A stretch of DNA of 64,000 bases from Kordia sp. (GTDB taxonomy: Bacteria; Bacteroidota; Bacteroidia; Flavobacteriales; Flavobacteriaceae). Position numbers and translations under genes: made by a program. A model generated the notes under the pieces. The model made no database searches. It saw only the letters and a program-made list of their open reading frames with translations, and was not told the DNA's origin. Position 1 is the first letter of the stretch, and each line of letters starts with the position of its first letter. Positions 1-64,000 of the stretch are shown one piece after another. The stretch covers positions 1-64,000 of the forward strand of contig NVVR01000014.1 of NCBI GenBank assembly GCA_002733415.1, given 5' to 3'.

Positions 1-3000
1 ACACTCAATGTAGTATTAACTTTAGAAGATACTACTCCACCAGATGTAACTAACTGCGCAGTACTGAATGCTACTTTAGAATGTTCAGGAACTGATAACC
101 AAACTATTGCTGATGCGTGGAACGCAGCTAATATCACGGCTTTAGAAAACTGTGTTGTTGACTCTTGTGATCCTGACTTTACAGGACAAGTAACATCAAA
201 TTATACTTTTTCCAATTTAATAACTACTTGTGGTTTAGGAGGTACTATTGCCGTAACCTATACCATTACTGATGATTGTGATAATAATGTAACGCTTCAA
301 GCAACATTAACATTAGAAGATACTACTCCACCAGATTTAACCAATTGTGCAGTACTGGATGCTACTTTAGAATGTGATGGAGCTAATAATGAAACCATTG
401 CTGATCAGTGGAATACCGCTAACATTACTGCTTTAGAAAACTGTGTTATTGACTCTTGTGATCCTGATTTTACAGGACAAGTAACTTCTGATTATGCATT
501 CACCAACTTAGCTAGCCTTTGTGGTGCTGGAGGAACACTTCTAGTAACTTATACTATAACTGACGATTGTAATAATAGTATAACATTGCAAGCTACATTA
601 ACACTGGAAGACACTACTCCACCAGATTTAGTAAACTGTGCAGTACTGGATGCTACCATAGAATGTGATGGAGCAAACAATGAAACTATTGCAGATACAT
701 GGAATGCCAATAATATTACAGCGCTGCAAACTTGTGGTACAGATGGCTGTGATGTAGATAATACCTTTGTGGTTACTTCAGATTATGCATTTACTAACTT
801 GAATAGTTCTTGTGGACTTGGTGGTACAATTACAGTTACCTATACCGTTTCTGATGATTGTGATAACAGTCAAACACTTACAGCTATATTAATTCTGGAA
901 GACACTACTCCACCGGATTTAGTAAATTGTACCGTTACCAATACAGCTTTAGAATGTACTGCTGATGGAAATGAAGCTGCTGCAGATCAATGGAATGCAG
1001 ATAATATTGCAGCACTGCTAAATTGTGGTACAGATGCCTGTGATGAGGATAATACTTTTGTAGTAACTTCTGATTATGATTTTACAAATTTAAATACCAT
1101 TTGTGGACCTTGTGGAACTATTACAGTAACATATACCATTACTGACGATTGTGACAACAGTCAAACATTGATTGCTACATTGACATTATCTGATGGTACA
1201 GGACCAGATTTATCGAACTGTGCTGTAACGGATCAAACGATAGAATGTGATGGAGATAATAATGAAACCATTGCTGATGCATGGAATGCAGGTAATATTA
1301 CTGCTTTAGAAGCTTGTGCTGATGATATTGCAGTAACAGTAACTTCTGATTATGAATTCATTAACTTAAGTAGCACTTGTGGTGCTGGAGGAACACTTTT
1401 AGTTACCTATACTATAACTGACGATTGTGATAATAGTGTAACGCTTCAAGCTACATTAACATTAGAAGATACTACTCCACCTGATTTAACTAACTGTGCA
1501 GATTTGAATGCTACAATAGAATGTGATGGAGCAAACAATGAAACTATTGCAGATACATGGAATGCCAATAATATTACAGCGCTACAAGATTGTGGTACAG
1601 ATGGCTGTGATGTAGATAATACCTTTGTGGTTACTTCTGATTATGTATTTACAAGCTTAACTACTACTTGTGGACTTGGAGGAACTATTACAGTTACCTA
1701 TACCGTTTCTGACGATTGTGATAACAGTCAAACACTTATAGCTATATTAACTCTGAAAGATAATACTCCCCCAGACTTAGTTAATTGTGCAGTACTAGAT
1801 GCTACCATAGAATGTGATGGAGAAAACAATGAAGCTACTGCCGATACATGGAATACTAATAATATTGCAGTACTACAAACTTGTGGTACAGATGCCTGTG
1901 ATGTAGATAATACCTTTGTGGTAACTTCTGATTATGTATTTACTAACTTGAGTAGTTCTTGTGGACTTGGTGGTACAATTACAGTTACCTATACCGTTTC
2001 TGATGATTGTGATAACAGTCAGACACTTACAGCAATATTAACACTGGAAGACACTACTCCACCGGATTTAGTAAACTGTGCAGTTATCAATACAACTTTA
2101 GAATGTACTGCTGATGGAAATGAAGCTACTGCCGACCAATGGAATGCAGATAATATTGCAGCCTTACAAACTTGTGGTACAGATGCCTGTGATGAGGATG
2201 ATACTTTTGTAGTAACTTCTGATTATGATTTTACAAATTTAAATACCATTTGTGGCCCTTGTGGAACTATTACAGTAACATATACCATTACTGACGATTG
2301 TGACAACAGCCAAACATTAATTGCTACATTGACATTATCTGATGGTACAGGACCAGATTTATCAAACTGTGCTGTAACTAATCAAACGATAGAATGTGAT
2401 GGAGCAAACAACGAAACTATTGCTAATGATTGGAATGCAGCAAACATAGCAGCTCTAGAAACTTGTGCTGATGACATTGCTATTACTGTAACTTCTGATT
2501 ATGCATTTGTGAACTTAAGTAGTACTTGTGGTGCGGGAGGAATATTAGCCGTAACATATACTATTACAGATGATTGTGATAATAGTGTAACCCTTCAAGC
2601 AACATTAACACTGGAAGATACTACTCCACCAGAATTAGAAAACTGTGCTACTCTTGATGCAGCATTAGAATGTTCAGGGGAAGACAATGAAGCTACTGCC
2701 AATACATGGAATCTTGCAAACATTGCAACCTTACAAACGTGTGGTACAGATGCCTGTGATATAGATGATACGTTTACGGTAACTTCTGATTATGATTTTG
2801 TAAACTTAAGTAGCTCTTGTGGGGCTGGAGGTACATTAGTTGTAACCTATACAATTACTGATGACTGTGGAAATTCAACTACTTTAGTAGCGACATTAAC
2901 ATTAGAAGATACAACCCCACCAGATTTAGAGAACTGTGCAGTACTTGATGCAACACTAGAATGTACTGGAGAAGACAATCAATCTATTGCAGATGGATGG

Positions 3001-4881
3001 AATTTTGCGAACATTGATACTCTTGAAAGTTGTGGTACAGATGCTTGTGATATAGATGATACGTTCATGGTAACTTCTGATTATGATTTTACTAACTTAA
3101 GTACTACTTGTGGTGCTGGAGGTACTATTCTAGTAACCTATACAATAACTGATGATTGTGGTAACCCTACTACTTTAGTAGCTACATTAACACTGGAAGA
3201 TACTACTCCACCAGATCTAGGAAATTGTACAGTGACTGATCTTACCGTAGAATGTACGGAGAATGGAAACGAAGCAATTGCTGATCAATGGAATTTAGAC
3301 AACATTGCTACTTTGCAAACATGTGCAACAGACGGTTGTGATACTGACAACATATTTGTAGTAACTTCCGATTATGATTATGTAAACCTAGACCCTTCAT
3401 GTGGTGTCTGTGGAGCGATAACAGTAAACTATACCATTGCTGATGATTGTGGAAATGAAACAGCTTTAACTGCTACTTTAACTTTATCTGACGGAACTAA
3501 TCCTGATTTAGCTAATTGTAATGTAACTGATACCACTATAGAATGTTCTGGGGAAAACAATGAAACTATCGCTAATGATTGGAATGCAGCAAATATTATA
3601 GCATTAGAAAATTGTGCCGATGACATTGCTGTTACTGTAACTTCTGATTATGTATTTACAAACTTAAACAGTACGTGTGGTGCTGGAGGGACAATACTAA
3701 TTAACTATACTGTTATGGATGATTGTAATAATGCAACAATAATAACTGTAACATTAACTTTAGAGGATACTACTCCACCTGATCTTGTAAACTGTAGCGT
3801 TGTTGATACTACTTTAGAATGTGCTGGAGATGATAATCAATCAATTGCTGATGGATGGAATAATACTAATATAACAGCATTACAAACCTGTGGAACTGAT
3901 GCTTGTGATATTGACAACACATTTGTAGTAACTTCTGATTATAACTTCGATAACTTAAGCATAACATGTGGTGTTGGTGGTACTATGATCGTGAACTATA
4001 CAATTACAGATGATTGTAATAACAGTCAAACATTAACTGCTACATTAACATTAACTGATACTACCGCTCCAGTACTTACCCTTGGAGATGACGGAAGTGC
4101 AGAATGTACTGGAAATGACCCATCTATGAATCTTGAATATATTGACTGGGTAAGTAGTTATGCTGGAATAACAGCTACAGATAATTGTGGATCAGTAACG
4201 CTGACTTTTACAGAAGGACAATGGACAAACGATGGGTGTTCTGATAGTATTACAGTAACATTTATAGCTACAGACGAATGTGAATTACAAGCAGAAACAA
4301 TTGAAAGATCATTTACAATATCTGATACTACTGCTCCGGAAATAACGCCAGAAATCCAAGATGTAGTGTTCTACTGTAATGACTTACCTCCTATTCCTAC
4401 ATTTGATGTAATTGAAGGATGTTCTGAAGCAAATATAGAATACAACGTTACCATTGAAGGTTCCGAAGGTGCTGCTGATTATCAAATTATAAGAACTTGG
4501 ACAATCACTGATAATTGTGGGAATGAAACTATTATAGAACAACTATTATTAGTTGAACCTGGTTGTGATTGTTTAGATGATATGTTCATCTCTAAAGCAA
4601 TTACTCCTAACGGTGATATATATAACGATTACTTCAAAGTTGAAGGTATTGATGACTGTGGTGTTCCTACATTAAAAATGTTTAACCGTTGGGGGGCACT
4701 TGTATACCAAAGCGATGATTATGATGCAAAAAAAGGACGTTGGAGAGGAACGGCTGAAAATGGAGGAACAACACTGGGTGGAAATAACGAACTACCAACA
4801 GGTACCTATTATTACATCATAGAAATAAGAAATAGCAACCTAAAAGCAATAACAGGACATGTTTACCTGAGTACTAATTAA
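1..4881 (+). CDS. Giant Ig-like repeat surface protein with T9SS type B sorting domain (5' partial)
   Basis: The frame is open from base 1, so signal peptide and N-terminus lie outside the window; 1,626 residues are visible. About residues 9-1351 are 14 tandem cysteine-rich Ig/HYR-like domains of 97 or 92 residues, each opening with a DTTPPDL- or SDGTGPDL-type motif and closing with TYTITDDC. Two diverged domains follow (TDTTAPVLTL, SDTTAPEITP). The last ~90 residues (ITPNGD..NDYF, FNRWG.LVY, PTGTYYY) form the gliding-motility C-terminal (type B) signal used by the type IX secretion system, so the product is expected on the cell surface or released. Family knowledge (SprB-like adhesins) suggests adhesion or gliding; the ligand is unknown. 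No PorP/SprF partner gene is adjacent: the next gene, pdxH, is convergent. Confidence 0.9.
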   Translation, partial: TLNVVLTLEDTTPPDVTNCAVLNATLECSGTDNQTIADAWNAANITALENCVVDSCDPDFTGQVTSNYTFSNLITTCGLGGTIAVTYTITDDCDNNVTLQATLTLEDTTPPDLTNCAVLDATLECDGANNETIADQWNTANITALENCVIDSCDPDFTGQVTSDYAFTNLASLCGAGGTLLVTYTITDDCNNSITLQATLTLEDTTPPDLVNCAVLDATIECDGANNETIADTWNANNITALQTCGTDGCDVDNTFVVTSDYAFTNLNSSCGLGGTITVTYTVSDDCDNSQTLTAILILEDTTPPDLVNCTVTNTALECTADGNEAAADQWNADNIAALLNCGTDACDEDNTFVVTSDYDFTNLNTICGPCGTITVTYTITDDCDNSQTLIATLTLSDGTGPDLSNCAVTDQTIECDGDNNETIADAWNAGNITALEACADDIAVTVTSDYEFINLSSTCGAGGTLLVTYTITDDCDNSVTLQATLTLEDTTPPDLTNCADLNATIECDGANNETIADTWNANNITALQDCGTDGCDVDNTFVVTSDYVFTSLTTTCGLGGTITVTYTVSDDCDNSQTLIAILTLKDNTPPDLVNCAVLDATIECDGENNEATADTWNTNNIAVLQTCGTDACDVDNTFVVTSDYVFTNLSSSCGLGGTITVTYTVSDDCDNSQTLTAILTLEDTTPPDLVNCAVINTTLECTADGNEATADQWNADNIAALQTCGTDACDEDDTFVVTSDYDFTNLNTICGPCGTITVTYTITDDCDNSQTLIATLTLSDGTGPDLSNCAVTNQTIECDGANNETIANDWNAANIAALETCADDIAITVTSDYAFVNLSSTCGAGGILAVTYTITDDCDNSVTLQATLTLEDTTPPELENCATLDAALECSGEDNEATANTWNLANIATLQTCGTDACDIDDTFTVTSDYDFVNLSSSCGAGGTLVVTYTITDDCGNSTTLVATLTLEDTTPPDLENCAVLDATLECTGEDNQSIADGWNFANIDTLESCGTDACDIDDTFMVTSDYDFTNLSTTCGAGGTILVTYTITDDCGNPTTLVATLTLEDTTPPDLGNCTVTDLTVECTENGNEAIADQWNLDNIATLQTCATDGCDTDNIFVVTSDYDYVNLDPSCGVCGAITVNYTIADDCGNETALTATLTLSDGTNPDLANCNVTDTTIECSGENNETIANDWNAANIIALENCADDIAVTVTSDYVFTNLNSTCGAGGTILINYTVMDDCNNATIITVTLTLEDTTPPDLVNCSVVDTTLECAGDDNQSIADGWNNTNITALQTCGTDACDIDNTFVVTSDYNFDNLSITCGVGGTMIVNYTITDDCNNSQTLTATLTLTDTTAPVLTLGDDGSAECTGNDPSMNLEYIDWVSSYAGITATDNCGSVTLTFTEGQWTNDGCSDSITVTFIATDECELQAETIERSFTISDTTAPEITPEIQDVVFYCNDLPPIPTFDVIEGCSEANIEYNVTIEGSEGAADYQIIRTWTITDNCGNETIIEQLLLVEPGCDCLDDMFISKAITPNGDIYNDYFKVEGIDDCGVPTLKMFNRWGALVYQSDDYDAKKGRWRGTAENGGTTLGGNNELPTGTYYYIIEIRNSNLKAITGHVYLSTN
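25..4053 (+). repeat. Tandem coding repeats, 14 units (291/276 bp), higher-order period 1,149 bp
   Basis: Unit boundaries, taken at the first codon of the EDTTPPD/SDGTGPD motif, fall at 25, 316, 607, 898, 1189, 1465, 1756, 2047, 2338, 2614, 2905, 3196, 3487, 3763 and 4054. Eleven units are exactly 291 bp; the three starting at 1189, 2338 and 3487 are 276 bp. These short units recur every 1,149 bp (three long units plus one short), so the array is itself built from four-domain blocks. Copies one block apart are close to identical in DNA over long runs, for example near 780-880 and 1920-2030. Confidence 0.95.
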
Positions 4882-4961
4882 TATAAAACTACTTCGTAAT
4901 AGAAATCAAAATTGTGTAATTATAGGGTTTAAGTTGATCTATTATTACGGAGTAGTTTATA
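4882..4961. repeat. Imperfect inverted repeat after the adhesin gene
   Basis: Bases 4882-4902 (TATAAAACTACTTCGTAATAG) pair imperfectly with 4939-4961 around a loop of about 36 bases. It lies directly after the adhesin stop codon and before convergent pdxH. There is no strong T-run, so it could be a weak terminator, an mRNA 3' stabiliser or a decayed repeat element. Confidence 0.5.
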
Positions 4962-5068
4962 ATAATCTAAAAGAAAATACTAATCAATTTTATAGAAACA
5001 ATTCCTTGCTATTGATACCAAGTAGTTATTTTAACCCCCAGTGAGTTTAAACTCCTTGATTGATAGCA

Positions 5069-5713
5069 TCAAGGAGATAGCCTATTAATTTTCCATGAAT
5101 AATCTTCTTGTAATTTATAAAGAATTCTATCATGTAACCTATTAGCTCGTCCTTGCCAAAATTCAATTTCTACGGGCTTTACTATATAACCTCCCCAATG
5201 TTTAGGGCGAGGAACAGCTTTATTTTCATATTCTACTTCTAACTTTTTTAATTTATCTTCTAAATCCTGACGAGAAACTTCTTCACTTTGGTTAGAAACT
5301 AAAGCACCTAACTGACTTCCTTTTGGTCGCGATTCAAAATAACCATCAGATAAATTTTCTGCTATTTTTTCAACTTTCCCTTTAATAATAACTTGTCGCT
5401 CTGCAGCATGCCAAAAAAATGAAATACAAACATTATTATTATTTGCTATTGCTTTACCTTTTTCACTATTGTAATTAGTATAAAAAATAAACCCTTCATA
5501 GGTATATTTTTTTAACAACACTACTCTACTCTTCGGAAACCCATCCAGGCCTATGGTAGCAACTGTCATTGCATTAGCTTCATCAGTAGTACCAGAATTA
5601 TCCACTTCATAAAACCATGTCTGAAATAACTGCAATGGATTATCAGGTACAGTACTCAATAACAGTTCTGATTTTTCGTATGATTTCCTATAATTACTTA
5701 AGTCTTTATTCAT
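5069..5713 (-). CDS. pdxH: Pyridoxamine 5'-phosphate oxidase
   Basis: Cytosolic FMN enzyme that oxidises pyridoxamine or pyridoxine 5'-phosphate to pyridoxal 5'-phosphate, the last step of PLP supply and salvage. The 214-residue length is normal for the family. Visible signatures are the FMN-site segments SRVVLLKKY and FYTNYNSEKGKAI, and the C-terminal EFWQGRANRLHDR motif in which R192 and H194 match the substrate-binding Arg/His of the family. The start is ATG. It is 26 bp downstream of rnz on the same strand, so the two are probably cotranscribed. A short inverted repeat (5052-5060 with 5068-5076) overlaps the stop codon. Confidence 0.95.
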   Translation of the reverse strand: MNKDLSNYRKSYEKSELLLSTVPDNPLQLFQTWFYEVDNSGTTDEANAMTVATIGLDGFPKSRVVLLKKYTYEGFIFYTNYNSEKGKAIANNNNVCISFFWHAAERQVIIKGKVEKIAENLSDGYFESRPKGSQLGALVSNQSEEVSRQDLEDKLKKLEVEYENKAVPRPKHWGGYIVKPVEIEFWQGRANRLHDRILYKLQEDYSWKINRLSP

Positions 5714-5739
5714 AAACTATACTTGAAATGCAATTTAAT

Positions 5740-6645
5740 TTAAAATTCAAATTCCTTACCATCATCTGCTAAAAGCACCTTGTTAAACACTTCTTTTGCT
5801 TCTTCTTTAAAACATTTAATTGTTCCATATCGTGTAGAAAAATGCCCTAATATCAACTTATCTACATTTGCTTTTAATGCAATTGTAGCGGCTTCTTTAG
5901 CAGTAGAGTGCTTTGTCTTTTTACATAAATGGGCATGTTCTTCTAAAAATGTACTCTCATGATATAAAGCAGTAACCTCTTTAATTATAGGGATAATAGT
6001 TTCTGTGTATTTTGTATCACTACAAAACGCATAACTTTTTGGAGGTTCTGGATCAGAACTTATTAAGGCATTTTTAATTAACACCCCTTTAATATTTACA
6101 ACATCTTTTCCTAACTTTATATTTCTATAATCACATTGCTCAATATTATAATTTAATACTGCATTGATATCTAACTTACGCTCTCCAAGTTTTTCTTTGA
6201 ATAAAAAACCATTGGTATATACTCTATGTACTAAAGGGATAGTATATACTGATACTTTATCATCTTCAAAAATTAATTCGGACTCTTTAGAAACTAATTC
6301 ATGGAATATTAATTCATACCCTCCATAGGAATTACCTAGTTTCAATTGCAATAAGATTACTTCTTTTATGCCTTTCGGTCCATAAACATGTAATGCTGCT
6401 TCTCTTCCTAAAAGACGAAATGTAGAAATTAATCCGATTAAACCAAAAAAATGATCCCCATGTAAATGTGAGACAAATACATGCTTTATTCTAGAAAATT
6501 TTATTTTAAATTTACGCAATTGTACTTGAGTACCTTCTCCACAATCTATTAAAAATAAATTGCCCTTCACATCCAATACTTGTGCAGTGGGATTGGTAAA
6601 AGCTCTTGGAGTAGCACTATAACAACCTAAAATGGTTAGTTTCAT
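5740..6645 (-). CDS. rnz: Ribonuclease Z (tRNA 3' endonuclease)
   Basis: Metallo-beta-lactamase-fold nuclease that trims the 3' trailer of tRNA precursors. The 301-residue length fits the short ElaC/RNase Z form. The zinc motif SHLHGDH is at residues 59-65 (H60, H62, D64, H65), later ligands are in the FCSDTKYTE and LGHFSTRYG segments, and HESTFLEEHA matches the exosite region of ElaC-type enzymes. ATG start. Transcribed toward pdxH; the gap of about 190 bp upstream separates it from the STAS-like gene. Confidence 0.93.
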   Translation of the reverse strand: MKLTILGCYSATPRAFTNPTAQVLDVKGNLFLIDCGEGTQVQLRKFKIKFSRIKHVFVSHLHGDHFFGLIGLISTFRLLGREAALHVYGPKGIKEVILLQLKLGNSYGGYELIFHELVSKESELIFEDDKVSVYTIPLVHRVYTNGFLFKEKLGERKLDINAVLNYNIEQCDYRNIKLGKDVVNIKGVLIKNALISSDPEPPKSYAFCSDTKYTETIIPIIKEVTALYHESTFLEEHAHLCKKTKHSTAKEAATIALKANVDKLILGHFSTRYGTIKCFKEEAKEVFNKVLLADDGKEFEF

Positions 6646-6838
6646 TTGTGTAATAATTTTTTAAAACCGAATGTGATTTCGAGTACAGTGAAGGAATTTC
6701 TTTGAATAAAATTACTTATGAAGAGCGGCCATTAATGAATTTTTATTTTTTAATATACTTCACCTTAATCTTATTTAAGATTCACAAAAGAACGATAACT
6801 TTGTATTAATTCTTTTATTAGTAAATATCACTGGTGAG
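6646..6838. other. Intergenic gap with degenerate repeat-like sequence
   Basis: This 193 bp gap contains GTGATTTCGAGTACAGTGAA (6671-6690) followed by GGAATTTCT, resembling the GTCATTTCGA...GAATCT ends of dispersed intergenic elements seen in many Bacteroidota. No convincing second arm or ORF is visible. It may also hold the rnz promoter. Confidence 0.35.
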
Positions 6839-7171
6839 CTAGAAATCTAAATCACGTTCTATTTCTTCCATTTCAATGATATCGTGTGCTTCATTAATTG
6901 TGGGTACAATTGATAGTTCTTCTGGAGCAATATCATAAGTGATTTTATCAGTTACTATAACAAATGATTTTTTATCCACTTTATGTTTTTTTGATAATGA
7001 TAAAAAATCGTTTATACCAGCTTCATTTATCTCTTTCACAGAAAAAAGGTTTACGATAATATTATCTCCTTTTATCTGATCGTGTTTTTTTTCAATATTA
7101 GCAACTAACTCAATAATAGTAGCTCTTTCTTGAGTAATTAATGTGGTATTCCCTGTCTTACTAAAAATCAT
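6839..7171 (-). CDS. Small STAS-like conserved protein
   Basis: A 110-residue acidic cytosolic protein with no signal or membrane segment. The alternating pattern (TLITQERATIIELVANIEKK, NIIVNLFSVKEINEAGINDFLSL, KSFVIVTDKI) fits a STAS/anti-sigma-antagonist-like fold: strand, 'VNL..V..I...G...FL', then 'SFVIV'. This is a fold-level inference, not a recognised family. Its ATG overlaps the TGA of pyrB by four bases (7168-7171), so it is translationally coupled to pyrimidine biosynthesis. The conserved phosphorylatable serine of classic antagonists is not evident. Such proteins may inherit a ribonuclease Z label from the neighbouring rnz; nothing in the sequence supports that name. Confidence 0.7.
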   Translation of the reverse strand: MIFSKTGNTTLITQERATIIELVANIEKKHDQIKGDNIIVNLFSVKEINEAGINDFLSLSKKHKVDKKSFVIVTDKITYDIAPEELSIVPTINEAHDIIEMEEIERDLDF

Positions 7172-8100
7172 AATTGTTTTATTTTAGAAGCTAATAAATA
7201 AATGACTGCCATCCTAATTGCAACTCCATTTTCTACTTGGTTTAATATAATCGCTTGATCAGAATCAGCTACTTCACTTGTCATCTCTACTCCTCTGTTT
7301 ATAGGGCCTGGATGCATTATTACAACTTCTTTATCTAAAGAGTTTAACAAGTCTTTTGTAACCCCATATTGTTGAGTATATTCTCTTGTAGAAGGGAAAT
7401 AACTAATATCCAAACGTTCATTTTGTATCCGCAACATATTAGCAACATCTGCCCATTCTAATGCCTTACGTAAATTGGTTTCTACAGTAACCCCTAACTT
7501 TTCAATATGTTTTGGTATTAATGTTTTCGGTCCACAAATTTTTACATTGGCTCCTTGTTTTTGCAGTGCGAAAATATTTGACAAAGCAACTCTTGAGTGT
7601 AAAATATCTCCAACTATTACCACATTTTTACCAGTCACTTCTCCTAAACGCTCCCGAATAGAATAGGAATCCAATAAAGCTTGTGTTGGGTGCTCATGGG
7701 CTCCATCACCCGCATTAATAATACTTGCCCCAATATGTTTCGATAAAAATACTCCAGCACCTGGATTTGGGTGACGCATAACTACCATATCAACTTTCAT
7801 AGAGAGTATATTGTTTACGGTATCAATTAATGTTTCTCCTTTTTTTACCGAAGATTGTGCTGCAGAAAAATTTACTACATCAGCAGATAAACGTTTTTCT
7901 GCTAATTCAAAAGATAATTTTGTACGAGTTGAATTTTCAAAAAATAAATTTGCTATCGTAATATCTCTTAGTGAAGGAACTTTTTTAATTGGTCGGTTGA
8001 TCACTTCTTTGAAGTGATCTGCTGTTTTAAAAATCAACTCAATATCTTTTGGTTGAATGTATTTAATTCCTAATAAATGGTTTACACTTAATTCGCTCAT
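7168..8100 (-). CDS. pyrB: Aspartate carbamoyltransferase catalytic subunit
   Basis: Catalyses carbamoyl phosphate + L-aspartate to N-carbamoyl-L-aspartate, the committed step of pyrimidine synthesis. It has 310 residues, the usual catalytic-chain length. The carbamoyl-phosphate site STRT is at residues 57-60 and the HPTQALLDSY segment and MHPGPINRGVE (C-terminal domain) are present. No pyrI is nearby, as expected for a class of ATCase without regulatory chains. Start ATG lies 4 bp after the pyrR stop, and the end overlaps the STAS-like gene, giving a tight pyrR-pyrB-orf operon. Confidence 0.96.
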   Translation of the reverse strand: MSELSVNHLLGIKYIQPKDIELIFKTADHFKEVINRPIKKVPSLRDITIANLFFENSTRTKLSFELAEKRLSADVVNFSAAQSSVKKGETLIDTVNNILSMKVDMVVMRHPNPGAGVFLSKHIGASIINAGDGAHEHPTQALLDSYSIRERLGEVTGKNVVIVGDILHSRVALSNIFALQKQGANVKICGPKTLIPKHIEKLGVTVETNLRKALEWADVANMLRIQNERLDISYFPSTREYTQQYGVTKDLLNSLDKEVVIMHPGPINRGVEMTSEVADSDQAIILNQVENGVAIRMAVIYLLASKIKQL

Positions 8101-8104
8101 CTTC

Positions 8105-8647
8105 TTATTTTGATATTAAATAAACCGTATCCTCACCGTCATTCTCAGCCCACTTTACGGCAACTTTCTCTTCATTAATCACATCAACTTGTCTACCTCT
8201 ATAATTTGGCTGTATTGGTAAATGTCTACTAAAACGCCTGTCAATCAGTGTTAACAATTCAACATCTTGAGGTCTTCCAAAAGATTGTATCGCAGCGAGT
8301 GCAGCACTTATACTTCTTCCAGTATACAATACATCATCAATAAAAATTACATTTTTATCTTCTACAATAAAATCTATAATAGTTGTATTTGCTTCTAAGG
8401 GTTTATCCCCTCTTCTGAAATCATCTCTAAAAAAAGTAATGTCCAATAGTCCTAATTGGACATTAGGAATTTTATAAAAATCTTCTAATAAAAATTTAAT
8501 TCTATTTGCTAAAAAAGCACCTCTTGGTTGAATACCAATTAATACGGTGTTAGAAAAATCTTCATGCTTTTCAATTAACTGAGCCGTTAATCGGTGAAGT
8601 ATAATGTTGACTTCTTTTGAGCTAAGTAACACTTTTTGCTTTGTCAT
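8105..8647 (-). CDS. pyrR: Bifunctional pyr operon regulator / uracil phosphoribosyltransferase
   Basis: A 180-residue type I phosphoribosyltransferase. The PRPP-binding motif VIFIDDVLYTGRS is clear, and GIQPRGAFLA with the DITFFRDDF segment is PyrR-like. In Firmicutes PyrR binds pyr mRNA and also converts uracil + PRPP to UMP; RNA regulation has not been demonstrated here and no attenuator is visible in the short leader. The reading frame extends three codons upstream to a TTG, but the ATG at 8647 is preferred. First gene of the pyr operon. Confidence 0.92.
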   Translation of the reverse strand: MTKQKVLLSSKEVNIILHRLTAQLIEKHEDFSNTVLIGIQPRGAFLANRIKFLLEDFYKIPNVQLGLLDITFFRDDFRRGDKPLEANTTIIDFIVEDKNVIFIDDVLYTGRSISAALAAIQSFGRPQDVELLTLIDRRFSRHLPIQPNYRGRQVDVINEEKVAVKWAENDGEDTVYLISK

Positions 8648-8672
8648 GAATTCCAAACTGTTATTTGGAAAA

Positions 8673-8680
8673 CAAATTTA
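8673..8680 (-). promoter_or_regulatory. Candidate -7 box of pyrR operon
   Basis: On the minus strand TAAATTTG matches the Bacteroidota -7 consensus TAnnTTTG, 25 bases upstream of the pyrR ATG. A TTG at the usual 19-21 base spacing is not present, so this is tentative. Confidence 0.35.
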
Positions 8681-8697
8681 ATAAATATAACTCAATA

Positions 8698-9450
8698 TTA
8701 TCTATTTCCTCCAATACTTTTGAATGGAACTAATACCCGTTTTACAAATGAATCATTCAATATTTTTTTTGTAACACCAATTTGTCGTAATCTAACTCTA
8801 CTAATAGGGTTACCGTAAAGTGCCCATACATATTTTTTCTTCTGTGGATATTTTATTAATAAATCCTCATAATTTTGATATGAAAACGATATCTTTTGTC
8901 CTTCATATTGATCAATCAATTTATAAATCGAGTCTTTGAATAAACTTGAAGATTTATATAATCTACTAGGAACATAATAGCTAGTTGTAAACCCTTTCTT
9001 TTTTATATACTGTAGTACTTTAATATTTTTTGATTCTACTAAAATTAAACCCTTATTTAATTTATATTTCCTTATTAGAAAAAGAAGTTTATCCGCAGAA
9101 GACTCTCTATTGTAGCTAGTTAAGTTTTTAAAATCTAACCAAATTTTTAATTTTTTATTTGAAATTTTAGAAAAATACTTATCTAAACTCAAACCTATAC
9201 TCTCAGTTGGGGGGTGATAAATATCAAATTTATTAGTTTCTTTATCATAATAAACATCTAACTCAACACCATTAAAATAGATGTTAGCTTGAGTTAGCTT
9301 TGTTATTGTATTTACTCTATGAGCATGAACTTTACTTATAGCAGTGAAGTGTTCTACCCTATATGGTATATATTGATATATATTATAAAGTAATATACTT
9401 ACTAAAAATAAATCGATACTAATTGAAACTACTTTTAAAGGCTTAGTCAT
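8698..9450 (-). CDS. Membrane-anchored FAM151/GDPD-like protein
   Basis: A 250-residue protein with an N-terminal hydrophobic segment (about residues 8-30) and an otherwise soluble, presumably periplasmic domain. The order HAHRVNT, NGVELDVYYD, YHPP, then KIWLDFKNL matches the PLC-like TIM barrel of glycerophosphodiester phosphodiesterases and more closely the FAM151/DUF2181 family, where H..NS, EADV, HPP and LDFK motifs recur. The assignment is by eye and substrate is unknown. The start ATG overlaps the end of the phosphoethanolamine-transferase-like gene by 8 bp, so the pair is one operon. Base composition is strikingly AT-rich compared with flanking pyrR and rpsA. Confidence 0.6.
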   Translation of the reverse strand: MTKPLKVVSISIDLFLVSILLYNIYQYIPYRVEHFTAISKVHAHRVNTITKLTQANIYFNGVELDVYYDKETNKFDIYHPPTESIGLSLDKYFSKISNKKLKIWLDFKNLTSYNRESSADKLLFLIRKYKLNKGLILVESKNIKVLQYIKKKGFTTSYYVPSRLYKSSSLFKDSIYKLIDQYEGQKISFSYQNYEDLLIKYPQKKKYVWALYGNPISRVRLRQIGVTKKILNDSFVKRVLVPFKSIGGNR

Positions 9451-11065
9451 AAATTATTTTCTCTAAACGTGTGTTTATAATTTTTTGTTTATCAAAATTA
9501 TATTCATTGCTAAATATGCTTTTTGTCAAATCAATTTCACTAAATTCTATATTTGATAATTCTGAAAAACTATGAATAAAATCACCCATTACATAAATTC
9601 TATTTGGGTAATAATTAAATGTATTATTTTTTTTATACCCGTCAGACATCCATACTAAAAACGGTATTTCATACATAGGTTTGGTTGGGTTCCTATCAGA
9701 ATGTTCTATAGCTTTTGTTACATTTTCAAAAACATCAACTCCATGATCTGAAAAATACGTTACATAAGCTTCAGTATTAGTATCACTTACTTTGTCAATT
9801 ACTGAATTAACTATAAAGTCATTATACCTTATTGCATTATCATATTCATTAATTATCTGTTGCTTTTTTTTATCATTTATTTTTGTTGGTGGCACATCAG
9901 TAAATTTATTAAAGTTACTTGGATATCGGTGTATAAAATTCCAATGAGCCCCCATTAAGTGAATGAAAATCATTTTATGAGGTGCATTATCTTTTAATAA
10001 ATTATCTAGTTCGGGTAATATCTTTTCATCATAGGACTCAAAATCATAATCTTCATAATTAACAAAAATTGATTTATCCGCGGCTGATGCAATTTTAGAA
10101 GTAGATGTTTCATTTGCACCAATTTGTCGTTGGTTTGACAACCAATACGTTTTAAAACCAGCCATATTAGCTAATTGCACAATAGAAGCTTTTATATCAT
10201 TTTCTTTAAGATGATCAAAATAACCTATTTCCTTTTTCTTATGTAGTAAAATATGATTTAATGAGAATATTGTCCAAGCACTAGTAGAAAATACATTATT
10301 ATATAATTTTAAGTTTTTATTTTTTTCTGTTAATAATGGATTTGTGTTTCTTTTATAACCATATAACCCCATATGACCCCTTGTAGTTGATTCACCAATA
10401 ACAACAACATAAATTTTAGGAATTATTGATGTTTTTGAAACATATTTAAATAAACTATTGGTTTTAGACTTTAGTTTTGAGTCAAAAGCATCATGTGTTT
10501 TTTTAAAATCATAAATGGAACTTGCAACTGTATATGTAAAATTATACTTCCTTAAATGAAAACCTCTATATAAAATAAAAGAGATGACGACCACAAATAA
10601 CGAACTCATTACTACATTTCTATTCTTAATAAGATTATTATTATTCCTAAAATCTTTTATTAAAAAAAATAAATAACAAAAAAATATAATTGTGTATACA
10701 ATAATGTTGATGTTTAGGTTTGTAGATAAATATTCATCTACTTCTTTTCCGTAAGTCTCTAGAATAGTATATACTAATGATTTACTAATCTTATATCCAT
10801 AAACTTCATAAAATGCTATTTTTAAATATTGCACAAAAGCCACAACAAATGATGTAATGATATAATAATATTTAGCAAACTTTAATTCTTTAATTAAATA
10901 ATAGACAAACAATAACAATATTAGTGAAGTTAATGTATTCTCTAGCTCTCTAACAAATTCATATAAGTTAAATGAATAAAGTATGTATAACGAATAAAAA
11001 GCAAATGGGATAATAATATATTTCACCCTATTAGTAAAAGCTAAAAAATAGTTTATTATGTCCAT
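9443..11065 (-). CDS. Phosphoethanolamine transferase-like sulfatase-fold membrane enzyme
   Basis: 540 residues from the ATG at 11065; the longer frame would begin at a TTG inside the rpsA terminator. About five hydrophobic segments occupy the first ~180 residues, followed by a periplasmic alkaline-phosphatase/sulfatase-fold domain. VVIGESTTRGHMGLYGY (with S226-T227-T228) matches the nucleophile block of EptA/EptC/CptA enzymes, and IHLMGAHW and FSDHGVDV match the metal-binding and C-terminal motifs. These enzymes move phosphoethanolamine from phosphatidylethanolamine to lipid A, core sugar or other glycans; the acceptor here is unknown. Codons are very AT-rich, perhaps a sign of a surface-modification gene under turnover. 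Confidence 0.85.
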   Translation of the reverse strand: MDIINYFLAFTNRVKYIIIPFAFYSLYILYSFNLYEFVRELENTLTSLILLLFVYYLIKELKFAKYYYIITSFVVAFVQYLKIAFYEVYGYKISKSLVYTILETYGKEVDEYLSTNLNINIIVYTIIFFCYLFFLIKDFRNNNNLIKNRNVVMSSLFVVVISFILYRGFHLRKYNFTYTVASSIYDFKKTHDAFDSKLKSKTNSLFKYVSKTSIIPKIYVVVIGESTTRGHMGLYGYKRNTNPLLTEKNKNLKLYNNVFSTSAWTIFSLNHILLHKKKEIGYFDHLKENDIKASIVQLANMAGFKTYWLSNQRQIGANETSTSKIASAADKSIFVNYEDYDFESYDEKILPELDNLLKDNAPHKMIFIHLMGAHWNFIHRYPSNFNKFTDVPPTKINDKKKQQIINEYDNAIRYNDFIVNSVIDKVSDTNTEAYVTYFSDHGVDVFENVTKAIEHSDRNPTKPMYEIPFLVWMSDGYKKNNTFNYYPNRIYVMGDFIHSFSELSNIEFSEIDLTKSIFSNEYNFDKQKIINTRLEKIIYD

Positions 11066-11108
11066 TTTCTTAAGTTTGGTATGTTTTAGTTTGAGTATAA
11101 ATATAAAA

Positions 11109-11135
11109 AAACCTCTCAATACAATTGAGAGGTTT
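11109..11135 (-). terminator. Rho-independent terminator of rpsA
   Basis: Perfect 12-bp stem AAACCTCTCAAT / ATTGAGAGGTTT with a 3-base loop, followed on the minus strand by a run of T. It sits just after the rpsA stop and ahead of the phosphoethanolamine-transferase-like gene. Confidence 0.9.
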
Positions 11136-11159
11136 TAAGTTTAAAATATTAGGTGAATA

Positions 11160-12914
11160 TTACTTCCCTTCCATTTTGTCTTTAAGTGCTTGTAACGCAT
11201 TGTTAGCATCACCTAAAGTTGGTTTGTCTGCAGTTGCAGCTTTCTTAGCAGCAGCTTTTACATTCTTCTCCTCTTCTTCTCTGAAAAGTGCAGTATGCGA
11301 TGCTACAACTCTTTTAAAATCTTTGTTAAATTCAATGATTTTAAATTCTGCTGAATCTCCTTTTTTCAATTTAGATCCATCTTCTTTCTCTAAGTGACGA
11401 GAAGGAATGAATGCTACGATGTCTTCATTGATTGTTACTGTTGCTCCTTTATCAACCATTTCATCAATAGTTGCAGTGTGAACAGTTCCTAAACCAAATT
11501 CAGCTTCATATTTATCCCAAGGATTGTCTTGAGTTTGCTTATGACCTAAAGAGATTTTTCTTCCGTCAACATCTAATTCTAATACAACAACCTCTAATTT
11601 GTCACCTACAGTTACAAAATCAGATGGATGCTTGATTTTCTTAGTCCAAGATAAGTCAGAGATGTAAATTAATCCATCAATTCCTTCTTCTAATTCTAAG
11701 AATACACCAAAGTTAGTAAAGTTACGTACAGTTCCTGTGTGCTTAGAAGCTACAGGATATTTAGTAGTAATATCAGTCCAAGGATCTTGCGTTAATTGCT
11801 TAATACCTAATGACATTTTACGGTCTTCTCTGTCTAAAGTTAATACAACAGCATCCACTACATCTCCGATTTTAACGAAATCCTGAGCTGAACGTAAGTG
11901 CGTTGACCATGACATTTCAGAAACGTGAATTAATCCTTCAACTCCTTGAGATACTTCAATAAATGCACCATAATCAGCGATTACAACTACTTTACCTTTA
12001 ACTTGATCACCAACTTTTAAGTCAGCATCTAAAGCTTCCCATGGGTGAGCGCTTAATTGCTTTAATCCTAATTGGATTCTTGATTTCTTATCATCAAAGT
12101 CTAAGATTACAACATTTAATTTTTGATCTAATTCAACAATCTCATTTGGATGGTTGATTCTTGACCAAGATAAATCTGTAATATGAACTAATCCATCAAC
12201 TCCACCAAGATCAATAAATACACCATAAGAAGTAATGTTTTTAACAATACCTTCAAGTACTTGACCTTTTTCTAATTGACCGATAATTTCTTTTTTCTGG
12301 ATTTCGATATCCGCTTCAATAAGCGCTTTATGCGAAACAACAACGTTTTTAAATTCGTGGTTGATTTTCACAACTTTGAATTCCATTGTTTTGTTTACAT
12401 ACTGATCGTAATCTCTAATAGGCTTCACATCAATTTGAGAACCTGGTAAGAATGCTTCAATACCAAATACATCAACGATCATACCTCCTTTAGTTCTACA
12501 CTTAACAAAACCGTTTACGATTTCTCCTGTCTCGTGAGCACTATTTACTCTGTCCCAAGCTTTGATTACTCTAGCTTTTCTGTGAGATAATACTAACTGA
12601 CCTGTTTTGTCTTCTCTAATGTCTACAAGAACTTCTACTTTGTCACCAACTTTTAAATCTGGGTTGTAACGGAACTCATTTAATGAGATTACACCTTCAG
12701 ATTTTGCGTTAATGTCAATAATAGCTTCTCTTTCAGTTAAGAAAACTATTGTACCTTCAACTACTGTATCATCTTCCGTGTCAACAAAGTTTTCTGATAC
12801 TAATTTTTCGAACTCTTCTAATACTGCATCTTCAACAGGGTCAATTCCTTCTTCGTAATTGTGCCAGTTAAAATCTGCTAAAAATTCTTCTTGTGTTTTT
12901 GTTTCTTCAGCCAT
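11160..12914 (-). CDS. rpsA: 30S ribosomal protein S1
   Basis: A 584-residue protein with a short acidic N-terminus and six S1 RNA-binding repeats; the third to fifth are the most regular (GQVLEGIVKNITSYGVFIDLG, GDQVKGKVVVIADYGAFIEV, TGTVRNFTNFGVFLELEEG). S1 brings mRNA to the 30S subunit, which matters in Bacteroidota where Shine-Dalgarno pairing is weak. Codon use is clearly more GC-balanced than in neighbours, as in highly expressed genes. ATG start; own promoter and leader upstream, strong terminator downstream. Confidence 0.97.
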   Translation of the reverse strand: MAEETKTQEEFLADFNWHNYEEGIDPVEDAVLEEFEKLVSENFVDTEDDTVVEGTIVFLTEREAIIDINAKSEGVISLNEFRYNPDLKVGDKVEVLVDIREDKTGQLVLSHRKARVIKAWDRVNSAHETGEIVNGFVKCRTKGGMIVDVFGIEAFLPGSQIDVKPIRDYDQYVNKTMEFKVVKINHEFKNVVVSHKALIEADIEIQKKEIIGQLEKGQVLEGIVKNITSYGVFIDLGGVDGLVHITDLSWSRINHPNEIVELDQKLNVVILDFDDKKSRIQLGLKQLSAHPWEALDADLKVGDQVKGKVVVIADYGAFIEVSQGVEGLIHVSEMSWSTHLRSAQDFVKIGDVVDAVVLTLDREDRKMSLGIKQLTQDPWTDITTKYPVASKHTGTVRNFTNFGVFLELEEGIDGLIYISDLSWTKKIKHPSDFVTVGDKLEVVVLELDVDGRKISLGHKQTQDNPWDKYEAEFGLGTVHTATIDEMVDKGATVTINEDIVAFIPSRHLEKEDGSKLKKGDSAEFKIIEFNKDFKRVVASHTALFREEEEKNVKAAAKKAATADKPTLGDANNALQALKDKMEGK

Positions 12915-12963
12915 AGCTGTAGTAATAATTTGTATTCCGAGTTGTTTAAGAGTATTTAAGCAT

Positions 12964-12980
12964 ACAACTTCAGAAGTTGT
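12964..12980 (-). promoter_or_regulatory. Leader hairpin in rpsA 5' UTR
   Basis: A perfect inverted repeat ACAACTTC-A-GAAGTTGT lies about 50 bases upstream of the rpsA ATG, inside the predicted untranslated leader. In RNA it gives a 7-bp stem with a 3-base loop. It may be an mRNA feature used in S1 autoregulation, but that is inference. Confidence 0.45.
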
Positions 12981-13032
12981 TTATAGTTATATTTTTCCAT
13001 TCCTCTTATACTCAATTCTGCTAAAAGGACTG

Positions 13033-13063
13033 CAAAAGTACAACTATATTCATTTAATTACAA
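13033..13063 (-). promoter_or_regulatory. Bacteroidota-type promoter of rpsA
   Basis: On the minus strand a TTG (13061-13063) is followed after exactly 20 bases by TACTTTTG (13033-13040), a full match to TAnnTTTG with normal spacing. Transcription would begin near 13026, leaving a leader of about 110 bases. Confidence 0.75.
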
Positions 13064-13312
13064 TATTTTAGAACCATTAATATCATAAAAATAACATCAA
13101 CCGCTTCGTTGTTGGATTAAAGAATAAAGAATTGTTAGCAAATAAAAAAAAATGTTAGTTATATATCATCCACTATTGCAAAAAAACAAATTACAGTTTT
13201 TGAAAAAACTAGTAAATATAATAAGTATTTAAAGCTTATAAAATTATGGCATGCTGTTTGAATAGTAAAAAGCAACTACAAATAAGTACTTTTATAAATC
13301 AATTAAAAATAC

Positions 13313-13320
13313 TATATTTG
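13313..13320 (+). promoter_or_regulatory. Candidate -7 box of LysM gene
   Basis: TATATTTG fits TAnnTTTG, 37 bases upstream of the LysM gene ATG. No TTG lies at the expected upstream distance, so it is only a candidate. Confidence 0.4.
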
Positions 13321-13357
13321 AGTAAATCAATATTAATTTAATAAAATTTAATCAATT

Positions 13358-13738
13358 ATGCCTGTAAAAGAAAAGTATCAAGATGTATTAGACTTAGGGG
13401 AAAAATTAGGAATCGCTGACGGAGAAGTTAGAATTGAAGATGGTATCTTAAAAGTAAAAGGAACTGCAAATACTCCATACGAAAAAAACTTAATGTGGAA
13501 TGCAATTAAATCTATTGGAGGAGATAGTCCTACAGACTTAATGGCTAACATTACTGTTGCCGATGATTCAGTATACCACAGACATACTGTAATAAGTGGA
13601 GAGACTTTAGGAGGAATTGCAAAACACTACTTTAAAAACGCAATGAAATACAAAGAAATTTTTTCTGCAAATACAAATGTATTAGATAATCCAGATTTAA
13701 TTAAAGTTGGTCAAGTGCTAGATATTCCAAATTTATAG
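13358..13738 (+). CDS. BON/LysM small protein (Kbp/YgaU-like)
   Basis: A 126-residue protein without a signal peptide. Residues ~1-70 resemble a BON-like domain (DGEVRIEDGILKVKGTANT), and residues ~74-126 are a LysM domain (HTVISGETLGGIAKHYF...NPDLIKVGQVLDIP). The same two-part layout is found in E. coli Kbp (YgaU), a cytoplasmic potassium-binding protein; shared function is inferred from architecture only. It is monocistronic with its own terminator and stands divergent from rpsA. Codon use looks typical of a well-expressed gene. Confidence 0.85.
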   Translation: MPVKEKYQDVLDLGEKLGIADGEVRIEDGILKVKGTANTPYEKNLMWNAIKSIGGDSPTDLMANITVADDSVYHRHTVISGETLGGIAKHYFKNAMKYKEIFSANTNVLDNPDLIKVGQVLDIPNL

Positions 13739-13760
13739 TTACATCTTACCATATAAAAAT

Positions 13761-13790
13761 AAAAAAGAAGCTCAATGAGCTTCTTTTTTT
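13761..13790 (+). terminator. Terminator of LysM gene
   Basis: AAAAAAGAAGCTC and its complement flank a 3-base loop, ending in a T-run. It stands 23 bases after the stop codon and may work in both directions. Confidence 0.9.
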
Positions 13791-13871
13791 ATATCCGCTA
13801 ACTTGGGTTTAATTATTTTACTTAATCATTACTATCAGCTAATGCATATTTTACTGTACGTTCAATTCATA

Positions 13872-14564
13872 CTAGCTACAAACATCAGTAACCAATTTTA
13901 ATATTTTATCAAATTGTTCATCTATAGACAAATTAGAATTATCAATTTCAATTGCATCTGAAGCTTTTACTAGTGGCGAATTTTTTCTATGAGTATCAAT
14001 ATAATCACGTTCTCTAACATTATGCAAAACTTCTTCATAGGTTACCGCATCCCCTTTAGCTGTAAGTTCATCAAAACGACGTGTTGCACGTATTTTATCA
14101 GATGCCGTCATAAATAATTTTAATTCAGCATTAGGAAATACAACTGTTCCAATATCCCTACCATCCATAACGACACCTGCTCCTTCTCCTATTTCTTGTT
14201 GTTGTTTTACCAACTGATAGCGAACTTCTGGAACTGCTGCAACTTTACTCACAAAACTAGAAACATGCATTGTACGGATTTCCTTTTCAACATTTACCCC
14301 ATTTAAATACACTTCTGCAAATTTTAATTCTGGATTATACTTAAATGAGATAACAATTTTATGAAGTTCTATAATAAAATCATTTATATTAAAATGAGTT
14401 TCAGAAATAAAGCCATTATTTAATGCATATAATGTTGTTACGCGATACATTGCTCCTGTGTCCACATAAACATAGCCTAAATTATTGGCTAATTGTTTCG
14501 CTAGCGTACTTTTCCCTGTAGAGGAATACCCATCAATAGCAATGATAATTTTCTTTGAATTCAA
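13872..14564 (-). CDS. cmk: Cytidylate kinase
   Basis: Phosphorylates CMP/dCMP to the diphosphates. The 230-residue length and the P-loop GYSSTGKST (residues 12-20), VMDGRDIGTVVFP and the lid segment RATRRFDEL are diagnostic. The start is a TTG: the frame is closed by a TGA three codons upstream and no ATG occurs before the P-loop strand, so TTG at 14564 is the only sensible start. It begins one base after the porQ stop codon, implying coupling with porQ. Order lon-porQ-cmk is common in flavobacteria. Confidence 0.95.
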   Translation of the reverse strand: MNSKKIIIAIDGYSSTGKSTLAKQLANNLGYVYVDTGAMYRVTTLYALNNGFISETHFNINDFIIELHKIVISFKYNPELKFAEVYLNGVNVEKEIRTMHVSSFVSKVAAVPEVRYQLVKQQQEIGEGAGVVMDGRDIGTVVFPNAELKLFMTASDKIRATRRFDELTAKGDAVTYEEVLHNVRERDYIDTHRKNSPLVKASDAIEIDNSNLSIDEQFDKILKLVTDVCS

Positions 14565-14565
14565 T

Positions 14566-15585
14566 TTATTTCAAATTAATATTTAAACCGAATGTGTGCA
14601 CATTTGCAGCTGCACTAAATTTCTGAAACGCGTAATTCACTCTGAACTTATTAAGTTTTATACCAAACCCTCCTGTTATCCCTGCAAATACTCTATTACC
14701 TTCTATTTTTAACTCATGTCCTCTTCTAAAGTTATAACCAAACCTTAAATTGATTGCTTTACCATGAAATAACTCACCACCTATTACTATATGCTGTGTT
14801 AACTTATTGAAAAAAGAAATTTCCTCCTGAGTTTCAACTCCATCTAAATCAACTTCTGATCTTGCAGGGTTTCTAAAAGATAAATCCCATTGCTGTAAGT
14901 TTTCAAAAACGATGTGCCACTTTAATGGTAATTTATCTAGCTCTCTTCCAAAGGCTAAGTCTACATGAAAAGGAATTTGCTCTCTGGTATTTTCATAAGT
15001 CGTAAACTGTGTCCCTAAATTAGAGGCAACCAATGTTAATTGTGAATTTGAATTTTTAAAATCATACAGCATTGCAATATCTAAGGCTCCTCCAATTGAT
15101 GAGTAAGTTTCTAATTTTGATGATATAAACTTCCCATTTACTCCTAGCTTTAAATTTGGGTCAGGAAAAGCAAGCATATATCCTACAGTTAAAGCAAACT
15201 CATTACCCGAAAAACTACCGGTACTTATACCGTTTTCATCAAAACCATTAAAATCTCCATAATCTACGTAAGTAATTCCAGCAGAAATTAGATGGTTCTT
15301 TTCTCCAAAACTACTAGCATACGCTAAACTTCCATAATTAATATCTGCAAAATAATTTACGAAATTCATGGCCAATTGCCCATCCATATCACTATTAATA
15401 GCTGCAGGATTGTGTAATGCTTGAGACGTATCCCAATCCATATTTGTTAACACCTTACCTCCTAGTGCCGCTTGACGGGGGGAAGAAATTAAATTTAAAA
15501 ACTCATATGTATATCTACCTCCAACTTGAGCAGTTGCATTAAATACGCCTAAAAAGACAATAAGTACCAATACTTTTTTAATCAT
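14566..15585 (-). CDS. porQ: Type IX secretion system protein PorQ
   Basis: A 339-residue outer-membrane protein with signal peptide (MIKKVLVLIVFLGVFNATA, cleavage before QVGG) and beta-barrel-like strands ending NVHTFGLNINLK. The segment EFLNLISSPRQAALGGK and the internal DTSQALHNPAAI match PorQ, which in Porphyromonas works with PorU/PorV/PorZ in the attachment complex that removes C-terminal signals and links T9SS cargo to the surface. The longer frame starts at an ATG inside the lon terminator, so the ATG at 15585 is chosen. It lies next to lon and cmk, the usual flavobacterial context. Confidence 0.88.
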   Translation of the reverse strand: MIKKVLVLIVFLGVFNATAQVGGRYTYEFLNLISSPRQAALGGKVLTNMDWDTSQALHNPAAINSDMDGQLAMNFVNYFADINYGSLAYASSFGEKNHLISAGITYVDYGDFNGFDENGISTGSFSGNEFALTVGYMLAFPDPNLKLGVNGKFISSKLETYSSIGGALDIAMLYDFKNSNSQLTLVASNLGTQFTTYENTREQIPFHVDLAFGRELDKLPLKWHIVFENLQQWDLSFRNPARSEVDLDGVETQEEISFFNKLTQHIVIGGELFHGKAINLRFGYNFRRGHELKIEGNRVFAGITGGFGIKLNKFRVNYAFQKFSAAANVHTFGLNINLK

Positions 15586-15643
15586 AAATACAAAATAAGT
15601 AAATCTTAAATTGAAAACGCCAATATTTAAAAAATATTTCACA

Positions 15644-15676
15644 AAAAAAAAGAGCCTCATAATGAGACTCTTTTTT
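15644..15676 (-). terminator. Terminator of lon
   Basis: AAAAAGAGcCTCAT paired with its near complement, one mismatch, and long A/T tails on both sides. It separates lon from porQ/cmk, so porQ probably has its own promoter or relies on read-through. Confidence 0.8.
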
Positions 15677-18126
15677 TATAATTTTTTTGCGTTTTTAACG
15701 GATTGTTTAGTAACTGCTAATTTCACAACATCAACCATCTCTGATACATAATGAAAAGTCAGCCCTTTTAAATATTCTGGCTTAATTTCTAAAATATCCT
15801 TTTCATTATCAATACAAAGAATAAGTTCTTTTATTTTTGCGCGTTTCGCAGCCAATATTTTTTCTTTAATACCTCCTACTGGCAATACTTTACCTCGTAA
15901 GGTTATTTCACCAGTCATAGCCAAACTCTTCTTCACTTTCTTTTGTGTAAGTAAAGAAACTAATGAGGTTAGCATTGTAATTCCTGCACTTGGACCATCC
16001 TTTGGAGTAGCTCCTTCAGGCACATGAATATGAATATTATACTGACTAAATACATCTGAATTAATACCAAACACTTCTGTATTAGCTTTTATGTACTCTA
16101 AAGCTATAGTTGCTGATTCCTTCATTACTTTTCCTAAATTACCAGTAATAGAAAGCAAACCTTTACCTTTTGACAAAATAGATTCTATAAATAATATATC
16201 GCCACCAACACTTGTCCAAGCCAAACCAGTTACAACACCAGCTACATCATTATTCTCATATTTATCACGCTCTAATCGGGCTGGACCAAGAATTTCAACA
16301 ACATTCTCTTTTGATATCTTTTTACTATACTCCTCTTCCATTGCAATAGATTTCGCCGCATAACGAATTACTTTTGCTATTTTTTTATCTAAACCTCTTA
16401 CTCCAGATTCACGTGTATACCCCTCAACAATCAACTCTAACTCTTTCTTTCCGATTTTTAAATCCTCCGAAGTTAACCCATGTTCCTTTAGTTGTTTCGT
16501 CAACAAATGCTTTTTAGCAATCTCCACCTTTTCTTCAATAGTATATCCACTTACGTTAATAAGCTCCATACGATCACGTAAAGCCGGCTGAATACTCCCT
16601 AAGCTATTTGCTGTAGCAATAAACATAACTTTAGACAAATCATAGCCTTGCTCCAAGAAATTATCATAGAATTCAGAGTTTTGCTCAGGATCCAATACTT
16701 CTAACATTGCAGAAGAAGGATCTCCTTGATGAGAATTAGATAATTTATCGATTTCATCCAATACAAAAACAGGGTTTGAAGTACCTGCTTTTTTAATGCT
16801 TTGAATTAATCGCCCAGGCATTGCACCAATGTAAGTTTTTCTATGTCCTCTGATTTCAGCTTCATCACGCACACCTCCCAAAGAAATCCTTACATACTCT
16901 CTACCTAATGCTTCAGCAATGGATTTCCCTAATGATGTTTTTCCAACACCAGGAGGTCCATATAAACACAAAATAGGAGACTTCATATCATTTCTAAGTT
17001 TCAACACTGCCAAATGTTCAATAATACGTTTTTTAACATCTTCTAATCCATAATGATCTCTATCAAGAATTTTTTGCGCACGCTTTAAATCAAACTTATC
17101 TTTAGAACATTTATTCCACGGCAACTCTAAAAACAATTCCAGATAATTACGCTGAATAGAATATTCAGCTACCTGAGGATTCATTCTTGACATTTTAGCA
17201 AGCTCTTTATCAAAATGGTCACCTGTTTTTTTATCCCATATTTTAGATTTTGACTTTGCACGCATTTCTTCAATTTCAGCCTCATATGAAACACCTCCTA
17301 GTTCTTCTTGGATTGTTTTTATTTGTTGCTGTAAGAAATATTCACGCTGCTGTTGATCTAAATCATTACGTACTTTTGACTGAATGTCATTTTTTAGAGA
17401 CAATTTTTGCATTTGCATATCCATATGCTTTAATGTTGCCATTGCTCTTTCTGAAAGGTCTTTAATATCTAACAGTGTTTGCTTGTCCTTAACATTCAAA
17501 TTCATATTTGAGGATATGAAATTGATTAAGAAAGCATTACTTTCAATGTTTTTAATTGCAAAACCAGCTTCAGAAGGAATATTCGGACTTTCTTTGATAA
17601 TACGTAAAGAAAGCTCTTTAATAGAATCAATTATCGCTTTAAACTCTTCCGTTTCCACCTCAGGTTTCACTTCAGGTATTTCATTTACGGATGCTATTAA
17701 ATATGGATCATCACTTACAATTTCATTAATTGAAAATTTCTTTTTCCCTTGAATGATCACCGTTGTATTCCCATCAGGCATTTTTAATACCCTTAAAATC
17801 CTAGCAACTGTACCAGTAGTATTTATATCCTCAATACCTGGATTCTCTACAGAAGCATCTTTTTGCGCAACAACACCAATTACTTGTTTGTTGTTATACG
17901 CATCGTTTAGCAATTTAATAGACTTATCTCTACCAGCAGTAATTGGAATAACAACCCCAGGAAATAACACCGTATTACGCAAAGGCAAAATTGGTAATTC
18001 CTGTGGAATTTCCTCCTTGGCAATTTCTTCTTCATCCTCACTCGTCATCAACGGAATAAACTCCGTATCGTCTTCCATTCCTTGTAATGACAAACTGTCA
18101 ATATTTAAAAATTCTGAATTACTCAT
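15676..18126 (-). CDS. lon: ATP-dependent Lon protease
   Basis: Cytosolic AAA+ serine protease that degrades misfolded and regulatory proteins. 816 residues in the usual order: N-terminal substrate domain ([15 protein letters not shown]), coiled-coil, Walker [10 protein letters not shown] and Walker [11 protein letters not shown] in the AAA+ module, then the protease domain with catalytic Ser713 (GPSAG) and Lys756 (GGIKEK). Full length and intact. The acidic N-terminus is slightly longer than in E. coli Lon. An inverted repeat (18140-18162) lies just upstream of the ATG. Confidence 0.98.
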
Positions 18127-18139
18127 ATATTATAGTTGT

Positions 18140-18162
18140 CATTCTGTCATTTTCACAGAATG
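18140..18162. repeat. Inverted repeat in lon leader/promoter
   Basis: CATTCTGT (18140-18147), 7-base spacer, ACAGAATG (18155-18162); the outer edge is 14-36 bases upstream of the lon ATG. It could be a repressor site or an mRNA hairpin near the start. Confidence 0.6.
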
Positions 18163-18285
18163 CTTTGTTTTTAGTTATCACTTATAAAACACTATACATG
18201 TTACTATTACATTAGTTAAGCACAAGTATTAGCATTTATATTCTACTGTAAGTCAATTAATATGCCATTGCTCAAATTCAAATAC

Positions 18286-18316
18286 AAAAAAAGCAACCAT
18301 ATGGCTGCTTTTTTAA
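18286..18316 (-). terminator. Terminator of the lipoprotein operon
   Basis: AAAAAAGCAACC-ATAT-GGCTGCTTTTTT stem with one mismatch, just downstream of the leftward TSP3 lipoprotein gene. Confidence 0.8.
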
Positions 18317-18334
18317 TATCTGCATTATATTCTT

Positions 18335-19789
18335 TTATTCAGTAACTGGAATTACCGTATATATAACATCAAAAGCACCGTCAGTTACTACATACCATCT
18401 TACATCTTCTTCTCCCAAAGAAGCAGAAATAAAACTAAACGTTCCTACTATTTTCTTTGTAGCAGTATCATGAGTAGAAATATTCAATCCTCTTTTTACA
18501 GCTGGTTGTGCATAAGGTATTTTTGTAAATGAACCTGCAGAAAACTCTTTCGTTAAGAAATCTTTAAAATAAGGATTAGTATTATCTGCCGTAGTTGCTA
18601 TGTCACCATCTGGACCTTTTAACTCATCTCCATTAATAATTGTGTCACCGTCACAATCAGCAGCCATCCAGGTTGCATTTGTTCCAGAATAATTTGTATA
18701 AAACTGATTTTGAGCAGGATCACATGGGTCATTCTCATCAGTACCATCTATCACTTCTTGAGCATCACTTACTCCATCACCATCAGTATCAGTATTTCCT
18801 GCATAAGGATCATTCCCAGCAGTTACGATATCATTATATGTTAAAACAGCAGGATCATTAACACAATCAGTTGTCATCCAAATAGCATTGGTTGCATCGT
18901 AACCCACATACCCTTCTGGCATAATTGGGCTACAAGCACTGTTTGGATCATACCCTAAACTTGTCTCTACATCATCAAACATCCCATCACCATCAGTATC
19001 ATCACCTGTAGGAGCTGTACCTATTTGCGTATAATTTTCAGTTCCAAAAAAATTAAATGATCCAGAAACTAATTTATTAACATCATCAAACTCCAAAGTA
19101 ACAGCTCCATTATCAACTGTAGCATCCGCTTTAAAAATATCTCCACCTGCACCACCAACACCATAACTCGCAATGTTTGTAGGTCCAAATACATAAGAAC
19201 CAGAAATATTTGCCTGAATAACCATCTCTACAGACTGAGTAAACGATTCTAAATCACCATCATCATTAATATCTTCTCTGTGAATTCTTACTCCTTTTAT
19301 AGTAGTTGCCCCACCATTAATTACAGCACTTGGACTTTCTGCTATCCAATCAGTTTCAATTGAACCTTCAATAATTGTCATATGCAAATCACTCAACACT
19401 GTAGCCTCCGAAACGGTTGAAACATCTGTATTGTAAAAAGCTGCATAAGTTGAAGCAGCTCCTCCTAAAATATTAGGATTAATTCCTGAGTTTGTCCCTA
19501 TAGTTGAAGGCATACGCAAAGTAATTGTTTCTGTTCCTTTCTTACCTGTAATTAGTATAGTCGGAACAACCCCTGGCTGCACATTTAAATCTAAAACCGC
19601 AGTTGCAACATCAATAATATACTCTGTCCCATCAATTTTTGCTGTAAACGTTCCTGCTGACTCTGCTGGTGTTTCAACTTCAGGTTGATGCAGCGAAGCA
19701 TCTAACTCTGCAGGGTCTTCTGTATTACATGCCATTAATACTAAAGACACAATAAATAATTTTAAAATTGTATTTGCTGTTTTCATCAT
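18335..19789 (-). CDS. Lipoprotein with thrombospondin type 3-like calcium repeats
   Basis: About 484 residues from the paired ATGs at 19789/19786; the longer frame adds 29 residues with no signal character. A lipoprotein signal ends at LVLMAC. A domain beginning GTFTAKIDGTEYIID resembles DUF6252-type Bacteroidota lipoprotein domains. Three acidic TSP3-like motifs (DTDGDGMFDDVE near residue 260, DTDGDGVSDAQE near 335, DCDGDTIINGDE near 380) should bind Ca2+. The C-terminal ~70 residues (STHDTATKKIVGTFSFI) are similar to the end of the next upstream lipoprotein, so the two are relatives. Function unknown. Confidence 0.85.
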   Translation of the reverse strand: MMKTANTILKLFIVSLVLMACNTEDPAELDASLHQPEVETPAESAGTFTAKIDGTEYIIDVATAVLDLNVQPGVVPTILITGKKGTETITLRMPSTIGTNSGINPNILGGAASTYAAFYNTDVSTVSEATVLSDLHMTIIEGSIETDWIAESPSAVINGGATTIKGVRIHREDINDDGDLESFTQSVEMVIQANISGSYVFGPTNIASYGVGGAGGDIFKADATVDNGAVTLEFDDVNKLVSGSFNFFGTENYTQIGTAPTGDDTDGDGMFDDVETSLGYDPNSACSPIMPEGYVGYDATNAIWMTTDCVNDPAVLTYNDIVTAGNDPYAGNTDTDGDGVSDAQEVIDGTDENDPCDPAQNQFYTNYSGTNATWMAADCDGDTIINGDELKGPDGDIATTADNTNPYFKDFLTKEFSAGSFTKIPYAQPAVKRGLNISTHDTATKKIVGTFSFISASLGEEDVRWYVVTDGAFDVIYTVIPVTE

Positions 19790-19898
19790 TATATTTTTTA
19801 ATCCCACATGTGGAGTTAATTTCCCGAAGTTGCTCTCGAAAGAAAAAATGTTATTATCAATCTTTATTCTTAGCACCCTTTAACTAAGGATCTTTGTT

Positions 19899-20420
19899 TT
19901 AGTAACTTACATTAAATTCTCCTTCAGTTATGTCGTATTGTGGTACTGTACTACCAGAAGGAGTTGCTATAAAATTAAAAGAACCAGTAATTGTTCTAGC
20001 AGTTGTATCATGTGTTGTTATTGTTATTGACCCTGTATTTGCTTTGGCTAAAAATACTGGAGCAACATTATCTGAAAAAACACCTGTATAATTAGTAGGA
20101 TCAATTTCAAAAGTACCCACTGCAACATCAACAGGAAGGCCTATGGTTAATTTATTCGTTTCAGCATCAGTTCCTCTCACCCATAATTTATCATTCAAAA
20201 TAAACGCTTCTATTATCGATTCTGAAAATTCAATACCTTCTACTTTAGCAAAGAATGGTTTTAAAATTATTGCTGTTGTTGTTGCTCCACTTGTATCAGT
20301 TGTATCTGTTATAACACCAGATTCATCAATAAAAGTTCCCGTAAGAGGTTCATTATCACAAGAGATAAATGTAAAACCAGCAAGAATAGCTAGTATAAAA
20401 GTAGATTTAATGGATTTCAT
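19899..20420 (-). CDS. DUF6252-like lipoprotein
   Basis: 173 residues from ATG 20420, with a lipoprotein signal ending FTFISC. The mature part has a FFAKVEGIEFSE strand pair like the start of DUF6252-type domains and ends ITTHDTTARTITGSFNFIA...GEFNVSY, a motif shared with the downstream lipoprotein. No catalytic residues are evident; it is probably an outer-membrane or periplasmic carrier or structural lipoprotein. It lies 37 bp after the MFS gene and 110 bp before the TSP3 lipoprotein, all leftward. Confidence 0.8.
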   Translation of the reverse strand: MKSIKSTFILAILAGFTFISCDNEPLTGTFIDESGVITDTTDTSGATTTAIILKPFFAKVEGIEFSESIIEAFILNDKLWVRGTDAETNKLTIGLPVDVAVGTFEIDPTNYTGVFSDNVAPVFLAKANTGSITITTHDTTARTITGSFNFIATPSGSTVPQYDITEGEFNVSY

Positions 20421-20457
20421 ATTATTATTTTTCAATATCACACAAACATAAAGAAAA

Positions 20458-21753
20458 TTATTTAATTTTCTGAGGAACTTTAAAAAGAAGTACTAAACCT
20501 ACTAAAAAGAATACTACTAAAAACAAAATAGCATTACGCATAGAGCCTGTTATTACTTCAACTGAAGCGAAAATCCCCATACCAATAACAATTCCAATTT
20601 TTTCTGAAACATCATAAAAACTAAAGTACGACGTCGTATCCTTTGTATCTGGCAAAAGCTTAGCATAGGTTGAACGTGATAAGGATTGTATCCCTCCCAT
20701 AACGAACCCTACCACTCCTGCGGTAATAAAAAATTGATTTGGGGTTACTACAAAATATGCGAAAACGCAAATAAAAACCCAAATGACATTTATTGCAATT
20801 AATGTTTGAATATTCCCTATTTTATTAGAAACATACGACGTTAAATACGCACCTACAATAGCTATTAATTGTATGATTAAAATACTAATTATCAACCCCA
20901 TTGTTTTATCAACCCCATTTTCTGCCCAAGCTACTTCCTTTTCTCCAAAAAAAGATGCCACTAACATTACTGTCTGTACCGCCATACTGTATACAAAAAA
21001 AGCAATTAGGTATTTTTTTAATTTTAAATGTCCTTGCAATTCTTTCCAAACAGTTTTTAACTCCTTAAAACCATTCCATAATACATCTTTAGAAATTTTA
21101 TTAGAATTCACAAAATCGGGAAGATATTTATATGTATAATGACTAAACCCAAACCACCATATACCTACTAATACAAAAGAATACCGCATCATTTGCAAAG
21201 CATCCTCTTCAGGTACAGAAAGAATCATTCCTAGATTTATCAACAATAATATAACACTACCTATATATCCTAATGAATACCCTTTTGCACTAATTGCGTC
21301 CTGCTGCTCTTTATGCGCTATGTCTGGCAAATAAGAATTATAAAACACTAAACTTCCCCAAAATCCAACTAAAGCCAATACATAAAACAATAAACTTATA
21401 TAAATATATTCAAGCGAAAAAAAGTACAACCCTATACAAGATAATGATCCCATATAACAAAAGAAGCGCAAAAATGATTTCTTATTCCCTTTAAAATCGG
21501 CTATTCCAGATAATATTGGAGAAATAATTGAAACTATTAAAAAACCTATAGCAGTTATATAGGTTATTAATGCCGTATGAGAAATTTGAATACCAAAAGC
21601 TGCAATTTTATCTATTCCTTGATATTTGATATATGCTCCTATAAATAAAGGGAAAATTGATGACACTATCGTTAAACTATACACTGAGTTAGCCCAATCA
21701 TAAAACGCCCATGCATTTAGTAATTTTTTACTCCCTTTCTTAAAACTTTTCAT
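20458..21753 (-). CDS. UMF1-family MFS transporter (YxiO/Atg22-like)
   Basis: 431 residues and about 12 membrane segments. The opening NAWAFYDWANSVYSLTIVSSIFPLF is the hallmark of the UMF1/Atg22-like major facilitator group (Atg22 exports amino acids from yeast vacuoles). In the second half GFVMGGIQSLSRSTYAKLLP is also typical. Substrate unknown. The ATG at 21753 is preferred over the TTG nine bases upstream. Leftward, 37 bp ahead of the first DUF6252-like lipoprotein. Confidence 0.9.
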   Translation of the reverse strand: MKSFKKGSKKLLNAWAFYDWANSVYSLTIVSSIFPLFIGAYIKYQGIDKIAAFGIQISHTALITYITAIGFLIVSIISPILSGIADFKGNKKSFLRFFCYMGSLSCIGLYFFSLEYIYISLLFYVLALVGFWGSLVFYNSYLPDIAHKEQQDAISAKGYSLGYIGSVILLLINLGMILSVPEEDALQMMRYSFVLVGIWWFGFSHYTYKYLPDFVNSNKISKDVLWNGFKELKTVWKELQGHLKLKKYLIAFFVYSMAVQTVMLVASFFGEKEVAWAENGVDKTMGLIISILIIQLIAIVGAYLTSYVSNKIGNIQTLIAINVIWVFICVFAYFVVTPNQFFITAGVVGFVMGGIQSLSRSTYAKLLPDTKDTTSYFSFYDVSEKIGIVIGMGIFASVEVITGSMRNAILFLVVFFLVGLVLLFKVPQKIK

Positions 21754-21777
21754 TAAATTCAATATTTATATAAACAA

Positions 21778-21807
21778 AAAAAAGCTGCTCAACTTAAGTT
21801 GAGCAGC
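21778..21807 (-). terminator. Terminator of the M48 protease gene
   Basis: AAGCTGCTCAACTT/AAGTTGAGCAGCTT is a perfect 14-bp palindrome followed on the minus strand by an eight-base T-run. Confidence 0.85.
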
Positions 21808-21910
21808 TTCGAAAATACAATAATATTTTCTCACACAGTGGGTTTTATTTTAAAAGCTCCCCTTCAATTAGCAATTGAATATTATTATACACAAACCGTT
21901 AATTATTTCT

Positions 21911-22765
21911 TTATTTTATACTTAATTTCTTTCCTATAGGTCTAAAAGAATTAATTCCGAATTTTTTTGCTTCTGACTTTGCAAAAGGTGCTAGTTCTTT
22001 TAAATTGGCAATTCTTGAATCATTAGATGGGTGTGTGCTTAAAATTTGCGGTGGAGCTTTTCCCCCACTATTGGCTTTCATACGAACCCATAATTTTGCA
22101 GCTTCATCAGGATTATACCCCGCAATAGCCATCATGATTAAGCCAATTTTGTCTGCTTCTGTTTCATGACTTCTGCTAAAAGGCAACATACCTCCTACCT
22201 GACTTCCTAATCCATAAGCCTGCATTATTAATTGTTGTTTTTGAGGATCTACACCCCCTATTTGTGTTCCAACAGCAATTGCAGTTCCAGCTGCTTGCTG
22301 TAAAGCGCCCGCCGTCATACGTTGTCCACCATGATCTGCTAATGCATGAGCAACCTCATGTCCCATAATTGCAGCTACTGCTGTTTCATTTTCTGCAATT
22401 GGTAAAATACCTGTATAAAAAACAATTTTTCCCCCAGGCATACACCAAGCATTAACTGTTTTGTCATCTACAAGTTTGTATTCCCATTTATAATCTTTTA
22501 AATATCCTTCGTATCCATTTGCATTTAGCCAACGCTCAGCAGCTATTGCAATACGTTCCCCTACACGAGTAATCATTTCTGAGTTTTTAGTCCCCGTTAT
22601 TACTTTATTTTCATCTAAAAACTGATCATATTGCTGAAATGCCATCGGAAACAATTGGTCATTTCCATACATATTTAGCATTTTTTTTCCTGTAAACGGA
22701 TTGGGTTTACATGCTGAAATCACTAGTACAAACAAGAGTAATCCTGTTATTTTTTTTAAATTCAT
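21911..22765 (-). CDS. M48 family metalloprotease, lipoprotein
   Basis: A 284-residue zinc protease of the BepA/Loi type. Lipobox SAC with lipidated Cys19; catalytic HEVAH at residues 136-140 with the third ligand in SRSHETEADKIGL. The family takes part in periplasmic or outer-membrane protein quality control. There are no TPR repeats (BepA has them), so this is the short form. Its own terminator lies downstream; msrB is divergent. Confidence 0.93.
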   Translation of the reverse strand: MNLKKITGLLLFVLVISACKPNPFTGKKMLNMYGNDQLFPMAFQQYDQFLDENKVITGTKNSEMITRVGERIAIAAERWLNANGYEGYLKDYKWEYKLVDDKTVNAWCMPGGKIVFYTGILPIAENETAVAAIMGHEVAHALADHGGQRMTAGALQQAAGTAIAVGTQIGGVDPQKQQLIMQAYGLGSQVGGMLPFSRSHETEADKIGLIMMAIAGYNPDEAAKLWVRMKANSGGKAPPQILSTHPSNDSRIANLKELAPFAKSEAKKFGINSFRPIGKKLSIK

Positions 22766-22914
22766 ATCAAAATTTAATTTTGGTGTTTATAATTTATATC
22801 AATCAACAAATATACCACAATTATCCCTCTTTGCTATCTTCAAAATATGCAAGAACACGATTCCAGATAAAAGAAATGTAAGCTATAAACAAACATTTCG
22901 TCCAAAATAAAAAA

Positions 22915-23391
22915 ATGATGCTCAAAAAAATTCTCACAATACTACCTATAATTTTATTATTGAGTTGTCAGTCAAATGCTCAAAAAAACAATACAGATGT
23001 AAAAATTCAGAAAACTGATATTCAATGGAAAAATGAATTATCTTCTATCGAATATTATGTATTAAGAGAGTCAGGTACGGAACGAGCATTCACAGGAACA
23101 TACAATAAATTTTATAAAGACGGTTTGTATCATTGTAACGGATGCGATACTCCTTTATTTAAATCAAAACACAAATTTGACTCCGGAACTGGATGGCCGT
23201 CTTTTGATACTGCTATTAAAGAAAATGTTAGTTATGATTCAGACATAAATATAGGATATACTCGCACTGAAATTCATTGCACAACTTGTGGCGGACATTT
23301 AGGACATGTTTTTAATGACGGGCCAAAAGAAACAACTGGTAAAAGGTATTGCGTAAATTCTGTATCATTGATTTTTTATCCAACGGAATAA
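22915..23391 (+). CDS. msrB: Peptide-methionine (R)-S-oxide reductase, lipoprotein
   Basis: 158 residues: a lipoprotein signal (ILLLSC) followed by a complete MsrB domain. The zinc-binding CNGC and CTTC pairs, the SGTGWPSF block and the catalytic Cys in RYCVNS are all intact. It reduces methionine-R-sulfoxide in proteins; the signal places repair in the periplasm or on the outer membrane rather than in the cytosol. Two ATG codons in tandem mark the start. Confidence 0.95.
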   Translation: MMLKKILTILPIILLLSCQSNAQKNNTDVKIQKTDIQWKNELSSIEYYVLRESGTERAFTGTYNKFYKDGLYHCNGCDTPLFKSKHKFDSGTGWPSFDTAIKENVSYDSDINIGYTRTEIHCTTCGGHLGHVFNDGPKETTGKRYCVNSVSLIFYPTE

Positions 23392-23468
23392 AGAATAACT
23401 TAATAACTATTTTAAACCTTTTCATAATTTCTAAGTCTAAGAAGTATAACATTAAAAGGTATCACTAT

Positions 23469-23690
23469 ATGAAAAGGTTTATGTACACTATTACATTAGT
23501 ATTATTTATAGCTTGTTCAACTTCTTGTGTAACTAGAACCCAACGAAAACCTATTCACAGGACTACAACAGTAATAAGAGTTGCTCCGAAAGGACATAAA
23601 GTAGTTTTTGTAAAAGGTAACAAATACTATAAATGGAACAATAAATATTATAAAAAAACTAGAAGAGGTTTTGTTGTTGTAAGATTATAA
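23469..23690 (+). CDS. Small basic lipoprotein of unknown function
   Basis: 73 residues from ATG 23469. A signal segment MKRFMYTITLVLFIAC is followed by a very basic mature part rich in Lys/Tyr (KGHKVVFVKGNKYYKWNNKYYKKTRRG). It recalls short DUF6515-type envelope proteins, but I cannot assign a family. The gene starts 77 bases after msrB and ends at a strong terminator, so both may be on one transcript. Confidence 0.65.
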   Translation: MKRFMYTITLVLFIACSTSCVTRTQRKPIHRTTTVIRVAPKGHKVVFVKGNKYYKWNNKYYKKTRRGFVVVRL

Positions 23691-23710
23691 TACCAAATCA
23701 ATTTCACATT

Positions 23711-23750
23711 AAGCGCTAACAGTTTAAAACTGTTAGCGCTTTCATTTTTT
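23711..23750 (+). terminator. Terminator after msrB / small lipoprotein
   Basis: AGCGCTAACAGTTT and its complement form a long stem, followed by TTCATTTTTT. Confidence 0.85.
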
Positions 23751-23826
23751 AAAAGCATTCACTAAAAATTCAAATTCATTTTGTAAATTCGTGCGATTAA
23801 AATTCTGACTAAAAAAATTCATTATA

Positions 23827-25218
23827 ATGAGTAAATATGATATTATAGTTCTTGGTTCTGGACCAGGTGGTTACGTTACAGCAATTAGAGCTTCACAATT
23901 AGGGCTTAAAACTGCTGTTATTGAAAAAGAAAGTCTTGGTGGAATTTGCTTAAACTGGGGATGTATCCCTACAAAAGCATTATTAAAATCTGCTCAAGTA
24001 TTTGAATATCTTAAACATGCTGAAGATTACGGTTTATCTGTAGAAAACCCTGACAAAGATTTCACTAAAGTTGTAAAGCGTAGTAGAAACATTGCTGAAG
24101 GGATGAGTAACGGTATCAAGTTTTTGATGAAAAAGAATAAAATTGATGTCATCAATGGATTCGGAAAAGTAAAAGCTGGGAAAAAAGTTGATGTTACTAC
24201 TGAAGACGGAACTGTTACAGAATACAGCGCTGATCATATAATTATTGCAACAGGGGCTCGCTCAAGAGAATTACCTGCATTAAAGCAAGATGGGAAAAAA
24301 GTTATTGGTTACCGTGAAGCGTTAACATTACCTGAACAACCTAAAAAGATTGTAATTGTAGGTTCTGGAGCTATTGGAGTTGAATTTGCATACTTCTATA
24401 ACGCTATGGGTACAGATGTTACAGTTGTAGAGTTTTTACCAAGAATAGTTCCTGTTGAGGATGCTGCTGTTTCTAAGCAATTAGAAAAGTCATTTAAAAA
24501 ATCAGGAATTAAAGTGATGACTTCATCAGAAGTTACATCGGTAGATACTTCTGGAAATGGGATTAAAGCTATCGTTAAAACTAAAAAAGGAGAAGAAATT
24601 TTAGAAGCTGATATTTTATTATCTGCTGTTGGAATTAAGAGCAACATTGAAAACATCGGCTTAGAAGATGTTGGTATTGTTACTGATAGGGATAAAGTAT
24701 TGGTAAATGATTTTTACCAAACAAACATTCCCGGATACTACGCTATTGGAGATATTACTCCTGGACCTGCATTAGCACACGTTGCTTCTGCAGAAGGGAT
24801 TTTATGTGTAGAAAAAATTGCTGGACAACATGTTGAAGCTATTGACTATGGAAATATTCCTGGTTGTACATATTGTTCACCTGAAATTGCAAGTGTTGGG
24901 ATGACGGAAGCACAAGCTAAAGATGCTGGTTACGATATTAAAGTTGGTAATTTCCCTTTTTCTGCTTCTGGTAAAGCAAGTGCTTCTGGAACTAAAGAAG
25001 GATTTGTAAAAGTGATTTTTGATGCTAAATATGGTGAATGGTTAGGATGCCATATGATTGGCGCTGGAGTTACCGATATGATTGCTGAAGCTGTTTTAGG
25101 TAGAAAATTAGAAACAACTGGTCATGAAGTACTAAAAACCATACACCCTCACCCTACTATGAGTGAAGCGGTTATGGAAGCTGTTGCTGCTGCTTATGAT
25201 GAAGTGATACACCTTTAA
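23827..25218 (+). CDS. lpdA: Dihydrolipoyl dehydrogenase (E3)
   Basis: FAD flavoprotein that reoxidises dihydrolipoamide in 2-oxoacid dehydrogenase and glycine-cleavage complexes. 463 residues: FAD motif GSGPGG (10-15), redox disulfide C41-x4-C46 in GGICLNWGCIPTK, NAD motif VGSGAIGVEFA, second FAD motif GDITPGPALAHVA, and active-site HPHPTMSE near the C-terminus. It stands alone rather than with E1/E2 genes, with its own terminator. Confidence 0.97.
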   Translation: MSKYDIIVLGSGPGGYVTAIRASQLGLKTAVIEKESLGGICLNWGCIPTKALLKSAQVFEYLKHAEDYGLSVENPDKDFTKVVKRSRNIAEGMSNGIKFLMKKNKIDVINGFGKVKAGKKVDVTTEDGTVTEYSADHIIIATGARSRELPALKQDGKKVIGYREALTLPEQPKKIVIVGSGAIGVEFAYFYNAMGTDVTVVEFLPRIVPVEDAAVSKQLEKSFKKSGIKVMTSSEVTSVDTSGNGIKAIVKTKKGEEILEADILLSAVGIKSNIENIGLEDVGIVTDRDKVLVNDFYQTNIPGYYAIGDITPGPALAHVASAEGILCVEKIAGQHVEAIDYGNIPGCTYCSPEIASVGMTEAQAKDAGYDIKVGNFPFSASGKASASGTKEGFVKVIFDAKYGEWLGCHMIGAGVTDMIAEAVLGRKLETTGHEVLKTIHPHPTMSEAVMEAVAAAYDEVIHL

Positions 25219-25236
25219 TTAGGTATCAGGTAAAAT

Positions 25237-25275
25237 AAAAAAGTCGTTTTGAATATACATCAAAACGACTTTTTT
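25237..25275 (+). terminator. Terminator of lpdA
   Basis: Perfect 15-bp stem AAAAAAGTCGTTTTG / complement, 9-base loop, ending in T6. Confidence 0.92.
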
Positions 25276-25292
25276 GTGATCATTTTTCACTC

Positions 25293-25319
25293 TTGAAAAT
25301 GAGCAAAACTCATTTTCAA
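25293..25319. repeat. Inverted repeat between lpdA and aroQ
   Basis: TTGAAAATGAG and CTCATTTTCAA flank a 5-base spacer, directly after the leftward aroQ stop. It probably ends the aroQ transcript, though the T-run is weak. Confidence 0.55.
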
Positions 25320-25323
25320 TGAT

Positions 25324-25737
25324 TTACAAAAAGCTTTGCAATGCCAATTCATAACTTTGCAAACCAAATCCTGTAATAATTCCTTTTGCATTGGGCGCTA
25401 AATACGACTTATGCCTAAACGATTCTCTTGAATATGTATTTGATATGTGAACTTCAATAACTGGAGTAATAATTCCAGCTACAGCATCAGCAATACCAAT
25501 TGAGGTGTGCGTATACGCAGCAGCATTTAATATGATTCCATCATAATCAAACCCAACTTCTTGTATCTTATCTATTAACTCTCCTTCTATATTAGATTGA
25601 AAATAGGATAATTTAATAGTTGGATTCTTTTCCTTAAGCTCATCAAAAAACTCTTGAAAAGATAAATCTCCGTAAATATTCGTTTCCCGTTTCCCTAACA
25701 AATTTAAGTTAGGACCATTAATAATAATGATTTTCAT
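25324..25737 (-). CDS. aroQ: 3-dehydroquinate dehydratase, type II
   Basis: Shikimate-pathway enzyme converting 3-dehydroquinate to 3-dehydroshikimate. 137 residues from ATG 25737 (another ATG lies three codons upstream). The family opening INGPNLNLLGKRE with Tyr22, the FQSN segment, LNAAAYTHTS and VEVHISN...FRHKS carrying the catalytic His are present. Another shikimate gene, aroC, is about 5 kb away. Confidence 0.95.
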   Translation of the reverse strand: MKIIIINGPNLNLLGKRETNIYGDLSFQEFFDELKEKNPTIKLSYFQSNIEGELIDKIQEVGFDYDGIILNAAAYTHTSIGIADAVAGIITPVIEVHISNTYSRESFRHKSYLAPNAKGIITGFGLQSYELALQSFL

Positions 25738-25969
25738 GCTATACATTTATAATATTAGTATTTATCAAAAGTAATTAAATTAACACAAAACACCAATTCC
25801 TACTGTTTAACTATACTATTTACTCTTAAACGAATCCCGCTTATTTAGACTCGTTAAAAACAAACAGTTTGCCTGATGCTAATCACTTGTACCCTATATG
25901 TTTACTATACTACACAATTACACACACTTAAATAACTGGCTTTGTTTTTTATCATTAAGTAATTAGTTC

Positions 25970-25977
25970 TACTTTTG
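25970..25977 (+). promoter_or_regulatory. Candidate -7 box of first barrel gene
   Basis: TACTTTTG matches TAnnTTTG, 29 bases upstream of the ATG. The nearest TTG is 25 bases upstream, longer than the usual spacing. Confidence 0.4.
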
Positions 25978-26006
25978 TATTAGATTAACTTATAAATAAA
26001 TTTAAA

Positions 26007-26606
26007 ATGAAAAAATTATTATTATCTGCTTTAGCAGTTTGTGCATTCACATTTGCTAACGCTCAAGAAGAAAAAACTGAAGCTCCTTATTTATCAAAAG
26101 GAGATATTATGATCTCTGGTTCTTTCGGACTTGGCTCTGACAAGTACAGTTCAAAAGGAAACTTCCAAGAAAATGACTTTAATTTTAATCCTAGAGCTTC
26201 TTATTTTGTTTCTGACAACATTGCAGTAGGAATAACTGCTGGTTATGCTTCTGGTAAAATTGAAGTTAACGAAGGAGATGATACAGCCGACACTAACACT
26301 GTAACTGTTGGAGCTATGGGTAGATATTTATTTACTCCGACGTCTAAATTTTCTTTATTTGCTGAATTAGGAGCTGAGTACGCTACTAAATCTATGCCTA
26401 GTGACGATAAAGTAAACGGATTTGGTTTAGGTCTTTCTCCAGGTATTTGCTATTTCATATCTAACAACTTTGCTATTGAAGCATCTTGGGGATTATTAGG
26501 ATATGGTTCAGCAAAAGGTGACTGGGATGGTGCTGAAGCGTCAACTTCAGTTGATTTTGGTTTAGATACTAATGACTTAAGTTTAGGTTTAGCTTACAAA
26601 TTCTAG
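26007..26606 (+). CDS. Outer-membrane beta-barrel protein
   Basis: 199 residues: signal peptide MKKLLLSALAVCAFTFANA, then alternating amphipathic strands (GDIMISGSFGLGSD, NIAVGITAGYASG, SLGLAYKF) ending in an aromatic residue as in barrel proteins. Similar to small OmpW/OmpX-like porin-family proteins; no specific function can be assigned. The first 28 bases of the gene are identical to those of the next gene, and both end in very similar terminators. Confidence 0.85.
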   Translation: MKKLLLSALAVCAFTFANAQEEKTEAPYLSKGDIMISGSFGLGSDKYSSKGNFQENDFNFNPRASYFVSDNIAVGITAGYASGKIEVNEGDDTADTNTVTVGAMGRYLFTPTSKFSLFAELGAEYATKSMPSDDKVNGFGLGLSPGICYFISNNFAIEASWGLLGYGSAKGDWDGAEASTSVDFGLDTNDLSLGLAYKF

Positions 26607-26629
26607 TTAGTTAGAATTAAATATATTTT

Positions 26630-26654
26630 AAAACCAGCGCAATGCGCTGGTTTT
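26630..26654 (+). terminator. Terminator of first barrel gene
   Basis: AAAACCAGCGC-AAT-GCGCTGGTTTT, perfect 11-bp stem and T-run. Confidence 0.92.
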
Positions 26655-26841
26655 TTTTGCCCTAAAGTTATGTTTATCACATTGAAAATTATTTAGACCC
26701 ATACAAACAACCATCCAATTAACTAATAATCAACAAGTTACTGAAGCGCTCTATTCCAAAATGAAAATAACCCCATAGATTCCTCCCTAATTTTTATAAA
26801 AATCTTATATTGGCTTCCGATTAACTTAAAAAAATATTAAA

Positions 26842-27393
26842 ATGAAAAAATTATTATTATCTGCTTTAGTAGTATGTGCATTTGTTTTTACAACAAACGC
26901 ACAAGAAGTAACTTTTGGTGCGAAAGCTGGTTTAAACATGGCTAACTTAGTAGGTGATGTTGAAGACAACTCTATGTTAATTGGTGCGCACGTTGGTGGA
27001 ATGGTAGAAATTTCTTTTAGCGATAAATTTGCTGTACAACCAGAATTATTATTTTCTATACAAGGTACTAAGGACGATGATGCTAGTTTTAACTTAAACT
27101 ACATTAATGTACCAGTAATGGCAAAATATTTTGTGACTGAAGAAATTAGTATTGAAGCAGGTCCACAAGTTGGTTTATTAATGTCAGCTAAATATGATGG
27201 TGAAGATGCAAATGACGGTCTTTCTACAATAGATTTTGGACTCAACTTTGGTGCTGGATACAAAATGGAATCTGGTTTAAACTTTGCTTTACGTTACAAC
27301 TTAGGATTATCAAACGTTTATGATTTTGAAGGATTTGATGACAAAGCAGCTAATGCAGTTATGCAAGTTTCTGTAGGATATTTCTTCAACTAA
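26842..27393 (+). CDS. Outer-membrane beta-barrel protein (PorT-like family)
   Basis: 183 residues: signal peptide MKKLLLSALVVCAFVFTTNA, then a barrel that opens VTFGAKAGLNMANL and closes QVSVGYFFN. The GxKAGLN...FAVQPELLFSIQG layout matches the Bacteroidota outer-membrane barrel family often labelled PorT-like (PF13568). PorT itself, a T9SS component, is longer, so a role in secretion is not implied. It follows the previous barrel gene and has its own terminator. Confidence 0.85.
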   Translation: MKKLLLSALVVCAFVFTTNAQEVTFGAKAGLNMANLVGDVEDNSMLIGAHVGGMVEISFSDKFAVQPELLFSIQGTKDDDASFNLNYINVPVMAKYFVTEEISIEAGPQVGLLMSAKYDGEDANDGLSTIDFGLNFGAGYKMESGLNFALRYNLGLSNVYDFEGFDDKAANAVMQVSVGYFFN

Positions 27394-27415
27394 GAAAGAG
27401 TAAAATATTATTATA

Positions 27416-27444
27416 AAAACCAGCGCATTATGCTGGTTTTTTTT
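27416..27444 (+). terminator. Terminator of second barrel gene
   Basis: AAAACCAGC-7 bases-GCTGGTTTT plus T-run; nearly the same sequence as the terminator at 26630. Confidence 0.88.
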
Positions 27445-27661
27445 TATGCCTTGAAAACAAATTAACGATACACACCTATCTTCACATAAACCAATCAATA
27501 ATTACCATATATAAAAAGACTCATTTCTTCTTCCCTTAAATTATAACATTCTTAATTCATTGAAAATGTTTATCTTAGTTATTGTAAAAAAGATGAGTCC
27601 CCTTACACTTTTCACTTTTTTCACATAAGGCATATATTACTCTAACAATTTATCTTTATAT

Positions 27662-28906
27662 ATGAAAAAAATTGAACTTCATTGGCAAATACTCATTGCA
27701 ATAATTTTAGCAATAACATACGGATTATTTTTAGCAGATTATGTGATATATGTCGCCTGGATGGGAGATATATTTATGAAAAGTTTAAAAATGGTTGTTG
27801 CACCATTAATCCTAACGTCAATAGCTTCAGGTGTTGCAAATATTGGAAGTAGCGGGGATTTAGGAAAACTAGGTTTTAAAACCATCTCCTATTATTTACT
27901 TACAAGTGTTTTAGCAATAAGTACTGGTTTATTTATGGTTAACTTTATTCAACCTGGCGTTGGTGCCGATTTAGGTTTAGTGCAAGAAGTTAAAGGTTTG
28001 AGTATTGCTACTGAATCTTTTGGCGACACCATAGTCAATATTATCCCTGAAAATATTTTTGAAGCATTAGTAAATAATCAAATGCTATCTATAATTTTCT
28101 TTGCACTATTAATTGGTTTTTTTACTTCAAAATTAAATGAGAAAAATAAAAACTTTTTACTAACAGGAGTAAATGCTGGTTTTGAATTGATGATGAAAAT
28201 CACAAATTTGATCATTAAATTTACTCCATTTGGTGTTTTAGGTATCGTAGCAGTTACTGTAGCAGAGCAATCAGGAGATTCCGAAGCATTAATTGGTATT
28301 TCTAAACGATTAGGCCTATACATGATAACTGTACTTGCTGCGCTTATAATCCATTCTTCAATTATACTTCCTTTGATATTAAAATTTTACGGAAAAATAA
28401 ATCCTCTATTACATTTAAAATCAATGTCTATTCCATTATTAACCGCATTTTCCACCTCTTCCTCTTCAGCAACATTACCCTTAACTATGGAAGCCATAGA
28501 AAACAAAGCAGGTGTTTCCAATAAAGTAACCAGTTTTGTACTACCATTAGGAGCAACCATAAACATGGACGGTACAGCCCTATATGAATGTATTGCAGCA
28601 ATGTTTATTGCGCAAGCGTATGGAATTGAATTAAGCTATGTGGAACAAATTATTGTAGTAGCGACCTCGCTATTAGCCTCTATTGGTGCTGCTGGAATAC
28701 CTATGGCAGGCCTTGTAATGATTTCTGTGGTGTTAACAGCCGTTGGTCTACCCCTAGAAGGAATAGGCTTAATATTAGCCGTTGATAGGATTCTTGATAT
28801 GTTCAGAACTGCCGTGAATGTTTGGAGTGATAGTTGTGGATCTATTCTTATTGCTAAATCAGAAGGAGAAGTATTAAATTACGCTAAAGATCAGACTGCA
28901 CCTTAA
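27662..28906 (+). CDS. Dicarboxylate/amino acid:cation symporter (DAACS)
   Basis: 414 residues, eight membrane segments plus two re-entrant loops as in GltPh. The serine-rich hairpin TSSSSATLP and the NMDGTALYE motif of TM7 are intact. It imports glutamate, aspartate or C4-dicarboxylates with Na+ or H+; substrate cannot be told. It faces a paralogue (29399-30709) across a repeat-rich gap. No second gene in its transcript is apparent. Confidence 0.93.
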   Translation: MKKIELHWQILIAIILAITYGLFLADYVIYVAWMGDIFMKSLKMVVAPLILTSIASGVANIGSSGDLGKLGFKTISYYLLTSVLAISTGLFMVNFIQPGVGADLGLVQEVKGLSIATESFGDTIVNIIPENIFEALVNNQMLSIIFFALLIGFFTSKLNEKNKNFLLTGVNAGFELMMKITNLIIKFTPFGVLGIVAVTVAEQSGDSEALIGISKRLGLYMITVLAALIIHSSIILPLILKFYGKINPLLHLKSMSIPLLTAFSTSSSSATLPLTMEAIENKAGVSNKVTSFVLPLGATINMDGTALYECIAAMFIAQAYGIELSYVEQIIVVATSLLASIGAAGIPMAGLVMISVVLTAVGLPLEGIGLILAVDRILDMFRTAVNVWSDSCGSILIAKSEGEVLNYAKDQTAP

Positions 28907-29087
28907 TAAAAGGAATTTAATACTAGGCTTCACTACTTCTCAGAAAGTTTATTAATTTACACTAAAATAAATTCGTTAATTAATAGTGTTTTGTTCGCTT
29001 TAAAAGAGATGAGCTTAATTTTTAATAATAAAAATAATTGTCAAACTGAGGCATTGGACAAAAAAAATCTCTAGCGGAGATAATGAC

Positions 29088-29114
29088 AATGTCACGTCAA
29101 TTCGACGTGACATT
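29088..29114. repeat. Inverted repeat, 11-bp arms
   Basis: AATGTCACGTC and GACGTGACATT flank the 5-base loop AATTC. No T-run follows. Confidence 0.75.
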
Positions 29115-29130
29115 ATTTGGAATGCAATAA

Positions 29131-29179
29131 AAAATAATTTTGTATCGAGAAGTACTAGTTCTCGATACAAAATTATTTT
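29131..29179. repeat. Perfect inverted repeat, 21-bp arms
   Basis: The arms at 29131-29151 and 29159-29179 are exact complements around GTACTAG. The core TTCTCGATACAAA occurs again at about 47531-47543 in another intergenic gap, which points to a dispersed element. Confidence 0.85.
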
Positions 29180-29398
29180 CGTTTTACTCTATGAAAATAA
29201 TTAGAAATTACGACAAAAACGTAAATCCGTCAATGGTGGCTTATCGAAGTCTTATGAAAACTGATGTTTTATGGATTTCGACAAGCTCAATCTGATACTA
29301 AATTAAGTTTTGCTTAAAACTTACGAATGACAGTGACTCATTCATCACTTTCTTCTGTTTACCATTTTATCATAAGAAAACCTTATTAGACATCAATT

Positions 29399-30709
29399 TT
29401 ATACGATATCACCTGTATAATTGTCATCCCAATTTTTCACTTTAGGCTCCCCTAGTTTACCAACAGATTTTGCTACTAACATAGAAACCGCAGCATCACC
29501 AGTTACATTTACAACTGTTCTACACATATCTAATGGTCTATCAACTGCGAAAATTAATGCCAAACCTGCTTCAGGAATCCCAGCATAACCAAGTACACCA
29601 ACTAACATTACCATTCCAGCACCAGGAACAGCTGCTGAACCTATAGACGCTAAGGTTGCTGTTGCAATAATACCTAACTGTGTTGACAATTCTAACTCCA
29701 TACCAAAAGCTTGTGCGATAAACACTGCTGCAACTGCCTGATATAAACTTGTTCCATCCATATTAATAGTAGCTCCAATTGGCAATACAAAACTAGCCAC
29801 CTCTTCTTCTACCCCAATATGCTCAGTAACTCTTTCCATAGTTACAGGTAAAGTAGCCGCACTACTACTCGTTGAAAATGCTAATAATTGTGCAGGAGCA
29901 ATCTTTCTTAAAAACCATATTGGATTCTTTTTAGTAAAAACTGACACTATAACCATGTATACACCAATCATTAACATCAACCCTAGCACAACGCACAATG
30001 CATACATCCCTAAAGCTTTAAATAATGCGATACTTGGCGACTCTACTATCAGTGCCGCTAACAGTGCAAAAACACCATATGGTGCCGCAAGCATGATTAG
30101 ATCGACCATTTTTAAAATCACCTCATTAAAACCATCGAAAAAGTCTATTACTGGCTTAGATTTCTTTTCTGGTATTAGAATTAAACCTATTCCAAAAAAT
30201 ACTGCAAAAAAGATTATTTGCAACATATTACGATTACTACTTGCTGCTTCAAATATATTTGATGGCACCAAATCTTCCAAAGCTTGTAAAGGTCCGGATT
30301 CTTTTTGTTTAACAGACGCTTCAATTTTACTAGTTGCTTGTTCTTGATTACTCTCAATAAGCTCAGTTCTAGTACCTTCATCAATATATTTCCCAGGTTG
30401 AACCACATTTACAACTACCAACCCTATTGAAACTGCTAAAACTGTAGTAAAAATATATGTTGATATTGTTCTTCCTCCCATTTTAGAAAGCTTAGAAATA
30501 TCTTTTAATTCCGAAACTCCTTTTATCAATGAAGCCAAAATTAACGGTACAGCTATGAGTTTTAACGAACTGATAAATATTTTACCAAAAGGTTTAATCC
30601 AATCTTGAATAAATCCTTTTCCAAAATCAAAATTTGTCATTATCAGTGCAAATACAACACCCAAAACCATCCCTAAAACAATTTTTATATATAGTGGTAA
30701 CTTTTTCAT
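29399..30709 (-). CDS. Dicarboxylate/amino acid:cation symporter (DAACS)
   Basis: 436 residues, a distant paralogue of the symporter at 27662. TSSSAATLPVTMERV and INMDGTSLYQ are the substrate and cation hairpin motifs. It carries a longer loop (about residues 110-140: EQATSKIEASVKQKESG) between TM segments, absent from its paralogue. It is directly downstream of aroC (3-base gap), so it probably shares that transcript. Confidence 0.93.
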   Translation of the reverse strand: MKKLPLYIKIVLGMVLGVVFALIMTNFDFGKGFIQDWIKPFGKIFISSLKLIAVPLILASLIKGVSELKDISKLSKMGGRTISTYIFTTVLAVSIGLVVVNVVQPGKYIDEGTRTELIESNQEQATSKIEASVKQKESGPLQALEDLVPSNIFEAASSNRNMLQIIFFAVFFGIGLILIPEKKSKPVIDFFDGFNEVILKMVDLIMLAAPYGVFALLAALIVESPSIALFKALGMYALCVVLGLMLMIGVYMVIVSVFTKKNPIWFLRKIAPAQLLAFSTSSSAATLPVTMERVTEHIGVEEEVASFVLPIGATINMDGTSLYQAVAAVFIAQAFGMELELSTQLGIIATATLASIGSAAVPGAGMVMLVGVLGYAGIPEAGLALIFAVDRPLDMCRTVVNVTGDAAVSMLVAKSVGKLGEPKVKNWDDNYTGDIV

Positions 30710-30712
30710 ATT

Positions 30713-31777
30713 TTAAACTCTATTTGTTCTTTTAATTAAATAGTTATCAGCCAAAACTAAAGCAGCCATTGCCTCAACAATTGGTACAGCTCTAGGAACT
30801 ACACATGGGTCATGACGGCCTTTCCCCATTATTTTAACCATATTTCCACTTTTATCAATAGTTTCTTGCTCTTGCATAATGGTAGCAACTGGTTTAAAAG
30901 CAACTCGGAAATAAATATCCATTCCGTTACTAATTCCTCCTTGAATTCCTCCTGAAAGGTTTGTTTTGGTTGTACCGTCAGCATTGAACAAATCATTATG
31001 CTCACTACCTTTCATTTTAGCACCACAAAACCCACTACCTATTTCAAAGCCTTTTACTGCATTAATGGATAGCATTGCCTTTCCTAAATCGGCATGTAAC
31101 TTATCAAAAACTGGCTCACCTAATCCTACAGGAACGTTTTGTATTACACAAGTAACAGTTCCTCCAATAGTATCCCCTTCCTTTCGAATTTGTTTTATTC
31201 GAGCTTCCATTTTTTCTGCAAAAACAGGGTCAGGACAACGTACAGGATTGCTTTCTATTTTAGAAAAATCCAACTCTTGGTATGGCTTATCTATAAATAT
31301 ATCGCCTACAGACGATACAAAAGCATTTATTTTAATATCAGACAATAATTGTTTCGCAATAGCACCTCCTACAACTCTACAAGCAGTTTCACGAGCAGAA
31401 CTTCTTCCTCCTCCTCTATAGTCACGGTGACCATATTTTTTATCAAAAACATAATCAGCATGAGAGGGTCTATAACTATCTTTTATATGTGAATAATCAT
31501 GTGACTTCTGATTGGTATTATGAATGGCAAATCCTATTGGCACACCAGTAGTTTTCCCTTCAAAAATTCCTGAATAAAACTCTACTGAATCTGGTTCTTT
31601 ACGTTGAGTGACGATAGCTGACTGCCCAGGCTTCCTCCTATTCATCTCATTTTCAATAGCATCAAAATCTATAGTTATCCCTGCAGGACATCCATCAATA
31701 ATTCCTCCAAGTGCTTTACCATGTGATTCCCCAAATGTGGTAAGCTTAAACAACTTTCCAAATGTATTTCCTGACAT
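30713..31777 (-). CDS. aroC: Chorismate synthase
   Basis: Flavin-dependent last enzyme of the shikimate pathway (EPSP to chorismate). 354 residues with all signatures: [10 protein letters not shown] (residues ~16-25), [23 protein letters not shown] and [20 protein letters not shown] start. The downstream symporter gene begins 3 bp after its stop. Confidence 0.97.
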
Positions 31778-31854
31778 TACTCTATTTTTTAAACAAATGT
31801 AAAAAAATACACTGTGCTTTACTATTTATTTCCTTTCAAAAAAATATACTATGT

Positions 31855-31872
31855 TTACAAAATATTTTGTAA
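31855..31872. promoter_or_regulatory. 18-bp perfect palindrome between aroC and lipoprotein gene
   Basis: TTACAAAATATTTTGTAA is self-complementary, 77 bases upstream of aroC and 55 upstream of the lipoprotein ATG. Its form is that of a dimeric regulator site, and ACAAAATATTTTGT has an AT-rich core. No regulator can be named. Confidence 0.5.
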
Positions 31873-31927
31873 CAAAATTAAAGATTAATCGTCTTAATAA
31901 TAATTAAACAAAACTAAAAAAAAAAAT

Positions 31928-32884
31928 ATGAAATTTACTACCATTAAAACAACCAAGCTGTTTATTTTATTCATAGCTGTAACAATATTTTCCTGCTCTA
32001 GCGATGATGATGCTAGTTCTTGTACTGAAACATTATGGTACGCAGATGCAGACTCAGATGGATTAGGTGACCCTAATGTATCAATATCTTCATGTACTCA
32101 ACCAGATGGATATGTATCAAATAGTGATGATGACTTTGATGGTATTATAGCTGATGTTATTCATAATTACTTTACGCTTAGCCTTGGAAATGAATGGGTG
32201 TATGATGTAACTACTGATGATGGCACCAACCCACCTACTGATACCGTTGATGAAATTTTAGTTGACGAAACTACAATCATTGATACTAATGAATATTTTG
32301 GGATGAGCTCAAGTGCAGGAAGTTCTGGCGTAATGACTCAACTATACGATCAAAACTATTTTAGAGCACAAAATGGTATTACCTACATGAAAGGAGACTT
32401 TACATTACCTTTAAGCGCTTTTGGAGGAACTGATATCGTTATCAATTTAGATGACACAAAATTAATTGATGAAAGTAAATCAGCTGGAACTATATTAAGT
32501 ACTCAATCAGGAGATACTACACAAAATATTGGTGGGTTTGACCTTGATATTACCTATACTTTTAAAACGGTACAACAAGGAACCTTAGCTACTCACACCG
32601 TAGGTTCAGAAACTTTTAATGACATTATTAAATCAGACATTGTTTTAAGCATTAAAGTTACCACAGAAATAAATGTAGGTGTTCCAATTACAATTACACT
32701 AATTGACACACAAGACGTATTAACTATAAACAATTATTATGCTGCCAATATTGGTTTAATTGACTCAAAAAGCACGACTACTTATACATTAGAAGACTTA
32801 TCTGCACTACCAGTAACGATACCTATTCCTGAAACAGCAACAATAATTACAGATCAGGAAATCACCTCATACACAATCAACTAA
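31928..32884 (+). CDS. Lipoprotein with calcium-binding-like motif
   Basis: 318 residues. A lipoprotein signal ends FIAVTIFSC, followed by an acidic linker and YADADSDGLGDP...CTQPDGYV, the short metal-binding motif seen in many Bacteroidota surface proteins. The remaining ~250 residues (beginning NYFTLSLGNEWVYDVTTDDG) look beta-rich and are not assigned. The last four bases overlap the end of the convergent dehydrogenase gene. Confidence 0.8.
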   Translation: MKFTTIKTTKLFILFIAVTIFSCSSDDDASSCTETLWYADADSDGLGDPNVSISSCTQPDGYVSNSDDDFDGIIADVIHNYFTLSLGNEWVYDVTTDDGTNPPTDTVDEILVDETTIIDTNEYFGMSSSAGSSGVMTQLYDQNYFRAQNGITYMKGDFTLPLSAFGGTDIVINLDDTKLIDESKSAGTILSTQSGDTTQNIGGFDLDITYTFKTVQQGTLATHTVGSETFNDIIKSDIVLSIKVTTEINVGVPITITLIDTQDVLTINNYYAANIGLIDSKSTTTYTLEDLSALPVTIPIPETATIITDQEITSYTIN

Positions 32885-35790
32885 GCTTTTAAAGCTTGTA
32901 ACAATATACTTACCGGATGGAGCGCAACTCGTTGTGTTCCATCTTTTATTTGATGCCTACAACTTGTTCCGTTAGCAGCTATGATTACATCTTCTGAAGT
33001 CTTTCGTATTGACGGAAAAAGCGTTTGTTCTCCGACATTCATACTAATTTCATAGTGTTCCTTTTCATATCCAAAACTCCCTGCCATACCACAACAACCC
33101 GATGTGATAATTGTTGGTTTGTAATTTTCAGGCAAGTTCAATATATCAAATGTTACCTTCTGATTACTCAATGCCTTTTGATGACAATGATTATGAATCT
33201 TCAGAGCCAACGGCTCTTTTGTAAACTGATCCGAAAAAATATTACCTAAGACTATTTCATTCGCTAAAAACTCTTCAATTAAAAAAGTATTATCGGCTAT
33301 TTCAGTTACTGCATCTTTATCATCTACCAAACGTTTATACTCATCTCTAAATGTTAGTATAGCAGAAGGCTCAATTCCTACTAAAGGTGTTTTACCAGAA
33401 ATTTTCCCTTTAAAACTAGCAACATTTTTTGTAGCTACTTCTTTTGCTTGTTCTAAAAAACCTTTTGAAATAAATGTTCTACCACTTTCTTCATGATTTA
33501 CAAAAAGTACTTTATAATTTAATGCTGTTAATAAATCATAGGTATCAAACGCAATTTGAGCATCTAAATAATTAGTAAATTCATCAACAAATAAATAAAC
33601 AGACTTTATAGGTTTACTTAATTTTTGATCTTTCTTTTTTAATATTTTTAAAGAAGGTTTTGAAACCAATGGCAAACTTCTCTGAGGAGCTACACCATTC
33701 ATTTTCTTTAACAAACCTGCAGTAATTGAGTTAGAAAACACAAAATTACTTATAGCTGGTACTTTAGAAGCCAACTTATTCATTTTGGTATTGTATGCGA
33801 ATAACTTTGAACGCAAGCTGAATCCGTTTTCCTTTTGATATTGATATAAAAATTCCGATTTCATTACGGCTATATCAACATTACTAGGGCATTCACTTGC
33901 ACAAGCCTTACAGCTTAAACATAAATCTAAGGATTCTTTAATTTCTTTAGAATTGAATTTATTTTTCTGATCAGAATTGGTTAAAAACTCACGCAGTGTA
34001 TTCGCTCTCGAACGGGTAACATCTTTTTCATCTTTAGTTGCTCGGTAACTGGGGCACATTGCTCCACCAGCAAACACATCCTTTCTACAGTCACCAGAAC
34101 CGTTACATTTTTCTGCCAAACGCAAGTAGCCTTCAGAATCAGAAAAATCCATCAGTGTTTTTAGCTCAGGTTCTTTTCTATCTATCTCATAACGAAGCGA
34201 TTCGTCCATTTTTGGAGCGTCAACAATTTTCCCTGGATTAAAAATATTATTCGGATCAAAAAGTCCTTTAATACGTCGGCATAACTGATAGTTTTTCTCT
34301 CCTATCATAATAGGCAAGAACTCAGCACGAACAATACCATCACCGTGTTCACCACTGAACGACCCGCCATATTTTTTAGTTAAATGAGCAACTTCAGTAG
34401 TTATTTTTCTAAACAAGCCTACATCTTCACCTTCTTTTAAATTTAAAATTGGACGTAAATGTATTTCTCCAGCACCAGCATGCGCATAATACACCGCTTT
34501 CTGCTGATATTTATCCATTAACACCGAAAAATCAGCTATAAAATTAGCTAAATCGGGCAAAGCTACTGCTGTATCTTCTATACAAGCAACCGCCTTTCTA
34601 TCGCCTACCATATTCCCTAACAAACCTAAACCAGCTTTACGCAATTCCAAGGCTTGATTGATTTCTTTACCCACTAAAATAGGATTCGCATAACTCAATC
34701 CTACTTTTTCTAAATCAGTTATTAATAGTTGTGCTTTTTCTTTTGCCACTTTTATTGTCGACGCTTTTATTTCCAACATTAAAATTGCCGCAGGATCGCC
34801 TTCTATAAAAAATCGATTCCTTGATTGTATCGCATTGTTTTTTGTACAATCTAAAATGATTTTATCCATCATTTCACAAGTGTACAAATTATGTTTCATG
34901 GTGTTTACAACATCACTTAAACAATCATCTATACTTTTATAATGCGAGGCTACCATTACTGCCTCTGTAGGAGGTAAATCGTCTAATTGTAGTGTGATTT
35001 CTGTTGTAAATGCTAAGGTTCCTTCACTTCCTGATAATAAATCACAGAAATTAAAATTGCGTTCTCTTTTACCAAAAGTATTCGACCACAACAATTCATC
35101 TACGGCATACCCAGTATTTCTACGGTGAATTTCCGGTTTAGGAAATTCCGCTTCTATTTCATTTTGAGCAGCTTCATCAGATAATTCTTTATAAATCTCC
35201 TGATACAACTTCCCTTCTAAAGTACCTAAGGAACATTTTTCTTGAAAAATTTCTCTGTTAATTGCTTTAAACTCCGCTTCACTACCATCCGATAGTATCG
35301 TTTTCATTGATACTATCTTATCACGAGTAACACCATATTGAATTGATGTTGTTCCTGAAGAATTATTACCAACCATCCCCCCAATCATACACCTGTTAGA
35401 AGTAGACGTATTTGGTCCGAAGAACACCCCAAAAGGTTTTAAATATACATTTAAAGCATCACGAACAACTCCAGGTTGCAGGGTAATTTGCTTCTTGTCT
35501 TTATCAAAAGAAATGATTTCTGTAAAATATTTTGAAACATCTACCACCAAACCATCTCCTACACATTGTCCAGCTAAAGAAGTACCTGCTGTACGAGGTA
35601 TTAAAGAGGTTTTATTTGTGGTAGCAAACGATATTAACTCTTTTAAATCGGTAATAGTTTTAGGATAAGCAACCCCTAAAGGCAACTTTCGGTATACAGA
35701 TGCATCTGTTGCATACATACCACGGTGTAAATTATCAAATTTTACATCGCCAGATAATTTATTATTTAATTGTTCTAAATTCTTTTTCAT
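32881..35790 (-). CDS. FAD/Fe-S dehydrogenase, probable D-2-hydroxyglutarate dehydrogenase (YdiJ-like)
   Basis: 969 residues in three parts: a PCMH FAD-binding domain (RTAGTSLAGQCVGDGLVVDV) with FAD-oxidase C domain (to ~540), a ferredoxin-like domain with CLSCKACASECP and a CNGSGDCRKD cluster, and a C-terminal CCG domain (HNHCHQKAL, TSGCCGMAGSFGYEKEH). This architecture is that of E. coli YdiJ, a D-2-hydroxyglutarate dehydrogenase feeding electrons to the respiratory chain. D-lactate or glycolate are alternatives. It overlaps the Lrp gene by one base and faces a DUF1338/HglS-like gene that would make its substrate. Confidence 0.82.
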   Translation of the reverse strand: MKKNLEQLNNKLSGDVKFDNLHRGMYATDASVYRKLPLGVAYPKTITDLKELISFATTNKTSLIPRTAGTSLAGQCVGDGLVVDVSKYFTEIISFDKDKKQITLQPGVVRDALNVYLKPFGVFFGPNTSTSNRCMIGGMVGNNSSGTTSIQYGVTRDKIVSMKTILSDGSEAEFKAINREIFQEKCSLGTLEGKLYQEIYKELSDEAAQNEIEAEFPKPEIHRRNTGYAVDELLWSNTFGKRERNFNFCDLLSGSEGTLAFTTEITLQLDDLPPTEAVMVASHYKSIDDCLSDVVNTMKHNLYTCEMMDKIILDCTKNNAIQSRNRFFIEGDPAAILMLEIKASTIKVAKEKAQLLITDLEKVGLSYANPILVGKEINQALELRKAGLGLLGNMVGDRKAVACIEDTAVALPDLANFIADFSVLMDKYQQKAVYYAHAGAGEIHLRPILNLKEGEDVGLFRKITTEVAHLTKKYGGSFSGEHGDGIVRAEFLPIMIGEKNYQLCRRIKGLFDPNNIFNPGKIVDAPKMDESLRYEIDRKEPELKTLMDFSDSEGYLRLAEKCNGSGDCRKDVFAGGAMCPSYRATKDEKDVTRSRANTLREFLTNSDQKNKFNSKEIKESLDLCLSCKACASECPSNVDIAVMKSEFLYQYQKENGFSLRSKLFAYNTKMNKLASKVPAISNFVFSNSITAGLLKKMNGVAPQRSLPLVSKPSLKILKKKDQKLSKPIKSVYLFVDEFTNYLDAQIAFDTYDLLTALNYKVLFVNHEESGRTFISKGFLEQAKEVATKNVASFKGKISGKTPLVGIEPSAILTFRDEYKRLVDDKDAVTEIADNTFLIEEFLANEIVLGNIFSDQFTKEPLALKIHNHCHQKALSNQKVTFDILNLPENYKPTIITSGCCGMAGSFGYEKEHYEISMNVGEQTLFPSIRKTSEDVIIAANGTSCRHQIKDGTQRVALHPVSILLQALKA

Positions 35791-36257
35791 TAGTTCTCTC
35801 CTAAAGTTACGGGTACAGATCTATCAAAATTAGTACTAAAGCAAATAAAAGAATCGGTACCACCTACTCCTTCTATTTCATGTATCTGATCATACAAAAC
35901 ACTTCTTAAATGGTCATTGTCTTTTGCATATACGAGTACAAAAATAGCATATTTACCCGACACATAGTTACATTCTGTTACTTCTACTATATCTTTTAGT
36001 TTTTCAACTACTTTATCAGCAAAACGAGCCTCTTTAAGTCTAATTCCAACATAGGATTTGGTGCTATACCCTATTTTTTTCTCATCTAAAATTAAATCAG
36101 CTTTAATAATTACACCATCTTCTTTCATTTTTTTTATACGCTGATGTACTAAAGAATTCGAAATCTTTAAATCGTCGGCTATTTTAGAAAACGCTTTACG
36201 TGCATCAGCCTTTAAAGCTAATAGAATTTGTTTATCTGTATAATCAAGTTGACTCAT
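35790..36257 (-). CDS. Lrp/AsnC-family regulator
   Basis: 155 residues: N-terminal winged helix (DYTDKQILLALKADARKAFSKIADDL, then NSLVHQRIKKMKEDGVI) and C-terminal RAM domain (VEVTECNYVSGKYAIFVLVYA). Lrp-type proteins sense amino acids. The stop codon overlaps the dehydrogenase start (TAATG), and the divergent DUF1338 gene lies 156 bp away, so it most likely controls both sides in response to lysine or a related metabolite; that is inference. Confidence 0.93.
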   Translation of the reverse strand: MSQLDYTDKQILLALKADARKAFSKIADDLKISNSLVHQRIKKMKEDGVIIKADLILDEKKIGYSTKSYVGIRLKEARFADKVVEKLKDIVEVTECNYVSGKYAIFVLVYAKDNDHLRSVLYDQIHEIEGVGGTDSFICFSTNFDRSVPVTLGEN

Positions 36258-36282
36258 TATAAGGTGTTTTTAATATATAAAT

Positions 36283-36387
36283 AATTAATTTGACATTTTT
36301 ACAACACAGAACTAATCGTATTTTAAAAATACTACACTCTAAAGCACAAAATTAACCAATATTTAGATTTTAAAAAATTAATTTGAC
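36283..36387. promoter_or_regulatory. 12-bp direct repeats in the Lrp/DUF1338 divergent region
   Basis: AATTAATTTGAC occurs at 36283-36294 and 36376-36387, 93 bp apart, with each copy followed by a T-rich stretch. They may be operators for the Lrp-type protein. Separately, TATTTTTG (36389-36396) fits the -7 box for the plus-strand gene. Confidence 0.35.
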
Positions 36388-36413
36388 TTATTTTTGCAGT
36401 GTAAATAATACAT

Positions 36414-37226
36414 ATGATGACAACAACACAATTATTTGATCAATTATGGAATGAGTACACTGAACGCACTCCTTCTGCACAAAAAGTGAAAAATTTATTT
36501 GAAACTCAAGGGAATAGTACTATTGCTAATGACCACGTAGCGTTTAGAACTTTTGATGATCCTAGAGTAAACATTGACGTATTAGCGACTACATTTATAA
36601 ACAATGGTTACGAATATGTTGCTGATTATCATTTTGAAAAAAAGAAATTATACGCAAAACATTTTGCTCATAAAACTGATAAGAATGCTCCTTTAGTATT
36701 CATTAGTCAGTTATTAACTTCAGAATTATCTATTGAGCTACAATCAATAGTAAAAAACACCCTAGATACTGTCGACTTTACTACTGTTTCTGCTGAAGAG
36801 TTAGTGTTTAAAGGTCGTTTATGGGATACTCCTAATTTTGAACTATACAACACCCTACTAAACGAATCAGAATATGCTGCATGGTTATATGTAAACGGAT
36901 TCTGCGCTAACCACTTTACAGTAGATATTAACAAGTTAGATACTTTTAATACTATTATTGAAGTAAACAACTTCTTAAAAGAAAACGGTCATGAATTAAA
37001 TGCTTCTGGTGGAGAAATTAAAGGTACTCCAGAAGAGTTTTTAGAACAATCTAGTATTTTAGCTGATAAATTTATTGTGGATTTTGAAGAAGGCGCTAAA
37101 GAAATAACTTCTTGTTATTACGAATTTGCTTTCAGGCACCCAATGGCTAATGGCGAATTATTTAAAGGTTTTATTGCTAGTTCAGCTGATAAGATTTTTG
37201 AAAGTACGGATATGGTATTGCAATAA
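36414..37226 (+). CDS. DUF1338 protein, probable 2-oxoadipate dioxygenase/decarboxylase (HglS-like, short form)
   Basis: 270 residues, cytosolic. DUF1338 enzymes (P. putida HglS, plant FLO7) are Fe(II) proteins that turn 2-oxoadipate into D-2-hydroxyglutarate. The H41-VAF-R45 motif (DHVAFRTF) matches the metal His and substrate Arg of HglS; a second His (ANHFTVDI) and a Glu (YYEFAFRHP) are placed to complete the triad. At 270 residues it is much shorter than HglS (~460). Divergent from Lrp and a probable D-2-hydroxyglutarate dehydrogenase, which would consume its product. Confidence 0.82.
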   Translation: MMTTTQLFDQLWNEYTERTPSAQKVKNLFETQGNSTIANDHVAFRTFDDPRVNIDVLATTFINNGYEYVADYHFEKKKLYAKHFAHKTDKNAPLVFISQLLTSELSIELQSIVKNTLDTVDFTTVSAEELVFKGRLWDTPNFELYNTLLNESEYAAWLYVNGFCANHFTVDINKLDTFNTIIEVNNFLKENGHELNASGGEIKGTPEEFLEQSSILADKFIVDFEEGAKEITSCYYEFAFRHPMANGELFKGFIASSADKIFESTDMVLQ

Positions 37227-37246
37227 AAAGAATATTAATAACTCAA

Positions 37247-37281
37247 AAAAAAGCGATAAAACTAAGTTTTATCGCTTTTTT
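37247..37281 (+). terminator. Terminator of DUF1338 gene
   Basis: AAAAAAGCGATAAAACT and its complement form a 17-bp stem around a single base, ending in T7. The tip of this stem is tight. Confidence 0.9.
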
Positions 37282-37357
37282 TCTACAGGTGTATCTGTAT
37301 TTTCAGAAGAGCTACGACCATCAATATCATAAGTAATAGCCCTCTTATTTCATGTTA

Positions 37358-38485
37358 TTATAAATTTATTGCATTCATATATAATTGCTCATAATCTCCA
37401 ACAATAGCTTCTAAATCAAATTTCTTAGCAATTTTTTTAGCATTCTGCTTAAATTGAGATAAAACTTGATCGTTTTGTAATATTTCAATTGCTTTATCTC
37501 CCATAGCATCAACATCTCCCACATTTGCCAAATACCCTGAAACACCATCTATATTTACTTCTGGTATTCCACCTGTATCACTTGAGATCACTGGTACCCC
37601 AGAAGCCATGGCTTCCAACGCTGCTAATCCGAAACTTTCTGTTTCTGACGGCAATAAAAATAAATCAGAAAAACATAATATTTTATCTACTTCATTACTC
37701 TTTCCAAGAAAAATTACATTTTCTTCTATACCAAGTTCTTTAACTAGTTGCTCAGCAGGTTTACGTTCCGGCCCGTCACCAACCATAATTAATTTTGAAG
37801 GAACTTGTTTTTGTATCCTATAGAATATTTTTACTACATCATCAATACGCTTTACTTTCCTGAAATTACTCACATGAGTTACAATACGCTCCGAAATATT
37901 AGCTAATAAATGACGTTGACAATCTGCTTCTTTTGCTGCTTCGTACTTTTTAACATCTATAAAATTAGGAATTACATTTATTTCATTCGTTATATCAAAT
38001 AAACGCAAGGTATCATCTTTTAAACTTTGAGACACCGAGGTTACCACATCTGATGCATTAATACTAAAGGTAACTGCAGGCTTATAAAAAGGATGACTCC
38101 CTACTAAGGTTATATCAGTACCATGTAAAGTTGTTACAATAGGTACATGAATCCCTTCAGTAGCCAACATTTGTTTTGCCATGTATGCTGCATACGCATG
38201 AGGTATAGCATAATGTACATGCAATACTTCAATACTATGCAGCTTAACCATATCTACTAACTTACTTGATAAAGCCAATTCATATGGTTGATAATGAAAT
38301 AACGGATACTCAGGAACATTTACTTCATGAAAATGAATAGTACTCCCCAATAAATCTAACCGTACAGGCTGTTTATAAGTTATAAAGTGTATTTCATGTC
38401 CTCGCCTTGACAACGCAATTCCTAATTCTGTAGCTACTACGCCACTTCCTCCGAATGTTGGATAGCAAACTATGCCTATTTTCAT
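37358..38485 (-). CDS. bshA: N-acetyl-alpha-D-glucosaminyl L-malate synthase (bacillithiol pathway)
   Basis: GT4 glycosyltransferase joining UDP-GlcNAc and L-malate, the first step of bacillithiol synthesis. 375 residues, GT-B fold: GGSGVVATELG near residue 12, HVHYAIPHAYAAYMAKQ, HGTDITLVGSHPFY, and ETESFGLAALEAMASGVPVI in the C-terminal domain. These match BshA closely. bshB/bshC are not in the window. It follows the GH3/serine-hydrolase fusion on the same strand. Confidence 0.94.
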   Translation of the reverse strand: MKIGIVCYPTFGGSGVVATELGIALSRRGHEIHFITYKQPVRLDLLGSTIHFHEVNVPEYPLFHYQPYELALSSKLVDMVKLHSIEVLHVHYAIPHAYAAYMAKQMLATEGIHVPIVTTLHGTDITLVGSHPFYKPAVTFSINASDVVTSVSQSLKDDTLRLFDITNEINVIPNFIDVKKYEAAKEADCQRHLLANISERIVTHVSNFRKVKRIDDVVKIFYRIQKQVPSKLIMVGDGPERKPAEQLVKELGIEENVIFLGKSNEVDKILCFSDLFLLPSETESFGLAALEAMASGVPVISSDTGGIPEVNIDGVSGYLANVGDVDAMGDKAIEILQNDQVLSQFKQNAKKIAKKFDLEAIVGDYEQLYMNAINL

Positions 38486-38588
38486 TTTTAAAATTTAATA
38501 ATTGATAGATTTAAATATTAAAATCTATTACTATATTATGAATTAATTCTCCTTTTTCAACTTCAGGATCAAGTTCGATTTCGATTTC

Positions 38589-41537
38589 TTAATTTCTCAC
38601 ACTAGCACTATCTACTAATTTTGGTGCTTCAATTTCTAATGCATTATAAATAACACGCTGAATTTCCGATCTAATATCTTGACGTACTAATTTAAAATTT
38701 GTTGCGTCAGGAAAAGTTCTGTTAGACATGAATACATACACTAATTCATTTTCCGGATCTGCCCATGTAAAAGTCCCTGTAAAGCCAGAATGCCCAAAAC
38801 TACTCATTGGCACACAATCACATGTAGGACCTATCTTACCTAATTGTGGTTTATCAAAACCAACCCCTCTTCTTACATCAATATTACAATAGTAACAAGT
38901 ATTGAACTTATTAACTGTCGAAGCTTTTAAGTATTCCTTACCACCATAATTCCCACCTTGAATATACATTTGCATAATTTTAGCAACATCAGTAGCTGTA
39001 GCAAAAACTCCAGCATGACCTCCAACTCCATCCTGCATAGCAGCACCCATGTCATGCACATATCCTTGTACCTTTTGATACCTAAAATATGAATCTTCTT
39101 CAGTTGGTGTAATTTGCGCTAAGGGGTATTTTTTTAACGGATTATAGGTAGCACTCAAACCTAAAGGCTTGTAAAACCTATTCTGAATCAATTCATCTAA
39201 ACCGGTTTTATAATGGTTTTCAATATATATTTTTAACAAATAATATGGTAAGTCACTATACTTATATTTCCACTTTCTGCGTAAATCAGTGTTTTTTATT
39301 CTATTGAAAATTGAATCTTGATACGCTTTATTGATATATAGGTTTTTTGCTACTTGAAAGGGAAAACTATCCGATTTTTTCTTTGCATAAAATTCTTTTG
39401 ATGGTTTTTTCGAAATACTATCCAATGTGATTTTATAAAAAGGAATCCACGCTTTTAAACGAGCATAATGTGACAACATTTGTTTCACAGTTATGTTCTT
39501 TTTATTTGATGATGCTAATTCAGGAATCATTAGTCCTAATTTAGAGTTTAAGCTAACCACTCCCTTTTCCTCTAACTCCATCATTAGTGGTAATGTTGAC
39601 AAAATTTTTGTAAGTGAAGCGACATCATACAAGGTACTATCACTCACTTTTCTCTTATTAGCATAAGTATGATATCCATAGTTTTTATTGTAAACTATCT
39701 TTCCTCCTTTTGCTATCAATAACTGCACCCCTGGAGTCATTTTTTCTGTAATTGCGTAATTTACAATTGAATCAATCTTTATAAACTTCTTGAAATTTAA
39801 CCCTTTATTCTCAGGATAATCATACCCTAACCTATTTATTTTATCTATTTCAATAGAGGTACTCACGGGAAAAACTTCATTAGAACTAACAGGCAATATT
39901 CCTTTTATATCAATCGCCCCAAATAATGCTTCTGCTGACTTTTCTTGCGCTATTTTACTATTCTGATAAGAAACTACTACACTCTCAAAATTTGTAGTTG
40001 TTTTTAGGTCTAGTAACACATATGGACGAGTGAATATATTTAACACAACTCTGTTAGTCCTAGCTATTTCATATATCCAAGTCAACTCTTTATCATTTAA
40101 CTTATATGATTTCCAAGGATTAGCATTTGATTTATGAACTCCAATTATAACCAAATTATAAGTATTCAATTTTGTAATTAACTCATCTAAATGATTTGCT
40201 TTCACTTCAGTTACTTTTGCAAATTGCTTTAACCTGTTTAAATAAGGTGTATGGCCATCTTTACCAAATTTTACATAAGCAATATTTGTAGTTGCTAAAT
40301 CTTGTATTGGTAATATATCAGATTCATTTTTTACTACCGTTATTGCATTTTCTATTAACTTGGTATACAGTAAATCATTTGAGCGTGTATTTAAATCGGA
40401 ATGAATATTTTCTAATACAACAGGTTTATAATCATTCAGTCCTACTTTATATTTCGCCATTAAAATCTTCTTAACTGAATGTGCTAATCGCTCTTCAGTA
40501 ATCTTCTTTTTCTCGTAAGCCCTTTTAATTTTAGCAATAGCTTTGGGAATATCTTCAGAGATTAACAAGATGTCATTTCCAGCCATAAAAGCAGCAACAT
40601 CAACATCTCCTGGTTCTTTATAATTTGATGCCCCTTTCATATTTAAAGCATCAGTAAAAATCAACCCTTTGTAGCCTAATTTTTCTTTTAACAAATCAGT
40701 TACAATTTCTTTTGACAAAGATGAAGGCCTACCAGTTTTTGTTCCTAAACTAGGAATATCTAAATGAGCAACCATGATACTCGCTACTCCAGCTTCTATT
40801 ATTTTGCGAAATGGGTATAGTTCTACATTTTCAATACGTTCTGCAGAAAAATCAATTGTCGGCAATGTTTTATGAGAATCTTGAGAAGTATCACCATGAC
40901 CTGGGAAATGTTTTGCAGACCCTAATACATTAGCCGAAGCCATCCCTTTCATAAATGCAACTCCTTTATTGGCCACATTAATTTTATCTTCACCAAAAGA
41001 ACGGTTCCCTATAATTGGATTATTCGGATTGGTATTGATATCAATATCCGGAGCAAAGTTCATATGTACTCCTACTCGATTACAATGTTCTCCAATACGT
41101 CTCCCTACTTCTTCAATAAGACTATTGTCTTTAATTGCACCCATGGTCATATTCCACGGAAAAGCATAGGTAGAATCTAAACGCATACTTAAACCCCACT
41201 CAGCATCTTGGGTAATTAATAACTTTGTTTTGGAAAGTGCTTGATATTCATTTGTCAGCTTTGCTTGACGATAAGGGCCTCCTTTAGAAAACATCACCCC
41301 ACCAATATGATTTTCTTTAATTAGTTTTTTAATTTTATCGGTATGTAGTTTTTCTTTCCCAGACCAAACATCAGCAATAAATAATTGACCGATTTTCTCA
41401 TCTAAAGTCATGGAATTATATGATACTTCAACCCATTTTTCTTGGGCTACTGCATCATTTGTCTGTAAGGGGTTTATCTCTTGAGAAAACCCTAAACAAT
41501 TGATTATAAGTGCTAATAAAATCATTCTGTACTGCAT
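38589..41537 (-). CDS. GH3 beta-N-acetylglucosaminidase fused to serine hydrolase
   Basis: 982 residues with a signal peptide (cleavage near FSQ/E). Residues ~40-560 are a glycoside hydrolase family 3 NagZ-like domain: KHFPGHGDTSQDSHK (His/Asp pair) and IFTDALNMKG (nucleophile Asp), then a GH3 C domain. Residues ~600-970 are a beta-lactamase/esterase-fold serine hydrolase with S641-LT-K644, YSD and HSGFTG motifs. The two-domain protein is known in Bacteroidota; it would be periplasmic or on the outer membrane and may cut peptidoglycan-derived GlcNAc and remove an acyl or peptide group. Substrate unproven. Confidence 0.92.
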   Translation of the reverse strand: MQYRMILLALIINCLGFSQEINPLQTNDAVAQEKWVEVSYNSMTLDEKIGQLFIADVWSGKEKLHTDKIKKLIKENHIGGVMFSKGGPYRQAKLTNEYQALSKTKLLITQDAEWGLSMRLDSTYAFPWNMTMGAIKDNSLIEEVGRRIGEHCNRVGVHMNFAPDIDINTNPNNPIIGNRSFGEDKINVANKGVAFMKGMASANVLGSAKHFPGHGDTSQDSHKTLPTIDFSAERIENVELYPFRKIIEAGVASIMVAHLDIPSLGTKTGRPSSLSKEIVTDLLKEKLGYKGLIFTDALNMKGASNYKEPGDVDVAAFMAGNDILLISEDIPKAIAKIKRAYEKKKITEERLAHSVKKILMAKYKVGLNDYKPVVLENIHSDLNTRSNDLLYTKLIENAITVVKNESDILPIQDLATTNIAYVKFGKDGHTPYLNRLKQFAKVTEVKANHLDELITKLNTYNLVIIGVHKSNANPWKSYKLNDKELTWIYEIARTNRVVLNIFTRPYVLLDLKTTTNFESVVVSYQNSKIAQEKSAEALFGAIDIKGILPVSSNEVFPVSTSIEIDKINRLGYDYPENKGLNFKKFIKIDSIVNYAITEKMTPGVQLLIAKGGKIVYNKNYGYHTYANKRKVSDSTLYDVASLTKILSTLPLMMELEEKGVVSLNSKLGLMIPELASSNKKNITVKQMLSHYARLKAWIPFYKITLDSISKKPSKEFYAKKKSDSFPFQVAKNLYINKAYQDSIFNRIKNTDLRRKWKYKYSDLPYYLLKIYIENHYKTGLDELIQNRFYKPLGLSATYNPLKKYPLAQITPTEEDSYFRYQKVQGYVHDMGAAMQDGVGGHAGVFATATDVAKIMQMYIQGGNYGGKEYLKASTVNKFNTCYYCNIDVRRGVGFDKPQLGKIGPTCDCVPMSSFGHSGFTGTFTWADPENELVYVFMSNRTFPDATNFKLVRQDIRSEIQRVIYNALEIEAPKLVDSASVRN

Positions 41538-41688
41538 AAAAACGTCTCTTTTCTAACTAGTATAAAAAACCATACCAAACTGCCTCAAAGCAGCTTTAAG
41601 ATTTTTAGGAAAGATAGTATTTTTAGTATTGAGAAAAAAGAGTTTCAGAATTGAATATTAACAAGTTTATCAATAATAACTTCATAAA

Positions 41689-41722
41689 AAAACTCCAATT
41701 ATTAAATAAATGGAGTTTAATT
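41689..41722 (-). terminator. Terminator-like hairpin upstream of the secreted protein cluster end
   Basis: AAAACTCCA and TGGAGTTT flank a 13-base AT loop, nested in longer arms ATCAATAATAA (41669-41679) and TTATTATTGAT (41721-41731). It follows the leftward gene 41778-42983. Confidence 0.7.
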
Positions 41723-41777
41723 ATTATTGATTTATATTAAATAGCAACATTAAACATTAAATCAATAATAATACTTT

Positions 41778-42983
41778 CTATAATTTTTCTAAAATTTGAA
41801 TTCTATCATCTGGATTACCACCAAACTCACCTCTTATTCCAGCATCTGTATCTACATCATTCTGCACTAAACCATGTAGTGTAATTATATATGTGGTTCC
41901 ATCTGCAGTAAGGGGTATAAATATATGATCCGACATGTGAAAATACCCATTCAACCCCTCATTACTAATCATACGTTCTGTCATTGTTGTAAAATCTACT
42001 CCATTTACTCGTAATACTACCCCATATATTTTACTATTATGTCTTGTATCATGATCATCAGGTATTCCTCCTCCAAAAGCAGTAATAGAAGCTCCTACAT
42101 GATAACTGATTTCTAATAACACATCTTGAGTTGGTGTTGTTGTATATGTATAAAATGAAATTGAAAACACTTCTTCATAAGGAGTAATAGTTTCACACAT
42201 TTCTAAACTAGAAAAGTTTTTTTCATTAACCTTTAAATCGTCCAACCTACTGTATGGTGTTTTTACTTGCACTGTACCATCTGATTCTGCGTATAATGCC
42301 GCTGGATATACTATACCTATATTTTGAGCAGTTTCTAAATTATCTACTCGAAAATCTCCTCCTGATTTTAATTGTATTTCTTCTTGTGTATTTTCATATA
42401 TATTTAGCCCATCAGTAGTATTCGATTTCGCAGCAATAGTATAACTTGAACTACCTATCCCCCCTGGCCTTAACTGAACTTCAACATCATCAATGCTATT
42501 TTCTACTATCAACTCAGGTAAAACACCCGGTAACGCCTTAATCCTATCGCTTGAAATGTGCAATTCACTATTAGGGTTATCAGAACCAAACCCCACAAAA
42601 CCGTCATCTTTTACTGCAATACTTTGTGCCCCAACATTTAATGAATGAATTAAAGGGTCTGTAGCAGCATTAGTTCCTGCACCCCACAAAGATTTCCCTA
42701 TTTTTCTCCATTTTTTTGGAACTCCATCCCAATAATAAAATCCTTCTCCAAACGGAACACTAGTATTATCAATATAAACAAGCATTGAGTTTTGCTCTGT
42801 ACCTGGTTTAATTACCGGAAAACTTGTTAACCTAGGTATTAACACCCCTTCATCAGAAGCTGGCGTAGCTTCGTTTTTCGCCAATATATCTAATGATGAT
42901 TGAGGTGATGTTGTATACACTCCAATTTGTGCATTAGTGTGTATGGTGAAAATTAATAATAGTATATATGTTATATTTTTCAT
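41778..42983 (-). CDS. Secreted 'VGI-TT-P-LDI' protein, paralogue A
   Basis: 401 residues with a signal peptide (MKNITYILLLIFTIHTNAQ) and the flavobacterial opening QIGVYTTSPQSSLDI. Two thirds matches the next gene: LIPRLTSFPV, GFYYWDG.P, YSRLDDLKVNEKNF, TPTQDVLLEISYHVG, DHIFIPLTADGTTYIITLHG and the close DDRIQILEKL. Such proteins are common, poorly studied exported proteins; the C-terminal region is beta-rich. No T9SS type A/B tail or lipobox is seen. Function unknown; it is the last gene of a leftward trio. Confidence 0.8.
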   Translation of the reverse strand: MKNITYILLLIFTIHTNAQIGVYTTSPQSSLDILAKNEATPASDEGVLIPRLTSFPVIKPGTEQNSMLVYIDNTSVPFGEGFYYWDGVPKKWRKIGKSLWGAGTNAATDPLIHSLNVGAQSIAVKDDGFVGFGSDNPNSELHISSDRIKALPGVLPELIVENSIDDVEVQLRPGGIGSSSYTIAAKSNTTDGLNIYENTQEEIQLKSGGDFRVDNLETAQNIGIVYPAALYAESDGTVQVKTPYSRLDDLKVNEKNFSSLEMCETITPYEEVFSISFYTYTTTPTQDVLLEISYHVGASITAFGGGIPDDHDTRHNSKIYGVVLRVNGVDFTTMTERMISNEGLNGYFHMSDHIFIPLTADGTTYIITLHGLVQNDVDTDAGIRGEFGGNPDDRIQILEKL

Positions 42984-43027
42984 CTTTTAGTGATTTAGAT
43001 TAGTTTATTCTCTCCAAGAGTTCTAAA

Positions 43028-44251
43028 TTATTTATGCTCCATAATTTGTAAACGATCTCTTATATCCCCTCCAAAAGTGGCTCTTATCCCACTAGCTAAA
43101 TCATCACTATCATTTTTAACATATCCATGAATTGTAATATTATAAGTACTACCATCGGCCACTAAAGGAATATACAAATGATCCGAAGCAATAAAGGCTC
43201 CATTTAATCCACTATTCCCAATAAAGCTTCCTGTTTTATAAGTGTAATCTACTCCATCAAGCTTAACAATAGTTCCATATAATTTTGTGTTATGCTGTTT
43301 TGCTATTGGATCTGCTAAGGTTCCATACTTACTGAAATTAACTGCCACATGATAACTAACTTCTAATAAGATGTCTTGTGTTGGCGTTAATGTATGTGTG
43401 TATAATGCATCTGATGTATCCGTACCATTAGCAGTTATTGATTCAGCATAGTCTTTTGTAGCAGAAACAAAATCTGTATTATTTACAGTTAAGTCATCTA
43501 ACCTACTATAGGCAGTTTTCACCTTTAAAGTTCCATCAGACTCTACATATACTGAAGCTGGATAAACTACGCCTAAATTCTTAGTGCTTTTTAACTCATC
43601 TATTCTTAAATCTCCTCCTGCTTTAATTTGAATTTTTTCCTCAGTTCCCTCATATATTGATAATCCAGTAGTAGCATCATCATTTGCTACAAATGTATAT
43701 ATTGAACTCCCTACCCCGCCAGGAATCAATTGTAATTCAGCTTCAGATACAGAGTTTTCAATTGTCAATTCTACATCAGTCCCCGCTGTACTTCTTGATC
43801 CCAATACATGTAATTCAGCTAAAGGATCATCTGTCCCCATACCAACATAACCATCATCCTTAACCACTATTTTAGTACCGTTATCATTAGCATTAACGGC
43901 ATAAATTAAACCGTCTCCATTAGTATTAACTCCTTCTCCCCATTTGTTTTCACCTAAAGGAATCCAGCTAACACTAGACATGTTCCAATAATAAAATCCT
44001 TTTCCTGCAAATGCAGCATCATTATTCATAAACACCAACATTCCTTGTTGCGCTAAAGCTGGATTAACAACAGGGAAATTAGTTATTCTTGGCACCAATA
44101 ATCCATGATTTGAATTTGGATTTGCAGGATCAGGCACCGAAATATCTAAACTTGCTTTTGGCTCAGTAGTACCTATCCCTACTTGTGCGTATAAGAAACT
44201 ATGAATAAAAAAGGTAATTATTATAAGTATTATTTTTTTTGAAGCTTTCAT
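43028..44251 (-). CDS. Secreted 'VGI-TT-P-LDI' protein, paralogue B
   Basis: 407 residues from ATG 44251 (the longer frame starts at a TTG). Signal peptide KIILIIITFFIHSFLYAQ, then VGIGTTEPKASLDI. Similar along its length to paralogue A, including PRITNFPVVNP, GLIYAVNANDNG, TPTQDILLEVSYHVA and DRLQIMEHK at the end. It lies 45 bp upstream of A and 53 bp after gene C on the same strand, so the set is probably one operon. Confidence 0.8.
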   Translation of the reverse strand: MKASKKIILIIITFFIHSFLYAQVGIGTTEPKASLDISVPDPANPNSNHGLLVPRITNFPVVNPALAQQGMLVFMNNDAAFAGKGFYYWNMSSVSWIPLGENKWGEGVNTNGDGLIYAVNANDNGTKIVVKDDGYVGMGTDDPLAELHVLGSRSTAGTDVELTIENSVSEAELQLIPGGVGSSIYTFVANDDATTGLSIYEGTEEKIQIKAGGDLRIDELKSTKNLGVVYPASVYVESDGTLKVKTAYSRLDDLTVNNTDFVSATKDYAESITANGTDTSDALYTHTLTPTQDILLEVSYHVAVNFSKYGTLADPIAKQHNTKLYGTIVKLDGVDYTYKTGSFIGNSGLNGAFIASDHLYIPLVADGSTYNITIHGYVKNDSDDLASGIRATFGGDIRDRLQIMEHK

Positions 44252-44303
44252 CTTTTTGTTATTATTACTATTATTATTCAAAAAATATTTTTAGTGTTTA
44301 TTA

Positions 44304-44942
44304 TTAATTATCAGATCGAACAACTATCCATCTATGCAGATATAAATCATCATAAAAAATTACAATAGAATTTCCAGGCTTTAAGATCACATCATTTTGC
44401 AATGAAAACTTATTTACATTTGATGAACTGGACCCTCCTTCTGATAACAGCTTTAAATCCTCAGTTTCATCGCCATTATACAAATATATTACCCTACCAT
44501 GAGTCCCCTCTTTTACTCCACTTAATTCAGCACCATTATGCAACAACCTAAACACATTAGCGGTGTAGTTAGTTGTTTGCAAAAGGAAGTCACAATTATT
44601 ATTTTCTGATGAAGGATTAGGTAATGATACGGTAGTAAACTTCATATATTGATTATTGGTTGCAAAGCGAATCCATTGATTTACTTCCCAATAATAATAC
44701 CCTGGACTTACATTATTAATAGTAGCTGTATTGTATACTAAAGTACCATTCTCTAAACCAGCTCCTTTCGGATTAAGTACCGGGGCCTCTTGGGTTAAAA
44801 ACTCTAAGGATACTCTAGGAAACAAAACCCCATGTTTGGTACTTGCTATATCTAAAATAGCCCCAGGTGTAGTCGTATTTATTCCTACTTGTGAAAAAAG
44901 AAAAGAAGGTATTATAATGAATATATATAGTAATTTTTTCAT
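44304..44942 (-). CDS. Secreted 'VGI-TT-P-LDI' protein C (short)
   Basis: 212 residues from ATG 44942. Signal peptide MKKLLYIFIIIPSFLFSQ, then VGINTTTPGAILDIASTKHGVLFPRV, the same opening as A and B, with GYYYWEVNQWIRF. The later part (LLHNGAELSGVKEGTHGRVIYLYNG...DLYLHRWIVVRSDN) is unlike theirs, so C shares only the N-terminal module. First gene of the leftward trio. Confidence 0.78.
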   Translation of the reverse strand: MKKLLYIFIIIPSFLFSQVGINTTTPGAILDIASTKHGVLFPRVSLEFLTQEAPVLNPKGAGLENGTLVYNTATINNVSPGYYYWEVNQWIRFATNNQYMKFTTVSLPNPSSENNNCDFLLQTTNYTANVFRLLHNGAELSGVKEGTHGRVIYLYNGDETEDLKLLSEGGSSSSNVNKFSLQNDVILKPGNSIVIFYDDLYLHRWIVVRSDN

Positions 44943-45505
44943 GATGTTTAATTTTAGTAGTTCCCAAAAGAGGTTTAAAAAATAGCAATAGAATCCCTTA
45001 TCAAATACAAAACTTATTTGTATGATATTCAATCTTGAAATCCGAAATTGGAAATACAAGCTGATTCTTTAATAATTTAGACTAAGTAATTTCTAAATTA
45101 ACTCTGTTTGAAAATAGAATGGTGATTACAAAACATCCTGTATTTAAACTTAATTAAAACAGCTTCTACATTTTGTTCTATTAAAACAATAAGGATGTAG
45201 TTTTTAATGCTTTTTTTTATTACACCTATTAATCGTGTAATATTTTTAACCATACTGACTTGGGAGTCAGCGTGTTGTGAAGTTTTTTGAGGCAACTGAA
45301 CGAAAGTAGAATAATCTCTTTTCATAGTTAAAGGGTTTAATGTTGCTTAGTATAAATATACTCAAAATCAACCCTTTACAATAATTTAATCGTCACAAAG
45401 CTTAAATATTCGTTAAAAAACGGGTAACGTGCCATTTTTATGATGTGAATCACGTGTTTCTTGTGGTGAAATAACAAAAACTAGTGGTGAAATGAAATCA
45501 CTGTA
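44943..45505. other. 563 bp gap with possible small ORF and direct repeats
   Basis: Apart from one doubtful ORF (45098-45325, minus) the only structure I see is a pair of direct repeats GTGGTGAAAT at 45463-45472 and 45484-45493, 21 bp apart, and the imperfect palindrome around ATACAAA...TTTGTAT near 45006-45025. Confidence 0.5.
45098..45325 (-). CDS. Possible small protein (doubtful)
   Basis: An ATG-started frame of 75 codons in the gap between the secreted trio and the 161-residue protein gene. The basic product (MKRDYSTFVQLPQKTSQHAD..., with a hydrophobic stretch IKNYILIVLIEQ) matches nothing I recognise. Codon use does not clearly separate it from noise. It is listed only because no better gene occupies the gap. 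Confidence 0.22.
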   Translation of the reverse strand: MKRDYSTFVQLPQKTSQHADSQVSMVKNITRLIGVIKKSIKNYILIVLIEQNVEAVLIKFKYRMFCNHHSIFKQS

Positions 45506-45991
45506 TTATTTAAAGAACCTTGAGTGCCAAGATTCCTGAGCAGGAACCTCCCAGTTATCATTGTATTCTTCAATATTGGTTACCAAGTTATTAAATACAA
45601 TTGTTTTCTTACCAATGGCTCCACTTTTAGCCATTTTTTTAAAATCTAGTAAGGTTTTAAAATTCACGAAATCTCCTTGCTTAAAGGCTACATTCATTTT
45701 GTCCAATAACTCCACACTAAACTCTTGTTCTAATTCTTGTATAAAACGTACAGAAGCATCTATAGAGCAACCTGTAGCTGATTGTTCATTTTGATTAACT
45801 GCTATAACTATAAAACGCTCGTACTTTAATTCAAAGCCTGCTTGTAATCCTGTCCCATGTGCAGCCCATTGCTCTAAAAACACTTTTGTTTTATCAGAAA
45901 CAAGGCCTAATTCCTCTTCCGTAAAACGACGATTAGATTGATATATCCATATTTTTGAGTGTTCCGGTAATGTATTAAATTCTACTAACAT
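45506..45991 (-). CDS. Conserved flavobacterial protein often labelled 'ABC transporter ATPase'
   Basis: 161 residues, no signal, no membrane segment. The opening FNTLPEHSKIWIYQSNRRFTEEEL and close PAQESWHSRFF mark a conserved Bacteroidota family commonly annotated as ABC transporter ATPase. There is no Walker A, Walker B or signature motif, so that name is unsupported. It contains the pattern GCSIDASVRFIQELEQEF. Three bases after the stop of the secreted 197-residue gene; last of the leftward envelope/Fe-S block. Function unknown. Confidence 0.82.
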   Translation of the reverse strand: MLVEFNTLPEHSKIWIYQSNRRFTEEELGLVSDKTKVFLEQWAAHGTGLQAGFELKYERFIVIAVNQNEQSATGCSIDASVRFIQELEQEFSVELLDKMNVAFKQGDFVNFKTLLDFKKMAKSGAIGKKTIVFNNLVTNIEEYNDNWEVPAQESWHSRFFK

Positions 45992-45994
45992 AAT

Positions 45995-46588
45995 CTATAA
46001 ATATTCAATTTCAACAATCTCTTTTACAATTATATACTCTTTTAATTTAGGAGAATAACATTCTGTCTTTTTATATGTTACATTAACCTTTATACCTTTA
46101 ATTTTATCAGCATCAATTAATCTATCTGATCCTTTAAAATTACTTAACCATAAAAATTTTTGAGACTTACCTAAAGTATCCTTTATATTTATATAACTAA
46201 ATTCATCTCCAGTAATCGATTTTAATTTACCTTCAATAACAAAACTTTCATAGTCATCAGTATCACTTGTACTTCCAGCTAAAAGCATTAAGATATCAGG
46301 ACAAAGTCCTGCCATTTTAATCCCAATACTTTGACCAAATTCTTCCCCTGATTTACCGCTATTCCAATCTACCTTAACTCCAGCGCTTTCAAATTCTCTT
46401 TCATGATCTGAATAAAACGAGAGCATAAATAACCCTAATTTTGCTGTCATTTCATCTGATGTCAAAGATTTTATTTCATCTTGCTGTAAGTATTCACAAG
46501 TAGCATTTGCTACCTTATCCATAATTGATTCCTGAGAAAACATGTTTATAGATAATAAAAGTAATATCGGTGCAATAATTTTTTTCAT
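45995..46588 (-). CDS. Secreted protein of unknown function
   Basis: 197 residues with a signal peptide MKKIIAPILLLLSINMFSQ. The mature part begins ESIMDKVANATCEYLQQDEIKSL and has three Cys residues; the second half (FVIEGKLKSITGDEFSYINIKD...) looks like a small beta barrel or OB-like domain. I do not recognise a family. It sits 30 bp after the HdrB-like gene and 3 bp before the 161-residue gene, all leftward. Confidence 0.75.
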   Translation of the reverse strand: MKKIIAPILLLLSINMFSQESIMDKVANATCEYLQQDEIKSLTSDEMTAKLGLFMLSFYSDHEREFESAGVKVDWNSGKSGEEFGQSIGIKMAGLCPDILMLLAGSTSDTDDYESFVIEGKLKSITGDEFSYINIKDTLGKSQKFLWLSNFKGSDRLIDADKIKGIKVNVTYKKTECYSPKLKEYIIVKEIVEIEYL

Positions 46589-46617
46589 CTTCTTAAGATA
46601 TATTTATTTTTTTTAAA

Positions 46618-47403
46618 TTATAATGATTTAGCTAATAATTCAGCTACATCCAATACTTGTATTTTCCCTTCTTGGTCTTTAGCTTTTACACCATCTGTCA
46701 TCATGGTATTACAGAAAGGACAACCTGTAGCGATAATTTCCGCTGAAGTTTCCAAAGCATCCTCCGTACGCAATACATTAATATCCATGCTTCCTGGCTC
46801 TGGTTCTTTAAACATTTGTGCACCCCCAGCACCACAGCATAAAGAGTTTAATTTATTTCGCTTCATTTCAACTAAATCAACTCCTAGTGATTTAATTAAC
46901 TCTCTAGGAGCTTCATACACTTCATTTGCTCTTCCTAAATAACAAGGATCATGGAAAGTGACTTTTTTACCTTTAAAAGTATCCCCAGATATTTTCAACT
47001 TCCCTTCTTTAAGTAATTGTTGTAAAAACTCAGTATGGTGATATACTTCATATTTACCACCTAATTCAGGGTATTCATTTTTTATTGTATTGTATGAGTG
47101 TGGACAACAAGTAACTATTTTCTTAACCTTATACATATTCATCACTTCAATATTAGTGATTGCCTGCATTTGAAATAAAAATTCATTTCCTGCTCTTTTG
47201 GCAGCATCTCCACTTGAACTTTCCTCTGTACCTAATACCGCAAAGTTTATATTTGCTTTATTTAATAACTTTACAAAAGCACGTGTTATTTTTTTTGCTC
47301 TATCATCAAAACTACCTGCTGAACCAACCCAAAATAAAATATCTGGCGTTGTCCCTACTGTCATCATATCTGCCATTATTGGCACTTTTAATGCTTCACT
47401 CAT
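46618..47403 (-). CDS. HdrB-like Fe-S protein (CCG domains)
   Basis: 261 residues, cytosolic. Two CCG modules: KIVTCCPHSYNTIKNEYPE...KVTFHDPCYLGR...LNSLCCGAGGAQMF and IIATGCPFCNTMMTDG. In HdrB, GlpC and LldE relatives these Cys groups hold unusual [4Fe-4S] clusters. Probably receives electrons from the membrane HdrC-like protein encoded 248 bp upstream. Expected role: a respiratory-chain entry point for an unknown donor such as ETF or an organic acid; no dehydrogenase is adjacent. Confidence 0.86.
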   Translation of the reverse strand: MSEALKVPIMADMMTVGTTPDILFWVGSAGSFDDRAKKITRAFVKLLNKANINFAVLGTEESSSGDAAKRAGNEFLFQMQAITNIEVMNMYKVKKIVTCCPHSYNTIKNEYPELGGKYEVYHHTEFLQQLLKEGKLKISGDTFKGKKVTFHDPCYLGRANEVYEAPRELIKSLGVDLVEMKRNKLNSLCCGAGGAQMFKEPEPGSMDINVLRTEDALETSAEIIATGCPFCNTMMTDGVKAKDQEGKIQVLDVAELLAKSL

Positions 47404-47651
47404 GTTTTATAGCTTTAGGCTTTAAGCACAGGGCTTCAAGCGGATGTTTTATTTTTATTAATTCTCGACTAAGCTCGAACAGACATTTGTTTCAATTCCT
47501 CATACTTCTTAAATCAAAACTCTCAACAACAAGTTCTCGATACAAATTTTGTTATAAATATGTAGCAAAAAATCACTATAACTGACGTTGATACATTCCA
47601 GCTTCGAGTTTAATTTCGAATTTAGTTTATATTTCAATTTCAGGTTATCTA
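47404..47651. other. 248 bp gap between HdrC-like and HdrB-like genes, repeat-like
   Basis: Contains TTCTCGACTAAGCTCGAACA (47462-47481) and AGTTCTCGATACAAATTTTG (47529-47548). Both resemble dispersed intergenic repeats of Bacteroidota; the second shares TTCTCGATACAAA with the inverted repeat at 29131-29179. No ORF is supported. It probably inserted into an operon. Confidence 0.6.
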
Positions 47652-48959
47652 CTATTCATCAACCCACTTTAACCTGTCCATTTGATTGTATGGCCATGGC
47701 GCACCATTATTCTCTACGTTCTGCATCATGTTATTCAACTCAGCTGGTGCTGCACTTTCTTCCATTACTAAATAACGACGCATATCCATTATTATACTTA
47801 AAGGATCAATGTTTACCGGACAAGCTTCTACACAGGCATTACAACTAGTACATGCCCAAATTTCTTCTTTAGTAATCCAATCGAACAAGTTTTTACCATC
47901 ATCTTTAAACTCACCATTATTGGCATCTATATTTTTCCCTACTTCTTCTAAACGATCACGAGTATCCATCATTATCTTTCTAGGAGATAATTTTTTACCT
48001 GTAAGATTCGCTGGGCACTCACTAGTACAACGTCCACATTCAGTACAGGTATAGGCATTTAATAAGTTAACCCAAGATAAATCCGTTACATCTTTGGCAC
48101 CGAAAGTAGCCACCTCTTCCTCTGCTCCTTCTGCAGGCATCGCGTACGGGTCAGCATCTGGATCCATCATCATCATTACTTCCTTAGTAACATTTGCGTC
48201 ATTTGTAAACTGTCCTTTAGGATTCAGGTTTGCGAAAAATGTATTTGGAAACGCCAATAATATATGTAAATGCTTTGAGTAATATAAATAATTTAAAAAG
48301 ATTAATATCCCCACGATATGTAACCACCAAGCACCTCTTTCAATCACATGAATTGTCTCTTCTTCCAAACTTGAAAATATAGGTGCGATATATTGACTAA
48401 TTATATTACCTGTATTCATTTCTTGAAAATGAATATCAGTTGCATTCATTATTAAGAACAAGGTCATTAAAACCATTTCGAAATATAAAATCATATTTCC
48501 ATCGGATCTTGGCCAGCCTTTCATCTCATTATTCCAAAAACGTGTAATCTTAATTACATTACGTCTAATCCAAAATATAATTACTGCTACAAGTACTAAA
48601 AACGCTAATACTTCAAAATTTCCTATTAAAAAACCATAAACTGAATCGGGTAAAATTTTAGTAAAAATACGATGTGTACCGAAAATACCATCGATCACAA
48701 TTTCTAATACTTCAATGTTGATTAATATAAATCCTACATACACTACTATGTGTAATAGTCCTGAAACAGGACGACGAACCATTTTCCCTTGCCCTAAAGC
48801 AATTTTAGCCATATTTTTCCAACGAGCTGATTTATTATCAGTCCTATCAATATCTTTTCCTAATTTGATATTTCTGATAAGTGATTTTATGTTTTTAGCA
48901 AAAAACCATAATCCGGCACTTAATATTGCTACAAATAAAATATTGTCAATGTATTGCAT
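47652..48959 (-). CDS. Membrane HdrC/DgcB-like Fe-S protein
   Basis: 435 residues. About five membrane helices occupy residues ~5-270, then two 4Fe-4S motifs: CTECGRCTSECP near residue 300 and CTSCNACVEACP near 370. The architecture is that of heterodisulfide-reductase-like respiratory modules, which pass electrons from a soluble donor to menaquinone. It is followed by a gap and the CCG-domain partner, and preceded by mlaD. Donor unknown. Confidence 0.86.
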   Translation of the reverse strand: MQYIDNILFVAILSAGLWFFAKNIKSLIRNIKLGKDIDRTDNKSARWKNMAKIALGQGKMVRRPVSGLLHIVVYVGFILINIEVLEIVIDGIFGTHRIFTKILPDSVYGFLIGNFEVLAFLVLVAVIIFWIRRNVIKITRFWNNEMKGWPRSDGNMILYFEMVLMTLFLIMNATDIHFQEMNTGNIISQYIAPIFSSLEEETIHVIERGAWWLHIVGILIFLNYLYYSKHLHILLAFPNTFFANLNPKGQFTNDANVTKEVMMMMDPDADPYAMPAEGAEEEVATFGAKDVTDLSWVNLLNAYTCTECGRCTSECPANLTGKKLSPRKIMMDTRDRLEEVGKNIDANNGEFKDDGKNLFDWITKEEIWACTSCNACVEACPVNIDPLSIIMDMRRYLVMEESAAPAELNNMMQNVENNGAPWPYNQMDRLKWVDE

Positions 48960-48990
48960 AGTTAGTTGATCTTATTTATACTGTATATGA

Positions 48991-49935
48991 TTATTTTATT
49001 ACTTCAGTACTAGCACTTTTTTTATACGGAATCTCCTTCTTTGAAAGTATTCTAAAATATCGTTTTGGATGTAACTTAATATCTTGTAATAACTCTTCTA
49101 ATTCCTTAGCTGCTGCTTCAAAATTATCATACAACTTTTCGTCATTCATTAACTTTCCTATAGTTCCTTTACCTTCTTCTATTCCAGTAAGTACACCATT
49201 AAGCTTGTTTAGTGTTTTATCTAAACCGGCTATTGTTTGTCCTAAGTTAGCCTGCTGTAATGAATCCGAAAGCCCTTTAAAGGACTTTGCAGTTTCCTCA
49301 AACTCAGAAAGCATTAAGTTTAGCTTGCTATTGTCTTTTGCAATTAAGTTATTGATTGATTGTGATAAACCTCGGAAAGATTTTAATGTTTTATTCAATT
49401 CAACTATAGCGCTTTTTAATCCTTTTTCTGAATCATCATTTACGAACATATTTAAGCCTGTAAGAAGTGTATCAGCTTTTTTAAGTGTTAGATCTAAACC
49501 GGTGCTTAACCCTGAAAAATTACTAGTTAAACTTTTCACTAATCCCTCCTCTACTTGTGATTTTAAAAAGTCTTGATGCTGAGCAAAGTCTAAATCTAGA
49601 GTAGGAATTATAGTTATGGCATTCCCCCCCATTAAGCCTAATTCATATAATTTGATGGTACTGTTTTTGGAAAATTTGAACCGATTATCTACTGAAAAAG
49701 AAACTCTAGTTTTACCCGTTTCAAAGTCATACATTATCGCTTCTACTTTACCTACTTTATTCCCTTTAATAGTTACAGGTGCCGAAATAGTTAATGCGTT
49801 ATAATCAAACTCGGTATAAAAAACATTATCGGAACTGAATAAATCTTGTCCTTTTAAGTAGCTAAAGCCAAAAAGAAACAGTGCAATAGCACCAATAACA
49901 AGAATTGCCGTTTTAATTTCTCTTGAAATTTTCAA
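48991..49935 (-). CDS. mlaD: MlaD-family (MCE domain) lipid-transport protein
   Basis: 314 residues: an N-terminal anchor helix (TAILVIGAIALFLFGFSYL), an MCE domain at about residues 38-115 (VTIKGNKVGKVEAIMYDFETGKTRVSFSV, GLMGGNAITI) and a long helical tail. It binds phospholipids in transport between inner and outer membrane. No MlaE/MlaF lies in the window. Start is TTG: the frame closes at a TAA five codons upstream and no ATG occurs before the anchor helix. Between amidase and HdrC-like genes, all leftward. Confidence 0.88.
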   Translation of the reverse strand: MKISREIKTAILVIGAIALFLFGFSYLKGQDLFSSDNVFYTEFDYNALTISAPVTIKGNKVGKVEAIMYDFETGKTRVSFSVDNRFKFSKNSTIKLYELGLMGGNAITIIPTLDLDFAQHQDFLKSQVEEGLVKSLTSNFSGLSTGLDLTLKKADTLLTGLNMFVNDDSEKGLKSAIVELNKTLKSFRGLSQSINNLIAKDNSKLNLMLSEFEETAKSFKGLSDSLQQANLGQTIAGLDKTLNKLNGVLTGIEEGKGTIGKLMNDEKLYDNFEAAAKELEELLQDIKLHPKRYFRILSKKEIPYKKSASTEVIK

Positions 49936-50030
49936 AGTATTTTGTGTTTAGATTCCATACAAAATTAACACTATTTTAATTATAATCACTCTAAATATGG
50001 TTCCCTTTTTTTTTACTAATACTAATTGTA

Positions 50031-51119
50031 TTATTTTTTCAAAACAGCACTTAGATTAACTTTTGTCCCGTTTTTATAAGCCACAATATAACATTTAGGG
50101 TATCCTTTAGTTTTTGCTATTTTTTGAATTGCTTTAATTTCATCATAATCACTAGTGCTACCACTATAATATTTATACAACTTCCCTTGCTTAATTCTTG
50201 ATAGTTCTTTCAGTCCATTAAAATTATATGATTTTAACGCAAGATTTCTTGAACTTGCTGCTATCTGAACCTTAAAAACAACATCGGCATATACTGTAGT
50301 ATTAGCAATACTTTCTTGTATAATTATGTCTTCTTCTGAACCTTGATCTATATTCTTTTTATATTCCAATATTGAAGCAACAATAGAATTTGAAATTTCC
50401 TCTTGTCCTTTTTTCGAGTTTAAATACGCACCTTCTTTTTTATTCGTGATAAATCCCGTTTCAATTAAAACACTTGGCATGTAGGTATTGTGCATTACCC
50501 ATAAACTAGCTTGTTTAACTCCTCTACTCTTACGTTTTGTTTTTTTAGCAAAATTAGTTTCTATTAAATTTGCCAGCATGATACTCTGATCTACATACTC
50601 TTCTTGCATTAATGTCAATCCAATAATTGATTCTGGTGAATTTGGATCAAAACCCTCATAGTTTTCTGAATAATCATCTTCTAGAAAAATAACTTCATTC
50701 TCTTCTTTAGCAATGTCTAAATTCCTTTGTGAATTTGAAGCCCCAACAACAAATGTCTCAGTACCATGCGCTTGAGTATTGTGTGCATTACAATGTATTG
50801 ATACAAATAAATCAGCATCAGCTTTATTCGCTATACGAGCCCTTTCACGTAGCTTTATAAAAACATCGGTTTTTCGGGTATAAATAACTTTTATACTAGG
50901 AATTTTCTCTAAGGCTTCTCCTATTTTTAAAACTAACTTTAAAGCAATAGCTTTTTCTGTGTACCCCAATTTCGTAGGCCTACCGGGGTCTTTCCCTCCA
51001 TGACCAGCATCCAGTACAATTACAAACTTATCTTTTACTGGCGTGGTCTCTTCTAAATAGGAAAAAGAAGAAAAAAAGAGTATCCCAATAAGTAGTAACA
51101 AACAATTAAATTTATGCAT
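50031..51119 (-). CDS. N-acetylmuramoyl-L-alanine amidase (AmiC type) with SPOR-like tail
   Basis: 362 residues with signal peptide (MHKFNCLLLLIGILFFSSFSYL). The Amidase_3 domain (~residues 30-260) shows zinc ligands in VLDAGHGGKDPG, the TEKAIALKL Glu, and SIHCNAH, with VLIETGFITNKKEG closing the site. It cuts the MurNAc-L-Ala bond for cell separation. The last ~80 residues (VVFKVQIAASSRNLALKSYNFNG...) look like a SPOR peptidoglycan-binding domain. First gene of the leftward block, divergent from lptD. Confidence 0.94.
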   Translation of the reverse strand: MHKFNCLLLLIGILFFSSFSYLEETTPVKDKFVIVLDAGHGGKDPGRPTKLGYTEKAIALKLVLKIGEALEKIPSIKVIYTRKTDVFIKLRERARIANKADADLFVSIHCNAHNTQAHGTETFVVGASNSQRNLDIAKEENEVIFLEDDYSENYEGFDPNSPESIIGLTLMQEEYVDQSIMLANLIETNFAKKTKRKSRGVKQASLWVMHNTYMPSVLIETGFITNKKEGAYLNSKKGQEEISNSIVASILEYKKNIDQGSEEDIIIQESIANTTVYADVVFKVQIAASSRNLALKSYNFNGLKELSRIKQGKLYKYYSGSTSDYDEIKAIQKIAKTKGYPKCYIVAYKNGTKVNLSAVLKK

Positions 51120-51341
51120 CCTTATATTAACTTTTAAGTAATTCTGTTTATATTTTTATATTCCAAATACACTATTGGGAACATTAAATTCATATGCTAT
51201 TTTTAGTTTAATATAAACCTTTTAAAACGAAACTATATTACGAGGTTAAAATTTTCTAAAATTTAAAATATACACTAAAAATATATCGTATGTTTGACAC
51301 TCCAAAAACTAAGCCATACTTTTACAAAAATAGAATTTACA

Positions 51342-54074
51342 TTGGTGCAATTGAAACCCTCACATATACTTTTAATAACATTTTTAGCATTGTTTATTAA
51401 CAATTTTGCTAACGCACAAGAATTGCCTTCTAAGGGAATTGTTGTGAAATCAGATTCTTTAACAATCAAACCTTTAAAAACAGGTATGCCTTTATCTTCA
51501 AAATTCGAGGATTTAAATAATAAAGAGGTAGATACAATTCGTCCAAAAGACTCCGTAAAACTAACCGAAACACTTACCGATATTGTAAAGTATAAAGCCA
51601 CAGACTATATAAAAGTAAACAGACGTGAGCAACTAATGTATTTATACAATAAAGCGGAAATTAATTATACCGATGTAAACATAAAAGCTGGTAAAATTAT
51701 TATCAACTATGCTAAAAATGAAATTTATGCTTATGGTATAAAAGATTCAACGGGTTATACACAAGCTCCTATTTTTAAACAAGGTGACAATATTGTAGAG
51801 CCAGATTCTATTAGATATAATTTTGACACAGAAAAAGCGTTAATTTTCAATTCCAGAACAGAACAAACTGGTATGAACTTAAAAGCTGCCATAACCAAAA
51901 AGGAAAATGATTCTGTTTATTATGTCAAGGATTTAATCCTTACTACTTCTAAAAATTTAGAGGACCCTGAATATCACATAAAAGTTAGGAAAGCAAAGCT
52001 GGTTCCTAAAAAGAAAATTATAAGTGGTGTTGCCAATATGTTTATTTATAGCATCCCTACTCCATTAGGAATTCCTTTTGCTTATTTCCCATTAACAGAA
52101 GATCGCGCATCTGGTTTTATCATTCCAACTTTTGGTGAAAATAATGATCGTGGATATTTTATTCAAAATGGAGGATATTATTTTGCTGTAAGTGATTATT
52201 TTGACTTAACACTTCTCGGAGATTTTTACACTAACGGAAGTTATGGTTACAACATAAGTTCTGATTATAAAGTAAATTATAAGTTTAGTGGTCAATTTGG
52301 GTATCGAGCAGAAAATTTAATTACTAGCGAAAGAGGTTTTCCTGATTACAGCAAAACAAACATCTATAACTTAAGATGGTCACACAGTCAAGATGCTAAG
52401 TCAAGCCCTAATTCAAGGTTTTCTGCATCTGTAAATTTAGGAAGCAGTACGTATTATACTCAATCAAATAACCAACAGAATACTGCCAACTCATTAACAA
52501 ATACTTTAAGTTCCTCTATATCGTATAGTAAAAGTTTCCCTGGCAAGTTAGGCGCAAATATTTCAACAACTGCCACTCATTCGCAAAACACTAACACACA
52601 GGAGATTAACATGACTCTTCCTAATATCCAAGGAAGTATCAATAGAATTTATCCGTTTGAGCCGAAGGTTGGAAGTAAAAAAGGAATTATTCAGAACATC
52701 AACTTTCAATATTCTTTTGCTGGAGAAAACAGAATTAAAACAACTGACGAGTTTTTCTTTAAAAGCGAAATGTTTGATGATGCTAAATTTGGTATCAGAC
52801 ACTCAATTCCTATTAGCACAAATTTTAAAGTTTTAAAATATCTTAGTTTAACAACTGGAGCATCTTATAATGAAGTATGGAACTTTGAAAAAATTAATAA
52901 ATATTATGATGAAGTTAATTTAGAAGAAATTACAACCATTGATAAAGGCTTTGCTAGCTACAGAACTTATAACTTCTCGTCTAGTTTAGGAACAACTTTA
53001 TATGGTATGTATAATTTTGACAAAGAAGGTACTGATAAAAAAATAAAAGCTATCCGACATGTTGTAAGACCAAGTGTTAGCTATAGTATAAACCCAGCTT
53101 TTGACCAGTACTATGAAAGCTATAAGAAAAATGTAATTACCGCGAATGGGACTACAGTAGAAGATATAGTAGAAGATGTTGAATATAGTCCGTTTGAAAA
53201 TTCTATTTATGGCTCGCCTGGCAAAACATATTCTAGCGCTATTGGTTTTGGAATAGGAAATTCAATTGAAGCAAAAGTTAGAGATAGAATGACTGATTCT
53301 ACCGAAGTAAGTTACAGAAAAGTAAGTATTTTAAATAACCTAAATTTTTCTAGTTCATATAACGTTGCTGGAGATTCTTTAAAAATTAGTCCCGTAAGTG
53401 TTTCTGGAGGAACTCAATTAGCAAAAGATAAACTAAGTATCAACTTTAATATGACATTAGACCCTTATGCTTTGGACAATAATAATACTAGAATAGACAA
53501 ATTTAACATCAATAACAATGGTAGTTTATTCCGATTGACAAATGCCAATTTAACCCTAAATTACTCTTTTTCTAATAAAGATTTTGAAAAAGGAAACACT
53601 AATAATAAGCCCACAAATAGCACTACTACATTTAATAGTACTGAAGATTTACTAGGAAATAATAATAATGATTTAAGTAAATCTAGTTTTGATGATAATG
53701 AAGATGACGAACAAAAAGATGTAAAACTATTCAACTATAAAATCCCATGGAGTTTACGTTTAGCATACTCTGTAGCCTACAATAACTTCGCTAGACAAAG
53801 CGAAATATCAAGTAACTCACTAATGTTTTCAGGAGATGTAGAACTTTCACCCAGATGGAAAGTTGGAGTTTCTTCAGGTTACGATATTAAAGGAAAAGGA
53901 ATTACACATACAAATCTAAGATTTGAAAGAGACTTACTAAGTTGGAAAATGAATTTTAATTGGACCCCTTTTAGCGCTAACAAATCATGGTTTTTCTTTA
54001 TTGGGATAAAATCATCTGTATTAAGCGACATAAAATGGGATAAACAAAGAGAAACTGATAAGTTAATAAACTAG
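51342..54074 (+). CDS. lptD: LPS assembly protein LptD (OstA)
   Basis: About 910 residues: signal sequence LKPSHILLITFLALFINNFANA, an OstA/LptA-like jelly roll (VDTIRPKDSV...KYKATDYIKVNRREQLMYLYNKAEINYTD...), then a large C-terminal outer-membrane barrel (PTPLGIPFAYFPL...ASGFIIPTFGE, many GY/SY strands). It places LPS in the outer leaflet with LptE. No in-frame ATG precedes the signal; TTG 51342, GTG 51345 or TTG 51351 are possible starts, and the frame can extend back to TTG 51294. The downstream RidA gene starts 77 bp later. Confidence 0.9.
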   Translation: MVQLKPSHILLITFLALFINNFANAQELPSKGIVVKSDSLTIKPLKTGMPLSSKFEDLNNKEVDTIRPKDSVKLTETLTDIVKYKATDYIKVNRREQLMYLYNKAEINYTDVNIKAGKIIINYAKNEIYAYGIKDSTGYTQAPIFKQGDNIVEPDSIRYNFDTEKALIFNSRTEQTGMNLKAAITKKENDSVYYVKDLILTTSKNLEDPEYHIKVRKAKLVPKKKIISGVANMFIYSIPTPLGIPFAYFPLTEDRASGFIIPTFGENNDRGYFIQNGGYYFAVSDYFDLTLLGDFYTNGSYGYNISSDYKVNYKFSGQFGYRAENLITSERGFPDYSKTNIYNLRWSHSQDAKSSPNSRFSASVNLGSSTYYTQSNNQQNTANSLTNTLSSSISYSKSFPGKLGANISTTATHSQNTNTQEINMTLPNIQGSINRIYPFEPKVGSKKGIIQNINFQYSFAGENRIKTTDEFFFKSEMFDDAKFGIRHSIPISTNFKVLKYLSLTTGASYNEVWNFEKINKYYDEVNLEEITTIDKGFASYRTYNFSSSLGTTLYGMYNFDKEGTDKKIKAIRHVVRPSVSYSINPAFDQYYESYKKNVITANGTTVEDIVEDVEYSPFENSIYGSPGKTYSSAIGFGIGNSIEAKVRDRMTDSTEVSYRKVSILNNLNFSSSYNVAGDSLKISPVSVSGGTQLAKDKLSINFNMTLDPYALDNNNTRIDKFNINNNGSLFRLTNANLTLNYSFSNKDFEKGNTNNKPTNSTTTFNSTEDLLGNNNNDLSKSSFDDNEDDEQKDVKLFNYKIPWSLRLAYSVAYNNFARQSEISSNSLMFSGDVELSPRWKVGVSSGYDIKGKGITHTNLRFERDLLSWKMNFNWTPFSANKSWFFFIGIKSSVLSDIKWDKQRETDKLIN

Positions 54075-54151
54075 TAGTCAGTAGTCAAAAACTAATTTAT
54101 ATTTAAAATAAATGCTTGCATTTATTTTTGAAACTCCTAAACTCATATATA

Positions 54152-54538
54152 ATGACAAAAAGAATAATTACCACAACCAATGCGCCAGCCCCTATTGGAC
54201 CTTATAACCAAGCGGTTTTAGTAAATGAAACTACATTGTACACCTCAGGTCAAATAGCTTTGAATCCTACTACAATGGAGTTAGTTTTAGATGATATTTT
54301 AACTGAAACAAAACAAGTTATGGAAAATATGAAAGCCGTATTAAAAGCTGCTGAAATGACTTTTGAGAATGTTATTAAAGCCTCAATTTTCATTTCTGAT
54401 ATGAATAATTTCTCTGAAATAAATGAAGTTTACGGAAGATATTTTGATGAGGTAACTGCACCTGCTAGAGAAACTGTTGAAGTAGCTTGTTTACCTAAAA
54501 ATGTAAATGTAGAAATATCAATGATTGCTATTAAATAG
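54152..54538 (+). CDS. RidA-family (YjgF/YER057c) enamine/imine deaminase
   Basis: 128 residues from ATG 54152, family length. Signatures NAPAPIGPYNQAVL, LYTSGQIALNP and PARETVEVACLPKN are present; the Arg of ARETVEV is the catalytic Arg of RidA. It clears reactive 2-aminoacrylate-type enamines made by PLP enzymes. It follows lptD on the same strand and ends at a strong hairpin. Confidence 0.95.
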   Translation: MTKRIITTTNAPAPIGPYNQAVLVNETTLYTSGQIALNPTTMELVLDDILTETKQVMENMKAVLKAAEMTFENVIKASIFISDMNNFSEINEVYGRYFDEVTAPARETVEVACLPKNVNVEISMIAIK

Positions 54539-54627
54539 TAGGCAACAATACTATCAACTTTTTCTATAAAAGTGAACGTTTCATCAAACTGAACTCATTT
54601 CACTTTCTCATTCACATGATTAATCAA

Positions 54628-54668
54628 AAAAAACGTCATTCTAAGTCTATTTAAGAATGACGTTTTTT
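54628..54668. terminator. Bidirectional terminator between ridA-like and kinase genes
   Basis: Perfect 15-bp stem AAAAAACGTCATTCT / complement with an 11-base loop and A/T tails on both sides; it serves both convergent genes. Confidence 0.92.
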
Positions 54669-54696
54669 ATTTGTTTAAAGTCACTTTTTTATTTAA

Positions 54697-55542
54697 TTAC
54701 TTGAGATGATACTTTACTAAATCATTAATTGGCTTTTGAATAAAACTACCTGTATTTAGTCGGAATGATTTTAACACTTTCTTCAATTCATCTTGTAGTA
54801 AAAAGGAAATACTCCCGACAAAATGTATCGGCAAATCATACACCCTATCATGCTGTGTTATTTGGTTTTCAATAAAATCAGAAAACCCTTTATTAATAAT
54901 TTGCGAGCAATACTCTTCTTTTTTGTGTTTAATTAAAAAAGAAGCATATTGAGCCAAATAAGCATTTGGATGTGACTTTTGATACAAATTGAGCTTAACA
55001 TCATCAGGATATAAGTTGAATTCATCATGAAACATATCATGCAACTTTTTGGGCATCTTATTATAAAAATAATCTCTAAGCAGAATCCTTCCAAAATAAC
55101 TTCCCGAAGCATCATCCATAAGCATATATCCCAAAGACGGAATTTTACTTGTAATTTCAGTTTTGCCATCGAAATGACAACAATTACTACCAGTACCCAA
55201 AATAGAAACTATTCCCTCCTTTCCATTGGACACAGCAAAAGCCGCTGCATAAATGTCTTCTTTTACAACAATACTAGCTTTTGGAAAAATCTCTTCTAAT
55301 AATATGAATAATTTTTTCTTTGGACGTTCAGTACCACAACCAGCAGCATAAACATATACTTCTAAAATATCATCAACATACTCCATTACAGCTATATTGG
55401 CCGTAACAGTAGTATATAAATCCGATTCTGAAAAAACCGTAGGGTTCAACCCTTTTGTAGTAGCATTCACTACTATTTTTTTTTTTGTGCTTATCAACAC
55501 CCAATCGGTTTTTGTAGAACCACTATCTGCTATTAATACCAT
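54697..55542 (-). CDS. BadF/BadG-type ASKHA kinase (N-acetylglucosamine kinase-like)
   Basis: 281 residues. The phosphate-1 loop IADSGSTKTDW at the N-terminus, ILGTGSNCC in the middle (phosphate 2/adenosine region) and GYMLMDDASGSYFGRILLRD are the ASKHA signatures found in N-acetylglucosamine/glucosamine kinases. Substrate is inferred from family. It is downstream of pfkA and gap, separated by 190 bp, so amino-sugar phosphorylation and glycolysis may be cotranscribed. Confidence 0.86.
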   Translation of the reverse strand: MVLIADSGSTKTDWVLISTKKKIVVNATTKGLNPTVFSESDLYTTVTANIAVMEYVDDILEVYVYAAGCGTERPKKKLFILLEEIFPKASIVVKEDIYAAAFAVSNGKEGIVSILGTGSNCCHFDGKTEITSKIPSLGYMLMDDASGSYFGRILLRDYFYNKMPKKLHDMFHDEFNLYPDDVKLNLYQKSHPNAYLAQYASFLIKHKKEEYCSQIINKGFSDFIENQITQHDRVYDLPIHFVGSISFLLQDELKKVLKSFRLNTGSFIQKPINDLVKYHLK

Positions 55543-55732
55543 ACCTTATTTTAGTTGTCACTACGGGCAAAGAAATCTGTCTATTTTTAATCAAACTGAT
55601 TCCTTCAACATATTCGAAATGACATTATATACTATATATTTTCACATAAACTCCTCTTCATCGTAACGGCTATCACTTCAGATATACAATAATTCAACAC
55701 CGTCAAGGAAAGAGTTTTACCTACCATATAGG
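55543..55732. repeat. Degenerate dispersed repeat between gap and the kinase gene
   Basis: From about 55556 to 55625 the DNA reads GTCACTACGGGCAAAGAAAT...CTGTC and then ATTCCTTCAACATATTCGAAATGACAT; the ends form an imperfect inverted pair of the GTCATTTCG...GGAATC type common in intergenic DNA of Bacteroidota. It interrupts the pfkA-gap-kinase group. No ORF is visible. Confidence 0.55.
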
Positions 55733-56777
<1,045 letters not shown>

Positions 56778-56878
56778 ATCCCTCCTGTAGCCTTAATCCC
56801 CCCGAAGCTACCATGTTCGGAAAATGTTATTAGTTAATTCATACCTTGTGTTTGTCACTGAGGGCACGTATTTTTATA

Positions 56879-57865
56879 TTATACTGACAATATATCTGAA
56901 ATTCTAAGTAACTCTCTATTGATACTATTTCTACATCGCGTTATTTCAACAATTGGAGTCGTCACAATTTGGTTATTTCTTATTCCGACCATTACATCTT
57001 TTTCTCCTTCTAATAAAAGCTCAACTGCCTTTACACCTAATCTACTAGCTAAAACTCTATCAGCACAACTTGGGCTTCCTCCACGTTGTAAATGTCCTAA
57101 CACAGTAACTCTTGGCGAATAGTCTTCCATGTTATCTTTTACATAATCTGCCAATTCAAAAACATTTTTTCCTGTTTTATCCCCCTCTGCCACAATAACA
57201 ATACTTGAAGTTTTTCCATTACGTTTACTTCTTTTTAAACTTTTTATCAACTTTTCTAATGGCTGATCCTCTTCTGGTATTAAAATCTCTTCTGCTCCAG
57301 CACCAACTCCTGCATTTAAAGCAATAAACCCTGCATCACGGCCCATTACTTCAATAAAAAACAACCTGTCATGAGAACTTGCAGTATCACGAATTTTATC
57401 CACCGCTTCAACAACAGTATTTAAAGCTGTATCATACCCTATTGTAAATTGAGTGCCAAAAATATCGTTATCAATAGTGCCAGGGATTCCTAGTACAGAA
57501 ATATCGTACTCTTTACTAAATAACGCTCCACCAGTAAAAGTACCGTCTCCTCCAATAAGTATAATGGCATCAATATTTTCTACTGATAAATTTTCATAGG
57601 CCTGCTTTCTACCTTCTTCAGTTCTAAACTCTGTAGATCTAGCAGACTTTAAGATAGTCCCACCTTTATTGATAATATTTTTAACATTTCTTGACGTTAG
57701 CTCAATAAAGTCATTTTCAATCATTCCTTCATACCCTCTATAATATCCAATACATTTAATATTATAATAAGTACATGCTCTAACAACAGCACGTATTGCA
57801 GCGTTCATTCCTGGAGCATCACCACCCGAAGTCATTACACCTATTTTTTTTATTTTTTTAGCCAT
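56879..57865 (-). CDS. pfkA: ATP-dependent 6-phosphofructokinase
   Basis: 328 residues. GVMTSGGDAPGMNAAIRAVVRA at the N-terminus, IGGDGTFTGG (Gly after GGDG, the ATP-type residue), and catalytic GTIDNDIFGTQFTIGYDTA are all intact, as is MGRDAGFIALNAG. It commits fructose-6-phosphate to glycolysis. ATG start; leader holds TTTGTTAACAAA (57884-57895). Leads a leftward pfkA-gap-kinase set. Confidence 0.97.
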   Translation of the reverse strand: MAKKIKKIGVMTSGGDAPGMNAAIRAVVRACTYYNIKCIGYYRGYEGMIENDFIELTSRNVKNIINKGGTILKSARSTEFRTEEGRKQAYENLSVENIDAIILIGGDGTFTGGALFSKEYDISVLGIPGTIDNDIFGTQFTIGYDTALNTVVEAVDKIRDTASSHDRLFFIEVMGRDAGFIALNAGVGAGAEEILIPEEDQPLEKLIKSLKRSKRNGKTSSIVIVAEGDKTGKNVFELADYVKDNMEDYSPRVTVLGHLQRGGSPSCADRVLASRLGVKAVELLLEGEKDVMVGIRNNQIVTTPIVEITRCRNSINRELLRISDILSV

Positions 57866-57923
57866 TAATTTATTTCAAAAATGTTTGTTAACAAATATCA
57901 ATTTAAAAGTACAGAACATTTTT

Positions 57924-57931
57924 TAAATTTG
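57924..57931 (+). promoter_or_regulatory. Candidate -7 box of the symporter gene
   Basis: TAAATTTG fits TAnnTTTG, 41 bases upstream of the symporter ATG; no clear -33 TTG. Confidence 0.3.
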
Positions 57932-57972
57932 ATTATTTTTAACCAAAATATTAACACTTTATCAGCACATTT

Positions 57973-59700
57973 ATGCAATTAGCAACTTTAGATTACGCTA
58001 TTATCATCGGATTTTTCATTCTATCACTTTTCATAGGGGTACTTGTCGCAAAACAATCTGGAAAAAGCAGTGAGTCTTTCTTTCTCTCAGGAAGAAATAT
58101 GCCCTGGTGGTTATTAGGTTTTTCAATGGTTGCGACAACATTTGCAGCTGATACTCCAGGATTAGTTACGCAACTGGTTCGTGAAAATGGTGTCTCTGGT
58201 AACTGGGTATGGTGGGCAATGTTGTTAACAGGAATGCTGACAGTATTTTTCTATGCTAAACTATGGAGGAAATCTGGAATTAATACTGACTTAGAATTTT
58301 ACGAATTACGTTATTCAGGGAAATCTGCAGGTTTTTTAAGAGGATTTAGAGCTATATACTTAGGAGTTGTTTTTAATATCATTACCATGGCTGGAGTTTG
58401 TTTAGCCGGAGCTAAAATCGCTAATATTCTTTTAGGGATCGATCAAGATACGATGTTGGTTATATCAGGAGTTATTATAGTTTTTTATTCCGCTTTAGGA
58501 GGTTTAAAAGGGGTGTTAATTACTGATTTTATTCAGTTTATAATTGCTATGATTGGTTCCGTATGGGCAACGATTTATATTATAGACTTACCCGAAATAG
58601 GAGGTTTAGAAGCTTTGTTAACACATCAAAATGTAAGCGACAAGCTAAATATATTACCCGATTTCTCTGATTCAAAAGCAGTAATTACCTTACTAATTAT
58701 TCCGTTTGCTGTACAATGGTGGAGCACGTGGTATCCTGGGGCAGAACCTGGTGGTGGTGGTTATATTGCACAACGTATGTTAGCTGCAAAAGATGAAAGA
58801 CACGCTACTTGGGCAACCTTATTTTTTAATTTTGCACATTATGCTTTACGTCCATGGCCATGGATTATTGTAGGATTAGCTTCACTGGTTATCTTCCCAA
58901 GCATAGAGAGTATCAATACAACATTTCCTGATTTATCAGAAAACATGCAAGGACACGATGTAGCGTATGCAGCAATGATGACTTATTTACCTGCTGGATT
59001 AATCGGTATTGTTTTAACTTCATTAATAGCAGCTTTTATGAGTACTATTTCTACTCAATTAAATTGGGGTAGCTCGTATATTGTTAATGATTTATACGCT
59101 CGTTTTTTAAAGCCTAATAGTTCCGAAAAAGAAAAAGTACTTGTTGGAAGAATTTCCACGGTAATCTTAATGATTTTCGCTGGGTTACTTTCTAAATATT
59201 TAAGTGATGCACAAGAAGTTTTTCAACTATTATTACAAATTGGAGCTGGTACAGGATTGTTATTTATTTTAAGATGGTTTTGGGACCGCATCAATCCGTA
59301 TAGTGAAATAGCTGCAATGGTTATTTCATTTATCATAGCTTTAGTATTTTTTGTTAATGGTAAACTAGACACTCCTTGGTTTGAACTAGAAGGACATTGG
59401 CAATTAGTTATTGGAGTGATAATAACTACTTTAGGTTGGGTTATTGTTACTTTACTTACCAAACCAACTGATGAAAATACACTAGAAAAGTTCAATTCTT
59501 TAATATTTGATTCAGAAAGTAAGTTTTATAATATCGGCTATAAAGTACTCGCTTTCTTCTTAGGGGTTATTGGTACCTATAGTTTTTTATTTTCTACTGG
59601 ATATTTTATCTACGGAAAAACAGTACTTGCATCAGGCTTAGCAATACTAACTCTAGTATGTGGACTACTACTGATTAAAAATTGGAAAAAAATTAGTTAA
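57973..59700 (+). CDS. Sodium:solute symporter (SSS family)
   Basis: 575 residues and about 14 membrane segments. YAIIIGFFILSLFIGVLVAKQSGKSSESFFLSGRNMPWW is the SSSF opening, and ADTPGLVTQLVRENGVSGNW and WWSTWYPGAEPGGGGYIAQRM are typical of the subgroup often found next to sugar genes in Bacteroidota. It probably imports a sugar or related solute with Na+. Divergent from pfkA, convergent with tamB. Confidence 0.92.
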   Translation: MQLATLDYAIIIGFFILSLFIGVLVAKQSGKSSESFFLSGRNMPWWLLGFSMVATTFAADTPGLVTQLVRENGVSGNWVWWAMLLTGMLTVFFYAKLWRKSGINTDLEFYELRYSGKSAGFLRGFRAIYLGVVFNIITMAGVCLAGAKIANILLGIDQDTMLVISGVIIVFYSALGGLKGVLITDFIQFIIAMIGSVWATIYIIDLPEIGGLEALLTHQNVSDKLNILPDFSDSKAVITLLIIPFAVQWWSTWYPGAEPGGGGYIAQRMLAAKDERHATWATLFFNFAHYALRPWPWIIVGLASLVIFPSIESINTTFPDLSENMQGHDVAYAAMMTYLPAGLIGIVLTSLIAAFMSTISTQLNWGSSYIVNDLYARFLKPNSSEKEKVLVGRISTVILMIFAGLLSKYLSDAQEVFQLLLQIGAGTGLLFILRWFWDRINPYSEIAAMVISFIIALVFFVNGKLDTPWFELEGHWQLVIGVIITTLGWVIVTLLTKPTDENTLEKFNSLIFDSESKFYNIGYKVLAFFLGVIGTYSFLFSTGYFIYGKTVLASGLAILTLVCGLLLIKNWKKIS

Positions 59701-59716
59701 GGTACACCTATTGCAA

Positions 59717-59756
59717 TACAGTAATTGATTGACTAACTATTCAACCAATTACTGTA
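59717..59756. terminator. Bidirectional hairpin between symporter and tamB
   Basis: TACAGTAATTG and CAATTACTGTA flank an 18-base loop between the two convergent stops. No long T-run. Confidence 0.6.
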
Positions 59757-62700
59757 CTATTTTTTAGGTTTCGTTTTTATAAAACTATTAGGATCTTCCT
59801 CTTCTTTAGCTTTTTGCGCTGCTACTTTCTTTTTTCCTTTAAATATTTTCAGAATAAGTTCTTCAAAAGTATCAAAATCTACCTTATAAGATATCCCTAC
59901 TCCTTGTGTATATCCTAATTCATTGTTTGCTGTTGCAGTTTGAGACAAGTCATTTTCTCTGTTGAATATTCTTGCTCGAAGTGTACCATCACCATTTAAT
60001 AAAAACTCTACTTGAACGTCCCCTGCAACTACCGTTTTACTAATTCCCCCCACCGGGATACCTACTTTTCCGTTGATTAAAATTCTATCAGAAATTTTAG
60101 TAGAAATTGTAAAACCTAAACGATCTTCAATTCGTTGTTCTTCTAATGGGTTATTTTCTCCTTGCTCATAATTCAACCCTATTTTAAACTTATCATCAGC
60201 ATTATTAAGCATATTATTAACCAAACTTGTAGCTCTTTCAACTAAATTACCTGTAACTGCCCCTTGCCCATACGCATACGCGCCAGTAAACTGACCTGCT
60301 GTTACTAGTGACAATGCCTGTTTATCCCTAAACTCTTTATCATCTAGTTTATATAGTAATTCTGACTTTACAACTGAATTTGTTTTTGGAAACTGAATGT
60401 CAAAATTAACATCTGGTTGCATCAAGCCTCCATTTAAACTAATAACTACATCTACTGGTATTTTACGGTTTATAGATGGATTATCTAACAATATTGCTGG
60501 GTTAGCTGTAGTACTATACACGGCATCCATATTCAAACGTGCTTTATACGGATTTCCATCCCAGTTAATCGTCCCTCCTGGTTTTACTTTAAAACGCTTT
60601 TCGATGAATCCACCTTGTAAAAAGTTGTTTCCATACACAAAATTATATGTTCCATCGCTCACAATAAAGTCACCATACATATTAAACTTGTCGTTGGTAT
60701 TTATCTCAATTCGCATCAAGCCAGCCCCCCTCCCTTTCAATACACTTCCTGCCTCTTGATCAAGTACTATTTCAATTTCAGCATCCGGTGTAACATCTAA
60801 GTCAAACTCTAACTCCAAACCACTAATGTCATGTGGTAAATTAGCGTCTATTTGAGTTTGATTCAACCTGTCGTATTTTGAAACTGTTTTTATAAATGAA
60901 TTATCACCAACAGCTTCAGAATCATTAATTGGTATTTTAAATACCGTTCCTTTATTTGTACTTGCATTTACCTTAACTAATAGTTCACTTGTAGGACCAA
61001 GTAATTCGGCAGTTCCTGAAATAAATGCTTTCCCATAATACAATGATTCTTCTTCTTGTTTTTTATCTAGCACCAATAAATTATCCGTTGATATTTTCAA
61101 TCCTAATTCCCAATTAGTAAAATAATTATGCGCTACAAAACCGTTTAAACGACCAGAAGTATAATACTTAGTGTCCAATATCGCTATATTATCACAAATA
61201 AAACGTCTGTTTTTTAAATTGATTTTTGCATTATTCTCAAAATCAAAATCAACATTTAAATACGGTATTTTCAATCCTGCCTCGTCTAAAAATAAAGTCC
61301 CAATAAAATCAGGGTTATCATAATCTCCAAAAAGATTTGTTTTACCTGAAACTAATCCTCTAATATTTGTAATTACATCGGCTCCTAGATCACTAAAAAA
61401 TGATAGGTCTAATAGATTTAGATCGATGTCCAAATTCAAATACGGGTTTTCAGTAATAAAATCAACATAACCATTAGCGTTTAGTGATTTTACACTTTCA
61501 TTCTCAATACTCGAACTAATATGATATTTCTTAAACTGATCATCTCCTTCTACATCCAACTTAAATAAACCTAGCTTACGATTGTTGATATTAAAATCAG
61601 CAATTGAAATTCTGGCAGTTGGCTTATATACTCCTTTTTCTTGCAACAACTTCAACTTACCGTTTGCAATACCTTTAAAATTAAAGTGCTTTATTTCGGG
61701 TAGTAATTTAGACAACTTTACATCATTAATCTCTAAATTGATATCTTTTTCATCATCATCGTGTAACTCGCCATATAACTTTAAAAACGATGAGTTATGA
61801 CTAATTATAAACTGCTCTAAATTTACGTCCTTAAACTTTTTATCGAAAATTACTTTACTTCGTTTATCATTTAATTCATTGATAAACCACTCATAATCAT
61901 TAATTTTTATTTTCGATTTTTTAAAACCAAAAACCGATTTATTATCTTTATTAATAGTGTGATACAAGTTTAACTTATAATCATCATTTCGTAGCTTCCC
62001 TCCTTTAAATTCTGTTCTAAAAAATAGTGTATCACTTATTGTTTTGTTAACCAGGTTAAAATCTGAAACATCATAAAAACTAGTTTTGACTTCTTTTATC
62101 CTAACATAAGCGTTATAAAAAGGATTGGCATTGTCCAACTGAATATTCACCTTATCAAATGCATTCTCTTTATAGGAAATTTTAGACGATTTTAAATTCA
62201 ACTTAAATTCTTCTTCATTACTAGAAATCCTCCCTTTAAAAATCACTTGTTTATCTATAACGATATCCGGATAAAATATTTGAGCAAGCTTATTTTCAAT
62301 TTTAATATTAAAATCAAAAAACTGATCATCGGAGACTTTAATCGGATTGTAGTTAGTATAAATACTTCCTAAGTCGTTTTCGGCTAAGGACAGTAATTCT
62401 TCAAATTTAAATTTACCTACAATTTTACCTGTAATAACATTAGGTGAATTTACTGTAATCGTCCTAATGTTTTGTTCGTCAAATGAAGAGCTTAGTTTAA
62501 AATTTTTAAAGTGAAATTTATCGTTTTGATTGTTATAATCTACATTTTTAAATAAAATCTCACCAAAAGCATCATTTATACTTGATCCTTTCATTTTCAT
62601 TTCAATATCTCCTTTAAATATAGAAATAGCATCTCTTTTTACTAAGTTGATTTTATTAAAATCAGCATATGAAATTGATGTTTTAAAATCGTATACATCA

Positions 62701-64000
62701 ATTTTTGATGACATATCTATCAGACCATCAAAGGTCATTTGTAAGTTTTTATCTTTAGAAACTAAATTACCATTAAATATTTTTTGTTGAAGCTTCCCTA
62801 AAACAGACACATTGTGATAGGTGTAATTATTAATCTCAATAGCTGTAATAGTTCCTTTTACCAATGTATTTAAATTCGCTAAAGTAAACCCTTGCCCATC
62901 TACTTCTGCTTGAAATGTAGCTGGGCCAAAACTATTATCTTGTAATAATTTTCCGAAATCAAATTTTGTGAACTGGGTTACTCCTTGATATTTTGCATTG
63001 TCAATAGCTGATATATCTGAGAGTAACATTTTTGCTTTTATAGTTCCAATAGCACTTTCTACAATTACATCTGTATCGATATATTGATTAGTTATTACAG
63101 CAATACCAGTTACAGAAAACACTCCCATATTCCTAAACGATGACGGAAGCGACCTCCCTAGTATCCCTGGTAACATCTTTTTTAAATCAGTATATGTTGA
63201 ATTTAAATTATTGAAGTTTGCAATTAATTTAAAATCATCAGCATTTTTTGATAATAAATTCTTGAAGTTTAAATCACCATCAATAACTGTATTATTTAAT
63301 GTTTTTAATTTAAGGTTTGGCAACCTTAAATCGTTTAATGTTCCACTCACTGAAGTAGAAAAAACAGCTACATCAGAACCAAATTCATTATAGAAAGCAT
63401 TTAAATCCGCATAAGAAATTTTAGAATTTGTGAAATCAGCTTTTAATTTTACTTTATTATTAAAATCTGAAAAGTCAGAACGCTTATAATCAAAAACTAA
63501 ATCTCCATTTAATTCAGACTCATTTGTTTTCAATTTAATATCATCAAATCGCATTTGCGTAAGTGAATATGAAAAATTAGTAGCTAACTGATTAATTTGT
63601 ACTCCCCTATGATCAAACATCGTTGCGTCAGTTACCAATACATTTACATTTGGGCCATTAATAGACAATGTGTTACCGTGTATATTCAACTTTGTAAAGT
63701 CTAATATTTTAGGCGCTTTAATATTATTATCAATAAACCGAAATCTACTATTCTCTATGGCAATGTTTTTTGCCATCATTAAAAACGTTGATGGCGGTTT
63801 ATTTGGTTTTGGATTCTTTTCATCAAACCTTGCAATGAACACATCCAGACTCGTATCCGTTTCTCCTTTGTAGGTTTTTATAATAAAATTTAATTCATCA
63901 ACTTCAATGGCATCAAATAATAATTCACCTTCACTTATTTTTTTAAAATCAAGTATAGAAGTGTTTAATGAGCCTATATAAGCAAGTGTATCATTATGAT
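59757..64000 (-). CDS. tamB: Translocation and assembly module protein TamB (5' partial)
   Basis: The frame is open to base 64000, so the N-terminus lies outside; at least 1,414 residues are visible, a size fitting AsmA/TamB bridge proteins. Most of the chain is repetitive beta-strand sequence; the C-terminal DUF490 domain (SDGTYNFVYGNNFLQGGFIEKRFKVKPGG..., then LSLVTAGQFTGAYAYGQG, GVGISYKVDFDTFEELILKIF) is diagnostic. It links inner and outer membranes and moves phospholipids or helps barrel insertion. The Lys-rich end (KKKVAAQKAKEEEDPNSFIKTKPKK) is typical of flavobacteria. Confidence 0.93.
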   Translation of the reverse strand, partial: HNDTLAYIGSLNTSILDFKKISEGELLFDAIEVDELNFIIKTYKGETDTSLDVFIARFDEKNPKPNKPPSTFLMMAKNIAIENSRFRFIDNNIKAPKILDFTKLNIHGNTLSINGPNVNVLVTDATMFDHRGVQINQLATNFSYSLTQMRFDDIKLKTNESELNGDLVFDYKRSDFSDFNNKVKLKADFTNSKISYADLNAFYNEFGSDVAVFSTSVSGTLNDLRLPNLKLKTLNNTVIDGDLNFKNLLSKNADDFKLIANFNNLNSTYTDLKKMLPGILGRSLPSSFRNMGVFSVTGIAVITNQYIDTDVIVESAIGTIKAKMLLSDISAIDNAKYQGVTQFTKFDFGKLLQDNSFGPATFQAEVDGQGFTLANLNTLVKGTITAIEINNYTYHNVSVLGKLQQKIFNGNLVSKDKNLQMTFDGLIDMSSKIDVYDFKTSISYADFNKINLVKRDAISIFKGDIEMKMKGSSINDAFGEILFKNVDYNNQNDKFHFKNFKLSSSFDEQNIRTITVNSPNVITGKIVGKFKFEELLSLAENDLGSIYTNYNPIKVSDDQFFDFNIKIENKLAQIFYPDIVIDKQVIFKGRISSNEEEFKLNLKSSKISYKENAFDKVNIQLDNANPFYNAYVRIKEVKTSFYDVSDFNLVNKTISDTLFFRTEFKGGKLRNDDYKLNLYHTINKDNKSVFGFKKSKIKINDYEWFINELNDKRSKVIFDKKFKDVNLEQFIISHNSSFLKLYGELHDDDEKDINLEINDVKLSKLLPEIKHFNFKGIANGKLKLLQEKGVYKPTARISIADFNINNRKLGLFKLDVEGDDQFKKYHISSSIENESVKSLNANGYVDFITENPYLNLDIDLNLLDLSFFSDLGADVITNIRGLVSGKTNLFGDYDNPDFIGTLFLDEAGLKIPYLNVDFDFENNAKINLKNRRFICDNIAILDTKYYTSGRLNGFVAHNYFTNWELGLKISTDNLLVLDKKQEEESLYYGKAFISGTAELLGPTSELLVKVNASTNKGTVFKIPINDSEAVGDNSFIKTVSKYDRLNQTQIDANLPHDISGLELEFDLDVTPDAEIEIVLDQEAGSVLKGRGAGLMRIEINTNDKFNMYGDFIVSDGTYNFVYGNNFLQGGFIEKRFKVKPGGTINWDGNPYKARLNMDAVYSTTANPAILLDNPSINRKIPVDVVISLNGGLMQPDVNFDIQFPKTNSVVKSELLYKLDDKEFRDKQALSLVTAGQFTGAYAYGQGAVTGNLVERATSLVNNMLNNADDKFKIGLNYEQGENNPLEEQRIEDRLGFTISTKISDRILINGKVGIPVGGISKTVVAGDVQVEFLLNGDGTLRARIFNRENDLSQTATANNELGYTQGVGISYKVDFDTFEELILKIFKGKKKVAAQKAKEEEDPNSFIKTKPKK

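Follow-up and report, generated by a model that had tools for sequence, protein, structure and literature searches.

Tandem-domain adhesins are usually stiffened by Ca2+ bound at the linkers, by domain interfaces or by intradomain bonds. An inter-domain disulfide between adjacent Ig-like domains is known from the Siglecs, where a single bond closes one joint (domain 1-domain 2); proposed here is a tandem array with two such bonds per joint. The giant adhesin of Mobiluncus mulieris, like this proposed rod, is a long Ig-like array stabilised covalently, and differs in that its ester, isopeptide and disulfide bonds lie within domains, with a flexible inter-domain linker (PMC10619420). Disulfides also matter in the SprB/SprF gliding adhesin, which is, like our protein, a giant repeat protein with a CHU_C sorting domain of type B; there, an SprF-GldK disulfide links SprF to the track and, unlike the bonds proposed here, does not join adhesin domains (PMC12635249). 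The nearest sequence families are HYR (PF02494) and HYR_4C (PF23237, 'HYR-like domain with 4 cysteines'), which share with the domains studied here the DTTPP linker, the DNC and TDxCGN motifs and the tandem arrays, and which are matched above cut-off by domains of three related loci (L045, L124, L114). The Kordia domains are unlike HYR in a helix of ~19 residues that takes the place of strand B, in the cysteines C1/C3 and in their 7/5 variation; they have no HYR match above cut-off, nor did HYR_4C give one for the window's protein or its 3′ part. In the open-access literature searched we found no mention of HYR_4C, no published bond assignment for it and no account of disulfides joining the domains of such repeats.

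The window is the whole stretch analysed, 64,000 nucleotides of Kordia sp. contig NVVR01000014.1. Its base 1 is base 1 of the contig (C30), which cuts off the 5′ end and N-terminus of the gene and leaves 1,626 C-terminal residues of a repeat surface protein. By its C-terminal CHU_C/TIGR04131 domain the protein is a predicted T9SS type B cargo (CHU_C 75.0 bits, cut-off 27; TIGR04131 43.2, cut-off 35). The features are listed in Table 1. The full domains are 97 or 92 residues long, and the fourteen of the main array have, in order, 6,6,6,7,5,6,6,7,5,6,6,7,5,6 cysteines on translation. Cysteines are named by alignment column: C1 (11), C2 (20), C3 (43), C4 (48), C5 (69), the extra Cb (72) and C6 (85); a prime marks the next domain. 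Ahead of each short domain the linker reads SDGT[GN]P, replacing [EK]D[TN]TPP. The Connexin40_C profile (PF16791) also matches the frame, with 85 bits summed over three repeat stretches against a gathering score of 32; this label is a false annotation, the protein being a bacterial T9SS cargo that carries CHU_C, and relatives likely carry the same one. The minus-strand neighbours look unrelated.

Table 1. Features of the Kordia repeat protein and its surroundings (window coordinates)
Feature	Position	Strand	Remarks
T9SS-exported repeat surface protein (predicted)	1..4881	+	open frame; CHU_C/TIGR04131 at aa 1530-1623; contig start
14 tandem HYR-like/cadherin-like domains	25..4053	+	translation; alignment A1
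7-Cys domain 1	898..1188	+	C5 codon 1102-1104; Cb codon 1111-1113
5-Cys 92-aa domain 1	1189..1464	+	C1 codon 1219-1221, proposed partner of Cb 1111-1113 (C1 partner rule)
7-Cys domain 2	2047..2337	+	C5 2251-2253; Cb 2260-2262
5-Cys 92-aa domain 2	2338..2613	+	C1 codon 2368-2370
7-Cys domain 3 (CGVCG)	3196..3486	+	C5 3400-3402; Cb 3409-3411
5-Cys 92-aa domain 3	3487..3762	+	C1 codon 3517-3519
4-Cys HYR-like domain	4054..4320	+	only C2, C4, C5, C6; putative staple register carried on past the 6-Cys array
Last Ig-like domain	4321..4560	+	C2, C4, C6 kept; C5 absent
Tail	4561..4878	+	three Cys (GCDC, DDCG) and CHU_C T9SS sorting domain
Neighbour genes	5069-18126	-	pyridoxamine phosphate oxidase; beta-lactamase-fold hydrolase; ATCase/OTCase-type carbamoyltransferase; phosphoribosyltransferase; sulfatase family; ribosomal S1; Lon

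The original prediction placed the short 92-residue domains exactly 1,149 bp apart (at 1189, 2338 and 3487), each behind a domain with a compensating extra cysteine. On translation the spacing is exact, and a 5-Cys short domain stands directly after a 97-aa 7-Cys domain in three of three cases (CGPCG, CGPCG, CGVCG). At the protein level pairs 1 and 2 share 90% identity and pair 3 has 70%, so these copies are not independent, and the window alone is modest evidence against chance. Two more 7+5 pairs, of 57-63% identity, are present in a congener (L040/L062), separated by three 6-Cys domains, and in other relatives 0 to 6 such domains lie between pairs; the regular four-domain layout that had been read from the window is therefore local to this genome and, unlike the 7+5 pairing, is not conserved in relatives.

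A scan of 84,980 genomes yielded 75 loci with related domains, those with 7+5 pairs coming from Psychroserpens, Bizionia, Lacinutrix and others. Throughout the 75 loci, the domain after every 7-Cys domain lacks one cysteine of the C3/C4 pair. Whether the two types occur independently in homologues was tested, and they do not: in the enlarged, de-duplicated set a 5-Cys domain follows the 7-Cys domain in 69/69 complete cases from about 29 loci, with no real exception, and every 5-Cys domain of the same family with a visible predecessor follows a 7-Cys domain (one predecessor lies beyond a contig end). Counted over the 6/7/5 family, domains after a Cb domain have one cysteine in the C3/C4 segment 70 times and two cysteines never; domains after a non-Cb domain have two in 287 cases, and a six-Cys domain stands after a Cb domain in 0/287. 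The five-Cys domains of L107, which come after non-Cb domains, were considered as exceptions and ruled out as a different HYR type. With these counts a chance origin of the pairing is untenable. Among 53 pairs taken from different loci none of the 12 Cys columns varies, at ~67% mean amino acid identity, and fourfold sites in the same pairs differ at 0.61 (0.65 expected at saturation). The comparisons indicate that the 7+5 pairing is under selection and that the spacing of the pairs is not. All pairs may nevertheless go back to a single ancestral pair through copying of the whole block.

The orphaned cysteine of the short domain can be sought among 851 domains. C1 accompanies two cysteines in the C3/C4 segment in 362 domains, none of them after a Cb domain; it accompanies one such cysteine in 70 domains whose predecessor has Cb, and in 43 without Cb before, mostly HYR types with a strand-G Cys. 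Because C1 occurs with a C3/C4 doublet, with a preceding Cb or, mostly, with a strand-G Cys, it seems to be a cysteine in need of a partner, which would be C3, the strand-G Cys or the preceding domain's Cb. The short domain has a 5-residue deletion, and its lone C3/C4-segment cysteine is spaced to the next strand like C4; this spacing fits loss of C3, and hence a Cb(n)-C1(n+1) bond, although the exact pairing among three bonds at the 7>5 joint would be an assignment by elimination. The extra inter-domain disulfide originally proposed for this joint is well supported, as the best explanation of a cysteine gain matched by a loss in the next domain, with the orphan cysteine at the facing pole.

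Joints of the wider HYR-like family were surveyed in ~1,800 near-full domains (Flavobacteriaceae, Saprospiraceae, Crocinitomicaceae, Chitinophaga and others), with cysteine labels from a profile alignment; 1,503 neighbouring pairs entered the joint tables, the proteins being related and the cases clustered. C5(n) and C6(n+1) are both present at 1492 joints, both absent at 11 and discordant at 0 (p=4.7e-28); C2(n) and C4(n+1) are both present at 1492, both absent at 8 and discordant at 3 (p=2.6e-19). These p-values assume independent joints, which the joints are not, and within-protein shuffles are a better guide: their mean discordances are 13.5 and 16.2, with minima of 6 and 7, against the observed 0 and 3. 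The three discordant pairs look like alignment faults. Within domains no association was found among C2, C4, C5 and C6 in any combination (p at least 0.07), and same-domain co-loss amounts to 1 case for C2+C5 and 0 for C4+C6, against 11 and 8 across the joint.

Alternating arrays with C5/C6′ co-loss occur in separate lineages (L114, L045, L120, L119, L191, L122), a domain without C5 being followed by one without C6 in L114, L045 and L120; those with C2/C4′ co-loss are likewise from separate lineages (L124, L186, L116, L123, L196), and in each a domain without C2 precedes one without C4. In L114, from a Saprospiraceae MAG (frame 3425-15100), C5-less and C6-less types alternate in strict register along a long array. 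L120 is a Bacteroidota-type HYR_4C giant protein in a record titled Euryarchaeota archaeon MAG, which is probably misbinned. Informative co-losses come to no more than 11 and 8 pairs (a larger number once HYR types are included), with clusters of them in some proteins, and within the 6/7/5 family C2, C4, C5 and C6 seldom vary, so that for this family the claim of bonds at every joint rests mainly on homologues and on array ends. The window follows the cross-joint rule (C5/C6′ and C2/C4′ present together), including the loss of C5 in the last domain.

Several apparent exceptions to the rule were rejected. Thirteen pairs with 'C5 without C6' are members or neighbours of another 4-Cys HYR subfamily, which has C1, C4, C5′ and CG and is without C2 or C6. 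The case in L190 is masked sequence, and 44 of 47 cases of 'C4 without C2' disappear if a cysteine displaced to the beginning of strand B is included; the remaining three seem to be starts that are degenerate or misaligned.

Among 9,297 inter-domain column pairs, mean-field DCA on 1,583 neighbouring domain pairs put C2-C4′ in second place and C5-C6′ in third (z 7.3 and 5.9); on n,n+2 pairs they dropped to ranks 787 and 577. Within the domain C1-C3 is coupled (z 3.8), C2-C5 is weak (z 2.6), C2-C4 is at z 0.1 and C4-C6 gives no signal. The Cys part of the signal stems from the same loci as the co-losses, and with the informative loci removed it is mostly gone; the non-Cys couplings 19-3′, 70-84′ and 71-50′ stay, and independently of the cysteines they set the C2/C5 end of a domain opposite its successor's linker/C4/C6 end. 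D2, D46, D83 and N87 (domain columns 2, 46, 83 and 87) make up a cluster of coupled positions at the N-terminal pole, with Cb not involved, which may bind Ca2+ at the joint in the manner of cadherins.

No usable relative came out of PDB sequence searches. AF2 models of the 6-7-5-6 unit (pLDDT 92.8, pTM 0.66) and the 7-5 unit (pLDDT 92.3, pTM 0.75) are confident and show, in each domain, a beta-sandwich and one long helix; at these pTM values for four and for two domains the joint orientation is partly defined; Cb opens strand F, adjoining the C-terminal pole of its domain in the model. The best Foldseek matches are cadherin-like adhesin domains, those of the Aeromonas RTX adhesin (6xi1) and staphylococcal SraP (4m03/4m00), and cadherins, none of them close. 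These too are beta-sandwich rods with acidic linkers; they are unrelated in sequence and are described as Ca2+-stiffened, whereas here the Cys covariation would imply covalent joints.

First domains of arrays often lack C6, and last domains lack C5; the two-domain 6-Cys arrays L088, L089 and L158-L160 show both, the first domain being without C6 and the second without C5. Cysteine parity at the C-terminus is consistent with two bonds per joint in 10/10 proteins. For the window, absence of C5 from the last Ig-like domain is expected, because no next domain offers a C6 partner, and the odd number of cysteines in the tail leaves a partner over for C2 of that domain. The first domain of the arrays in L082, L100, L165 and L166 keeps C4 and is without C6; since the ~100 residues upstream are Cys-free, one cysteine lacks an obvious partner under two-bond joints. 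In L160 (protein coordinates 112-300, first frame) the first domain has gained a linker Cys (DPC) adjoining C4, and the upstream Cys of its relatives L088, L158 and L159 is absent; the linker Cys is possibly a local rescue.

Observed are a sequence pattern with perfect adjacency, co-loss across joints, the coevolution signal of this co-loss and conservation; the architecture we consider quite likely for them is a T9SS-exported rod with joints closed by C2-C4′ and C5-C6′, and at 7>5 joints also by Cb-C1′. Each domain would have C2 and C5 at its C-terminal pole, with C4 and C6 at the opposite, N-terminal one, so placed that at every joint C2(n) would bond C4(n+1) and C5(n) would bond C6(n+1); C1-C3 would be an additional intradomain bond of 6-Cys domains. 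The 5-Cys domain would have lost C3, setting C1 free, and the preceding domain would have gained Cb, three residues past C5, whose bond to the freed C1′, paid for by giving up C1-C3, would make a triple-stapled joint. The single covalent link per four domains of the original prediction is thus probably wrong, the covariation over the 1,503 joints pointing to two links per joint, and its six cysteines of an ordinary domain would not be a self-contained set, as four of the six appear bonded to neighbours, two per joint. The disulfides would form by periplasmic oxidation, either ahead of T9SS export or in the course of it, and the type B signal would route the rod to that system. The genome encodes VKOR-type oxidases; no match to the DsbA family was found there. 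The rod, stiff and sensitive to reduction, would likely serve to hold a surface protein off the cell or to bear load. The bonds themselves, the pairing of the three at 7>5 joints and this function, with its stiffness, protease resistance and load-bearing, we infer.

Ordinary domains might instead be self-contained (C1-C3, C2-C5, C4-C6), leaving the 7>5 joint as the only one with an inter-domain disulfide, one per four domains. This would account for the 7/5 compensation, and the modelled placement of C2/C5 at one pole and C4/C6 at the other would make intradomain caps sterically possible, to judge from the inferred topology. It also predicts same-domain co-loss of C2+C5 and of C4+C6, which the counts given above contradict; DCA has nothing for C4-C6 and little for C2-C5 against the strong couplings across the joint, and array ends lose precisely those cysteines that have no neighbour. 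We hold it to be unlikely. One staple per joint, with C5-C6′ between domains, C2-C4 within them and a further bond at 7>5, has the attraction of zero unpaired cysteines in the first domains of L082 and the three similar arrays, or in two-domain arrays; it is made distinctly improbable by the C2(n)/C4(n+1) co-loss in the five alternating arrays named above, by C-terminal tails with an odd Cys count, and by DCA, where C2-C4′ is prominent across the joint and its counterpart inside the domain is not. The C2/C4′ co-loss table thus contradicts both this arrangement and a wholly intradomain one.

Two further readings leave joints with two bonds aside and concern the 7+5 pair or the extra cysteines. 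A single ancestral pair may have been duplicated as a unit, its two changes being functionally unlinked: repeat arrays do evolve through block duplication, the 90% identity of window pairs 1 and 2 fits such copying, and a domain tree built with the type-defining columns removed did not distinguish a single from a repeated origin of the 7 and 5 types. Yet the variable number of 6-Cys domains between pairs means that units were gained and lost with the pair never split, and twelve invariant cysteines at near-saturated fourfold divergence are not given by neutrality, which makes such a frozen block very improbable. Extra cysteines serving inter-chain disulfides (fibre bundling) or metal binding, in place of within-chain links, would be compatible with covariation alone, and the coupled acidic cluster suggests a joint Ca2+ site, though one without Cb; the strict n to n+1 register, lost at n+2, points to the next domain of the same chain, and we give this reading scarcely any credence.

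Beyond the two-bond rod of this protein, it seems likely, on a somewhat less firm footing, that Bacteroidota HYR-like surface proteins are continuous disulfide ladders with two bonds per joint, in which nearly every core cysteine is tied to the domain before or after its own, end domains shed one cysteine on the side that has no neighbour and some lineages arrive at triple-bonded joints by trading C1-C3 for Cb-C1′. If so, all-covalent joints would be a different mechanical design, with no bending or unfolding at the joints. The rod would withstand proteases, and reduction would turn it into a flexible chain. Export would then raise the question of whether the rod crosses the T9SS already oxidised or still unsealed. 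The cysteine rule would also allow joints, array ends and broken assemblies to be predicted from sequence in the many unannotated giant proteins of Bacteroidota.
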